From assembly GCA_911728435.2 (NCBI GenBank), contig OU452216.1:7886342-7950341 (forward strand): 64,000 nt of DNA. Reading direction: 5' to 3'. The stretch is from Apoderus coryli (lineage: Eukaryota; Arthropoda; Insecta; Coleoptera; Attelabidae). Positions 1 through 64,000 of the stretch are shown one piece after another. Each line of letters opens with the position of its first letter. The stretch's first letter is position 1. The translations under genes were made by a program, and so were the position numbers. The notes below the pieces were generated by a model. It did no database searches. It was given only the letters and a program-made list of their open reading frames with translations, and was not told the DNA's origin.

Positions 1-24
1 ATGAATTCTGGCTCCTTTCTATAC

Positions 25-62
25 AGGGTGTCCCAAATATAAGAAATGAACCATAGGACTGA
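25..62. repeat. Transposon/MITE end beginning TACAGGGTGTCCC
   Basis: The stretch starts TACAGGGTGTCCCAAATATA and continues into a short AT-rich motif. Its near inverse lies at about 58,928-58,961 (ending GGGACACCCTGTA). TACAGGGTG-type ends recur across the window, for example near 14,036, 21,703, 22,002, 22,311, 30,183, 34,566 and 63,676, so this is a common family of element ends. Confidence 0.5.
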
Positions 63-2400
63 TTCAGGCTTGTAGGGATTTAGCAAATATTATTTTTGTC
101 TCTAAAACTGTTCGACAAACAAAAATTACTTACTTTGATTTCCACACACTTCTCGACGATTCTTGCAGCTAATACGACTTCGCAGCTTCAGCAAACAGCA
201 ACATGAAGAAATTGACTATACTGTCCTAACATGGAAAACTCCAAATGGTTGAACATCCCCGCTATGAAATGCCTTACAGTAACCAGTACGACCACGCCAG
301 ATAATGCGGTGAGAAAGATAATAGTTGTAATCGTGAAGAGCGTAATCCAACCACTAATATTCTTATTATTCTATGACCATACAGCAGCGTAACCACCAAG
401 ATAGGTCTATTTGTGTACTTAAACACCACTATTCACGGATAAAATAATACATTTATAAAAAACAATCTTATGGCGTCGTGATATACTTACATGAAGAAAT
501 AGCCAAACAGCTTTTCACGAAGATAATAGCCAGAAATACAAAAATAATAACACCCACCATAGGTGTATACGGAAAGGTATCAAAATCCATTAAAACAGTC
601 GTGGATTACTCACAATTGAATCAGAAAACAATGAATATCATTTGCCGGCATTCTCAACGGACGACATATTCAAAAAAGTAAACTAAAACCTGTGCGCTTC
701 CCGAGGACGCAAGATGGGCAAGGTTGCCCGATTTATATCGATCAAATCGCGCGGATCGATATACAATCAATATTGAAAATCGTTCATATTGAGAAGAAAC
801 AATAAAACCAACATAATCCTTACATATCCATATACAAATACGTTATCATTTATACTTTGATCATGACATTTTTTTAATTCAGATCAAAATCGGTACTCTT
901 TGAGTAATCATGAATACGACATAAGTTCACACAGCTGGCAACACGTTAGTCAGGTGACCAAATACACATGCAGCATTGGTCAAACCTAATTGTAACATCA
1001 AGGGCATATTGAATTTTAGCAGGATATTTAGTTTTAATAATTCATAGTGCATCTCAATCTACTAATTCAAACCATATTCACAGATTGTGTAATGTGAAAT
1101 AATATCATTGTATGTAATCTTAAATAAATAAACAAATCTTCAGGGTATGCAACAAATAACCAGAGATATGAAGAAGGGAGAATTAGCTTCGACGAATGCG
1201 CATCCACTTTGCCGCCATTTTCGAGTCACAAACGTTAAAAATTAATACACTGTTAAACTTGGTGTGATTATGTTCTTATGTTTCATGTGAGTGTCTTTCA
1301 CTAAAACAGGGTTTGGCTGGTATTTCCTAATTTTGTGCACTTATTTTGGATATTCGGTTTTTTATTAGTGCTGTTAGTGTTTAGTTTATCGCGTAGTTTA
1401 AAGAAAAAATGATATCCGTTAATTACTGTTAAGTGTAGGTGGCATGCTGTGCTGTTAAAAGCTGTACCAAAATTATAAATTGTGCCGAATTTAATACCTA
1501 CGCAACCATACTACACATTTCATATTTATTGTATGAAAGAAATAGAAAAAATAAAACAAACCAAACACCATTAATATGAAGATTATTATTATAGATTTTT
1601 ATAGCATAAGGTATTCTGGAATTAAGGAGGGTTTTTCTTATGGGCTCTTTCCCCTCATGAATTCCAGACTAACTTTCTTATTGATAATTATAAATAAACT
1701 AAGAATATTACAAATTTCGTGTTTTCTTTTATTCTGCCGTTCTAATTTCCCTAACTTTGCCTATGCCGTGTGTATTCTGGGTAAGTAGTATTGAAAAGGG
1801 TGACAATGTTACAGAACACATAACGTAGATAGCAGTGGAAAAGAAGATACTTATGTAGATTGTTAAACAATCCTGGGTAAGTATGTTATATACTACAATA
1901 GATAAAACAAATACCGATTTTATTACGTTCATTTAATAAATAATTAATGTAGTAAAGAATGATGAATATAATATCGCATATTTCCATACCATAACATGTA
2001 CGCCTGAGCTAGAAGATGGCGGATCCCGTCATTAGAAAATTTGCGCATGTTGAGTCTCATTCTCCCCACTCTGCAAACATCTTTGAGAGACTTATGTTCG
2101 CAGAATACAGATAGTATAGACAGCTTAATGTAGTATATTTACATTGACTATATACTGTCGTGATTGCGCGGGGGTCGTGACGTCAACGGCGACCGGAGTT
2201 CTGTGGCCACTAGATTTGCGCAAATTTAGTCTATCGTTTATTGGTTTTGGGATTGGCGTTTTCGTTACGATAGTGTTGTGACCTGTTACTGAAAGAATTT
2301 TATTATTTATTTTTTTAATTGACTTGCCTATGTACTTATTGATGGCGAAATAAATATTTGATTTGATATACTTCCTCGAATAAGAGTTTAGACATTTTGG
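63..2400. other. Intergenic, no gene recognised
   Basis: No protein family is recognisable on either strand; the open frames are short and of random composition. A small GC-richer patch at about 2,155-2,230 contains a palindromic CRE-like site (TGACGTCA, 2,178-2,185). It is followed by AT-rich sequence ending in an AATAAA-type tail near 2,349-2,365, which looks like the 3' end of a retroelement. A GCCGCCATTTT motif lies near 1,211. None of these is tied to a visible exon. Confidence 0.5.
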
Positions 2401-2639
2401 TGTTTTTGAATACTATCAAAAATACATTATATTTTTTCGATGAGAACGTTTTGAAATGTATTCAACAAAAAAAAAACACATGAACAAAGTTATTAACTTT
2501 ATGTATTTAGTAAGTTGGCATATCACTGCATTATTACAAATTTATTCAAAATATCAATATACAATAGATATTATATCCTTGAATAACGAATCATTACGCT
2601 TCAATATATATACATATAGTACAAAAAAAAACCTAATAA

Positions 2640-2935
2640 TACAAAAAAGAAATCTTATATATAATAAAAAAAAACCTTATATAATACAATTCTAATACAA
2701 AAAAAAAAACAACAACTATAATACAAAAAAAAAAACAATTCTAATACAAAAAAAAAAACAACAACTATAAACAAAATAAAAAAACAATTCTAATACAAAA
2801 AAAAAAACAACTATAATACAAAATAAAAAAACAATTCTAATACAAAAAAAAAAAACAACTATAATACAAAATAAAAAAACAATTCTAATACAAAAAAAAA
2901 AAAGAACTATAATACAAAAAAAAAACCTATTAAAT
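2640..2935. repeat. Tandem A-rich repeat (AATACAAAAAAAAAAC-type units)
   Basis: About ten imperfect units alternate A-runs of 8-12 with CAATTCTAATAC or CAACTATAATAC. On the minus strand each unit reads as a T-run followed by GTATTATAG, a strong pseudo-3' splice site. A shorter homologous block occurs at about 16,958-17,010. It lies just 3' (minus strand) of the exon at 2,941-2,977. Confidence 0.8.
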
Positions 2936-2940
2936 AACTA

Positions 2941-2977
2941 TCATCTACTTCCATGCTGCCCGTGCTGCTTGATGGAC
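2941..2977 (-). CDS. Terminal exon T2 of an AT-hook-cluster transcript (putative)
   Basis: On the minus strand a 3' splice site (TTGTTTTATAG) precedes a short exon. Entered with one base to complete a codon, it reads SIKQHGQHGSR and then TGA. This matches the outgoing phase (two leftover bases) of the MVPLDGGRGV exon at 3,983-4,042, so those two exons could form the 3' end of one transcript with a His/Gln/Ser-rich tail. Entered in phase 1 it instead reads PSSSTGSMEVDDSYLIG, so the frame is not certain. No homologue is recognised. Confidence 0.35.
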
Positions 2978-3429
2978 CTATAAAACAACAAATCTATATT
3001 AAAATCAGTTGTAATAGTTAATATGTTCAATTTTTTTGTTTAAATAAATTTTCGAGCATTATTTATACAGGGCGTACCGAGAGAAAAGAAGTCGAGTGAT
3101 ACATCATTTTAAAGCATTTTTTATCTGTTTTACAGCGATAGGTCACTTTTAATATATGCATCATAATTATCGAGAAAATTGCATTTAAAATTCCACCAGT
3201 TGGATAGTCTTATAAGAATATATTTGGTAATTGAGTGCTTTAACACAGTGATAGAGCGTGCGCTTCGCATGCGTGACAGTGCTTGAGGAAACAACAAGAA
3301 TTGTTTTAGAGAAGTTTATTACAAATGGAAATCTGCTGTAAGATTTGCGTTATATTTTGTGATAATGAGGTAAAACCTGTAAACGAATGGTAGTATGGTT
3401 TTATGGTTAATACATTAATAGGGCATTTT

Positions 3430-3552
3430 TATTAGAAGAATTTAATGGACGTAACAATAATTTTCTAGCTTCATATGTTTTCGAGATATTTACATAAAGT
3501 TTGCATTTTTAAAAAATACAAACTTTATTTAAATATCTCGAAAACAAACTGA
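3430..3552. repeat. Palindromic MITE fragment (AATTTAATGGACG... family)
   Basis: This is a foldback with arms around a T/A-rich centre. The complete version of the same palindrome is at 8,527-8,692, and half copies precede the E exons at about 10,880 and 15,770. Confidence 0.75.
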
Positions 3553-3595
3553 TTAGTTGAATGATGAATATAAAATTATTAAATCATATAACTAC

Positions 3596-3703
3596 CTGTA
3601 GTTGAAGATCCACTCCTGTTCCTGGTGAAGTGGATCCGGGCGGGTGAGGAGGAATTTTGCACCCCCCTCGCACCTCCTCTTCGCCCTTTTAAGATCCACT
3701 TAC
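3596..3703 (-). CDS. Cassette exon E1 of the AT-hook cluster
   Basis: A 108-nt minus-strand exon candidate lies between a polypyrimidine 3' splice site (TTTTTCTTGTTTTCAG) and ACTACAG|GTAGTT. Read in phase 1 it is open throughout and Arg/Gly/Ser-rich, with KGRRGGARG near the start and RSGSS near the end. Nearly identical exons occur at 11,009-11,116 and 15,928-16,035. A hammerhead ribozyme (3,806-3,855) lies 103 nt upstream. The acceptor is followed directly by GTAAGT, so the junction also looks like a 5' splice site. No known domain is seen. Confidence 0.45.
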
Positions 3704-3805
3704 CTGAAAACAAGAAAAAGGAAATACAGGATAGTGAAAATAACACAATAAAAGTGTACTTGGAACATGGTAAAATATAAAAAATATCTTTATATAAATG
3801 TTCAA

Positions 3806-3855
3806 ATTAGTGAAACATGTTTCGGAACTACAGTTCCATCTTCAGTGGCACTAAT
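3806..3855 (-). ncRNA. Hammerhead ribozyme, E1 copy
   Basis: The minus strand has the conserved core CTGAAGA (CUGANGA), a perfect 5-bp stem II (GGAAC/GTTCC, loop TGTA), GAAA, a palindromic minimal stem III (ACATGT) and a GTT cleavage triplet. Stem I is ATTAGTG/CACTAAT, seven perfect pairs with a two-base CC bulge next to the core. Minimal type I hammerheads of this form are known from Penelope-like and related retroelements. Activity is predicted, not shown. Confidence 0.85.
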
Positions 3856-3982
3856 ACCTAGTCACTTACGTTGAAAATTGTATAAATTAATTCATGGTTT
3901 AATTTTTGCCGTATACATGGATTAAATTCAATTATTTGCATTGTTATCGGGTTTTATTTGAATTTACTGTTATTATCCTTAC

Positions 3983-4042
3983 CTTAACACGCCTCTGCCA
4001 CCATCCAAAGGAACCATCTTAGTTTTCTTATACCTTGGGAGT
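3983..4042 (-). CDS. Cassette exon M1 of the AT-hook cluster (MVPLDGGRGV exon)
   Basis: A 60-nt minus-strand exon runs from a TTTATTTTTCAG acceptor to an AAG|GTAAGG donor. One frame reads LPRYKKTKMVPLDGGRGVL. Its paralogue at 12,686-12,753 differs at eight of eleven codons from the ATG onward, and seven of those differences are synonymous. That is strong evidence that this frame is or was coding. It enters and leaves in phase 2, so it joins the exon at 2,941-2,977 in frame but not the phase-1 A/B/E exons. Confidence 0.5.
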
Positions 4043-4436
4043 CTGAAAAATAAATATCAAAATCACGTTATTCAAATGATACAACAAATAGAAATAAGGG
4101 ATGGAATGATATAGGTACCTAAATTTAACCGTTATCGAGAATTTTACGAATGAATATAACAAAATCAATATTATTATTACAAATTAAGAAAGTTCCTATT
4201 AACATAGTTCCGCAAACGCATTGTAACCGAGATCAAAATTATCGTGTTAATTTCGATACTGTTTCATGTTGGGTGCCATGTGTGACAGTGTTTGAGGAAA
4301 AAGCAAGAATTAATTTTTCAAAAGATTATATTTTTCAAAAGTTAATGTTCTTATTTAGTCCTTTGGCCTAGGACAGTCGTTTGGGAGTTAAATTAAGAAG
4401 GGCAATAATACAACATACAATTAACAAGTTACTCAC

Positions 4437-4543
4437 ATGCACTGGTGATATATTTACACTGCCTGAATGGTTCCGGATCTGGGCGAGTGAGGAGGAATTT
4501 ACAACCCCCTCTCACCTCCTCTTCGCCCTATGATCCATTTATC
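4437..4543 (-). pseudogene. Degenerate E-type exon (E2)
   Basis: The 3' splice site is the same as in the intact E exons (CTTGTTTTCAG). The exon begins DKWIIGRRGGERGL and then meets TAA; other frames also stop early. It may be a broken cassette or a terminal exon ending at that stop. The downstream end (CACCAGTGCAT|GTGAGT) differs from the intact E exons. Confidence 0.4.
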
Positions 4544-4645
4544 CTGAAAACAAGAAAAAGGAAATACAGGATAATGAAAATAACGCACTAAAAGTGTATT
4601 TAAAACATGGTAAAATATAAAAAATATCTTTATATAAATGTTCAA

Positions 4646-4695
4646 ATTAGCGAAACATGTTTCGGAACTACAGTTCCATCTTCAGTGGCACTAAT
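4646..4695 (-). ncRNA. Hammerhead ribozyme, E2 copy
   Basis: Same architecture as 3,806-3,855, with one G-U wobble in stem I (ATTAGTG against CGCTAAT). It ends 103 nt upstream of the E2 acceptor. Confidence 0.85.
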
Positions 4696-5130
4696 ACCTA
4701 GTCACTTACGTTGAAAATGGTATAAATTAATTAATGGTTTAAATTTTGGAGGAAAATAAGAACATAATAAAATAAAATCAAATACAGTTCTTTGCATTTT
4801 TGTTTTAAATACGGCCCTGAATTTTTTATTTTTTAAATTTAAAGCCATTTTTTTTTAATTTTTTTTTTTGAAAAATTTTTTTTTTATTTTTTTGAAAATT
4901 TTTTTTTTCAATTTTTTTTAAAATTTTTTTTTTTAATTTTTTTGTTGAAATTTTTTTTTGAAAATTTTTTTTTTTTATTTTTTTCTTGAGGAAAAAGCAA
5001 GAATTAATTTTTCAAAAGATTATATTTTTCAAAAGTTAATGTTCTTATTTAGTCCTTTGGCCTAGGACAGTCGTTTGGGAGTTAAATTAAGAAGGGCAAT
5101 AATACAACATACAATTAACAAGTTACTCAC

Positions 5131-5237
5131 ATGCACTGGTGATATATTTACACTGCCTGAATGGTTCCGGATCTGGGCGAGTGAGGAGGAATTTACAACC
5201 CCCTCTCACCTCCTCTTCGCCCTATGATCCATTTATC
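5131..5237 (-). pseudogene. Degenerate E-type exon (E3)
   Basis: Second copy of the tandem unit, identical in layout to E2 at 4,437-4,543, with the same early stop after RRGGERGL. Confidence 0.4.
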
Positions 5238-5339
5238 CTGAAAACAAGAAAAAGGAAATACAGGATAATGAAAATAACGCACTAAAAGTGTATTTAAAAC
5301 ATGGTAAAATATAAAAAATATCTTTATATAAATGTTCAA

Positions 5340-5389
5340 ATTAGCGAAACATGTTTCGGAACTACAGTTCCATCTTCAGTGGCACTAAT
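5340..5389 (-). ncRNA. Hammerhead ribozyme, E3 copy
   Basis: Identical to the 4,646-4,695 ribozyme. The CUGAAGA core, GGAAC/GUUCC stem II, GAAA and GUU triplet are all intact. Confidence 0.85.
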
Positions 5390-5944
5390 ACCTAGTCACT
5401 TACGTTGAAAATGGTATAAATTAATTAATGGTTTAAATTTTGGAGGAAAATAAGAACATAATAAAATAAAATCAAATACAGTTCTTTGCATTTTTGTTTT
5501 AAATACGGCCCTGAATTTTTTATTTTTTAAATTTAAAGCCATTTTTTTTTAATTTTTTTTTTTGAAAAATTTTTTTTTTATTTTTTGGAAAATTTTTTTT
5601 TTCAATTTTTTTTAAAATTTTTTTTTTTAATTTTTTTGTTGAAATTTTTTTTTGAAAATTTTTTTTTTTTATTTTTTTCTTGAGGAAAAAGCAAGAATTA
5701 ATTTTTCAAAAGATTATATTTTTCAAAAGTTAATGTTCTTATTTAGTCCTTTGGCCTAGGACAGTCGTTTGGGAGTTAAATTAAGAAGGGCAATAATACA
5801 ACATACAATTAACAAGTTACTCACATGCACTGGTGATATATTTACACTGCCTGAATGGTTCCGGATTCGGATTCTTCTGTTCATCTTAATTGTTTTATTT
5901 TAAAAATAATATAAGTAGGTATAATAAAAAATAAAAAATAAAAT

Positions 5945-5973
5945 TCATTCGGCCGCATCACAGTCATTGTCCC
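5945..5973 (-). CDS. Terminal exon T with acidic tail
   Basis: The 3' splice site TTTTGTTTTTCAG is followed by two bases finishing a codon, then DNDCDAAE and TGA. The incoming phase matches the preceding B1 exon, giving an Arg at the junction. Short acidic C-termini are typical of HMGA proteins. An AAAATAAAAC poly(A)-like signal lies downstream. Confidence 0.45.
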
Positions 5974-8900
5974 CTGAAAAACAAAACATAAATAATATCA
6001 TTGAATGTCAAGCATTTTGGTGTCCGACATAATCAGATTCAGTTGTAATTTTGGTTTCATTAGTTAGGGTTGGTTATCCCTCTCTTAAAACAATCTTCTC
6101 TGTGCGACCAATGACAATGAAGGATTTGAAACAGAATGTGTTTTGCGGCATCTAGCAAAACTATTTGCTTGAGCAAAGTTAACACAAAATACGATTTTTT
6201 CAACATGAATCGAATTATGAAAGTTTCTTGAGAAATAACCTAAACAGGGCCGGGGTAGGTGGTCTATTAAAAATAACTGGATGATGGGTAAATTGCCTAA
6301 CATGCAGAGGCCAATAAAAAAAATAGCCTAACAGAATTATATTCAATACTGTATTAGATGTAGGTTATTTACGTAATATTATGTACTTTGAACATTTTTG
6401 GCTTTTAACTTACTCTTGTTTTTCCTTGGACGCCCCGGGGGCCTCCTCGGCGTTTTTCTTATCATTTTTTTCTTTTTAGGCCGCCCCGGGGGCCTGTGTG
6501 CCATAACTTCTGAAATAAATATAACATATTATATAATTAATTATGATTTACTTAATACTTTAACAATTTGATAGAGGATGATGCATTTAAAAATCATACA
6601 GAAGTAGGTAACGTATGAATTTAATAGATACTTGTAAGTTACCTATAGCGTTAGAAATATGCATAATACAATGCTATTATTACCATTCTCCAGACTAACG
6701 AAGGGTCAGAAAAACCTTAAATATACAAGGTTTTTCAAAAAAGCTGGCTCGTTTCGAAAATATTTCAAACAAATCGTCCTGAGGCAGTCATCTTTAACAC
6801 CCTGTATTTTTGTAAATAAGGACTTTTCGACAACTTACAATTTTCGGCCAGCTTTTTTTGAAATACCTTGTATAGGCATTAAATGTTTTAACAAAATTGT
6901 AAGAGTGAGAAAATAATGAGTTTTAGGTCTTTTGTAAAACAAACTAATGTATTTTAAGCCAACGTTTCGACAATCTTTATTGTCATCCTCAGGGCACAAA
7001 TCATTGTTTCTTTTTGTCGGTAAGAATTTTTGATATAAACGAGACACGCACAAATAGAACATGTATGTATACTTATGTATAAATAAAATAACATAAAAGT
7101 ATAACAACAATACAATTAGTCGTCTAATCTGGATGGTATTTTATTTAGTGTGTTGTTATACTTTTATGTTATTTTATTTATACATAAGTCGTAATGGATT
7201 ATTTCAGACAATAATTGTGATTTATTTAAAATATTAAATTTTTATTTTTATTTACGTAATATTATGTACTTTGAACATTTTTACCTTTTAACTTATTGTT
7301 CTTCACTTTTTTCGGGCGGCCCCTTTTTCTTGGTATTTTAACCCGCATTGATCGGTTTAAACGGGGCCGCCCCCGTCCCCGACAAACCACCGTGGTCATC
7401 GAACTCCTCCTTGGTTTTTCTGAAAGAAATATAACATATTATATTCATTATGATTTATTTAATACTTTAAGAATTTGATAGATACTTGTAAGTTACCTAT
7501 AGCGTTAGAAATATGCATAATACAATGCTATTATTATTACCATTCTCTAAACTAACGAAGAGTCAGAAAAACCCTAAATGTACAAGGTTTTTCAAAAAAG
7601 CTGGTTCGTTTCAAAAATATTTCAAACAAATCGTCCTGAGGCAGTCATCTTTAACACCCTGTATCTTTGTAACTTACAATTTAGGTTCGCTCACAAATTT
7701 TGACCAGCTTTTTTTGAAACACCTTGTATAGGCATTATAAATGTTTTAACAAAATTAAGCGGCAGTTTCACATAGCAGTTGACTGCTACAGCGATTCAAT
7801 TTTGTAGTGGGGACTAAGCAACTGCGATAAGATTTACTGCGACGTCCTGTTTGACAAGATTTGATAAATACATTTCTTTAAAATGGCGCCAAATAAAAAA
7901 ACACTGCTTAGTTTTGCAATACTTTGTTTGTTATTGAAGAAAAAGCTAGTCTCAAAATACATAACACACACAATATGGGTCTCAAAACGAAAAAGTACTG
8001 GGTAAAAATGCCATTATTAAATAGACCACGTTTCAACATCGAAAATAATTCATTAACGGAGTTATTAACTGTAAATGAGGATTTTCAAAATTTTACCATT
8101 TTTTTTTTCTAGGTCTTCAGTTAATTCCATATTTTCTGTAATTTTTAACAGTGCAGCTTTTCTTTTTATAATCCAATGACTTAATGTTCCATAAATATTA
8201 ATTTTCTTCAGGCTGTTTGATCAGACTCCAAATATAGGTATAAGGCATTCATGATTGTGCACTTATTTCTTAATCGATTTGAAAAATTCTTTTTGGATCA
8301 AAGAGAGAACACTTTAACAGAGGCTTATATAGGAATAAAAAAATTCTTAGCAATTTATATTAACTTCAAAATAAATTTTTAAGAAATTTTATTTTTATTC
8401 CTATATAAACCTCTGTTAAAGTGTTCTCTCTATGATCCAAAAAGAATTTTTCAAATCGATTAAGAAATAAGTGCACAATCATGAATGCCTTATACCTATA
8501 TTTGGAGTGTGATCAAACAGCCCTAATAGAAGAATTTAATGGACGTAAAAACAATTTTCTAGCTTCATATGTTGTCGAGATATTTACATAAAGTTTGTAT
8601 TTTTTAAAAATGCAAACTTTATGTAAATATTTCGACAACATATGAAGCTAGAAAATTATTTTTACGTCCATTAAATTTTTCTATTAAAAATGCCATAATA
8701 AATTATTTTTAAATCTTGTCGGAAACAAATTATTATTCTTCTAATTTAGGATGGATTATTTGAATGATGAATATAAAATTAACTACCTGTAGTTGCAGAT
8801 CCACTAGGTCCTGGTGACGTGGATCCGGGCCGGTGAGGAGGAATTTACGCCCCCCTCTCACCTCCTCTTGGCCCTTTAATCTCCTTACTTACCTGAAAAC

Positions 8901-11900
8901 AAGAAAAAGGAAATACAGGATAGTGAAAATAAACGTATGTAACTATGTAACATGAAATTACCTATTTCGGAACTACAGTTCCATCTTCAGTGACACTAAT
9001 ACATAGTCACCTACGTTGACAATTGTATAAATTAATTTATGATTTAAATTTTGGAGAAAATAATAACACAATAAAATAAAATCAAATACAGTTCTTTGCA
9101 TTTTTGTTTTAAATACGGCCCTGAATTTTTTATTTTTTAAATTTAAAGCCATTTTCAATTCAAAAATGGTGTACTTAAATAAGTTTTCAGTATTTTTATC
9201 CGTTATTTAAACTGCTTCAAGAAAAATAGTTGACTGAATCCAGAGAAGTAGATTTAGCAAAAACATACTTTCGTTGTTATTTATTATTATTTACCAATTT
9301 ATTTCTGTCTCAGTACAAGATTTAATTCTGTACGAAGTTTTTTTAACCCTGCAGCACTCGAACTATGAGCATTTCTCTCACGCTTCGCCTACAATCGCAA
9401 GATTTCACGACATAGACACTGGATGAGCCTACCTCGCTCTCTAGCTGACTTTGTGTTCACGTTGCGCCCCCTGATTAGTTAAATTCAAAATTTTTTTTCA
9501 ATTTTTTTTTGATTTTTTTCTAAAATTTTTTTTTTTAATAAGAAACATTTTTTTTCCTTGAAATTTTTTTTCTTGATTTTTTTTTTCATTTTTTTTATAA
9601 CCCTCAATGACTTTTTTCATAGATAAAACTACCACACAACGACTGGGAAATCCCGCAGGGATTTCTTGTTTGCAATATTATAAGATACGATGACACGCGA
9701 TCGGGTATTCGAATGTTCATAATACTGGCTCTTGCACAAAATTTTGTTGTCAGATCTCATGTTTTCGCCATATTTTCAACTGTTTTTACAATTTTGTTTG
9801 AAATCAAGAAATCGTCTTCTATCAAACAGAATGATGACAACTGTGTCATTTAGTAATTTTTCTTTCAAAATGTTACACCATGATCATTATACCAAGGTAA
9901 GGCCAATGGCTTTAACAATGATAAATACACGTTCACGAAACTTCAGCTTCACATATTCAGTGCCATACCGTTCAAGTTTGGTCTCAATTCCGAGTCAATT
10001 AAGCTAGTATTGACAAGACGGTTGGATTTCAACATGAATCGAATTATGGAAGTTTCTTGAGAAATAACCTAAACAGGCCCGGGGTAGGTGGTTTATTAAA
10101 AATAACTGGATGATGGGTAAATTGCCTAACATGCAGAGGCCAATAAAAAAAATAGCCTAACAAAATTATATTCAATACTGTATTAGATGTAGGTTATTTA
10201 CGTAATATTATGTACTTTGAACATTTTTGGCTTTTAACTTACTTGTCTTCCTCGGACGACCCCTCGGCCTCCTCGGCGTTTTAGGCCCCGGCGGCCTGTA
10301 CGCCATAACTTCTGAAATAAATATAACATATTATATAATGAATTATGATTTACTTAATACTTTAACAATTTGATAGAGGATGATGCATTTAAAAATCATA
10401 CAGAAGTAACGTATGAATTTAATAGATACTTGTAAGTTACCTATAGCGTTAGAAATATGCATAATACAATGCTATTATTACCTATAGGTACATATAGGAA
10501 ATTATTTGTTTTTTTCCTGATTTTCATTTAAATTTAAAATAATCGAAAACACAACACGTAAACGAAGATATACTTTTTGATTTACTGGGTGTATCGTTAG
10601 TTCATTTATTTATTATACATTGTCAAACCTATGTAGAGTACCTAGGTAGTAGGTTTTTTAAAAACATTTTTTCGTCGTTACTCACAATTATTTATTATTA
10701 TTCGACAATTTATTTCTGTCTCGGTACAACATTTTATTCTGTACGAGGTTTTTTAAATTTTGTTGAAATTGTTGAACATGAAAATGAACAAAATACAGTC
10801 AAATAATGATTATGTATTTGCAATTTTATAGGATACGATGACACGCGATCGGGTATTCGAATGTTCATAATACTGGCTCTCGAATCTCGAAAACAAATGA
10901 ACCTAGAGAATTATTTTTATATCTTGTCGGAAACAAATTATTATTCTTCTAATTTAGGATTGATTAGTTATAAATTATAAATTAAAAATTATTAAATCAT
11001 ATAACTACCTGTAGTTGAAGATCCACTCCTGGTCCTGGTGAAGTGGATCCGGGCGAGTGAGGAGGAATTTTGCACCCCCCTCGCACCTCCTCTTCGCCCT
11101 TTTAAGATCCACTTACCTGAAAACAAGAAAAAGGAAATACAGGATAGTGAAAATAACACAATAAAAGTGTACTTAGAACATGGTAAAATATAAAAAATAT
11201 CTTTATATAAATGTTCAAATTAGTGAAACATGTTTCGGAACTACAGTTCCATCTTCAGTGGCACTAATACCTAGTCACTTACGTTGAAAATTGTATAAAT
11301 TAATTTATGGTTTAATTTTTGCCGTATACATGGATTTTAGAAACATGAACACTAGAATATACAAAAGAAAAAATAATTAATTTTTAAGTTTTCTAAATTT
11401 TATCAATTGATTTCATTTATTGTTTTTATATTATTGAATATTTTTCACAAAATGCTAAGTGGTTTTGTTAGCATTGTATAACTGCTTGACTCTGATTTTT
11501 CTTTTGTATATTTTTAGTATTCACGTTTCGAAAATCCATGTATACGGCTTAGACACTAGGTAAGATTTTAGTATAGCTTATTAATGCCACTGATGATGGA
11601 ACAGTGAGTTCCGAAACATGTTTGGCTAACAGAACATCAATATAAAACATTTTCTAGAGTAGACGTCTTTGTTTTGTAAATACATCCCGCTCCTCGTCGT
11701 AATGGATTATTTCAGAAAATAATTGTGATTTATTTAAAATATTAAATTTTTATTTTTATTTACGTAATATTATGTACTTTAAACATTTTTACCTTTTAAC
11801 TTAATGGCTTTCACTTTTTTCGGGCGGCCCCTTTTTCTTTGTGTTTTAACCCGCATTGATTGATTTAAACGGGGCCGCCCCCGTCCCCGACAAACCACCG

Positions 11901-13678
11901 TAGTCATCGAACTCCTCCTTGGTTTTTCTGAAAGAAATATAACATATTATTATTAGGAATGGGCTTGTTTAACAAAACAAGACTTAAAATCCGAGAGTTT
12001 GTCTGTCAACCACTATACTTTCACCAGACGGCCGTTTCGTCGATCCACGACTCATCAGTGGTGATCGGTCAGTAGTTGACAGCCAAACTCTCGCAAATAA
12101 TGTGGTATATACCACAAACGGTACAGAGATGTAAAAGGATGTGTTTGGCGACATCTAGTTTTATTGTTGGTAGTACGCAGAGTGAACACAGTTACTTTAT
12201 GGGGTCAGAGACCTCCCAGGCAGTCGATATAGGAACTGTGTTCACTCGGTGTACTACCAACAATAAAACTAGATGTCGCCAAACACATCCTTTTACATAT
12301 TATTATTAGGTATATATAGGTAAGTTTAAAAAGTATGATTTTTTAAATTTTTGAACCCATTTTTCAACCCCTTTCCTAAGCTCAATATTTCCTAAAAGCT
12401 AATGAGCACCTACACAACATATCCTGTAGTGTTTATGTACCAAATTTGCTAAAATATTATATTAATAAAAATTAAATCCAACGACTGCGATTTAAAAAAA
12501 AAGGCTGAATGTACAAGTTTCAATTTGGATGCCGAAAGAGAAGTGATTTTTTAGTATACGATAATTATATTATTCTTAGAGAATAGTCGAATATAGCAAA
12601 AAGCTGTTGTACCTACTGAACGGATTAAATTCAATTATTTGCATTGTTATCGGGTTTTATTTGAATTTACTGTTATTATCCTTACCTTACTACACCTCTA
12701 CCCCCATCCAGGGGCACCATTTTTGTTCTTCTGTATATGGGCTTTTTATCTTTCTGAAAAATAAATATCAAAATCACGTTATTCAAATGATACAACAAAT
12801 AGAAATAAAGGATGGAATGATATAGGTACCTAAATTTAACCGTTATCGAGAATTTTACGAATGAATATAACAAAATCGATATTATTATTACAAATTAAGA
12901 AAGTTCCTATAAACATAGTTCTGCAAACGCATTGTAACCGAGATACAGGGCGTTCAAAATTAGCCCCTGATGATGGTTTTTTGTTAATATTAACCTACCT
13001 ATTTGATTTTTAATTCTTATAATACCTATTATATATTATAATTATATCAAAATACAAGAAAACCATTTTTAGGCAAATTACAATTACTTTTATTAATGTA
13101 TACCACCTATTTTTGAATTGAAAATGACTTTAAATTTAAAAATAAAAAAATCCAGAGCCGTATTTCATAAAACCAAGTTGATGATGGTATTTAAAAAACA
13201 AAACGTCGTAGTGAAAACATTTGTAAACGCTATGTTATTCTCCCCAACAAAAAAGAATGAGTTGCTATTAACAATTGGGAATTTAGAGAATATTATTTAC
13301 AACTACTATAACTACATTTAAATACATATACACTGTGGCACAAGAATAATGGCCGCCACAGTTTAAAACAAAGTACTATTTTTGTTAAATGTGTTGAGTG
13401 TATCGTTTTTTAAACTTGTTAAAAGAATTACATAATGTTTAACGTATCGTATTTTGCGAGTTACATAAAAATAAATGTAATTTCAGTCGTACACCTTCGA
13501 AATAAAAAAAATAAAGGAAATAATTTTCATCTTACTTGAAAGAACGGGAATAAGTCTCTGATGATTTATGGCTATTACTTAAGATTTGAATATGATAGAG
13601 ACTTCCGAATACTTTCTTAAAGCAAAGCTAAGTTGTATCTAATAACTAAACTAAAGTACTTACTTTTTTTTCATCCAT
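5945..13678 (-). CDS. Putative HMGA-like protein with multiple AT-hooks, assembled from cassette exons
   Basis: The proposed minus-strand coding order is start exon 13,664-13,692 (ATG at 13,678), M2 12,686-12,753, A2 11,793-11,927, E5 11,009-11,116, B2 10,243-10,311, A1 7,285-7,419, B1 6,414-6,509 and terminal exon 5,945-5,973. The A and B exons hold seven AT-hook cores in total (RGRGRPR and KRGRPKK twice each, plus PRGRPRK, PPGRPKK and PPGRPRK). The last exon adds an acidic tail (DNDCDAAE). Several minor-groove hooks plus an acidic tail is the layout of HMGA chromatin proteins. A, B, E and T exons are mutually in phase. M2 leaves in phase 2 and joins A2 in frame only if an AG 11 nt inside A2 is used. 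AATAAA-like sequence lies just past the stop near 5,895. The whole model is inferred without transcripts. Confidence 0.45.
6200..6660. repeat. B-cassette duplicate (pair of 10,031-10,490)
   Basis: About 450 bp, including exon B1 and both flanking intron stretches, is repeated at 10,031-10,490 with few changes. The exon was therefore copied together with its intronic surroundings. Confidence 0.85.
6414..6509 (-). CDS. Cassette exon B1: two AT-hooks
   Basis: A 96-nt minus-strand exon lies between TTTATTTCAG and AAGA|GTAAGT, phase 1 in and out. Its 31 codons contain RPPGRPKKKK and RRPPGRPRKNK, each with the GRP core and flanking basic residues of an AT-hook. The local CG-rich codons (CCCCCGGGGCG) contrast sharply with the AT-rich surroundings. 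Copy B2 at 10,243-10,311 lacks 27 nt in frame. Confidence 0.6.
6952..7000 (-). ncRNA. Hammerhead ribozyme, second family
   Basis: On the minus strand, CTGAGGA is followed by a perfect 6-bp stem II (GACAAT/ATTGTC, loop AAAG), then GAAAC, a palindromic AACGTT stem III, and GGC pairing back to GCC at the base of stem I, with further pairs beyond a mismatch. It belongs to a different sequence family from the E-cassette ribozymes and lies in the intron between A1 and B1. Confidence 0.65.
7190..7510. repeat. A-cassette duplicate (pair of 11,693-11,950)
   Basis: Sequence from the GTAATGGATTATTTCAGA motif through exon A1 and beyond is repeated at 11,693-11,950. The exons are about 95% identical by eye. 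Confidence 0.85.
7285..7419 (-). CDS. Cassette exon A1: two AT-hooks
   Basis: A 135-nt minus-strand exon lies between ATTTCTTTCAG and AAAAG|GTAAAA, phase 1 in and out, 44 codons. It contains CRGRGRPRLNRS and then PRKRGRPKKVK, two textbook AT-hooks about 15 residues apart. It differs from A2 (11,793-11,927) partly by synonymous changes. Confidence 0.65.
8210..8522. repeat. Large foldback element, about 120-bp arms
   Basis: The sequence begins GGCTGTTTGATCA and ends TGATCAAACAGCC. The arms are nearly perfect inverted copies around an AT-rich spacer near 8,330-8,400. No coding capacity; a MITE or foldback transposon. Confidence 0.9.
8527..8692. repeat. Near-perfect palindrome (MITE)
   Basis: Two arms of about 80 bp meet at a T/A centre near 8,606. 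Fragments of this MITE flank several E exons. Confidence 0.9.
8787..8892 (-). pseudogene. Degenerate E-type exon (E4)
   Basis: Splice signals resemble those of the intact E exons, but the length is 106 nt rather than 108, and the phase-1 frame stops at the second codon (GT-AAG-TAA). It would have to be skipped for the AT-hook frame to continue. Confidence 0.4.
8955..9000 (-). ncRNA. Degenerate hammerhead ribozyme, E4 copy
   Basis: The CTGAAGA core, stem II and GAAA are kept, but the stem III/cleavage segment has become TAGGTAAT, so the GUH triplet and stem I' are damaged. It is probably inactive, in line with the decayed E4 exon beside it. Confidence 0.5.
9480..9605. repeat. T-rich low-complexity tract
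   Basis: Runs of 6-10 T interrupted by GA, CA or AA. Similar to the tracts at 4,845-4,985 and 5,545-5,680. Confidence 0.8.
10243..10311 (-). CDS. Cassette exon B2: one AT-hook
   Basis: A 69-nt minus-strand exon, phase 1 in and out (donor ACAA|GTAAGT). It encodes RRPRGRPRKT, one consensus AT-hook. The first hook of B1 is reduced to RPPGPK by a 27-nt in-frame deletion, so the frame survived the loss. Confidence 0.55.
11009..11116 (-). CDS. Cassette exon E5
   Basis: Intact 108-nt E exon, phase 1 in and out, open throughout, Arg/Gly/Ser-rich (KGRRGGARG then RTRSGSS). A hammerhead lies at 11,219-11,268, 103 nt upstream. RG-rich linkers are common next to AT-hooks, but the function is unknown. 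Confidence 0.5.
11219..11268 (-). ncRNA. Hammerhead ribozyme, E5 copy
   Basis: All core bases are intact (CUGAAGA, GAAA, GUU), with perfect stems I and II. It forms one end of the foldback element 11,219-11,626. Confidence 0.85.
11586..11626 (+). ncRNA. Hammerhead ribozyme, plus strand
   Basis: CTGATGA, stem II GGAAC/GTTCC with loop AGTGA, GAAAC-AT-GTT, and stem I GCCA/TGGC directly at the junction. All catalytic core positions match the consensus. Confidence 0.8.
11793..11927 (-). CDS. Cassette exon A2: two AT-hooks
   Basis: A 135-nt minus-strand exon, phase 1 in and out, with CRGRGRPRLNQS and RKRGRPKKVK. The donor is AAAAG|GTAAAA. It differs from A1 at a handful of bases, two of them synonymous. 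The alternative +2 frame hits a stop after 26 codons, while the AT-hook frame is open to the end. Confidence 0.65.
12021..12064 (-). ncRNA. Hammerhead ribozyme, classic GUC type
   Basis: The minus strand reads TCACCA, CTGATGA, stem II GTCG/CGAC (loop TGGAT), GAAA, palindromic CGGCCG, the GTC cleavage triplet, then TGGTGA pairing perfectly (6 bp) with the start. Every conserved position is present. It is flanked by an inverted GAGAGTTT/AAACTCTC repeat (about 11,992-12,093), so it sits inside a small foldback element. Confidence 0.9.
12129..12299. repeat. Foldback element with 65-bp arms
   Basis: ATGTAAAAGGATGTGTTTGG at one end is inverted at the other. The arms are nearly perfect around a spacer of about 40 bp. 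Confidence 0.9.
12686..12753 (-). CDS. Cassette exon M2 (MVPLDGGRGV exon)
   Basis: A 68-nt minus-strand exon from TTTATTTTTCAG to AAG|GTAAGG, phase 0 in. It follows the MDEKK start exon in frame and adds KDKKPIYRRTKMVPLDGGRG, a basic N-terminal segment. It leaves with two leftover bases. The paralogue M1 is at 3,983-4,042. The mostly synonymous differences between them support coding. Confidence 0.5.
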
Positions 13679-13692
13679 TTTGGAGTTGTGAT
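13664..13692 (-). CDS. Start exon (MDEKK) of the AT-hook cluster
   Basis: The acceptor TACTTATTTCAG is followed by 14 nt of 5' leader, then ATG in a good context (CAAAATGG), five codons, and the donor |GTAAGT at phase 0. It joins M2 in frame. The leader exon is probably the one ending at 18,418. Confidence 0.4.
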
Positions 13693-15250
13693 CTGAAATA
13701 AGTATATTGCTTTTATTTAATAATAATAATAATAAAGGTCTTTTATTGCATATTTAACAAACAAGTAAATTAATTTTTTATATACGCAATTGGGCGAGAT
13801 TCAGTACGTCTGTTCAATTGATAAATATTAAGATCCGAATATTAATTGAACATTAGTAGCAAACGGTTCAAGATACAATCTAAAATAACCGCCTACAATT
13901 TAGATACAGGGTAATTCAAGGCTTTTAATTTTTTAATATTTTCGGTATATACAGAGGTCTTTTTGGGTGTTGTAGTAATATACACAGGGTGACCACAGTT
14001 CACTTTTGAATGTGTTATTTATTATGTACAGGCTTTTAAATAATTTACTTGTATACAGGGTAATCCCAATGCACTTTGAAGTGAATTATTTATCATGTTC
14101 AAAACAATATATACAGGGTGATGCAAAAAATATATTAATTTTACCACACGTAAATTTTTTAGAGCAAAACGAAAATGTGAGAAACTTTTTTAGTTTGCTA
14201 GAATGGTTTCATACATTTTTAGCTCTCCATATCATATATGTAATATATGATATGGAGAGCTAAAAATATATATAAATTTTAGATAAATGACAAAAAGGTC
14301 ATAAAATTATTACTTTTACACTTAAATATGGAGAGCTATTCGTGCCTCGAGGGCAACAGTTTATTAAGATTACGGAATAACTTTGGCCTCTGAAATTCTT
14401 TTATAAAAAAATTAAATTTCTTTTTGCAAATGTTGACGGTCTTGAATCATATCCCAACTAGCAATTCGACATTCTTAAAGAACTAATATATTTTATAATT
14501 ATTTTATTGTCGCTTAGTTAAAACTTTTTTGTTCTTTAAAGTTTCGTTTCGTGATTAAACTGCTGTGTTAAACTTTTCTGTGACAAAAATTGTTTTAAGA
14601 ACGTTTTTACAGCAAAATAATAAAATAGTTATAAAATATGATATTGTAACAATTTTATAAACGTTTATAAAATACTTTTTGTAGGACGAATTTGTTTCGA
14701 ATGATGATTGGTTTTGAAAGCATTTTGTAAAAGTACTAGTCTGGATTAACTTGTTCCTTTAAAAACAATTATAAAATTATTCTGTTAAAGTACATTTCGT
14801 AATAATAAAATAGTTTTTTTATTGTCGTTATTAAGAGCGATTTGTTATCTGCAGCAAATTGGTGCGCAAATTAATAATTACAAAATTGTTTTTTAGTTAT
14901 TTTATTAAAAACAATAAAAAAATAAATATGTTGCCAATACATATTTTATAAAATTAAAATGTTGTCATAAACATTACCCAGAACTAATATATAACATAGT
15001 CTTATTTATTTTCAACTGATATTTATTGTTATATCATACACAGGTTTAAAATGTTGTCCAAACGAAAAGCAGTTGTGCATTTAATAGAAAATTAATTACA
15101 ATATTATAAATTAGCAAAGGCAAAACATTAGTGACTATAATAAAGAGTAGCAAACTGTAATGGAATCTAATCAAATTAATGACAATTTATAAGACACCAA
15201 ATATTTTGAAGACTGATAAATTCTCAGGAGGAATTATTACTAGATGGTGA
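13693..15250. other. AT-rich intron/intergenic with TACAGGGT repeats
   Basis: Four TATACAGGGT-type motifs occur at 13,900-14,120. A perfect palindrome, TTTTTAGCTCTCCATATCAT and its inverse, lies at 14,217-14,267. No exon or gene is recognised in the remainder. Confidence 0.5.
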
Positions 15251-15254
15251 GCGG

Positions 15255-15762
15255 GTAGCCGAAATAGTCCAAAGGCCTAATTGGGCCATTTTTCTTCGAA
15301 AATGAGCAAGGATTGGCCGTTACAGTCAATGGCGATCGTTATCGGGCCATGTTGAACGAATTTTTATTCAGAAAAATTGAAGAGGAGGATATTGGTAACA
15401 TTTAGTTTCAACAGGACGGCGCTACGTGCAACACAGCCGAAGCTACACTCGATGTTTTGCGCCCTGTTTTTGAAGATCGCATTATCAGCCGCAGAGCTGA
15501 TGTCGTTTGGCCACCTCGGAGCTGCGATTTGACACCGTTGGACTATTATTTGTGGGGTGCCGTCGTCAAATATAAGTGTTACGTCGACAAGCCAGAGACA
15601 ATTGACGCTTTAAAGAACAATATTCGTGAAGCCATTGGTGAAATACAGCTGCACACAATCGATAATGTGCTTAAAAATTGGACCGATCGTGTAGAGGCTA
15701 CTGCATGGCCAGCCGAGGCAGCCATTTGAATGAAATTATTTGTCATTTCTGGCAGACCCAAT
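15255..15762 (+). pseudogene. Truncated mariner-type transposase
   Basis: The 3' half of the same family as 30,228-31,502. It keeps QQDGAT with the second catalytic Asp, PPRSCDLTPLDYYLWG with the third, and the end KNWTDRVEAT. The N-terminal domain and first Asp are missing and the frame is broken near 15,410. It ends at the terminal inverted repeat CTGGCAGACCC. Confidence 0.85.
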
Positions 15763-15927
15763 ATTTACATAAAGTTTACATTTTTAAAAAATACAAACTT
15801 TATGTAAATATCTCGAAAACAAATGAACCTAGAGAATTATTTTTATATCTTGTCGGAAACAAATTATTATTCTTCTAATTTAGGATTGATTAGTTATAAA
15901 TTAAAAATTATTAAATCATATAACTAC

Positions 15928-16035
15928 CTGTAGTTGAAGATCCACTCCTGGTCCTGGTGAAGTGGATCCGGGCGGGTGAGGAGGAATTTTGCACCCCCCT
16001 CTCACCTCCTCTCCGCCCTTTTAAGATCCACTTAC
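15928..16035 (-). CDS. Cassette exon E6
   Basis: Intact 108-nt E exon (KGRRGGERG then RTRSGSS), phase 1, upstream of the start exon on the minus strand. It is therefore not in the main coding model unless another upstream start is used. It lies within a cassette of about 750 bp (15,790-16,560) that duplicates 10,870-11,640. Confidence 0.4.
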
Positions 16036-16137
16036 CTGAAAACAAGAAAAAGGAAATACAGGATAGTGAAAATAACACAATAAAAGTGTACTTAAAACAT
16101 GGTAAAATATAAAAAATATCTTTATATAAATATTCAA

Positions 16138-16187
16138 ATTAGTGAAACATGTTTCGGAACTACAGTTCCATCTTCAGTGACACTAAT
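16138..16187 (-). ncRNA. Hammerhead ribozyme, E6 copy
   Basis: Intact CUGAAGA/GAAA/GUU core. The stem I bulge is UC rather than CC. It ends 103 nt upstream of the E6 acceptor. Confidence 0.85.
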
Positions 16188-16503
16188 ACCTAGTCACTTA
16201 CGTTGAAAATTGTATAAATTAATTTATGGTTTAATTTTTGCCGAATACATGAATTTTAGAAACATGAACACTAGAATATACAAAAGAAAAAATAATTAAT
16301 TTTTAAGTTTTCTAAATTTTATCAATTGATTTCATTTATTGTTTTTATATTATTGAATATTTTTCACAAAATGCTAAGTGGTTTTGTTAGCATTGTATAA
16401 CTGCTTGACTCTGATTTTTCTTTTGTATATTTTAGTATTCATGTTTAGAAAATCCATGTATACAGCTTAGACACTAGGTAAGATTTTTGTAAAGTTTATT
16501 AAC

Positions 16504-16544
16504 GCCACTGATAATGGAACAGTGAGTTCCGAAACATGTTTGGC
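16504..16544 (+). ncRNA. Inactivated hammerhead ribozyme, plus strand
   Basis: Same as 11,586-11,626, but the core reads CTGATAA: the essential G of CUGANGA is A. Stems are intact. Expected to be catalytically dead. Confidence 0.75.
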
Positions 16545-16839
16545 TAAGTGAAAATCAATATAAAACATTTTGTGGAGTAGACGTCTTTGTTTTGTAAAAA
16601 TACGTAAGGAAGTTCATATCCACTTCCGGCATAACCGGAAGTGCAGTCATATTGAAAATATTTGTAAAAAGAAACTATTTCCTTCTTATATTTATGTTTT
16701 CTCCTAAAACTTCTAATGTAAGGCGTATATAATATCATTGTAACATGAAATTATCTGCTTCCACGCTTTCTAACAATTCAATTCAATATTTAGAAAACTC
16801 CACAAAGAATCACCACATCGTCCTACGTAATTATTTCAA

Positions 16840-17032
16840 GTTGCACCTACCTTGTTCAAGTTGCTCCAGTGCTTCCAGTCAAGTTACCCAAGTATGGGTG
16901 ATATATTTAGACTCTCTGCATCTTCTGATCCACCTTCTCCTCCATATATACATATAATACAAAAAAAAAAAAAAACCCAACTATAATACAAAAAAAAAAA
17001 AAAAAAAAACTTGACATTCTGGTCCATTCATC
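16840..17032 (-). other. Decayed E-like exon expanded by T-runs
   Basis: The acceptor TTTTTTATTGCAG is followed by DEWTRMSS (compare DKWII of E2), then two long T-runs with GTATTATAG, then GGAGGAGAAGGTGGATCAGA, and a good donor (AACAAG|GTAGGT). The segment with AAATATATCACC aligns with the end of E2, so this looks like an E exon invaded by the A/T repeat seen at 2,640-2,935. Confidence 0.35.
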
Positions 17033-17039
17033 CTGCAAT

Positions 17040-18410
17040 AAAAAAAAGAATAACATTACACTCACACTAAAATTAATGAAAATCAGTATTGAAATGGTCT
17101 CCAAAAACCCATTTTTTTTGAAAACAAATCATTTATTCTTTCTAACAAAATTTTTACAACACATTTTGAGTCCTCTAAACAGTGCTAAAAACACTGGTAC
17201 CCAGGATACAACTAATAATGCCATACGCTACGAACTTCATAAGAAAAACAATAATGTAATTTAATCCTTACAATAGAAACACAAACCGAAAGTTGGGACA
17301 AAATATAGAATAGAATATGGTTCTAGACTCTAAGGTGAACCCAGCTCAAGGTACATCTCAACATATTTTTCTTTAAATTTAGCTTTACTAGGAGCCATTA
17401 AGTAAATATTCAAGTAATTGTAAAGTGCTAATTACTGAAAAAAAAAAATGGTATGCCACTGTTTTTTTTTAAGTAAAAATTATTTCTGGAATCCTTGTTC
17501 AATTTACAACAAAAAAACACTCCTCACTTTTTTTCGTTTGACACATCGTTTGCCAGTAAAAAATTAAAATTCTTTAAGCAAACTGCAATTCAACCAATAC
17601 TTACTTTCGAGTTAAAATTTTCGTTTCTGATTAATTTGTTTTCAGAAATCAGTATGAGAAAATTTTAATTTTTTATTACCAAATGGCAGGTCAAACGAAA
17701 AAAAATAAAAAGACTTTTTTGGTGTAAATTGAACAAAGATTCCTGAAATAATGTTTACTAAAAAAAATTTGCCCAAAGATGTGTGCGTACAAACTCCACT
17801 GGTGGAATTGAAATAAAAATTTTTACATAAAATGATGTAGGTATCTAAATTATCTTGCAAACGTTGCAAATTTATTATTATATTATTTCAATTCCAGCAG
17901 TGGAGTCCGTTCAGACAAATCTTTGAACAAATTTAGTGAAAAAAAAATGGTATGCCACTGTTTCTTTTGTTCAATTTACAACAAAAAGGTTTAGTTGATA
18001 TAATTAAGATGCTATTAATTATTATGTATTATTATTGTTAACAATTATTTCATTTAAAGGGCAAAACATTTCTTATTTTATGCAAAATAATTCTATTCTA
18101 CTTAGACTAAATAAGTAGGTAGTAGTAAATAAACATTATTTTTAAATTCTATCAGATTTTGCTATTTTAGTAAAAAAGTTGTCTTATTCTTATCACCCCT
18201 CACCTACAATTCAATTAGTTTAATGATAAATAAGCACCATTTTTACTCTAATATAAGTACTGCAAATCTTCATATTTATTAAATTTTCTATTTTTAAATG
18301 TCACAAAAAATAATATAATATTCACTTTAAAGCTATGACCTTCTGAAGGTCAGCAGGATTCAACTACTGCAAACAAAATAATTTTTCAGTTCTATAATGA
18401 TAAATTTAAA
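17040..18410. other. AT-rich intergenic/intronic sequence
   Basis: Several diverged copies of a short repeat around ATTCAATTTACAACAAAAA and its inverse (about 17,500-17,760 and 17,945-17,990). No coding region recognised. Confidence 0.4.
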
Positions 18411-18417
18411 AACTTAC

Positions 18418-18690
18418 ATTTTTGAAATTTAATCCAACTTATTACACAATACATGTAATTGTTATATTTACACTGCACCGGTAATACACAATGCACAAAC
18501 AATACACAAATTTTTGAATTTTTAAATAAAACGTTGCTAAATAGATACTTCGCGTACCCGTTTTCACAAATAAATGGCGGAGAGTTAACTGTTGACAGCA
18601 TACGCGAATTTCCTTTTGTGCCGAGCCAATGCGAATCCTCGTGCGCGCGTCTGCTTGTTGCAGGCCGGGTTTATACAGCATAATCATAAA
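18418..18690 (-). promoter_or_regulatory. CpG-rich promoter and 5' leader exon for the AT-hook cluster (putative)
   Basis: A locally GC/CpG-rich stretch (GACGCGCGCACGAGG, GGCTCGGC) in otherwise AT-rich DNA runs on the minus strand into an exon-like segment ending at a consensus donor (CAAAAAT|GTAAGT) at 18,418. It has no long frame, as expected of a 5' UTR exon. The next downstream acceptor with a good start codon is at 13,692. The transcription start is not pinned. Confidence 0.4.
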
Positions 18691-18718
18691 TACATCGTAC
18701 GTATCATTGTGTTTATTA

Positions 18719-19158
18719 TAGCTTTATTCGGGTTCGTCCAAGAACTGTTCTAGAACTGTGCGTAGTTCAAATTGATTTAGAACGGTTCTAGAACCAGCAG
18801 ATTGCTGTTCGGGTTTGCAATAAAAAAGTCCGAAAACGGTTCTAGAACTGTCAGAATCGATTCCTGCTGTTGGGCAAGAACCGATCTCTGTTTTTGGATT
18901 ATTTGCTACACATGCGCATATCAATAAACGTGTTATTTATGTTTTTGTAGGTTAAAATTCTACTAAAAACATAAATAACACATTTGATATGCGCATGTGT
19001 AGGAAATAATCCAAAAACAGTCCGAGATCAGTACTTGTCCAATAGCAGGGATCGATTCTAACAGTTCTAGAACCCAAAACGGTTCAACAAAACGCGAACG
19101 TGTATATTTATATTGCGCATGCTCCTGACAGTTATTGTACGAACCCGAATAAAGCTAA
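18719..19158. mobile_element. Foldback element with GTTCTAGAAC motifs
   Basis: The ends AGCTTTATTCGGGTTCGT and ACGAACCCGAATAAAGCT are inverted copies. The arms of about 200 bp meet near 18,955. The 10-bp palindrome GTTCTAGAAC occurs four times (near 18,747, 18,783, 18,840, 19,062). It sits just upstream of the putative promoter at 18,418-18,690. Confidence 0.8.
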
Positions 19159-19504
19159 TAGCTTCGTTCGCGGCCACGATTCTGAATTGATTCTAGTTCT
19201 CTACGCTTGCGCAGTTTCGATTTCGGCGTTCGCGGTGAAAAAATTATCCAACTACTAGCAATTATGGAATCAAAGAATTGTCTTGTAACATTGAGCGTAG
19301 ACAAGGGGTTTAAAAGAGGGTTCAAATATTTTAAAAAAATCATATTTCTTAAACTTATCCGAAATACTGCATAAGTTTTTACGCATTTAATTGAATATAA
19401 CCTAAAATATTGAACATAACCTAAAAAATGTTACATAAATGAACTGGTTCACACAGGCGTAAAATAAAAATAAGTAGGTACTTAGAAAAAACATTTACCG
19501 GGTG

Positions 19505-19865
19505 TATTTGTTGCATGTTCATCTACATTTGCTGTTGGATCACCGCCAAATTAGATTGTCAGCGCTCCATTTATTTGCTGCTGAGGCTGCTGTTGCACCT
19601 GTTGTTGCGCTGGCGTTATCGGTGTATGGCCGGCCATTTGAATTTGCTGTTGGGGAATATCCTGGATGGTTTGCACTAGGACATAACAAGGAATATTAAT
19701 TATATTTCACAGTTGACTGTTCAAACTCTTTCTATTTACTTATCAAGGGTTTCACTTGGATTTGTTGCTGCTGTTGCCCTTGCTGTTGTAACTGATATTG
19801 TTGAAACGCCTGCTATTGAATGGCTTGTTGTTGCTGCTGTTAATTACGGGTTGGAAATTATCAAT
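19505..19865 (-). pseudogene. Gln-rich gene remnant, two exons with stops
   Basis: Minus strand. The first exon-like part (about 19,865-19,745) reads QQQQQ-AIQ-stop-QAFQQYQLQQQGQQQQQ. After a plausible short intron the second reads QTIQDIPQQQIQMAGH, more Gln-rich sequence, a TAA (19,551-19,553), then in the same frame FGGDPTANVDEHATNTP and a donor. Removing the TAG (19,813-19,815) and TAA would leave one continuous Q-rich frame, so this is a decayed exon pair of a Q-rich, transcription-factor-like protein. The family is not identified. Confidence 0.45.
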
Positions 19866-20407
19866 CCAAACAATTTTCTAATGGTCAAAAATGGCACCCA
19901 AATGAAAAATGGCCGAAATGCAACAAGAAGGGCGGGAATAGCCGGTGCATCAGGTGATACCAAAACGGTTAATCAGAAATCCCTAAATGTCACTAATAGG
20001 GAGATACCATTATAGCGAAACAATCGATAGTCTCACGACAACGTCGAAACACAAATAAAAAAGTCAAAACGCAATCATTACCAAACGTTACGCCACTGGA
20101 ACAAGTCGCAACATTACTCTCCACAATACAACACGCGAAATCACGAGTTATGTAACGTAAAAACAAGCGAACTTATAGCCGTACGCCATAGAATTGCATT
20201 ACGTGGTAACACCGAAATCGACAAGCACGCATAGTCAAACCGGCAACAGGACAATATGAAAATCACTAGCCTTGACAGTGTCAAATTGACACTTGACACA
20301 TATCAATGACAGTTTATGGTGGTTAGGTACCAGAAGAAATAAAGAAGTAAAACATTAATTATTTAACAAATATATACGGAGTAATCAGCCAAAAGTAATG
20401 TGGAATC

Positions 20408-20715
20408 ATGAACCAAGTGGACAGAAATAAGGTAAGTATATGATCACATCATATTTACTCATATTTTCAACGTATGTCGTATCTTAACAAACAAGTACCG
20501 GTTAGGCTTGTTTATATCGCGAATAGATGCAGAATTTTAATATAATTAAACTTATTTCCAGGGCAATATTGAAAGAGAACAGTAGATAAAAGTACAGCAA
20601 TGTACCACCAGCATGTTCAAACCGATCTATCAATAAATTAAGCCGACAATCGGACTTAAACAGTGATGGCACAGCGAAGCCTAAGGTGAACAAAATACTC
20701 ACAGATAATATGCAG
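20408..20715 (+). other. Exon-like segments, possible lncRNA or decayed gene
   Basis: ATG AAC CAA GTG GAC AGA AAT AAG is followed by a perfect donor (GTAAGTATATG). About 130 bp later the acceptor CTTATTTCCAG opens a segment ending ATATGCAG|GTAAGG. One frame of the second segment is hydrophilic and open after a single stop, but it is not in phase with the first. Splice signals are good; coding is not supported. Confidence 0.25.
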
Positions 20716-21067
20716 GTAAGGCGTTGAAACAGGTAAAAATGAGTTAATGAAGTAGTAAACTATTTGTAGAGGTGCAATCGAGATGATCTGTTCAGAGATG
20801 GCTGTATAACATAGGCGAAAACACCAAACACAGGCATAGACAGTGAAATAGGACTCTAATAACACAATCTTCACAGCACCGACCATCAGAGAGCATATAA
20901 AAATAAAGAAAACAAGAGATTACCTTACCTTCAAATTCTACTCTTTTAGTAAATAAGAAACTCAAATCAAAAACAAATAAATAAAATATAAATAAATTTA
21001 TTTATTTACAAAAATGACTAATTATAAAATTGATTATCCACAAAAAGTTCACGCCCAATTACACAAT

Positions 21068-23397
<2,330 letters not shown>

Positions 23398-23689
23398 TGT
23401 TATATGTGTTAATGTACTGTACGGATCACAAACTGTGTCTTTAGTAAACTCCACTGAACTAATATAAGGCAACTCCAAGTAGCACCCCCACTACAAGCAA
23501 TGCAATACTACACTTGGCACTACCACCTTTGTGGTTGCATTTTTTTCTAATGCTGATTTTCAGGGCCTTACTTTCTCTGTAAATGGTGCTTGCAAATATG
23601 TTAAGTGATGCAAATTCTTTAGCGATATTGCAGATATTCAATTCATAATTTAGTTATGAATTAGACGGATCCTGGGGTGTTATTTGAGC

Positions 23690-25540
23690 GTAGCATATCA
23701 ATGAAAATTGTAAAAAAATGTGAAAACTATTCATGGTACGGTTTTAGCAGTTTTTTTTTGTTTTACTAAAAGCGGACTAAGGGAAATCACTGGAAAATAG
23801 TTCTAGTTTCCTAAAATGTCCGCTAGAGAGCGTCAATCTAACTCTAAATTGAAAAACCCTATCTTCTTAAATAAATGGTGAAGGAGCCATGGAAAACGTT
23901 GGTTTGTAAAATGTTGTCTAACTTTCTTATGGATAGGCCGATTTTAATAAAATTAGGCTCAGTGTAAAGCTAATGTTTGGGAGTATCAAGCTGTTTTTAT
24001 TTATTTTTTATATATGGCCGCTAGATGGAGATATATAACAATATTTCGATTTTGTCAATTTTCTCTTGAAAAATCAAATGGAATGGTACGGTTTTAGTTT
24101 TTTTTTTGTTTTAGTAAAAGTGGACAAGAGACATCGCTGGAAAATAGTTTTAGTTTCCTAAAATGCCCGCTAGAGGGCGTAAATCTAGCTCTAAATTGAA
24201 AAACACTGTTTACTTAAAAATATACTTATATTAGGTAAGTGTTAAACTTAATGAGGATGATCTAGGTGCAATTCTAAAACTTTTTCATATAAAGCGTTTT
24301 TCTCTATCTTTTGAAATAAATGGTGGAGGAGCCCGAGAATGTTGGTTTGTAAAAAGTTGTTTAACTTTCTTATGGATAGTCCGATTTTAATAAAATTAGC
24401 CTAAAACTGACTTACCCTATACTTATATGTTGTAAGTACCGGGTATATCGATCTAGAAAACTAATCATGTTACGGCTTTAGGATTTTTTTTGTTTTAGTA
24501 AAAGTTGGCAAGGGAAATTCCTGGGAAATAGTTTTAGTTGCCTAAAATGTCCTCTAGAGGGCGTAAATCTAACTCTAAATTGAAAAAAACTGTTTACTTA
24601 AAAATTTGCTTATATTATGTAAGTGTTAAACTTAATGAGGATGATCTAAGTACAATTCTAAAACTTTTTCATATAAATCTTTTTCCCCTATCTTTTTAAA
24701 TAAATGGTGGAGGAGCCCGGGAATGTTGGTTTGTAAAAAGTTGTCTAACTTTCTAATGGATAGTCCGATTTTTATAAAATTAGGCTCAGTAGAAAGGTAA
24801 TATTTGGGAGTATCAAAAAAAGTATTGCTGCTTTTATTTAGTTTTTATATATGGCCGCTAGATGGAGATAAATAACAATGTTTCCGATATGTTCAATTTT
24901 CTTAGGAAAATCAAATGGAATGGTGCTATTAGTGTTTACTAGATAGAAAGAGCGTATAAAAATAAAGAAAACAGTGAAAACTGACTTACCCTATACTTAT
25001 ATGTAGCATGTAAGTACCGGGTATACAGATCTATCTCGAGAACTAATCATGTTTCGGCTTTAGGATTTTTTTTGTTTTAGTAAAAGTGGACAAGGGAAAT
25101 CCCTGGGGAATAGTTTTAGTTTCGTAAAATGTCCGCTAGAGGGCGTAAATCTAACTTTAAATTGAAAAACACGGTTTATTTAAAAATATGCTTATATTAC
25201 GTAAGTGTTTAACTTAATGAGGATGATCTAAGTACAATTCTAAAACTTTTTCATAAAAACCTTTTTCCCCTATCTTCTTCAATAAATGGTGGAGGAGCCG
25301 GAGAATGTTGGTTTGTAAAAAGCTGTCTAACTTGCTTATGGATAGTCCGATTTTAATAAAATTAGACTCTGTATAAAGGTGATATTCGGGAGTATCAGAA
25401 AAAGTATTGCTGCTTTTATTTATTTTTTATATATAGCCGCTAGATGGAGATATATAACAATATTTCGATTTTGTCAATTTTCTCTTGAAAAATCAAATGG
25501 AATGGTACTATTAGACTTCATTAGACAGAAAGAGCATCTT
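23690..25540. repeat. Array of about four diverged tandem units (CCGCTAGAGGGCGT family)
   Basis: Recurring blocks read TTTTGTTTTAGTAAAAG, then GGGAAATC, then AATAGTTTTAGTTTCCTAAA, then CCGCTAGAGGGCGTAAATC, then AATAAATGGTGGAGGAGCC. They start near 23,700, 24,075, 24,480 and 25,060. The TACCGGGTAT motif seen between units is also the terminal motif of the elements at 45,172 and 50,672, so these may be non-autonomous relatives. Confidence 0.75.
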
Positions 25541-25559
25541 CAATGAACCCGGATGTCAA

Positions 25560-26370
25560 TCAACCCTTCATCGCTGCTAAGTTTAAACATTAGAGGGGGC
25601 TACTGTATTGTGCCCCTCACAAAATGTTTGGAAAAGCCCAGCATAGTGAAAATTGTTTGTTTGCTATATGCATAAGAATTACAATAAAGCAAATGCATAA
25701 AATATTCTGATTTACGTAGTTATAATAAATATATAAGTAGTTACTTATGTAACGGATAGAAAAAAATGAATTCTTAATGCAATGAGTCATTACAAATCAG
25801 AACTCGCCCTATAAACCACCTACTCATGCAGAAAACATAAGTGAGACACATGTTTAAGTTTTATAATAATTAAAACAATTAAACATGTGCAAAAATGCAG
25901 GATAATTATTATTAAAGGAATTAGAAGACAAATAAGAAAATAGCAAGAAGAAAAAAACGGTGTACGTTACAAAATGGTACGATTACTTTTCAAAAACGTT
26001 GTTATTATTTACAGGTAAACCAGATTTCAATATTTATGTATATTGGACGTAAAAATTAATATTATTATTACATATCCTGTTACCTATTTCATAAATCCTT
26101 GAATTCAACGCCTGACAAATATGATATAGCTGTAATATCGGTAAAGTATTATTTACTGTAAACTAAAGTTTATAACAACTTTTTTTGCTATAGTTTGTTC
26201 AAAACGTTATTATTTGAAAATAGATCTTCTTGCATAATAATATATCATGATTGGGAATGTTTAATCTTCATATCCGTAGTACCTTTTCCCTCTTAATATA
26301 ACGAAAGCAATCTAAATCTAAATTTTTTTTTCGTTCAAATACGTCCAACTTTACAACTTACTTACGTAAT
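25560..26370. other. AT-rich spacer
   Basis: No gene, strong repeat or RNA seen. Confidence 0.4.
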
Positions 26371-26374
26371 CAGG

Positions 26375-27370
26375 AGTACTATCATTGTTCTGCGTGAATT
26401 TCACGAGCTCATTATTAGGAAAACAGATTTCAATTTTTTGGGGCCTTGGACGCTATCATACAGGACCTAATCAAGACCTAAGAAACTATCCTTAATGACC
26501 GTTGAGGCGCATGTCGTTTGGCATGCAAATAACCCTTCATAATGTCATTGTCCTGCGTAAATTTATAGGAAAATGATTGTTCTAATTTAAAAGTGTTCTA
26601 AAAGCAAAATATCGAACGGTGTGGCTGTCTGATGAGTATGAACGAGTAGGAAATATGCGCAGTAGTCTCTACTTGATACATTGAAATAACAAACTTCCAG
26701 ACAAGAGTAAGGATAGAGTATTTTATTTTTCTCTTAAATACTGTAAATATGTTAATAACTTTAGTAAATTGCGATGCTTTGAGTATCTCAGTAATATATT
26801 ATCGGGAGACTCGGGAGATTCCTACCCAACATTATTATGTTGACAAAAAGACAGAACACTCACCATCTTTTGGAGCTCATTTGAGCAGTTTACAGAGATA
26901 TGGAGCTGAAGGATACATTGAAGAATCTTTGAATAATTAGATTGAAATTTTGAAACAAAATTCTACATATATTAATACACATATGTGCCTCTACATCATT
27001 TTCCGGACATATCCAGGAGTATTACATTTCCAATTTCCGACACAACAGACAGACACGAAAATAATAAAAGAAAATTTCACGACCCCATTATTAGGAAAAC
27101 AGATTTCAATTTTTTAGGGCCTTGGTTTGGCATAGGACGCTATCATACAGGACTTAATCAATACCTAAGAAACTATCCTTAATAACCCTTGAGGCGCATG
27201 TCGTTTGGCATGCAAATAACCCTTCATAATATCATTGTCCTGCGTAAATTTCACGACCCCATTATTAGGAAAACATATTTAAATTTTTTGGGGCCTTGGT
27301 TTGGTATAGGACGCTATCATACAACTATCCTTAATGACTGTTCCGAAGAATGTCGTTTGGCATGCAAATA
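26375..27370. repeat. Satellite-like monomers (about 170 bp), interrupted array
   Basis: Copies of ATTATTAGGAAAACAGATTT, then GGGGCCTTGG, then CTAAGAAACTATCCTTAA, then GGCATGCAAATAACCCTTCA start near 26,413, 27,087 and 27,259. Related monomers are at 33,110-33,520 and a fragment is near 58,608. Confidence 0.8.
26749..26940 (+). other. Unrecognised 63-codon ORF
   Basis: The composition is not low-complexity (for example RETREIPTQHYYVDKK) and the ORF lies between satellite copies. No family is recognised, and no TATA or clear splice context is seen. It could be a fragment of a transposon gene or chance. Confidence 0.2.
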
Positions 27371-28229
27371 AAACAACGGCAGGAATATTTGTTAGACGTC
27401 CTGTATAATAGTGAAACAAGTTTACGTTTATTATTTTTAACATATTTTCAAAAAATATCTATTAATAATATCAATGTAAAATTTGTAACTAATTCTTGGA
27501 ATTAATTATTAATAATAATTATAAGGTCACATATAATTATCTTACAATATGTTTATTGTCCGTTTGTATTTATTATTAAATATGGATTTTGTGTTGGAAA
27601 AAAAAATCAGAAATTCTAATTATTGTGCTAAATGAACACACCCTGTCAATAAGAATTTGTTAAGTTGTAAATCAATTATTGCAACTTTTTGTTTTTGATG
27701 CGGATTTTTAAAATCTAATTTCCATTAGACTACCAGGGTTGCCTTGTATATTTCTGGATTTGCCAACCCTGGTGGTGCAATCTGGCAACTGACAGCTCTG
27801 TCGTATAGTTTATAGGGTCATTATTTATAATTTGACACTGATTTAGAGCCGTTATTATTGATGATCTTTAAACTACAGGTCTAAGGGTTTTTGCGGTAGC
27901 ATCTTTTAGAGAATAAATAGCACCTCATTCGTTATTACTTTTTTAAGAAGCAAAATTCATTGAGAGCTTTCAGTAGATAATATATTGGACTATCTTTAAT
28001 TTGCCGATACTATTTTAAAACCAAAAGCTCTCCGCGCTCGTCGTATACAAATAGAGTGAAAGTCAATATCAAGTTCAAACTACATATCGACTTCCCCTTA
28101 ACAGTTATCCACATACAAAATAGGTAACACATATTATTGCGCTTAAAGATATTTATTCTAATAACATTATTTTATAAAAAAAATCACAAGAAACCTCTTA
28201 AGTGGGGCGGTATGCCACAGTATCACTCA

Positions 28230-28237
28230 TATAAATA
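28230..28237 (+). promoter_or_regulatory. TATA box of gene B
   Basis: TATAAATA lies about 30 bp upstream of a plausible start site (around 28,260) and 44 bp before the ATG at 28,281. Confidence 0.7.
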
Positions 28238-28280
28238 CCAAAAAGTCTATTTTCCAAAGCATTCAAGTTGAACACACACA

Positions 28281-29471
28281 ATGAGGGCATTGCAAGTAAG
28301 CAGTTATCAACTCTAAAACTTCACAAATAGCTATAACGAATTTTAATTTATATAATTCAAAAGCACAGTAAAAGAAAATTAGCTTGAAATTGACTCAAAA
28401 AACTTATTTAATTGACCTTTTTTGCATTAAATTTTGTAAATAAAAAACTAAAATCACGGTTTTTTTAATGTTTAGGTTTTCGCTGTTGTACTCGCTGTTG
28501 GCGCAATCTCTGCCGGTAAAGTCGAAGTGAAAAAAGACAAAAGAGGTTTGATCCTTGGAGATGGACATGGCCTAGGACTTGGTGGTGCAGCTCTTGTTGG
28601 CAACGGTTTGGCATTAGGCAATGGCGCCCTTTGGGGTGGTAATGGTTTGGCATTAGGCAATGGCGTCCTTTTAGGTGGTAATGGTTTGGCTCTTGGTGGT
28701 GTAGGTTTAGGTAATATGTTTGTAATTTTATTAATATCTAATACAGGGTAATAACTCACCCTGTAGGTGTCATCCTACGGATTCAATTATCTCTCCGAGA
28801 GAAACAACGTATAGAAGTGGAAATTTACTTGCTCATTTTTATCGATAGGTTTGGGAGGCGCCGGACTTGGCTTAGGAAATGGTGTAGGCATTGCTGGAGT
28901 CAGAACCTCATCCGCCTCAGTCTCAACCATTGATAGAGCTGTTGCTGTACCCGTACCAGCTCCCGTACCAGTCCCAGTCACCCGTCCAGTACCCTACCCA
29001 GTCCCACAAGCTGTCGGTGTGGATGTTCCCCGTCCATATCCAGTCGACGCTCCACACGCCGTCCCAGTCTTAGTTAACCGTCCAGTTCCTGTTGACGTTC
29101 CACGTCCAGTCGCAGTCAGCCAACCTGTACCAGTCCCATACGCAGTCAATAGAGCCGTTGGAGTCCCTGTACCTGCTCCAGTACCCTATGATGTACCTCA
29201 ACCTGTAGCTGTGGGCGTTGCTACCGGTCCAATTGGTCTTGGAGGTGCAGGAATCGGTCTTGGAGGTGCCGGAATCGGTCTTGGAGGTGCAGGAGTCGGT
29301 CTTGGAGGTATTGGAGCTAATGGAGTTGGTATTGGTCTTGGAGGTATTGGAGCTAATGGAGTCGGTATTGGTCTTGGAGGCGCTGGACTTAGAGGTATCG
29401 GTATCGGTAGTTTAGGCTCCGGTTTGTTGGTGAATGGTGGTCATGGAGGTGTTCTTGTCCGCGGACACTAG
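28281..29471 (+). CDS. Secreted PV-rich/Gly-rich structural (cuticle-like) protein, gene B
   Basis: Three coding exons: 28,281-28,295 (MRALQ), 28,476-28,710, and 28,849-29,471, giving 290 aa. A signal peptide (MRALQVFAVVLAVGAISAG) is split by intron 1 exactly as in gene A. Next come KKDKRGLILG, a Gly/Asn/Leu repeat (NGLALGNG type), a Ser/Thr patch, about 100 residues of Val-Pro repeats, and a C-terminus of GIGLGGAG and GIGANGVG repeats. A tiny first exon carrying only the first residues is typical of insect cuticle genes. AATAAA is at 29,567-29,572. It is divergent to paralogue A (21,068-23,397), and about 4.9 kb lies between the start codons. Repeat-number differences account for much of the length difference (290 against 233). 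Confidence 0.92.
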
Positions 29472-29566
29472 GAGTATGAGTAAATGTCTAGTAAAGCAAG
29501 TGTTATATTTTGTTTATTTATGTGAATGTATTTGCATGCCAATTTTTTGTAAATATTTAGTCAACT

Positions 29567-29572
29567 AATAAA
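29567..29572 (+). terminator. Poly(A) signal of gene B
   Basis: AATAAA about 95 bp after the stop codon. Confidence 0.75.
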
Positions 29573-29599
29573 TTATTTACACAAAGATCTGTGATTTTA

Positions 29600-30220
29600 A
29601 TATTTTTCCGTTATAACGACGAAATTAAATTAATTTGCTAACAACAGACAACAAACTAAAATAATGCAATAGAAGTAAAGATATAAAAAAAAAATAATTA
29701 GAAAACCGGATGTAAAAATATATTTAAAAAAGTTGCTGCTTTGTGACAAGGCACTTATTTATGCAGTTGACTGCAATTAATGCTGTTATTTTTCTAATTA
29801 ACAGTCACGTAATCTAAAATATATCACTACGCCCATATAAAGATACTGTGTGACAAAGAAAACCGTCTGTGATATCTTGAGAAGTGTCTTTCACAGTTTA
29901 TTTATTTAAATTCAAAGTTTCCTCAACTCATGTAATATTTTTGAACTATTTAGGTGTGTTTCAAAAAATATAAGGTATGAAAAGTATATTTTGCAACATA
30001 GTATGATTAGTAATTTATGTAAGTAACTAGAAAATTATAAATTTATGTAAACAAAAAAATTGACATTATACTATATAATAACAAGAATTATTATGATAAT
30101 ACCAATCTGGTTAATTATAAGAAAGAATGGGTTGAATTTTCTTTTGCCCTTGATTACAGCAAATGTTTATAATGTATATAATACAGGGGTTTCCCGAAAC
30201 TAAAGCGACAAACTACATAA
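29600..30220. other. AT-rich intergenic
   Basis: No gene seen. A TACAGGGG-type element end lies at about 30,182. Confidence 0.4.
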
Positions 30221-30227
30221 CATTATA

Positions 30228-31502
30228 TTGGGTCTGCCAGATAACTTTTTTTTTTTTGAAAATGCTATAAAAGAAAAACTGCTGAATATTTCCTCAAATT
30301 TCTTTTTTTATTTTAAAGTACAATCCTTCCGGTTAATAATGACAAATAATTTCATTCAAATGGCTGCCTCGGCTGGCCATGCAGTAGCCTACACGATCGG
30401 TCCAATTTTTAAGCACATTATCGATTGTGTGCAGCTGTATTTCACCAATGGCTTCACGAATATTGTCCTTTAAAGCGTCAATTGTCTCTGGCTTGTCGGC
30501 GTAACACTTATCTTTGACGGCACCCCACAAATAATAGTCCAACGGTGTCAAATCGCAGCTATGAGGTGGCCAAACGACATCAGCTCTGCGGCTGATAATG
30601 CGATCTTCAAAAACAGGGCGCAAAACATCGAGTGTAGCTTCGTCCTGTTGAAGCCAAATGTTGCCAATATCCTCCTCTTCAATTTTTGTGAACAAAAATT
30701 CGTTCAACGTGGCGCGATAACGATCGCCATTGACTGTAACGGCCACTCCTTGCTCATTTTCAAAGAAAAATGGCCCAATTATGCCTCCGGACCAAAATCC
30801 GCACCAAACAGTGACTCGTTTTGGGTGCATCGGCTTTTCAATGTATGCGTGCGGGTTTTCTGTGCCCCAAATGCGACAATTTTGCTTGTTTACATACCCG
30901 CCAAGATCAAAATGAGCTTCATCTGAAAAGATGATCTTTTGGCAAAATCGGCATCTTCTGTAAGTCGATCTCAGGCCCACTGAGCGAAGCGAAAACGCAT
31001 TGGATGGTCAGTTGGCTTCAACTCCTGAACCAATTGGACTTTGTATGGCGTCATACCAAGGTCTTTATGCAAAATTCGTCTCAATGATGTCTCCGAAATG
31101 TTCAATTGTTGAGACCGACGGTGAATTGATGTTGATGGCGCTTCACGCACACTTTCTGCCACAGCAGCAATATTCTCGGGTGTACGCACTGTTTGCTTTG
31201 GTTTATCGATGAGGATGCCAGTTTCTTTCACTTTTTTCACGAGATAACGAACATACGGAGCTGACGGTGCTTCTCTTCTATCCAAAATCCGTACGCAATT
31301 TTCGCACACATTCTGCAACATTACCATGATTTTCAAAGTAATGTCGCAATATTTCCCAGCGTTGTTCAAGCGTATACACAACCATATTCGTTCAGCGAAA
31401 GGATAAAACTAATTATCTGTCAAATCAGACATGAGCTAAGTGTTACCCTTGACGAAATAAGCACTAGTTGAAAAAAAAAAACGTTAGATGGCGGACCCGA
31501 TA
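30228..31502 (-). mobile_element. Defective mariner-family transposon
   Basis: The terminal inverted repeats (TTGGGTCTGCCAGATAAC at the left; TCGGGTCCGCCATCTAAC, inverted, at the right) are flanked by TA. The minus-strand transposase is in two frames: an N-terminal part (31,381-30,971) with helix-turn-helix sequence (SIHRRSQQLNISETSLRRIL) and a catalytic part (30,980-30,333) with IFSDEAHF and CDLTPLDYYLWG. One frameshift joins them, and the region around the second Asp is deleted (QQDEATLDV against QQDGATCNTAEATLDV in the 15.4-kb copy). Not functional. Confidence 0.92.
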
Positions 31503-31546
31503 TTTGATGCTGAGAGAGTGGTTTGGATGTTCCTCGATAGAGCTTT

Positions 31547-31978
31547 TTAGAGCAGCTGCATCCAAAATAAGAATTGCCATGATGATCGCCAATCTTCGTC
31601 GCGAAGATGGCACCTAGAGAGAGAGAGAGAGTTTACTAGGTGATTGACTAATTTCCAGCTATCCCTTGCTAGATTCGAACACTGACTCAAATACCCATCA
31701 AAAGCCAACTGCTTCGCTGACAAAATGTCCCTTATAAAATCGGAATAAAGCTCATTGTAAACAGTCCAGCTAGAAGCATCCCTTTTTACATTGCATAGAA
31801 TCTTAATACCCTCCAAAATATTTCTTTTCTGTTCAAGATCCGAGTTCCACAATTTAACGGGTGGGTTTTTATTATCTGCAACCCTTCTCACAATGCGACT
31901 AAAAGCTCCTATCAAATGACCCGCGGAGTGATCAACATCTAAAACAGCCGCAGCCATCGATCCCCAATCAATCTCCAT
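31547..31978 (-). pseudogene. LINE ORF2 fragment (endonuclease-RT linker)
   Basis: A 143-codon minus-strand frame has the character of the LINE linker (NPPVKLWNSDLEQ and similar). It ends with ARDSWKLVNHLVN and then decays into a GA microsatellite (31,616-31,630) and a tail motif (DWRSSWQFLFW). No catalytic RT motif remains. Confidence 0.5.
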
Positions 31979-32439
31979 CAGCCGCCGCCGTCTAAAATAT
32001 AAGAACCAAACACCCCATGAAAAGTAAACTGAAAAAAATATTAGAATTACGGTTAAAGAATAATCAAAAAAATAAATATTTGGATATAATGAAGTTAAAA
32101 CAAAATTATTTTACTGTAAAAAAACTGACCAAACAATAAAAAGTGTTTTTCGTGATTAATTATATTAAATTTGATGAAAGATTTAAAATGTGAAGCACTG
32201 GAAGGGTCTTAGGATGATGTCTTTGGTGCAACGTCATCATATTTCGGGTTTTTTTCACTGGTTTCCATAAATTTAATGCCATCAGTTTAGGTATTATGAT
32301 TTTAGTAAATATTAAGGCGAGACTTACATCTTTCTTCTACTTGGGAATATAATTATTATTATTAGAACATGTAATATAAATTAAATCAAAATAATCGATA
32401 GATAACTCATATATATAAATGTAAAACAATGATTTATTC

Positions 32440-35400
32440 TTAGAAGTTTAGCTTCTTGAGTTGTTTGAAGAAGCTGTAGACGGTAAGTACCTGGTAGACG
32501 ATGATAACTGTAAAAATAACATAAATAATTAGCATATTAATTTTTTTGACGTTAAGGACATCTAATCATGAAAAAAACCTAAATTGTAATTTTTTGAAAA
32601 GATGACTGCCTGAGGACGGTTTTTTTGAAATATTTTCGAAACGAGTTAAGGTGAGTTAAGCAAATTTAGCATATTTATTCATCTGGTTAAATGTCGTAAA
32701 CTGACATGAAATTGAATAAAAAAGGATAACCATAGGCGGGTAAAAAGGGGGGCCCTTGCCTTAATTATAACCTAACTTTTTTTTCTTGTGGTTTTTAGTC
32801 ATTTTGTGTCAGAAATGTGATAAAATAAAGTGTTGTACATAAAAAAGGTATACTTGGTGTTTCTCGAAAAACTTAAAGGTTTTCGAGAAATTCGAGATTG
32901 AAAATTTTAGTACAAAACTGGTCCTTAAGGGTAAAAAACGGTTAATCTCGATTTCCGGTAAAACTGCAAGTCCTATGAGAAAAAGTTTAATAGCAAAGTT
33001 GTAGGTAGTAAAAAGATCTACAACTTTTGTATAGACACGTTTTTCACATAACCTCAAAATTTATGTGAAAAATTCGAATAACCGAGTTTTTGGTTGGGTT
33101 GGGTTGCGCTGCGCATGTAGTTTCGCATGCAAATAGCCCTTCATAATATCATTGTCCTGTCTAAATTTCACAACCCTTCAGGCAAGGAAAAAATTTCAAT
33201 TTTTTGATGCTTTTGCTCGGTATTGGACTATAGAACGCTATCATTCAAGCCCTAAGAAACTATCCTTAATGACACTGACTGCGCATGTTGTTTGGCATGC
33301 AAATAGCCCTTCATAATATCATTGTCCTGTCTAAATTTCACAACCCTTCAGGCAAGGAAAAAATTTCAATTTTTTGATGCTTTTGCTCGGTATTGAACTA
33401 TAGAATGCTATCATTTAAGCCCTAAGAAACTATCCTTAATGACACTGACTACGCATGTCGTTTGGCATGCAGATAGCCCTTCATAATACCATTGTCCTGT
33501 CTAAATTTCACAACCCTTCTTTGTTCGCATCTTTTTTATAAAAAAATATTGGCCAAATTTGACTACTTTTCTTTCCTTTTCCGGCAAATCCAGATGTTGT
33601 ATCGCAACCAGAAGAACAATGGAGAAATGCAACGATATTTTTTAAGGATTCATATTTGAAACTATTAGATCATTATTTGCATTTTCTGAGAACATTTACC
33701 ATAGTAGTGTATATTTTTTTTATACCATCAGAAAGTAGAGATTTCAACACACCAACTTTTTTAAAAAAGCAGATATTTTGACGTGAGAATTTTCGATTAC
33801 AAATTAGGGTGCTTTTTCGATATTTTCATAAAAATCGTCCTCAGGCTCTTTGCAATTAAGGACCTTTCGAATAATTGCAATTTAAGTTTTTTTCTTGATT
33901 AGACGCCCTCAATTTGCTCACAAATTAAATAGGATTAAAATCTGAAAGAGGAGCCTTTTTTTTAGATATAAAAAAGAAAATTATGAAAATGTACAAGAAA
34001 AAGACAACAAAAACTAATGACTATGAAACTTTAAAGCAGTTGTTTGAAGTGTGTGTGATTGTTTAAGAGAAAAAATATAATCAAAACTTGATCGGTACTT
34101 ACAAGAAACAGTACAGCTCATAGCCAAATGACCCATGATAAAATATGCGTTATCATTTCCGGAATGATGCACAAGAGCAACCAATGTTCCAATAATATAG
34201 AAAAACAATCCTATAGGGTTGAATATTAGCCAGGGCAGTAATAGGACTGGCCGGCTCTAAAAATAGAGAACAAATACATTGGCAAAGGGATTGTTTTTGG
34301 TTGTTTTGTTTAGTGACAGAATAAAGAGCTATTAGGTTGAAATTGGTTGGATTGAAGGGGTATATTTTTGTAAATACTCACTGTTTCTGCTCCAAATATC
34401 AAGAATATGGAGAAAATGAACTGAAGAGCACAGCAAGTTGCAAGGATGATCAGTATAGTCCTTAGAGCTAAAAAATATAATTAATTAGCAAAATCACCAA
34501 CATTAAAATATTTAGAGGAAACAGAATATCCGCATTTTATAATATAAACAATAATGGGCACAATATACAGGGTGATTCATTATGGTTGCAAAACAAACGA
34601 AAACTGGAGATTCCTGAAAACTTTAGTTACTTGTCTACCACGGTGTGCAGGGGCTCCGTCATGTTGATACCACATGTTTTGAACAATATTCAGAGGTACA
34701 TCCTCAATAAATTCGGTTAGGCGGTTGTGTAGGAAAAGACTGTATTGATTTGAGTTTAAATGCCCATTAATTACGAACAACGGCAATAATTTATTGTTAA
34801 ACATGCCACCCCAAACATTGATACTAAAACGTTCTTGAAAATTTTGCGGCCTAATAGCACGAGGGTTGTTTAAAGTTGCTTCATCTGACCAGAGCACTTT
34901 CTCTAAAAATCTTTCATCTTCTTGATGCTTACCAAGAACCCAATTACAAAATAGTAGACGCCTTTCACGGTCTCCAGGATGTAGGGCCTGGACATCTTGA
35001 TGATGATAGAGATAGAGCATTTCTCGATTTAATAGTCTCCAAACAGTTGTTCGAGGTAATGCCAATTGAGTTCGTATTCTTCTTCGGATCGTCTAAAACT
35101 AAATCCACTATGTTTTCTTCAGTTTAAATATTTAGACGACGCGGTCGTTTGTTAACTCTAGGTAAAATGCTCCCTATCGTTCTAAGCCTGTGAAATGTAC
35201 CCGTCCATGTTTTGTGATATGGATGACGTCTATTAGGATAGGTAATTTGGTATTCTCTGGCCGCTGCTCTTGCATTTGCATTACACAAACATATTCTTCA
35301 ATTGAAAAACTCATTTTAATTTAGAAAAAAACATTCGCAATATTAAAAACAACTACGAAATAATAAAACAATTTTAACTAATTTAAATTTGTTGCTGTCA

Positions 35401-36096
35401 AAGTTTTTTTTTATTGTTGCGGCATTCGTTTTCCATGGCAACTTACCATTAACTTGCAATTTATCGGTTTCCATAAAAATGGTAGAACTCACAACATCGA
35501 CGTAATTAACTTTTTTGTAGCTTATAAGTTGCTCTTTTTAAAAAAGTAATAATTTAAAATAATGAAGCTTCTCAAAGCTGTCTTTAATTAATTTATGTGT
35601 AAAATTTACCCAGAAGCCGTCTATATCTACGCCAATGAACAGTAATGAAAGTCAAAATAATGCAGATTATTTTAGGTTATCGGTTCCCAAATGCATGTAA
35701 AATTTTGTCGAAATCGGTTAGCTAGTTTTTGAGAAATGAACAAGAAAGTTAATTTGACTACTAAATTTGGACACCCTGTATCTCGATAACGAAGCATTTG
35801 CGGACATGGGTTCAATGGCCAAAAATGCTTAAATCACGTCCAGCAATCTCCAGTTTTCGTTTGTTACAACCATACTAAATCACCCTGAAATAAATGCTTT
35901 CTATTCAATACTTACTATCAAGGTTTGGTACGATAGATGGATCCGACATATCTATCAGTTCATGTGGATGATCCGCATAAGCAGCATTTAGCATCAGAAA
36001 GATAAAAGCTAGAATGCTTTGCACAACACCTATTACAACTGTTGCTCGCTTCAAATTCATTCCACAATAATGTGTAATCTCAGTGGCCATTTTCAT
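32440..36096 (-). CDS. Small four-transmembrane protein (insect DUF4728-like)
   Basis: Four coding exons on the minus strand: 36,096-35,916, 34,467-34,382, 34,256-34,103 and 32,507-32,440, giving 162 aa with all junctions in phase. TM1 is VVIGVVQSILAFIFLMLNAA, TM2 ILIILATCCALQFIFSIFL, TM3 about LIFNPIGLFFYIIGTLVALV, and TM4 spans the last junction (around SCTVSFIIVYQVLTVYSFF). A short basic cytosolic tail follows (KQLKKLNF). The coding exon has its own acceptor (GTTTTAG at 36,100), so a non-coding 5' exon lies further upstream. The layout matches a widespread insect family of small tetraspan proteins of unknown function. Intron 1 holds a Tc1-like element and intron 3 a satellite array. The exact family name is from memory of architecture only. 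Confidence 0.85.
33110..33520. repeat. Satellite array, 170-bp period, three monomers
   Basis: AAATAGCCCTTCATAATA (or close variants) recurs at 33,131, 33,301 and 33,471. The monomers are homologous to the 26.4-27.4 kb copies. It lies in intron 3 of the four-TM gene. Confidence 0.9.
34567..35887 (-). mobile_element. Tc1/mariner-like transposon remnant with long terminal repeats
   Basis: Ends ACAGGGTGATTCATTATGGT and an inverted match near 35,845-35,887. The minus frame (35,065-34,580) has LWSDEATLNN with the first Asp, NVWGGM, and WYQHDGAPAHRG with the second Asp. The N-terminal helix-turn-helix (ALPRTTVWRLLNRE) is present. The third acidic residue region is missing, so it is dead. It lies in intron 1 of the four-TM gene. 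Confidence 0.88.
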
Positions 36097-36199
36097 GAAC
36101 TAAAACAAAAACGGCATATTATATCATGTCATTCAAAAAGGCCATAAATGTCATTACTAGAATTTTACTTGTATAAATTTGACAGCAATCTGATTTTTG

Positions 36200-37830
36200 A
36201 TTGGAGGTATATTTTAAAAATAAATAGTCTATATATATATTTGCTACATGGGATATTACCAACCATAAAAGGAATAGTTCTGCTACCCAACAATCATTAA
36301 CAAATCTTACTGCTGATGATTTCAATACATATTTTACCAGTATTGCGGAAACTTTAACCCATGACTTATCCTCAAATATCAGTCCACTGGATTTGTTGTC
36401 TATTGACATTCCTGGCAATTTTGAGTTTAATAAAATATCTTTTATTGAGATGAGAGATATAATAAACTCTTTTAAAAATAAGAGCTCGAAAGACATTTTT
36501 GATTTGAATATCGTAATTATTAAATATATTAAGGATATAATAATTATACCATTGACAATATTGATTAATTTGGCGATCTCATCCGGTATGTTTCCGAGTT
36601 GTCTGAAATTTAGCAAAATTATACCATTATTCAAAAAAGGATCTCCAGATGAATTGAACAACTATCGCCCTATTTCTATAGTGCCTGTTCTAGGCAAAAT
36701 TTTTGAAAAGATACTCTTTAAACAATTAGCCAACTATTTTGAAAGAAATAATTTATTTTCTCCGAAACAATTTGGATTTAGACCGAAACTTAACACCGTT
36801 TCAGCTATAGAAAACTTTATAAATAGCGTTATAACAGCTTTTGAGAGTAGAAGGCTTGTGGGGGCTTCTTTTCTTGATTTAACAAAGGCGTTTGATTGAC
36901 GAATTCGATTCGTTTGCTGATTTCCTATCTCACTGGTAGGAATGTTGTAACGATGTTTGAGTCAAAGTCTTCTCAGCCCTTGTTGAGCTCGAGTGATGTT
37001 TTCGCCTCAAGCATGATGAATTCACAGGCGAGGGCTGCGGACTGGTTTGCAGCTAACAAACTCTGTATGAATACCAATAAAACAGCTACTAAAATATTTA
37101 CATTACGTGTGACGGATGTTGCTGTTTCTGATGGTCTGGTAAAGTTTTTGGGTGTCACTTTGGACCAAAAGCTAACCTGGGCGGGTTATGTCGAGGTTAC
37201 CATTGCCAAGTTGTCTAAGGTTGTGTTCATGTTGCGAAGCTTGAAGGGTGAAGTCTCTTTTAATGTTTTGAAATCAGCATGTTCAGTGTGGCTTCATATG
37301 CTTTGTTAATTTGTGGACACTCTTGTCATGCTAGTCGGGTATTCGCAATCCAAAGACGAGTGGTTCGAATAATGACAGATTTAAAGTTTAGAGAGGATGT
37401 CAGACCTAAATTTAAAGAATGTAAAATAATTACACTTCCGTGTCTCTATATCTACAATTCAATTATGTATGTGAAAAATAATTACAATCTGTACATAAGG
37501 CATGATGAAGTTCACAACCACAATACCAGAAACAAAAATGACATTCTTCCTGAATATATGAGGTTGGGTAGAAGCAGAAATTCTGTGAATTATTATGGTC
37601 CCACATGCTATAATCATTTGCCAGATAGTTTGAAAACACTGAGCCTTGCAATGTTCAAAAATAGATTAAAAAACTACTTAACTGACCAGGCTTTTTACTC
37701 CATTGATGAATTCCTCAGCACTGACTTTCTGTTTTGATTAAGTTATATACATTTCTATGTTTTTATGTTGTGTTATGTAATATTTTAATATTTAATATGA
37801 CTTGTGTAAACCTTTTTTGGTAATGACATG
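36200..37830 (+). pseudogene. Non-LTR retrotransposon fragment, RT core deleted
   Basis: The RT frame runs through FKKGSPDELNNYRPISIVPV, FGFRPKLNTVSAIENF and LTKAFD, then breaks at 36,897. The next parts (36,896-37,309 and 37,279-37,737) contain the C-terminal domain, including FAIQRRVVRIM and a tail ending FYSIDEFL. The YADD box is absent, replaced by SSDVFASSMM, so an internal deletion removed the catalytic centre. The Jockey/CR1 superfamily is likely. The 3' end is near 37,830 (TAAATAAATA). Confidence 0.85.
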
Positions 37831-37839
37831 TAAATAAAT

Positions 37840-38390
37840 ATTTCACGTAGGAAAACCTACGCCACCACTGGCGTAGAATTTAACGGTATTCCCGAAACCA
37901 AACAGCATCCAACTAAAGAGATTATTAATAATAACTTTTACTAAATAGTTAAACAAAAATGATATATAAAATACATCAAATAACAACATTTACATATTAC
38001 GAATTATTTAGCAAAAAATCTACAATAAACTTACCATTAATTCTTAGACTAATTTAATATTATTTTGTAAACACTGGTAGGTCTTATTATACCACAATGA
38101 TTTATTCTATTATGTTTATACGGTCACAATAATTATGTTCCATACAAATTTCTTCAAAATCTGCTGATTGTGTCGTAATTATTCAAACAAAATCATTTGC
38201 AACAAACTAATGTTTATGTTCTGCAAACTTTCTATGGTAAAATTACACACACACACATAAACATACACAGATAAAAACAGTACGTATGTCTTTACTAGAC
38301 TACCATGGATGGTTCTGTTTGGTTGGGCGAGGAAGACCTTGACCACCAGTGGCAGCCCATGAATTTAATTATAAAAGAAAAACTGTATTG
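37840..38390. other. AT-rich intergenic
   Basis: No gene seen. A short CA repeat lies at about 38,248-38,260. Confidence 0.4.
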
Positions 38391-38394
38391 GAGA

Positions 38395-39172
38395 TCATAA
38401 GAGCACTTGTCTTCTTCTCATGAGGAGCGCGGTGCTTTTCTCGGCATTATTAACTTTGTCTTGTCTGTCCTTGGGATGTCGCTGGTAAAGATGGAGAAAA
38501 GATGGGGGGATAGTACAGACCCCTGCGGCACGCCGGCCTCCAGGGTCCGTGATTCTGAGACCTCCTTCCCTGTCCTGACGCGAATCTGCCTGTCCTGTAG
38601 ATAGAAAGAGATAAGCTCTAAGATCGAAAAAGAACTAGAAATGGTAGAGGTATCCGTACGGGAAGAGGATGTTGAAAAGACATGGAATTATTTGAAAACT
38701 AAAATAACAAGTATACAGGAAAAAGACATTGGATTCATGGCAACCAACAAGAAACAGGAATGGATGACGCAGGAAATATTAGACCTCATGAATGACAGAC
38801 GGAAGTACAAGGCAAATCCGACGGAATACAGGCGATTGAATAGGATCATTAGGAGAAAGTGCCAAGGAATAGAATAATTACAAGAAAAACAGCGCATGCA
38901 CAAACAAAAGGAACTACTGAACACCATCAAGGAAAGAAAAATGCAATACCTGGGTCATGTGATGAGAGGTGATAAGTACGAAATACTACGCCTCATAATA
39001 GAGGGCAAAGTGCACGGGAAAAGATCAGTAGGAAGACGCCAGAACACATGGCTAAAGGACTTAAGGAGATGGTTCGACCGCTCGTCTGCAGAAATCTTTC
39101 GTGCTGCAGTCTCCAGAGCTACAATTGCCATTTGGATCGCCAACCTTCGGCAGGAGAGGGCGTGATAAGAAG
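38395..39172 (+). pseudogene. LINE fragments (RTE/craniofacial-development-protein-like ORF)
   Basis: Pieces of retroelement ORF: GDSTDPCGTPASRVRDSET (38,407-38,604), a linker (EWMTQEILDLMNDRRKY, 38,641-38,877), then after a TAA and a large internal deletion the typical C-terminus KMQYLGHVMRGDKYEILRLI, GRRQNTWLKDLRRW, ending IANLRQERA (38,896-39,165). The polymerase core is absent. Confidence 0.75.
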
Positions 39173-39725
39173 AAGAACCTCTTGATTTCGAAGAATTGTA
39201 GTTATTTTTTTTTATTCACTCTGTACCTAAATCGAAACAACAAAACAAAAATAGTTCTTTGATAGTTTACTTTGAAATTAATAATAAATAGAGAAAAATG
39301 TGTTTTTGCTCATATCCAGAGCATATTACGAATAATTTACCTTTTAACTCCCATAATAACGGAGTTTGCTAAAGTTCACACTATAAATATTTGATCGGGC
39401 ACACAGGTGAACCTAACACGTGTGATTCCTACTTAATAGTGGAATTTTTTTTATATGAAGTTGGTTTTGAATTTTCTTCTTCAACATAGTGTTGTCGATC
39501 AGACAATTAGGAGGCAAAAAACGTTAAAAGATCCTCATCAAAACCCAACCTCGACATTTTCCGTAGGACAAGCGAATGCTCGAAAGCCTTCGAAAAATCT
39601 GTATAAATCGCATCGATCCGCAAACAGGCCAACGTTTCTTATATTTCAGCATCTCCAAAAGAACAAAATTAGAACAAACTAAATACGAGGCTTGCATGAA
39701 AAGTGAGATATATATTATGTGTTAT
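39173..39725. other. Spacer without recognised gene
   Basis: Mixed repeat sequence; see the rejected WW-like ORF. Confidence 0.4.
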
Positions 39726-39730
39726 CTTAC

Positions 39731-39925
39731 CTGGCGGCAAATCTTCTGCAGACTCTGGCGAATTCTCTCTATCCGAAGGACCTCGTATTGGTTCGCTTAA
39801 CGGGTTAACTATAGCCAAATGTGTACCACCACATGGTCCATCACGTGATAATGACGAAACTATTATTTGGCCTCTCACAGGCTCACTGTCGTCTTGCGAC
39901 GATTTGCACAGATCCAGATACTGGT
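39731..39925 (-). CDS. Isolated exon of a Smurf-type HECT E3 ubiquitin ligase
   Basis: A 195-nt minus-strand exon lies between ATATATTTCAG and CCGCCAG|GTAAGA, phase 1 in and out, with no internal stop. It reads YLDLCKSSQDDSEPVRGQII, then SSLSRDGP, LAIVNPL, RGPSDRENSPESAEDLPPG. This matches the end of the C2 domain and the acidic linker before the first WW domain of insect Smurf (family pattern RLDLxKxSxDDxExVRGQII, SLLSxDGP, LAIVGP, RGPSxDxS, LPEGWE). No other Smurf exon is seen within reach: neither the upstream C2 nor WW or HECT. It may be one exon of a gene with huge TE-filled introns, or a transposed duplicate. Substitutions at usually fixed sites (QYLDL for QRLDL, NPLSEP for GPSGDV) slightly favour a relaxed copy. 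Confidence 0.65.
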
Positions 39926-40261
39926 CTGAAATATATAATATGATGTTAAAGCCAGAGAAAACAATAAATCTTAAAAAAATAACATCCTCCATTAGTCGGT
40001 TCATTATAGTCTCGCTTATAATCCGGATCATCTTGATTAAGCTCAGTTTATGCGGATGGAACCAACACAGATCATGTTGCTGATGCAATCATCTGAACGT
40101 ACAATAAGGATCTTCAGTGACTGATAGCGTAGCTATTGGGGGACGATCTGCTCTCACGGAAGGCCCTTAACTTTACCTGTTAAACTGAAGGTTATAAAAT
40201 TGAGCCAGAAGACACTGATCACAAAAAGACCGATAAGATTTTGATAATAAGCTGTATTTTT

Positions 40262-42150
40262 GTTTAGAAAATCCTCAATTTTTTAATGATTTTAGAGTTC
40301 TGCGTCACAATATAAAAACTGAGGTGAGTTCCTGTTACAGGGTGTACTTGCGTGATGCTGAGCGTAGATTGAGTAGTGATCCTAACAAGTTTTGGTCTTT
40401 TGTCAATTCCAGAAGCAAATCTGGGCGATTGCCTGGTAGTATGACTTACAATGGTAATAATATTGATGATCCGCAGGAGCTTGTCAATAAATTTGCGGAA
40501 TTTTTCAACACATCATACGTTGCATCTCAGGCATTTGATATTGATGTTGTGAATGTGTCTCATTTACCGGATCGTGTGATTACTGAGACGGAGGTCTATG
40601 GAGCTTTGAGACGGTTAAAAGCTAAATTTACATCGGGTCCTGATGGTTACCATCTTTTGTAATTAGGGATTGTGCCACTGTGTTTGCTAAACCATTGTGT
40701 ACAATATTCAATGTTTCTTTGCGATCGTGTAGTTTCCCCTCTGATTGGAAATCTTCTAGAGTAACGCCGGTTCATAAGAAGGGAGATAAACAGGATATTT
40801 CAAATTATAGACCAATTTCCATACAGTCGTGTTTTTCTAAAGTTTTTGAATTTGTGCTCCATGATATTATTATGAGCCATGTTAGGCGTCAGATTTCATC
40901 GGTACAACATGGCTTTTTTCCCGGTCGTTCTACGTCAACTAATTTATTGGTTTTAACACAGTTTTTAACTGAGCGACTTGATAACGGGGGTCAGGTAGAT
41001 GTAATCTACACTGATTTTTCTAAACCCTTTGATAGACTTGATGATGGTCTTCTACTGCGTAAACTGTGTCGTTATGGGCTATCTTATAAATTACTGCTGC
41101 TTTTGAGGTCGTATCTGAAGGATAGATTTCAGTATGTGGAAAGTCGAGGATTTCGTTCCGCAAATTTTAAAGTGTCATCTGGTGTTCCCCAGGGCTCTGT
41201 CCTTGGACCATTGTTGTTCCTGTGGCTTGACAAATAGTTCGTTATTATATGCTGACGACTTCAAAGTATATTCTGTCATTAATAGTACTGAAGATTGTTC
41301 TCATCTTCAGGACGATTTAAATGTTGTATATGAGTGGTGTGTCCGTAATAATCTTTATCTGAATATCGATAAATGTTTTAGTGTTTCCTATACACGGAAA
41401 ATAAACCCTGTCAAATTTTCATATTGTATAAATAATAGTCCATTAACAACTTGTGATGAGTTTAAAGATTTAGGTGTTTGGTTTGATGGTAAACTGAGCT
41501 TTACTAATCATTACAATAATATAGTTTCAGCATCCTATAGATCTCTGGGTTTTATTGTGCGCAATTCGAAAGAGTTTGTGACACCTCAAACTCTCATTGT
41601 TCTTTTCAACGCATTTGTCAGATCTAAACTGGAATATGCATCTGTAGTATGAATCCTATACATATGAATAATATTGAACGCATCCAGCGTCGTTTTGCCA
41701 AGTTGCTGTGGTTTCGGGTTGATGGGGTTCATCCATCCATTGGGTTTCCTCATGATATTCTGTTAAACCGTTTTAATCTAGTATCATTAAATACTCGGAG
41801 AGAATATTCCGCTCTAGTATTGCTCTTTAAGATTATTAATGGACTTCTTGACTGTCCAGAGTTTTTAAGCCAGATTCCTTTTTGTGTCCCAAATCTACGT
41901 ACACGTAATAACGGAATCGTATTTTACTTTCCGGCCCCGCGTACTAATTTGTTGTTGCGTTCCCCTTTATATTTTATGTGCCATACTTGTAACTCTGTGT
42001 CCGAGCAAATTGATATTTTTAATTCAACTTTGTCTTGCATAAAAAATATATTTCTTAGAATATAAATTTAGTGTTATATATTAAGAATTTTCCTGCCCTT
42101 TAATTGGATTATTTATCTGTCTGGGCAGTGTATCTTAAATAAATAAATAA
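40262..42150 (+). pseudogene. 5'-truncated non-LTR retrotransposon, copy 1
   Basis: Four frame pieces: 40,324-40,662, 40,680-41,237, 41,134-41,652 and 41,649-42,065. RT motifs include [49 protein letters not shown] and [11 protein letters not shown] with the catalytic YADD, plus the C-terminal domain ([14 protein letters not shown]). It is truncated at the 5' end at about 40,265 and ends in TAAATAAATAA. The same family and the same frameshift next to YADD occur in the copy at 53,774-55,830. Confidence 0.9.
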
Positions 42151-42159
42151 TATGACACA

Positions 42160-43240
42160 AGATTCCTAAACAGGGAGGGCACTGCACTTTCTGTAGTTTT
42201 TGATCGAAAACAGGTCTCGCGAAACTATTCGTCATTTTGTCTGTTGAATAGACAGAATCTTGAAATTTTGAAGGTAGTTAAAGAACATTTTAGGAAAACC
42301 AACTATTTTAACAGATTCACCCATCAGGTTACCGGGTGGTCACAAATTCCTGCAGCATAAGCAATTATTAATAAGATCCATAAGTCAATTTTCTACTAGA
42401 GTTTTTTTGTTAGAAAACTAATTGTTTTGTTCGAATACGTGTTTATAATTAATAGAAGAAAACACACGACAATTATTCTTTAAAAAAAACTCTAGTTAAC
42501 TCATCTTTCATTATTTATAATGTGCTAGGAAAATTATATACTGCCTTTAACAAAAGCGTAATTAAACTGATCACAAAGGTAATGGTCGCAATTATTTATG
42601 CATCCTGTTCTCTAATCTGTATAATTAGAGGCACATTATTGAGCAGCCTTTCAGCAAGACTCACGTCATTTAGAGCGTTCCTGGATGGCATTGATTTTCC
42701 ACTTTTTGACGTTTTTTTTTCACGTTTTTCCAAATTTTTTTCAATGACAAAAGTTGCTTCATAGAAAATGCTATAACTCACAAACGAAAAGGCAGATTGC
42801 TGTCAAATTTATACACATATCGTTTGAAGGGTTGTACTAAATAAAAATCATATGGAAAAAATTCTACTACCGCCATCTATGTGTCATCCACCCTGATTTT
42901 GCGGGAAAACAGGTTACGAATATATTGACCGTGGGACGCCCTATATCTGCATACTTTGTCATTGGATTCACACAATCTGAAATATACTGTATTGACTTTT
43001 TATTGAAATCATATCCCAATTACAATGTTTTTCTCTATATATAAGCTCCCCTCCATTGAATATATAATCATCATCATCATATACCTCTATAAACGTTTTT
43101 TTTTTCAAACGTCCAAGAAATCAATTCCAATTAGCTAAACTGAAACAAATGTAGAATTAAGTGGGAAACCTGGTCATTGGTTAGAGATTTCCCTTGTCAT
43201 TAATATTTTCAAGACGTGTAATTTTCATTTAATGAGAAGA
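42160..43240. other. Intergenic with MITE remnants
   Basis: An inverted CTAGAGTTTTTT/AAAAAACTCTAG pair lies at about 42,396-42,496. The block 42,780-42,905 (TTGCTGTCAAATTTATACAC, CCATCTATGTGTCAT) is repeated inverted at 63,036-63,150 and in part near 36,170, the end of a mariner-like element. Confidence 0.6.
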
Positions 43241-43248
43241 CTATTGGA

Positions 43249-43254
43249 TATAAG
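43249..43254 (+). promoter_or_regulatory. Possible TATA box of SNMP gene 1
   Basis: TATAAG 51 bp upstream of the ATG at 43,305 in GGATATAAGACG. Confidence 0.4.
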
Positions 43255-43304
43255 ACGTTCTCGTTCTCTTATTATATGTTAAACCAAGTAAAAACTTTGT
43301 AAAA

Positions 43305-46300
43305 ATGCGATTAGCAACAAAAATTGTGATTGGATCCGTGTGTACGTTTGTATTTATAGTGATTTTTGGATTTATCGCGTTTCCTATCGTTATCAAAAGT
43401 CAAGTAAAGAATGTAAGTTGAATATTAACAAATATTTTTATGACGGCACCACTACCAACTTTAGCAACATAAACTTCAACTCTCTGACTCTTCTTTCAAT
43501 AAATTTGTCACATTTCCAATATATATCATCAAGCTTCAAACTATCTTCTATTCGATACTCTCTGAGATTGCACTATAGAGCCCATTGCCAGGACTACTTC
43601 ACAAAATTTAAAATACTAACACTACTTTCCTTATTCATATTGGAATCGGTCTGCTTAATCCGCAAACACCTGTCAGATATCTCTGAAAGACCATTCCATA
43701 ATTATCTCCTTAGAAACTCCGAACATGATCTTGATCTGCCAGCCCCATCCTCCGAATTAATCAAAAGCTCGATTATATACAATGCAAAAAAAAATGCACA
43801 ACCATCTGCCAATGGAAATCAAATTGCTATCATCCCTTCCTCGATTCCGTAAAGCTCTAAAGACGTATTTGTTAGAAAAAGCTTTTTATACAATAGGTCT
43901 ACAAATAATATATATTTATTTATTTATTGGTTATTATTATTATAGATGGTAGCTTTAAAACCTGGCAACGACATCAGAGGTATGTTTCTCAAAGTTCCAT
44001 TTCCTTTAACATTCAGGATATACATATTTAACGTCACGAATCCCTCGGGAATCCAGAGAGGTGAAATACCAGCCCTAAAGGAAATCGGACCTTTCTGCTA
44101 CGAGTAAGTTATAAGTTTAGACAGACTGGAAATTGATGGCCGATCACTTGCTCGAAATTTGCTAAAGTTCTTTTCTGACAGAGAATGGAAAGAAAAAGTC
44201 AACGTCGAAGACCGAGATGATGATGATACGATTCTTTACAACCCCAAAGATACTTTTAAGCATAAAGTATGGCCTGGTTGTTTGGCTGGTGATGAAGAAG
44301 TCACAGTACCCCATCCAATGATTTTGGTAATAAATAATCTTTGAAGAAGTTTAAGTTTGTACCTTGAATTAGATGATAATGGAAGACTATTTTATAGGGA
44401 GTTGTTAATGCGGTCGCTAGGCAAAAGCCCGGAGCTTTAACATTGCTAAACAAAGCAATCAAATCTATATATTCAAATCCCACATCAATATTCATAACTG
44501 TCAAAGCTAGAGATCTACTTTTTGATGGTAAACACTATAACACCATGGAAACTTATATTTAATAATAAAATATTTACAGCTTGTATTTGTAGGTGTTGTG
44601 ATAAACTGTGGGGTAAAAGATTTCGCTGGCAAAGCCATTTGTTCACAATTGAAAGCCGAACCATCTTTGAAGCCAGTTAACGAGAATGATTTGTTGTTTT
44701 CTCTTTTTGGTGCGGTAAGTGGAAATGTTTATCTATGTCGGCACGTTTTTGGGACACCCTGTATTGAAATATAAGCTGCCATGCAATGACTGAAGAGGTT
44801 TTAACGTCTTTAGAAAAATTCAACTGAAGGCAAAGCAATTTTGGGATACATTCATCATTTGGGTCTGATCGTTACCGGGATGCAGCTGGGATTCGATGTT
44901 AAAAGAAGTTAATTTAAGGGTTTTTAACGTTTTTAGAAAAATGCAACCGAGGGCAAAGCCATTCGGGCATTTAGAGGTATACGAAACATTCATGATTTGG
45001 GTAAGATTGTCTTGATTGACGATAAACCTGCGATGGAGGTATGGAATGATACGTACTGTAACCAAATTTTGGGTACGGATGGTACGATATTTCCTCCATT
45101 TTTAGCTAAGGAAGAAGGATTACTGTCTTTTGCACCTGATCTTTGTAGGTAAGGCGAGAAAAAAAAATGTATACCGGGTATTCCATTAAGGGTGGACAGG
45201 TAGCATATCTCAGGAAATAATGGTCGTAGGACAATGGGAAAAAAATTCTTTTAGGGAAATCAACAATGGGAAATCGCTGGAAATAGTTTTTTAGTTCCTA
45301 ACTATATCGCTAGGGGCGTAATAGATACAGTAATGCGAAAAATGCATTTTTATTGAAAATTTCGCAATATAAGTTAGAAAAACAATACTACCACGGTAAT
45401 GCTAGTGAGATTTGGCATCTTTTTGGTGTATCACTTTTTATTGTGCGGCTTGAAATAAAGGCATCAGAGAAGGGCGAAATTTTACCTATGATAATGTCTA
45501 TAACTTTGGTTTGGCTTAACCGAATTTATCAATCTAATTTTTGTTTAAGAACTCAAGCCTTGCTGATGAAGAAAAAAAAGATTTCAAATCATAATTGTTT
45601 TTTGGGGCTCCGCTAGATGGCGATATTTGCATCGCCTAAGGTTTTTTTGATTTTTCTTTAAAAACTTAAATGGAATTATACAAATATGTTATCAAAAATG
45701 AAAAGTAAATTGAATTTGCAACAAAAAAGTCCAAAACCGCACAAGAAAATCTTTATTCGTTTGAGAGTTATGGCCAAAAGAATGTTGTTCACCAAAATTC
45801 GTTGAAAAATCATGTATCTTTAATTCTCCGTGATCAAGAATGCCATGGAAAATAAAGAAATAGGTTTAAAATTTATAAAACTGATAGTTTAATAAATAAA
45901 AATAATGAAAGATCCATTAAAATTCGCAAAATGCAGAGCTTTCATAAAATTTGTTAAAAGAGGTAGATCTAGATACTCATGAAACAAAATTGGGAAGTTT
46001 CCATGCATGGAGACAAATAAATAAACGAGAATATGCTGCTAAATACCCTGCCTACGATTCCACACCACACGTTTACACTCCATTTACTTTGATGGTCAAC
46101 TTCCGGCATCCAATGAGGATTTGTTTGTGACCAATAATGCGTATTGTGTAAATTAACACTACCACAACTAGAAAAAATGGCTCAGTCCATAAAATCTGTG
46201 AGAGAAATTGCGGGTTTTCCGTGCACATATTTCTCAGCCAATAACAAAAGTCTATAGGCGCTTCTTGTCATTATCGGCATCTGAAAGTGCCTGCTGTAAA

Positions 46301-49300
46301 ACCAGACTGTAAGGATGCAGTTTAAAAGATTTTAAAATCCATTATGCTGAAGTGCGATTTATTCATAAGTCTGAAGAAATGTCACTGACGCTTACATGAG
46401 GATTCGCTTCCACATACGCAAGAACGCTTAAAATATTATCTTCACTGCTAACTGGACGTCTTCTGAACGGGACTGGATCAACTCTTACACTTCCCGTTTC
46501 TCGTAAACGGACTGCTAACCGACGGAACACTTTTCTGCTATGGTGTCTTCGGTCAGGGTATTTAGCAGCATATTCTCGTTTATTTATTTGTCTCCATGCA
46601 TGGAAACTTCTCAATTTTGTTTCGTGGGTATCTAGATCTACCTCTTTTAACAAATTTTATGAAAGCTCTGCATTTTGGTAATTTTAATGGATCTTTCATT
46701 ATTTTTATTTGTTAAACTATCAGTTCAATAAAGTTTAAACCTATTTCTTTATTTCCCATGGCATTCTTGATCACGGAAAATTAAAGATACATGATTTTTC
46801 AACGAATTTTGGTGAACAACATTCTTTTGGCCATAACTCTCAAACGAATAAAGATTTTCCTGTGCGGTTTAGGACTTTTTTGTTGCAAATTCAATTTACT
46901 TTTTATTTTTGATAAAATATTTGTATCATTCCATTTAAGTTTTTAAAGAAAAATCAAAAAAACTTAGGCGATGCCTCAAAAAACAATTATGATTTAAAAT
47001 ATTTTTTTTCTTCATCAGCAAGACTTGAGTTCTTAAACAAAAATTATATTGATAAATTCGGTTAAGCCAAACCAAAGTTATACACATTATCATAGGTAAA
47101 ATTTCGTCCTTCCCTGCTGCCTTTATTTCAATCCTTACAATAAAAAGTGATACACCAAAAAGATGCCGAATCTCAGTAGCATTACCGTGGTAGTATTGTT
47201 TTTCTAACTTATATTGCGAAATTTTCAATAAAAATGCATTTTTCGCATTACTGTATCTATTACGCCCCCTAGCGGTATAGTTAGGAGCGAAAAAACTATT
47301 TCCAGCGATTTCCCATGGTGAATTTCCCTAAAAGAATTTTTTTCCCATTCTTTTACGACTATTATTTCCTGAGATATGCTACCTGTCCACCCTTAATGGA
47401 ATACCCGGTACAAACAGAGCAAATGACATGAAACATAAATTTTAATTTAGATCACTAATGGCACAGTTTGATAAGAAAGACAGCTACGACGGCATACCGG
47501 TTAATGCCTATTTCGCCGTTCTCGGCGATATGTCGAAAAATCCATCGGAAAAATGCTACTGCCCCACACCAGACACCTGTTTAAAAAGAGGAATGATGGA
47601 TCTGTACAAATGTAGCGGTGTACCAGTAATAGCCTCACTACCACACTTCTACGACGCTGATCCAAGTTATCTTCAAGGAGTCAGAGGTTTGCATCCCAAC
47701 AAAGCAGAACATGAGATTAAAATTTTGTTTGAATCCGTGAGTACTGACTACGTTGCATTAACATATTATTGAAGATCGATTTTGTGCTTACAGACCACTG
47801 GCAGTCCAGTTTATGCGAAAAAACGCTTACAGTTCAGCATGCCATTAGACCCCATTATCAAGATCGAACTGTTTAATAATTTTACGCCCACCATTTTACC
47901 AATATTTTGGATTGAAGAGGTAAATTTCATATGCACAACTAATAAAATACATCAAACTATTGCACTGTATTTTCTACTAAATGAGGTTATACAACTTTTG
48001 GATGATTTTAAATAAAGTCGCAATCCTCCAAAGTTGGGACAATGCCACAGAGCGTGAGTTCATCTGCGTACACTTCAAAGTTAACATTGATAATGTCCCC
48101 GAAAGCGTGTTGCTTGATAATAGCCCAAAGCCGCACGCCGAGGGCTATTATCCTTGAGCAACTCGCTTGAAGGATTCTCTATACAAAATTTTGAGTATTT
48201 ATCAAGGCCCAAGGAGTATTCGATACAAAATGTATTAGTTTTAATCAAACAAATATTATTAATTTTTATGTAAAACTACAGTTGTGAAAAGTACAATTGG
48301 TAAATGTTAAATTGGAAGAAGAGTTTGCTGAAGTTGAGAGATTGTTAATTTCCACTGTTGAAGAAATTCCTCGCATGGTGTTGCTTATTTCACCATGGCG
48401 TTCTTGGTTAATATTCAAGTACGGTTTAATGGAATTAGAGCTGCTATGTCCTGTTATTTTTATTAATTGCTGTTCAGGAATTCCTTTATTTGCCAAATGG
48501 CTAACTGCAGTTGATCTGTTCGAATGATTGGATATCTTTTTACACTTAGTGTCCAAACAAATAGCTTGCGCGTATGATTTGGTCCACATATTAATTGTGT
48601 TCTTGCCTACAGGTATATTGTCAAACCATGTGTCACTTTCGGATTTCCAGAAACGATTTGGCCTCAAGAATAGGCGACTGGAAGTAATATTTTTCCCCAT
48701 TTTGGACAATAATTTATGGAATAACCGAACAGGGTTCGTTTGCAATATTTGGAACAAGCCACTTACTATTTGTACAACTTTTCGATCCTCCTTGGCATGT
48801 TTTACTGAATATTGGATTGTATTCAATTCTGTTGGTTGGCGTTCCATCATTATTTTTCTCAATCGTGAAATAATCTATAAGGCAATCAGCTGGTTCACCA
48901 GCTCACCAAGCTAACTCAACAGCTACAATATGGTAAAAAAAAATTTGTGAACCTTCTGGTGTACATTCATCCCATAATCCAATGATTCTAGCCAAATCAC
49001 TTGAACTCAAATTTGATGAATTGCATTTTCGTTTGTTTGGATCCTGCTGTAATCTTTTACGTTTTGCATTTCTTGCATCTCGCGCATTTTTGAATATCAC
49101 ACTGGTAAACGGGTCGAATACAATTTTGAAGTCATTGAAGTATTTTTCCTGGAGTAGCCTACTCGTAGTATTCCAAATTGATTTTACAGTTGCTTCTTTA
49201 TATTCAGTTCCGTCAGCTTTTCTCATATTTACCGCATAATCTTTCAATATATTAGACAAATTATGCAAACTCGTTTCAGCATTCAGTTCGTATTCTCTGG

Positions 49301-49884
49301 TCGCACAAAACTCGAGAAATATTGTCCATATATATATTTTTGATTTGATTTTTGCATCGTTAGATGCAATACCAAATCTTCACGACATTTTTAAACCAGT
49401 TGTCAGTTTGACGTTTAATTAATTTTTAATAAAAAAAACACCAAACTGAAAACACCACATGCAGGGTATTATCGCTGTAATCCAGATGTTATTGGATGAA
49501 ATTTGACACATGAATTAAGTAATTTGATTGGTGACTATATTTAGTAAAAAATGATCATCGTACGACTTTCATTTTTTTCTCCAACAGGGGGTTGAGTTAA
49601 ACATAACTTACACCAAACAATTAAAAGACTTCTTTGGTTTGAAGCGCACAGTCAACATTGTTAAATACCTGATTCTGCTCGGATCACTTGGCGGCGTTTG
49701 CGCTGGCGGTTATTTGTTCTTCAAGCAAAACAGCGAAGCACAAATTACCCCAGTACATAAAATAGCCCCGACATCCGCCGAAATCACGAGTTCTGTGGAG
49801 AGATTTATGAATGGGCAGAACAACTTCGGCGAAGAAATACATCATGGTAGCAATGGAGTGAATGACGGTTATGGAAAGTATTGA
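43305..49884 (+). CDS. Sensory neuron membrane protein (CD36/SNMP family), gene 1
   Basis: Nine exons: 43,305-43,412; 43,946-44,103; 44,182-44,326; 44,398-44,527; 44,593-44,714; 44,937-45,148; 47,451-47,736; 47,794-47,919; 49,588-49,884. All junctions are in frame, giving 527 aa, the usual SNMP length. It has an N-terminal TM ([20 protein letters not shown]) and a large ectodomain. CD36-family landmarks are [30 protein letters not shown] and the Cys-rich [16 protein letters not shown]-terminal TM ([19 protein letters not shown]) and a short cytosolic tail follow. SNMPs move lipid pheromones to odorant receptors in insect sensory membranes; whether this is SNMP1 or another subgroup is not settled. 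TEs fill introns 1, 6 and 8. A tandem paralogue lies at 50,476-59,505. Confidence 0.93.
43430..43925 (+). pseudogene. LINE 3'-end fragment in SNMP intron 1
   Basis: C-terminal LINE sequence ([28 protein letters not shown]) spread over shifted frames, ending in a TTTATTTATT tail just before the exon 2 acceptor. Confidence 0.7.
44814..44873 (+). pseudogene. Partial duplicate of SNMP exon 6
   Basis: AAC GTC TTT AG precedes AAA AAT TCA ACT GAA GGC AAA GCA ATT, closely matching the start of exon 6 (KNATEGKAI) 123 bp downstream, including the acceptor and upstream bases. After about 60 bp similarity fades. A decayed local exon duplication. Confidence 0.7.
45172..47410. mobile_element. 2.2-kb foldback DNA transposon with mariner-type HTH gene, copy 1
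   Basis: The ends TACCGGGTATTCCATTAAGG and the exact inverse bound long inverted arms (about 45,172-46,040 and 46,590-47,410). Between them a minus frame (46,653-46,363) encodes a helix-turn-helix transposase N-terminus ([20 protein letters not shown], ending [16 protein letters not shown]). No DDE domain remains. It lies in intron 6 of SNMP gene 1. Copy 2 is at 50,672-52,922. Confidence 0.9.
48020..49548 (-). mobile_element. Crypton-type tyrosine-recombinase element, copy 1
   Basis: Minus-strand ORF from ATG near 49,390 to 48,266. The third codon is TGA where copy 2 has CGA, and a frame break near 48,900 splits the N-terminal part ([20 protein letters not shown]) from the recombinase domain. 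That domain keeps [13 protein letters not shown] (His-x-x-Arg box), [15 protein letters not shown] (GH and nearby Tyr), typical of Crypton/YR transposases. It lies in intron 8 of SNMP gene 1. It shares ends with copy 2 (60,083-61,370), starting ACTAAATATAGT. Confidence 0.88.
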
Positions 49885-49917
49885 ACAGTAGTGCTGGATT
49901 AGTTTAGGATAAGTAGG

Positions 49918-49970
49918 AATCACATATTTCGAGGGTTTATATATACCCCTATCATCAGTCACAGAATTAA
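49918..49970 (-). ncRNA. Degenerate hammerhead ribozyme, third family
   Basis: CTGATGA, stem II GGGG/ACCC type and CGAAA are kept. The segment after GAAA (TATGTG) no longer fits the stem III/GUH pattern. It is related to 23,183-23,233 and lies 35 bp past the SNMP gene 1 stop, on the opposite strand. Confidence 0.4.
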
Positions 49971-50475
49971 AACTAAATTTAATATACTATAAACAGAAAG
50001 AGGACAAAATCAATGTTTTTTTGTCATACGCATCAGTTTGCTACAATGATAAGTGAATTTTACATGGGTCAACTTGTATAATAATAACCTAGTTTAGAAT
50101 AAAACATAGCTTTAAGTTTAATATAACAAATCAAATTCTAATTATAAGGATATTTAGTGAACGAGTATAATAGCGATTCGAGATTGTGATTATAGGCAAC
50201 TGGCTATTAATGTAACTTACTTCTATATCCTACTTTACTGTACTTAATGATTATTTAGTTAATGACCATCTTTTTCTATTCAATAATTCATAGTTCGGAT
50301 TGACATTAACCTTCGAAATGTCATCTTCTCTCGCACGATTGTTTTTTGTTTCTAATTAATTAAATAGTAATGAATTTAATCTAAACAGTAATTTTGTAGT
50401 CTCTCTCTGCACATTAAAACAGACGTTGCACAATAATTTTATTATAGAAAATATTTTTCTTGATCTAACATTGCG

Positions 50476-53400
50476 ATGTGGTCTGCGATAAAGCTTATAA
50501 TCGGTGGATCTGTCTGTGCTGCATTCGGTGTGGTTATGAAGATGGGTTTGTTTGAATCTATGGTGGAATTTGGCATTAAAGATGTAAGTCGTGTAATTTT
50601 TGTTAACATTGTGTAGTAGTTTAAATATATTCCTTTCTGTTTCTTGACACCCCGTTTTATTTATTAAAATATACCGGGTATTCCATTAAGGGTGGACAGG
50701 TAGCATATCTCAGGAAATAATAGTCGTAGGACAATGGGAAAAAATTCTTTTAGGGAAATTCACCATGGGAATTTGCTGGAAATAGTTTTTTAGTTCCTAA
50801 CTATACCGCTAGGGGCGTAATAGATACAGTAATGCGAAAAATGTATTTTTATTGAAAATTTCGCAATATAAGTTGGAAAAACAATACTACCATAGTAATG
50901 CTACTGAGATTCGGCATCTTTTTGGTGTATCACTTTTTATTGTGCGGCTTGAAATAAAGGCAGCAGGGAAGGACGAAATTTTACCTATGATAATGTGTAT
51001 AACTTTGGTTTCGCTTACCCGAATTTATCAATCTAATTTTTGTTTAAGAACTCAAGCCTTGCTGATGAAGAAATCATAATTGTTTTTTGGGGCTCCGCTA
51101 GGTGGCGATATTCGCCTCGCCTAAGGTTTTTTTCATTTTTCTTTAAAAACTTAAATGGAATGATACAAATATTTTATCAAAAATGAAAAGTAAATTGAAT
51201 TTGCAACAAAAAAGTCCAAAACCGCACAGGAAAATCTTTATTCGTTTGAGAGTTATGGCCAAAAGAATGTTGTTCACCAAAATTCGTTGAAAAATCATGT
51301 ATCTTTAATTTTCCGTGATCAAGAATGCCATGGGAAATAAAGAACTAGGTTTAAACTTTATTAAACTGATAGTTTAACAAATAAAAATAATGAAAGATCC
51401 ATTAAAATTACCAAAATACAGAGCTTTCATAAAATTTGTTAAAAGAGGTAGATCTAGATACCCATGAAACAAAATTGGGAAATTTCCATGCATGGAGACA
51501 AATAAATAAACGCGAATATGCTGCTAAATACCCTGACCGAAGACACCATAGCAGAAAAGTGTTCCGTCGGTTAGCAGTCCGTTTACAAGAAACGGGAAGT
51601 GTAAGAGTTGATCCAGTCCCGCTCAGAAGACGTCCAGTTAGCAGTGAAGATAATATTATAAGCGTTCTTGCCTATGTGGAAGCGAATCCTCATATAAGCG
51701 TCAGTGACATTTCTTCAGACTTAGGAATAAATCGCACTTCAGCATAATGGATTTTAAAATCTTTTAAACTGCATCCTTAGAGTATGGTTTTACAGCAGGC
51801 ACTTTCAGATGCCGATATTGACAAGAAGCGCCTATAGACTTTTGTTATTGGCTGAGAAATATGTGCACGGAAAACCCGCAATTTCTCTCACAGATATTAT
51901 GGACTGAGCCATTTTTTCTAGTTGTGGTAGTGTTAATTTACACAATACGCATTATTGGTCACAAACAAATCCTTATTGGATGCCGGAAGTTGACCATCAA
52001 AGTAGATAGAGTGTAAACGTGTGGTATGGAATCGTAGTCAGGGTATTTAGCAGCATATTCGCGTTTATTTATTTGTCTCCATGCATGGAAATTTCCCAAT
52101 TTTGTTTCATGGGTATCTAGTTCTACCTCTTTTAACAAATTTTATGAAAGCTCTGCATTTTGGTAATTTTAATGTATTTTTCATTATTTTTATTTGTTAA
52201 ACTATCAGTTTAATAAATTTTAAACCTATTTCTTTATTTCCCATTGCATTCTTGATCACGGAAAATTAGAGATACATGATTTTTCAACGAATTTTGGTGA
52301 ACAACATTCTTTTGGCCATAACTCTCAAACGAATAAAGATTTTCCTGTGCGGTTTTCAACTTTTTTGTTGCAAATTCAATTTACTTTTCATTTTATAAAA
52401 AATAAAATATTTGTATCATTCCATTTAAGTTTTTAAAGAAAAATCAAAAAAACCTCAGGCGATGCAAATATCGCCATCTAGCGGAGCCCCAAAAAAACAA
52501 TTATGATTTAAAATATTTTTTTTCTTCATCAGCAAAGCTTAAGTTCTTAAATAAAAATTAGATTGATAAATTCGGTTACGCCAAACCAAAGTTATACACA
52601 TTATCATAGGTAAAATTTCGTCCTTACCTGCTGCCTTTATTTCAAGCCGCACAATAAAAAGTGATACACCAAAAAGATGCCGAATCTCAGTAGCATTACT
52701 ATGGTAGTATTGTTTTTCCAACTTATATTGCGAAATTTTCAATAAAAATACATTTTTCGCATTACTGTATCTATTACGCCCCTAGCGGTATAGTTAGGAA
52801 CTAAAAAACTATTTCCAGCAAATTCCCATGGTGAATTTCCCTAAAAGAATTTTTTCCCATTGTCCTACGACTATTATTTCCTGAGATATGCTACCTGTCC
52901 ACCCTTAATGGAATACCCGGTACAAATTAACTAATCGGTAAGTTTATACCAAAGTAAACAACTTCAAAGTTGGATTTCTGCTGTGAGGGTAATGATGTGA
53001 TCGACGCTGAGATTGTTTTGCAACAATCCCATCGATACACAAAGGAACATTGGGTTTTTGAAAGCGAACAGACTCTGAAGAAGAGGAGAATAATGAAATA
53101 CGATAAGTCATTCATTGAAAATCTTCTCTACGATTTGTCTCGATGGAGCAGCATTCGTATAATGTTTATCAAGATATTGTTTTTTAAAATTCGTATTTCT
53201 TTTTAATTGAAGCGGTCTGAATTGTTGTTGTTGGAAAGGTTTTTTTAAAATAAGAGACAAAGAAATGTAAAAGAAAATTGATTGAATTGAAATTCATGTA
53301 AAATAATTGTTTTCAGCAAACAGCCTTAAAAGCAAAAAACGAAATTCACGACATCTATTTGAAATTACCATTTTCATTAGATTTTCAAATATACATGTTT

Positions 53401-56400
53401 AATGTTTCCAATGCAGAGGAGGTTATGAATGGATCCATACCAGTTTTGAGTGAAATTGGACCTTACTGTTATGAGTAAGTACCTGGATACAGATTAAACA
53501 ACATTGTTCAAATCGAAATTGGGTAAAATCAAAAATAATACATCATCACTTTCGTTTATTTTAGTGAATACGTAGAAAAAGTTAATGTCGTTGAGGATGA
53601 AGATGAAGATACGTTAACATATACCGGATATACTGTTTATCTGTTTAATAAAAGTCGATCTGGAAGACGAAGTGATACAGATTATGTTACAATACTTCAT
53701 CCGTTCATTGTGGTAAGTGGTATAATCACCTGCTATTTAACGATTTAACTGATTTTATATTTCGGGATTAGAGAACAAAAGTATTCCCCATGAAGATCTA
53801 TATTTCATATGCAAAAATTTCTAAGTATCCTCCATGGTTTTCGGGTGATATTGTTCGCAGCATCAAATTGAAGTCTAAACTATGGAAAAAATATAAAACA
53901 TCCGGGGATCCTCAATTTTTTAATGATTTTAGAGTTCTGCGTCACAATATAAAAACTGAGGTGAGTTCCTCTTACAGGGTGTACTTGCGTGATGCTGAGC
54001 GTAGATTGAGTAGTGATCCTAACAAGTTTTGGTCTTTTGTCAATTCCAAAAGCAAATCTGGGCGATTGCGTGGTAATATGACTTACAATGGTAATAATAT
54101 TGATGATCCGCAGGAGCTTGTCAATAAATTTGCGGAATTTTTCAACACATCATACGTTGCATCTCAGGCATTTGATATTGATCAGGGATTGATTGATGTT
54201 GTGAATGTGTCTCATTTACCGGATCGTGTGATTACTGAGACGGAGGTCTATGGAGCTTTGAGAAGGTTAAAAGCTAAATTTACATCGGGTCCTGATGGTA
54301 TACCATCTTTTGTAAATAGGGATTGTGCCACTGTGTTTGCTAAACCATTGTGTACAATATTCAATGTTTCTTTGCGATCGTGTAGTTTCCCCTCTGATTG
54401 GAAATCTTCTAGAGTAACGCCGGTTCATAAGAAGGGAGATAAACAGGATATTTCAAATTATAGACCAATTTCCATACAGTCGTATTTTTCTAAAGTTTTT
54501 GAATTTGTGCTCCATGATATTATTATGAGCCATGTTAGGCGTCAGATTTCATCGGTACAACATCGCTTTTTTCCCGGTCGTTCTACGTCAACTAATTTAT
54601 TGATTTTAACACACTTTTTAACTGAGCGACTTGATAACGGGGGTCAGGTAGATGTAATCTACACAGATTTTTCTAAAGCCTTTGATAGACTTGATCATGG
54701 TATTCTACTGCGTAAACTGTGTCGTTATCTTATAATTTACTGCTGCTTTTGAAGTCGTATCTGAAGGATAGATTTCAGTATGTGGAAAGTCGAGGATTTC
54801 TTTCCGCAAATTTTAAACTGTCATCTGGTGTTCCCCAGGGCTCTGTCCTTGGACCATTGTTGTTCCTGTGGTTTGACAAATAGTTCGTTATTATATGCTG
54901 ACGATTTCAAAGTCTATTCTGTCATTAATAGTACTGAAGATTGTTTTTATCTTCAGGACGATTTAAATGTTGTATATGAGTGGTGTGTCCGTAATAATCT
55001 TTATCTGAATATTGATAAATGTTTTAGTGTTTCCTATACACGGAAAATAAACCCTGTCAAATTTTCATATTGTATAAATAATAGTCCATTAACAACTTGT
55101 GATGAGTTTAAAGATTTAGGTGTTTGGTTTGATGGTAAACTGAGCTTTACTAATCATTACAATAATATAGTTTCAGCATCCTATAGATCTCTGGGTTTTA
55201 TTGTGCGCAATTCGAAAGAGTTTCTGACACCTCAAACTCTCATTGTTCTTTTCAACGCATCTGTCAGATCTAAACTGGAATATGCATCTGTAGTATGGAA
55301 TCCTATGTATGCCATACATATGAATAATATTGAACGTATCCAGCGTCGTTTTGCCAAGTTTCTGTGGTTTCGGGTTGATGGGGTTTATCCATCAATTGGG
55401 TTTCCTCATGATATTCTGTTAAACCGTTTTAATCTAGTACCATTAAATACTCGGAGTGAATATTCCGCTCTAGTTTTGCTCTTTAAGATTATTAATGGAC
55501 TTCTTGACTGTCCAGAGTTATTAAGCCAGATTCCTTTTTGAGTCCCAAATCTACGTACACGTAATAACGGAATCGTATTTTACTTTCCGGCCCCGCGTAC
55601 TAATTTGTTGTTGCGTTCCCCTTTATATTTTATGTGCCATACTTGTAACTCTGTGTCCGAGCAAATTGATATTTTTAATTCAACTTTGTCTTGTATAAAA
55701 ATATATATTTCTTAGAATATAAATTTAGTGTTAGATATTAAGAATTTACTGTAATTTTTCCTACCCTTTAATTGGATTATTTATCTGTCTGGGCAGTGTA
55801 TCTTAAATAAATAAATAAATAAATAAATATACACTTTTGCATCCGTTTGAACCAATTGTCGAAGCACTTTTGCCACTCCAAAATATGCAGCAACCGCTTC
55901 TTCAGGTGTCGAAAATCGTTGACCTCTCAGTTTGTTTTTTCCCGTACGGGAATAAAAAGAAGTCATTCGGTGCCAAGTCAGGACTATATGGCGGATGACT
56001 CATCAAATCGATGTTTTGGGTCCTCAAAAATGCAGTTGTTTGAGCCGATTGAGCTCGCATTGACGTGGTGAAGAGTGATCCGTCTTCGGCGGTTGGTTTT
56101 CCTGATTTCTTGGAAGACAACTGGCAAACAAATGGTTGTGTACCACGCAGAATTGACTGTTCTAGTGGTACGGACATGTCCAGTTTTTCCGACCCTATAC
56201 CTAAGGCCGGCGCCAAGGTAGGGTCACAGACGCTTGATATAAAAAAATTACTACTACAACTAACAGTAGTTATACAATACGAAGACTGCCTTTCAGAGCG
56301 AAGATTAAACGTAGAATTTTACCTGTGGGACACCAACATCGGCCTAGCCAATTCCTAGGGAGTGACTCAGTGGGAAAACTTAATGCTTTAACGCTTATTA

Positions 56401-59400
56401 ACATTTTACCAGCTGTTTTTAGTGCATAATGTTAACAATATATGCTCTTTAAAATAAAATTTAAGGCCTCATACTTGAACATGGCGCCCAACGTGGCGGT
56501 TTTTTTTTAAACGAAATAAATTATCCATCATCAAAGTGGAGTGTCAGTTTCAAATAAAAGAAAACAAACAAAAACTTTCAGAGTCAACTCCACAAAAAGC
56601 TTTTAATTTAGTTCTATAAAGGAAACTAGTTTCGGCTCAACAAGCCATCATCAGTCCTACAATAAAGATAAAAACGAACGCATAAGAGAAAAAAATATAA
56701 ATAAATAAATAAAACGTACAACGGGCAACAAATGTATACATAAGTTCATAAGGTAAAAAACTTACCATTCTTACAAAAACATCCGCGTAGAAAAAATATC
56801 AAACATGAATACGAATAACATTACACGAAAACAAACACCTGTGTTGAGTAAATAAATAAAATAAGAATTTTAATGCATCCAAGACCAGATTCCGGTTTTT
56901 TTTTGTTATAATTAGATTAATGCTGATTTAGATGCACGTGAGTCTTAAGATTATAAGCTTTAACGTTTCGAGGTTTGGTTTTATGACTACGCGTTTTAAA
57001 AACCAAAAAAAAAATCAAGAAAATGTTACTCGATCTTTATCTAACAAAAACAAATCTATTGCTTTGATTATACAAGGGTTGCCTTTTATATTTCGGGATT
57101 AGAGAATAAAAACAAATATTATATTCCCCATGAAGATCTATGCACTTTTGCATGCGTTTGAACCAATTGTCGAAGCACTTTTGCCACTCTGATTGAGGTA
57201 TCTCAAGTCATTCGGTGCCAAGTCAGGACTATACGGCGGATGACTCATCAAATCGATGTTTGGGGTGCTCAAAAATGCAGTTGTTTGAGCCGATTGAGCT
57301 CGCATTGTCGTGGTGAAGAGTGATCACGAAATTCGTCTTGGAGTGAACTACGACCACGATTGAATTCACCATACCATCGATAAACACTGGTCCTTGATGG
57401 AGCTTCCTCAGCAAAAATTGAATTAAGTTCATCCATGCACTGTTGCTAAGTTAATCCACGTCGAAAGTAATTCCATTTGTGGGCCGAGATGAATCTTTTA
57501 AGTTACTGTAAACAACACAAATAGCGCTCGTATACGAGTACGTATAACCTCAAAAATGTACAACTTTACGATACACACACCAGGGTTTCCAAATCCGGAA
57601 ATATAAAAGGCAATTCCCGTAATTTGTTTCAGGGCATGGTAAACCAAGTGACCAGAGATTCCCCGGCCCTACTCTCGATAGTCAACAAAGCCATAATGGA
57701 AATTTTCCAAAGCAATCCATCTATTTACCTAACGGCTCGTGTGAAAGACATTCTCTTTGATGGTATACCCATTGATTGTAATGTGAAAGAGTTTCCAGGT
57801 AAAGCTGTTTGTTCCCAACTCAAACAACAACAAGGATTGAAAGTTAGAGACGATCCTAACGTATACTACTTCTCTATATTGGGATCGGTAAGGCATTAGG
57901 ATAATTGGGAATAGGGATTAGTAGATAAATCATCAGTTGATTCACAGCGAAATGCATCGGCTATGAGCAGAGTTAAAGTCGAGCGGGGCATTAGAAATTC
58001 AAAAGATTTGGGTAAAGTAACAGAGGTTAATAATGAAAAGTCATTAAGGTTATGGTCAACACAAGCATGCAATGATTTTAAAGGAACAGATGGATGGATA
58101 TTTCCGCCCCTGATGCAGGACGATGAGAATGTTACGACATTTTCTACAGAATTATGCAGGTTGGTCCCCACACATTCCTAAAGATGTTTAGCAAATTATA
58201 ATTCACCTACAGGAATATGGAAGCGAAGTTTGTGGAGAACGTGCAATATAAAGGATTGAATTTGCGAAAGTTTGAGGCTGATCTAGGGGATATGGAGCAT
58301 AATATCGAGGATAAATGCTACTGCTCCACACCAGACACCTGCCTCAAAAAAGGCATATTTGATTTGAGTAAATGCCTAGGCGTTCCATTATACGCCAGTT
58401 TGCCGCATTTTCTAAATGCTGATGCGATGTATTTGGAGCAAGTGCATGGATTAAATCCAACTCGGGACAATCATTCGATTAGGATTTTAATGGAACCGGT
58501 AAGTTTTAATTAAGCCACTTACTGAAGGTTATGATGAAGGCCAGTTCTCATTCTATAAGTTCCCTTCCTTACCAGAGAAGACAGAAATTTTGATTGTCTT
58601 TCAGCATGTCGTTTGGCATGTAGATGCGTTAGGATAGACAGCATTAGAACTCTATGATTAAAAATGTTATTTTTGATATACCCTGTATAGTAATCGTAAA
58701 TTTAGCATTTGAAATTCTATTTTCGACACAACCAGACGTTTTTATAAAGAATGACTTTTTCTTCTAAATCGACAAATAAAAAAGTTTTTCCTCTTCCAAA
58801 AAAATTGAAATATTAAAAAAACTGTCAGGTTTAGGTGAGATGTACCTTAATGAAAGTTAGGTTTATTTTGAACGGGAAATCCAAAAATATATTCATATAC
58901 AAGGCATTCCATTTAAAAAAACACAACTATGGTTCATTTCTTCTATTTGGGACACCCTGTATCGATGCACAATATTTTTAAAATGTAGTTCTAAATCATT
59001 TTTATCGAACCCATAAAATTTTATTAAACTAATAATTTTCTAGTTAACAGGTACCCCAATAGAAGCCAGAAAACGACTGCAATTTAATTTACCGATAGCA
59101 CCAAATTCAAAAATCACCATAATGCATAGTTTGCCAGAGACATTACATCCAATATTTTGGCTGGAAGAGGTAATCTACTCACTCAATCAATTATTTTAAA
59201 ATAGCAAAAACACCTTTTAGGGTCTCGATCTCGAAGGTCCACTGTTGGAAAAAATCAAGACGATCTTCTTGCTAGTAAAAATAGCTAACGTAACATTTTG
59301 GTTGGCGATGCTGATTGGACTTGTGACGTTAGGTTTCGGGACTTACGTCCATTTCCAGTACAATCAGAGGAATGTTACGCTGGCAGCAGTGCATGGTCCT

Positions 59401-59505
59401 AAAACTGATCGTGTTGGTAATTTAAGTGAGAGTGAAAGTGTAAAAACCAAACGAGGTGGTTATGTGAATCATGTGATGACAGGACATGAGTTTGATAGAT
59501 ATTAA
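50476..59505 (+). CDS. Sensory neuron membrane protein (CD36/SNMP family), gene 2
   Basis: Eight exons: 50,476-50,583; 53,317-53,474; 53,565-53,712; 57,633-57,887; 57,948-58,159; 58,213-58,498; 59,044-59,169; 59,221-59,505. In frame, 525 aa. Exon lengths match gene 1 (108, 158, 212, 286 and 126 identical). Exon 4 here equals gene 1 exons 4 and 5 fused at the same Asp-Gly site, so one intron was lost here or gained there. Landmarks: N-terminal hydrophobic segment, [51 protein letters not shown], and the C-terminal TM ([20 protein letters not shown]). The first helix is weaker and interrupted by Lys and Glu ([13 protein letters not shown]) compared with gene 1. AATAAA is at 59,522. It converges on the UGT gene. 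Confidence 0.92.
50672..52922. mobile_element. 2.2-kb foldback DNA transposon with mariner-type HTH gene, copy 2
   Basis: Same ends (TACCGGGTATTCCATTAAGG) and arms as 45,172-47,410. Here the transposase N-terminus (51,436-51,747, plus strand) is inverted relative to the arms of copy 1. It lies in intron 1 of SNMP gene 2, a different position from copy 1, so the insertions are independent of the gene duplication. Confidence 0.9.
53753..56062 (-). pseudogene. Mariner remnant split by a LINE insertion
   Basis: The terminal TTTTATATTTCGGGATTAG (53,753-) resumes after the LINE at about 55,830 (CACTTTTGCATCCGTTTGAA). It carries the minus-strand mariner C-terminus: [51 protein letters not shown], in two frames. 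It is the same family as 57,074-57,615. Confidence 0.75.
53774..55830 (+). pseudogene. 5'-truncated non-LTR retrotransposon, copy 2
   Basis: Nearly identical to 40,262-42,150 but reaching further 5' ([20 protein letters not shown]). Frames 53,790-54,752 and 54,780-55,541 contain [28 protein letters not shown] and YADDFKVYS. There is a deletion near 54,730 and the same frameshift before YADD as copy 1. It ends in (TAAA)n. It lies in intron 3 of SNMP gene 2, nested in a mariner. Confidence 0.9.
56063..56620. other. Composite TE debris
   Basis: The ORFs at 56,065-56,358 (plus) and 55,902-56,216 (minus) run across a junction between the mariner remnant and an unrelated repeat. No intact gene. 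Confidence 0.4.
56620..56658 (-). ncRNA. Hammerhead ribozyme, fourth family
   Basis: The minus strand reads AGGA, CTGATGA, stem II GGCT/AGCC (loop TGTTG), GAAA, palindromic ACTAGT, GTT, then TCCT pairing with AGGA. All core positions are present. The surrounding TAGTTTCGGCTCAACAAGCC block resembles Penelope-like element ends. It lies in intron 3 of SNMP gene 2, antisense to the gene. Confidence 0.8.
57074..57615 (-). mobile_element. Internally deleted mariner (MITE-like)
   Basis: The inverted ends GGGTTGCCTTTTATATTTCG and AAATATAAAAGGCAATTCC bound about 540 bp. The minus strand has a mariner HTH part ([35 protein letters not shown]) fused by deletion to C-terminal pieces ([17 protein letters not shown]). 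It sits 18 bp upstream of exon 4 of SNMP gene 2, with its right inverted repeat close to the acceptor. Confidence 0.88.
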
Positions 59506-59521
59506 TAACATAAATCATGTT

Positions 59522-59527
59522 AATAAA
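59522..59527 (+). terminator. Poly(A) signal of SNMP gene 2
   Basis: AATAAA 17 bp after the stop. Cleavage would fall near or inside the 3' end of the convergent UGT coding exon. Confidence 0.65.
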
Positions 59528-59534
59528 ACAGATG

Positions 59535-59540
59535 TTTAAT
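59535..59540 (-). terminator. Poly(A) signal of the UGT gene
   Basis: ATTAAA on the minus strand 8 bp after the UGT stop, overlapping the 3' UTR of SNMP gene 2. Confidence 0.55.
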
Positions 59541-59547
59541 AGAGCAC

Positions 59548-62500
59548 CTACTCAATCTTCAAGTTCCTTTTAAAACTATTTACATTCCTCACCGAACTAC
59601 TACTAATTAACTTTTTAAAAACTAATTTAACACTAAACAATATTAGAACAACACCAATCAAAAGAACTAGAGCTACATCTATTAAATAATACTGAACAAC
59701 ACCCATATGCCTTGCAGGTGACTGAAGATGTGTAGCTCCTCTATGTCTCAAAACGTATTCGGTCCAAAATATCGCTCTCGACATCGGCGTTTCCTGCTGA
59801 TCTCGCAATAGAGTTTGACGCAACTTGACTTGTTTCCTAAATGAAGGATCGTGTATGACCTTTTTGATGCCCCATAGCAGCTTTTCGGGTGTCAGTAGAG
59901 CGAGATCCAGTTTGAGTGCGTAACCGTCATTTTCTGCTTTGGCTGCATTTGAGTCGTGGTCGCAGAAAACTGGCAGTGAGACTATGGGTACTCCATGGTA
60001 GACTGTTTCAAACATGCTTAGCAGGCCACCGTGAGTGACGAAGGCTCGGAGTTTAGGGTGACCTAAGAAAGTAAGAAATCATAACTAAATATAGTAACCA
60101 ATCAAATTACTTGATTCATGTGTCAAATCTCATCCAATAACCTCTGGATTACAGCGATAGTACCCTGCATGAGGTGTTTTCAGTTTGGTGTTTTTTTTTT
60201 ATTAAAAATTAATTAAACGTCAAACTGACAACTGGTTTAAAAATGTCGCGAAGATTTGGCAGAAGAAAGGGCAAAAGCTGACGGAACTGAATATAAAGAA
60301 GCAACTGTAAAAAGAATTTGGAATACTACGAATAGGCTACTCCAGGAAAAATACTTCAATGACTTCAAAATTGTATTCGACCCGTTTACCAGTGTGATAT
60401 TCAAAAATGCGCGAGATGCAAGAAATGCAAAACGTAAAAGATTACAGCAGGATCCAAACAAACGAAGATGCAGTTCATCAAATTTGCGTTCAAGTGATTT
60501 GGCTAGAATCATTGGATTATGGGATGAATGTACACCAGAAGGAAATTTTACCATATTGTAGCTGTTGAGTTAGCTTGGCGAAGTGGTGAACCAGCTGATT
60601 GCCTTATAGATTATTTCACGATTGAGAAAAATAATGATGGAACGCCAACCAACAGAATTGAATACAATCCAATATTCAGTAAAACATGCCAAGGAGGATC
60701 GAAAAGTTATACAAATAGTAAGTGGCTTGTTCCAAATATTGCAAACATGCCCTGTTCGGTTATTCCATAAATTATTGTCCAAAAGGGGGAAAAATATTAC
60801 TTCCAGTCGCCTATTCTTGAGACCAAATCGTTTCTGGAAATCCAAAAGTGACACATGGTTTGACAATCTACCGGTAGGCAAGAACACAATTAATTTGTGG
60901 ACCAAATCATCAGCGCAAGCTATTGGTTGGACACTAAGTGTAAAAAGATATCCTATCATTCGAACAGATCAATTGCAGTTAGCCATTTGGCAAATAAAGG
61001 AATTCCTGAACAGCAATTAATAAAAATAACAGGACATAGCAGCTCTAATTCAATTAAACCGTACTTGAATATTAACCAAGAACGCCATGGTGAAATAATC
61101 AACACCATGCGAGGAATTTCTTCAACAGTGGAAATTAACAATCCCTCAACTTCAACAAACTCTTCTTCCAATTTAATATTTACCAATTGTACTTTTCACA
61201 ACTGTAGTTTTAAATAAAAATGAATAATATTTGTTTAATTAAGAAAACTCCTCGGGCCTTGATAAATACTCAAAATTTTGTCATAGAGAGTTGCCTGCGG
61301 CCTTGGGCTTTCGGCATTCAATATGACAAAATTATCTCGGTATTATCAAGACCCTAGGGCTATTACTACTGAAAATATTATTCTTACCTAAAATATCTTG
61401 TTGTGGCAGCCATCTTCCCAACATGACATTGCTTGGTAGGTCCGGCATATAGTCGCCTTCATATTTCCAAAGAATTCTTTGTGGTAATTGACGAAAAACT
61501 ATCAAAAGCATTCTTCTTAAGTATTCTGGCATATTGGCTGCTTTTACTGAAGAACCCATACTGAAGTAGATGAAGCCTGCATTACCTGATCCTTGAATAA
61601 ACTCCTCAATATGCTGGAAGGATCAACAAGTATAACTAGTAGAGTTAGCTTCTGCTTGAGTTGTGCTTACCTCAGGTAACTTCTTTGCAGATTTGCAGTG
61701 AATACAAGCAATTTCCGCTACATTTGGAAGATAAGGTCTGGGATAAGTTACCGTGGCATGTCCATTCTGCAATATAAAACTGACGTTGCTGGATAAATCG
61801 TAGATCGCTGGCATATTCGTACCGAAATGTTTACTAACAATTCTCTGAATCATTAAACGTACCATAACCTTCAAAATGAATACTCGCATTGGCATTCAAA
61901 GAATATCCCTTAGATATAGAACACTTACCGAATGCATAGCATTAGCAGCGAGATTCCACAGAGTATTCATAGTTCTCTGAAGAATATTCATGTCATCAGT
62001 AAAGGGTCTCGCTAAGAATGGTGTGACTGAATAAGGTGTAGGATTCCCTGCCAACGATAACGAACCAGTGTAGAACCCAACAGTGTTGATATAGATAAAA
62101 GGAGCTTTGAAATAATGTACTAGTCCTAGAGCACATTCAGGATAAGCACCATCAAGGATCAGTAGATCGAATTTATGGTTTGATCGCAGGAAATCTTTGG
62201 TTTCTCCATCGGAAAGGAAGACGTCACACGCCTGGAACATAGAACTCCTGTTTAATAAAATTTTGATACCAAACAAATTCAAACCTTACCTCATAACCGT
62301 ACCTAATCATATCCTGTGGTGGCACAGGCTCTTCGCCACGCATCCTAGCTCCAACCAAGTCCCAGTTAGTAAAGTTCCTCACGTAAAACACCAGACTAAC
62401 AGGTGTAATCTCTTCAAGTCCTTCCATGTAGAAGTCACTGGGAAAAGCACTTAAGAACGTTATGTTATGTCCGCGTGGAATTAGGCCTTTAGCCAATTCC

Positions 62501-62613
62501 CAAAAGGGGATCTTGTGCGATTTGGTCCCACCCAATGTTATCATTAGGATGTTGGAACAGGTACATGAGTGTAGTAGTATCACAGATAGGGTTAGAAGGT
62601 TCCGTATCTCCAT
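59548..62613 (-). CDS. UDP-glycosyltransferase (UGT), membrane-bound
   Basis: Five exons on the minus strand: 62,613-62,290; 62,231-61,929; 61,868-61,671; 61,613-61,388; 60,062-59,548. In frame, 521 aa, full family length. It transfers sugar from a UDP-sugar to small lipophilic molecules in the ER lumen. It has a signal peptide (about residues 1-20), the N-terminal GGTKSHKIPFWELAKGLIPR with the catalytic His33, and the substrate domain with LILDGAYPEC. The donor-binding signature is LGRWLPQQDILGHPKLRAFV followed by THGGLLSMFETVYHGVPIVS. A C-terminal TM (LIDVALVLLIGVVLILFSV) precedes a basic tail. The usual Asp-Gln at the end of the signature is Asp-His (CDHDSNA, His386). Intron 2 is only 60 bp and intron 4 holds a Crypton. 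Acceptor 3 was chosen by alignment of length to the family. Confidence 0.93.
60083..61370 (+). mobile_element. Crypton-type tyrosine-recombinase element, copy 2
   Basis: Plus-strand relative of 48,020-49,548, in UGT intron 4 antisense to the gene. The N-terminal part (after about ATSRRFG) is internally deleted, then [20 protein letters not shown]. Frames 60,256-60,561, 60,622-61,020 and 60,897-61,217 are shifted relative to each other. The catalytic end is [27 protein letters not shown]. Dead. Confidence 0.88.
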
Positions 62614-63675
62614 TGTTTTCCTGTTAACAAATTAATTTTAATTTTGTACGCCTCTGACAAATAATTATGGTTGTGTTGTAGTTTGCCAAAATATATAATT
62701 ACCGAAATTTCTCTTTTAAATCTGTTGTAAATTTGAGAAGTAGAAAGTGGACACAAATGTATCTATTTAATTTTCAGAGAGATTTTATAATAATTATCAC
62801 TGATGAGAGAGCATAAAAAACACTGAAAATGGTAGCAAATTCCAAATACTTAATTAGTTTCTTTAGATTCATTTTGAAGGAGGTGACGGCCTTGGCATGT
62901 TTGTCTTGTTCAATTTTGGTTTTTTTTTTGATCATATCAAAAAAATTGAAGAGAGAGAACTGTTTTCTCAAAGCTCTAAATTTGTAGAAGACGAGAAAAT
63001 ATAATATATTAGGTCATTTAATATATCCGTAGTAAGATGACACATAGATGGCGTTACTAGAAATTTTTCCATATGATTTTTATTTAGTACTATCCTTCAA
63101 CTAATACGTGTATAAATTTGACAGCAATCTGACTTTTGGTTCGCAAGTTATAGCAGTTTGTGTAAAGCAACGTTTGTTATTCAAAAATAAAAAAAATAGC
63201 AAAAGTGAATTTTGAGAAATGATTGCTTTTTGATGAAATATAAAATAATAATTTTTACGCAAAAATATGGATCTAAATTATCCATACAAACTTGTCAAAA
63301 AAATTCATTTAAATAGCTAAAGTAGTTTTGAAAATATTAAATTTTGTAACGAGGCATTTCTCCGATATAGTTTATAATCGACATTGATATTATTTTTTGT
63401 TTTCCGCTTTCGAAATTGATCCACCCTATATAAGGTGACCTATTAAGTGCCACATTATTTGATTTTGTTGTTTTCGCAAGCAGCGAGTCTCTGTAGATCT
63501 TAATTGCACACAAATGTGCTTAAAATTTTAAATTTATAATAACCATAAAATGCAATTTATTTGTTTTTATTTACCGCAACTGGCAAAATAGTGAAAACAG
63601 CAGTCACATTCGGTTGCGAAAAGTACATACTTGAATAACTTTTAAAATGGACATTGAGGACAATGTGTCCGCATA
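62614..63675. other. Intergenic upstream of UGT, MITE remnants
   Basis: AT-rich. The block 63,036-63,150 (CATAGATGGCG, then CAACTAATACGTGTATAAATT) is an inverted relative of 42,780-42,905, a mariner-type end. No clear UGT TATA box. Confidence 0.4.
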
Positions 63676-64000
63676 TACAGGGTGTCCCTTCTCAATTGGA
63701 AAAAACTTCTGGGGCATATTGAGGAAACAACAGACAAGCAGTTTGAGATAACAGACATATGTCCGGAAGTGCATGGTTTTCAAAATACACGGTACAAAAA
63801 TGTACGCTACTGACATTTTTTGAAAATTTTATATTTTTTTAGAAAGCTCAGTTAAAAATACAACTTTTTTGTCACTTGATATTTTTTTGTATCACCGTGA
63901 GAGATTACCTCGACCAAACCTACAACAACAGGTGGATTGGTAGAGGTGGTCCCGGCTCTTGGCCAGCAAGGTCGCCGGACTTGGCCCCCCTGGACTTTTT
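63676..64000 (+). pseudogene. Transposase fragment at window end
   Basis: A TACAGGGTGTCCC element end at 63,676 is followed, from about 63,896, by a frame reading VRDYLDQTYNNRWIGRGGPG and SWPARSPDLAPLDF. This is the catalytic (third Asp) region of IS630/Tc1/mariner transposases. It is cut off by the window edge. Confidence 0.7.

Follow-up and report, generated by a model that had tools for sequence, protein, structure and literature searches.

The window analysed here, a stretch of 64,000 nucleotides from the beetle Apoderus coryli, carries on its minus strand a series of short exons encoding AT-hooks, together with start, terminal and untranslated exons and repeated E elements (Table 1). Consensus splice sites, on which the original prediction was based, are present throughout: an AG acceptor is found in all 15 listed exons (S, M1, M2, A1, A2, B1, B2, D, T, four E and two decayed Ed copies) and a GT donor in 14, the remaining one being the terminal exon D, and the donor of the T exon (gttttttttt) is weak. 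It was also found, as proposed, that open frames in phase 1 at both ends are present in A1, A2, B1, B2 and every intact E copy, that seven AT-hook GRP cores are spread over four exons (two each in A1, A2 and B2, one in B1), and that the cassettes were duplicated together with their introns.

Table 1. Exons and elements of the window copy, in the order in which the minus strand is read
Feature	Position in window	Strand	Remarks
Putative 5′ untranslated exon	18418..18690	-	3′ end 18418, donor gtaagttttta
Decayed 3′ fragment of coiled-coil (C) exon	16851..16889	-	stop just upstream (by reading)
E element 1	15928..16035	-	108 nt, phase 1-1 open, probably non-coding hairpin; z -3.0
S start exon	13664..13692	-	ATG GAT GAA AAA AAA = MDEKK, phase 0 out
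M1 exon KDKKPIYRRTKMVPLDGGRGVV	12686..12753	-	phase 0 in, 2 out
A1 exon	11793..11927	-	two AT-hooks, phase 1-1
E element 2	11009..11116	-	hairpin fold z -3.4
B1 exon	10243..10311	-	one AT-hook, phase 1-1
E element 3	8787..8892	-	106 nt, frame broken
A2 exon	7285..7419	-	two AT-hooks, phase 1-1
B2 exon	6414..6509	-	two AT-hook cores, phase 1-1
D terminal coding exon	5945..5973	-	DNDCDAAE + stop, acidic tail; then 3′ untranslated region
Decayed E-like exon (Ed)	5131..5237	-	107 nt
Decayed E-like exon (Ed)	4437..4543	-	107 nt
M2 exon LPRYKKTKMVPLDGGRGVL	3983..4042	-	phase 2-2; begins second, downstream gene fragment
E element of downstream gene fragment	3596..3703	-	
T exon PSSSTGSMEVDDSYLI	2927..2977	-	phase 1

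The exons had been thought to combine freely within a single gene. The phases of A, B and intact E would allow this, but S and M are not phase 1; M exons enter in phase 0 or 2 and leave in phase 2, and the frame breaks from M1 to A1. Because M leaves in phase 2, the joined S-M1-A1 runs into a stop inside A1 and no AT-hook is made, while complete open frames are obtained from B1-A2-B2-D and from C-B-D. An acidic terminal exon does exist, but it is D and not T, to which the tail had been assigned. T is probably an internal GPSS exon of the family, judging from a 13-nt exact match at its acceptor (E 0.012) and from its peptide read against the intronless relatives L030 and L043, although it could alternatively be a terminal exon that continues to a downstream stop. 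A blastn search (E ≤ 1) with exons P1, P2, G and C of the retrocopies found nothing between M1 and A1, and these four canonical exons are absent there. As P1, P2, G and an intact C are missing and S-M1-A1 ends in a stop, the window copy may be dead or a mere sequence donor. The exons themselves are real and beyond chance, in view of their open frames, of indels that come in threes and of the intronless, spliced copies found at other sites. With exon A alone, Pfam AT_hook (PF02178) scored 23.7 bits (cut-off 17.4) over two stretches; exon B2 alone matched no Pfam family at E ≤ 1, and the joined five-hook and C-B-D models gave no AT_hook match at E ≤ 0.01.

The spliced message is kept by three separate intronless copies (L030, L038 and L043), in which the exon order is start, MVPLDGGRG motif, SPRP, GPSS, coiled coil, AT-hook and tail. 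The canonical product carries SPxYxRTKMVPLDGGRG as its conserved N-terminal motif and ends in a short tail, acidic in several members (DDDAT and DDDAADQ in plus-strand members), with NNRQ instead in the L030 retrocopy. GT/AG alignment with the retrocopies is exact at the donor of the untranslated exon, the M acceptor and donor, both P1 ends, the C donor and the D acceptor, and only approximate at the ends of the hook exon. The last 60 nt of the putative 5′ untranslated exon are 100% identical in three other minus-strand copies, and its plus-strand homologues end AAAAA/gtaagt, at the junction shown by L030; likewise, a D homologue at C24:7833471 joins L043 exactly at the acceptor (41/41 nt). 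At the position of S other gene copies encode MSVDNK, and a homologous start exon occurs in L030 and L038, the latter repeating M-P1 inside one copy. The A exons have no match in the three retrocopies, and the second AT-hook of A1 matches the relative L044 (28 columns, 86%, E 0.004). Since exon junctions are kept in three separate intronless copies, splicing as predicted can be taken as demonstrated for the family at the level of sequence, and the family is presumably transcribed in the germline, which retrocopies must enter.

The element-joined relatives are located on contigs C1 and C16. L030 is fused to a 5′-truncated LINE and is present in eight copies, with an intact 102-aa frame in four and a broken frame in the other four. 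L038 follows a copia-type gag and integrase core and precedes a frame without a Pfam match, by reading another element's integrase, while L043 is flanked by a frame with weak likeness to an integrase and by a Baculo_F-type envelope frame. No poly(A) tail or target-site duplication was seen on reading these three loci, whose insertion ends are not defined; their joining to retroelement pieces is as expected for template switching.

Although the gene had been placed within 2941..18690, the family reaches far past this interval. Among the matches listed, the window holds the right-most of five large minus-strand copies on its contig (C24), where plus-strand members are interleaved with the minus-strand copies and further members lie near 9.0 Mb; also among the matches listed, intron-containing copies occur on C24 only, apart from a relic on C10. 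The possibility that A and B are fragments of a dispersed transposon protein was addressed with three other queries, the retrocopy protein, the M motif and the DNA of 2941-6000, whose matches in the genome are clustered and not dispersed (in one search, among the 40 of 3,625 candidates that were scored). The copies are related to each other via tandem and segmental duplication, and whole copies, up to 15 kb, are near-identical outside the exons. Their introns hold dispersed repeats, with 81-83% pieces on C12, C14, C15 and C17. The window probably contains a copy, in part decayed, of a gene family that has been amplified locally and encodes small, probably nuclear proteins.

On comparison of these copies, exons were found to diverge far above the surrounding introns. 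Between copies about 99% alike, the 68-bp M exon differs at 17 sites and about 2.7 kb of flank at one, and copies 7717, 7809 and 7863 carry at the M1 position another M type in which 17/68 bases differ. In an 8-unit tandem M array the exons vary at 23/68 columns (8/2/13 at codon positions 1/2/3), with a recombinant-looking exon in unit 7, and the spacers at 1/163; the C array shows as much variation at first as at third positions (6/2/6). Two M arrays separated by about 4 kb differ at 15-18/68 exon sites and at 0 or 1/163 spacer sites (two of three units against seven units), and M variants close to both gene types, with 2 and 1 differences, are found in arrays 1.1 Mb away. The spacers of the arrays include exon fragments. 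Over 34 overlapping, non-independent alignments in the same orientation, with a minimum identity of 97% and a minimum length of 1 kb, S, M, A, B, C and D exon sites differ at 196/5,008 against 434/136,706 for all other sites, and 16 of the 18 clusters of mismatches fall at least partly in annotated exons.

In an exon set gathered through flank similarity, a choice that biases towards little intron divergence close to splice sites and omits decayed copies, pS of the M, B and C exons reached 0.49-0.69 against 0.05-0.11 in introns, a difference for which ordinary cassette duplication of these exons was rejected; the array and 34-alignment comparisons are free of this selection, their pairs not being independent. 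The A exons lack the excess (pS 0.054, introns 0.098), and the claim for P1 on C10 was dropped, as the exon is 80% identical over 25 columns and its flanks 90% and 82%. Purifying selection on M, B and C is suggested by pN/pS values of 0.26 for M, 0.41 for C and 0.27 for B without a 43-nt hook exon (0.38 with it). All 47 C exons with intact flanks (14 distinct), a set that leaves out at least four decayed C fragments, are free of stops and a multiple of 3 in length. The M variants encode nearly one peptide, their excess being largely synonymous, and positive selection on the protein was rejected as the sole cause, because many differences are synonymous and the M peptide is nearly unchanged.

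Within a single copy the closest relative changes from part to part, both for S and M in combination and for the M exon against its flank. All four S by M combinations are present in five gene copies, and discrete M variants recur (a in 7764 and 7899, d in 7717, 7809 and 7863). Similarly, the last bases of the C fragment differ blockwise between gene copies, a cluster of 8 mismatches separating it from copies 7711 and 7843. This pattern of exon swaps is seen directly in the sequences. The divergence of exons over introns is a new result that goes beyond the original prediction, which had also overlooked the retrocopies, the extent of the family and the coiled-coil exon C; its observation is partly confirmed and its interpretation partly supported. 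Its view of E as a coding cassette found no support: pN/pS is 0.82 across 7 distinct copies, the 16 loci compared, intronless or relative, gave no match (E ≤ 0.01), and both copies folded form a strong hairpin (z -3.0, -3.4). A coding role is therefore unlikely, and E has the appearance of a neutral hairpin element.

We consider it likely, with a probability of about 0.78, that the locus belongs to an amplified, spliced coiled-coil/AT-hook gene family evolving by segmental duplication and short interlocus gene conversion. Segmental duplication would amplify the family and short conversion tracts would act between copies, so that intron and spacer sequence would become uniform, whereas exon variants of ancient divergence (S, M, B, C) would persist and be moved singly between copies. 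Gene conversion as the cause of the swaps is what the sequence pattern suggests; gene conversion alone fails to explain identical introns beside exons near synonymous saturation. An introner-type origin of the identical introns was also considered and rejected, as near-identity outside exons extends up to 15 kb and spacers hold exon fragments. By analogy with known AT-hook proteins, the product would pair via its coiled coil and grip AT-rich DNA. It is doubtful whether the tandem M and C arrays might serve as stores of exon variants feeding expressed AT-hook genes by exon-sized conversion, a reading in favour of which gene M exons lie 1-2 bases from array members and two M arrays about 4 kb apart combine near-identical spacers with divergent exons. 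By phase, an M array after a C exon would be unreadable in frame as ordinary exons.

A possible, though less probable, account is a graveyard of broken copies, with leftover frames and no protein from the window, and it is partly compatible with the preferred one, which allows for a decayed window copy. The frame conflict between M1 and A1, the four missing canonical exons, the mere fragment of C, the neutral and partly broken E and the broken frames in 4/8 LINE-linked retrocopies all fit it, but it sits poorly with the low pN/pS of M, B and C over distinct variants, indels in threes, near-identical copies with exon-specific differences, and the complete open frames of B1-A2-B2-D and C-B-D. 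Local amplification, exon-repeat arrays and signs of conversion could also mark a selfish or conflict locus, for example a meiotic driver cluster with suppressors, in which an arms race would drive amplification and conversion. Interleaved inverted copies could yield double-stranded RNA, and the wtf genes of fission yeast evolve via duplication, coding-repeat change and non-allelic conversion (PMC9562144); nevertheless the near-identical peptides of the M variants and their largely synonymous excess make such a locus rather unlikely.

Selection on the mature message, whereby synonymous exon changes would escape small RNAs and the spliced-out introns be exempt, appears quite improbable. In the M array it is indeed the exon that carries the differences, preferentially at third positions (8/2/13), and small RNAs could come from intronless and inverted copies, but the recurring variants a and d point to block transfer and not to repeated new mutation, and the C array does not favour third over first positions (6/2/6). 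Least likely of all, the whole unit would be a transposable element, or the captured gene of one, spreading by transposition. On C1 and C16 relatives are indeed linked to parts of retroelements, and dispersed repeats occur within the introns (the 81-83% pieces on C12, C14, C15 and C17); however, among the matches listed intron-containing copies are restricted to C24 and the C10 relic, tandem and segmental duplication relates the copies, and the element-linked copies are spliced and hence derive from the gene.

The protein collection yielded no relative (no candidate in one search and 37 in another, none at E ≤ 1), 39 pattern matches in viral contigs gave 0 confirmed, Rfam had 0 matches in the window, and no full-length Pfam family matching the coiled-coil AT-hook protein was found. 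Among the papers listed by literature searches, nothing was on topic for AT-hook cassette genes in beetles and AT-hooks were not mentioned for multigene conversion families, and listings on exon arrays and on the divergence of exons and introns led no further, which is not proof of absence from print. The family separates exon history from intron history at single-exon resolution in copies otherwise about 99% identical, and provides an unusually clean case for the interplay of selection and heterology barriers with gene conversion. A further gain is a family of coiled-coil AT-hook genes whose messages are joined to pieces of three different retroelements, and, if germline expression is true, genomic conflict becomes directly testable.

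HMGA (HMGI/Y) proteins are small, with several GRP-core AT-hooks having basic flanks and an acidic C-terminal tail. The proposed HMGA-like character stands as regards the hooks (seven GRP cores in four exons, PF02178 on exon A) and the acidic tail of D-type members, but no HMGA family was among the Pfam matches (E ≤ 1 for single exons, E ≤ 0.01 for joined models), and this family differs by its coiled coil, its MVPLDGGRG N-terminal motif and its multigene organization with exon arrays. Binding of its products to AT-rich DNA may be expected by analogy. Dscam-type arrays consist of tandem homologous exons used mutually exclusively; with phase 0 in and 2 out, M exons would likewise stay in frame only if used one at a time, unless another exon intervenes, although the spacers here are nearly identical and mutually exclusive use is only putative. 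Yeast and trypanosomes have donor-cassette switching systems, and the arrays, if they are stores, would follow a like logic but exon by exon.

In primate L/M opsin genes gene conversion homogenises introns while exons stay divergent, and introns are less diverged relative to polymorphism than synonymous sites (PMC3213168). Those are two genes with selected amino-acid differences, whereas here many copies about 99% identical show single-exon swaps and near-saturated synonymous divergence with a conserved peptide. The wtf drivers of fission yeast (PMC9562144) resemble the present family in being multigene, with coding repeats and non-allelic conversion, but encode poison/antidote proteins, and the likeness is one of description. 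In snake three-finger toxins, work on segment switching (ASSET) reports exon segments that switch sequence while intron segments remain >85% alike (PMC2474615); the toxin segments give distinctly different peptides, whereas here homologous whole exons of the same phase are exchanged with nearly the same peptide.

The window (C24:7886342-7950341) lies on a contig of 10.3 Mb in a genome of 428 Mb and 129 contigs. Window 2941-6000 used as a DNA query gave at least 119 matches, mostly at 7.71-7.90 Mb and near 9.0 Mb of C24, with the best 40 of 3,625 candidates scored; among the matches listed are also a C10 relic and, on C12, C14, C15 and C17, short pieces of 81-83% identity. The layout of the cluster was read by exon-type matches from 250 kb assembled out of fetched stretches, in which four plus-strand blocks are set between five large minus-strand copies, the window copy being the right-most. 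Copies are named here by kb position; 7748 and 7843 are separated by 95.3 kb, judging from their matches to the same query.

Coordinates of features in the window, the C24 cluster and other contigs
Location	Strand	Feature	Remarks
window 5945-5973	-	exon D (terminal)	acidic tail
window 11793-11927	-	exon A	second frame, entered from M1, open 26 codons (KTKEEFDDYGGLSGTGAAPFKSINAG)
window 15928-16035, 11009-11116, 3596-3703		E elements (108 nt)	others on C24
window 48266-48862	-	tyrosine-recombinase frame, perhaps Crypton-type	Phage_integrase 6e-8; DUF3504 2.8e-5 (below cut-off)
window 60622-61217	+	second, similar copy of this frame	
window 47458-47772		CD36-family frame	1.7e-28
window 58217-58513		frame similar-looking to the CD36-family one
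window 30333-31381	-	transposase frame, presumably mariner-like	30333-30980: no Pfam match at E<=0.01
window 15457-15729	+	transposase frame, presumably mariner-like	smaller piece, within AT-hook locus
C24: 7710972, 7748544, 7805032, 7843842, 7889268	-	T exons of the five copies	7889268 is the window's
C24: 7733, 7780, 7830, 7879 kb	+	plus-strand blocks
C24:7820001-7830000 (L021)		repeat array 5' of compact C-hook-D gene end (7822.6-7824.7 kb)	its C and hook exons among best matches to retrocopies
C1:23.58-23.62 Mb		eight intronless copies	two distinct 5' ends
C1:23.604 Mb (L042 2111-5160)		spliced gene copy, then 5'-truncated LINE frame	recurs ~3.74 kb away
C1:26.33 Mb (L044)		relative, 173 aa	acidic stretch 3' of its AT-hook, resembling exon A second-frame product
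C16:9.72 Mb, C1:21.28 Mb		further distant relatives

The motif of exon M, allowing up to 2 mismatches, occurs at 51 places, exclusively on C1 and C24 (reversed control, 0). Five of the seven spacings between the intronless C1 copies are 3.7-4.0 kb, and both of the fully read units continue, after the spliced copy, into a LINE frame that includes a reverse transcriptase domain and an endonuclease aligning to its profile from position 62 onward only. A 102-aa frame (MPVDTQKKSPIYLRTKMVPLDGGRGVLRISPRPPIAEQKTEENPAPGPSTNPDMKLIDQRMRTEIEELQKDVNELKQWRQEQTRRGLGRPNKTPKPKKNNRQ) is kept in four of the eight, with one replacement in two of them. A further retrocopy, L038, has several M-P1 repeats with stops and sits 3' of copia-type gag and integrase-core frames; the frame 3' of it had no Pfam match and is read by us as the integrase of another element. 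Another, L043 on C16, reads ...GPSSNPDLQIIDERIRSVERKIEELDRAMEKKINELEKWKQDQTRRGLIRPQNRKKNTPQLPKKITDNDCETK; it is flanked on one side by a frame with weak, below-cut-off similarity to integrase and on the other by a Baculo_F-type envelope frame. Both carry the same gene's message, each between LTR-element pieces. By reading, their 5' ends are AGTCTTG, and the plus-strand genes have at that place ttCAGTCTTG, which we take to be an initiator-like site. The retrocopies likely arose via template switching by retroelement enzymes, for which precedents exist.

Aligned to C24, the retrocopies end or begin at splice sites (marked by a slash): ...AAAAA/gtaagt for the UTR, ttttcag/...TTAAG/gtaagg for M, ttatttcag/AATCAG...GAACAA/gtaagt for exon P1, ...GACAAG/gtaggt for the C donor and tttttcag/CGGACAATG for the D acceptor (41/41 identical), while the hook exon (cag/AATACACAAGG...AATAA/gtaagt) fits its junctions only approximately. 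Exons A, B and E had no match to the retrocopies at E<=0.01. The relative L044 combines the M motif, a GPSS linker, a heptad region and KKRGRG, and the second AT-hook of A1 aligns to it over 28 columns (86%, E 0.004). A simple count of hydrophobics at heptad a/d positions gave 6/9, 9/11, 8/9 and 8/10 in four peptides that we picked.

In the window copy the consensus splice sites of the original prediction hold, with AG in all 15 exons set with an acceptor and GT in all except terminal D, as do its seven GRP cores; exon A matched the Pfam AT_hook family, and B2 and the joined models fell below the thresholds used for it. Free shuffling of phase 1-1 cassettes had been proposed, and A1, A2, B1, B2 and intact E are indeed open in 1-1, but the start exon S has a phase 0 exit and M1 a phase 2 exit, because of which S-M1-A1 reads MDEKKKDKKPIYRRTKMVPLDGGRGVVRKTKEEFDDYGGLSGTGAAPFKSINAG and then stops without AT-hooks. 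The predicted acidic tail exists, carried by D and not by T. B1-A2-B2-D forms a complete AT-hook frame with a possible start at an ATG within B1, and the M1-A1 interval had no match to the retrocopy exons P1, P2 and G or to C. This copy of the gene is possibly inactive; alternatively it could encode a shorter AT-hook protein begun in B1 or A1, or act as a donor of sequence. All 18 E copies collected start CAG/GTAAGTGG, an acceptor with donor-like sequence immediately after, and both copies folded gave a long hairpin; E may represent either a hairpin element or a site of recursive splicing.

Exon C, new to the predicted set, is a phase 1-1 coiled-coil cassette. The 47 copies whose flanks are intact represent 14 distinct sequences, and every one of them is free of stops and a multiple of 3 nt long; this set excludes the decayed fragments, of which there are at least four, including one within the window. 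At 7781-7788 kb, 36 C units form one block with a spacing of mostly 194 bp, and in 33 the exon is 48 nt long. Joined as C-B-D, the plus-strand models give MLQTVDERIKSIERRIEELEKWKKEVMANRAPGPKTPRRPRGRPKKKRDDDAADQ, with translation presumably starting at their ATG. We infer that the product would be a dimeric, germline-made chromatin protein binding AT-rich DNA.

Divergence among distinct exons and their introns, summed over pairs
Exon	n	pS	pN	Introns
M	6	0.69	0.18	0.11
C	13	0.49	0.20	0.056
B	5	0.52	0.14	0.049
B with 43-nt hook exon		0.56	0.21	0.050
A	4	0.054	0.035	0.098
E	7	0.106	0.087	0.065

Judged by sequence divergence, the M, C and B exons are older than the introns around them; A and E contrast with them in pS relative to introns. 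Window M1 and the exon at 7863198 have pS 0.62 with introns differing at 0/180. The following counts involved no choice by flanks for copies 7764 and 7863, for the 34 alignments and for the arrays. Copies 7764 and 7863 differ at 17/68 sites of the M exon, starting at its first base, and at 1 site outside the exon in a 2.8-kb comparison. The longest alignment of 7748 and 7843 (15.65 kb, 57 mismatches) has just two clusters of at least 7 mismatches per 70 bp, the M exon (17) and a C fragment (8). In 34 alignments with identities of 97% or more, the difference is 3.9% at sites in the S, M, A, B, C and D exons and 0.32% elsewhere. Of 18 mismatch clusters, 16 overlap an annotated exon and the remaining two are a single unannotated A-like fragment counted twice; at 94-96% identity, clusters occur outside exons too. 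Variable columns in an array of eight 233-bp M units number 23/68 in the exon (13 third-position) vs 1/163 in the spacer (Fisher 5e-13), and in the C array 14/48 vs 8/146 (4e-5). A second M array differs from the first by 0 or 1/163 in spacers (last unit 4 or 5) and by 15-18/68 in exons.

All four combinations of S and M types are present among five copies: MSVDNK with M type a (7765) or d (7718, 7864), and MDEKK with a (window copy) or d (7810). Such discrete variants common to several copies, a recombinant-looking exon (unit 7 of the M array) and identical short flanks suggest that gene conversion, with tracts shorter than a cassette, would move exon variants between copies. Introns are homogenised; exons that already differ by ~25% may be refractory to conversion, or selection may retain them. 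That the M peptide hardly varies speaks against protein diversification as sole cause. Conversion by itself would not account for the first origin of such large exon differences. Gibbon opsins have the same pattern of homogenised introns and divergent exons as the AT-hook family in a milder form (PMC3213168), and snake toxins resemble it in that exons switch while introns stay stable (PMC2474615).
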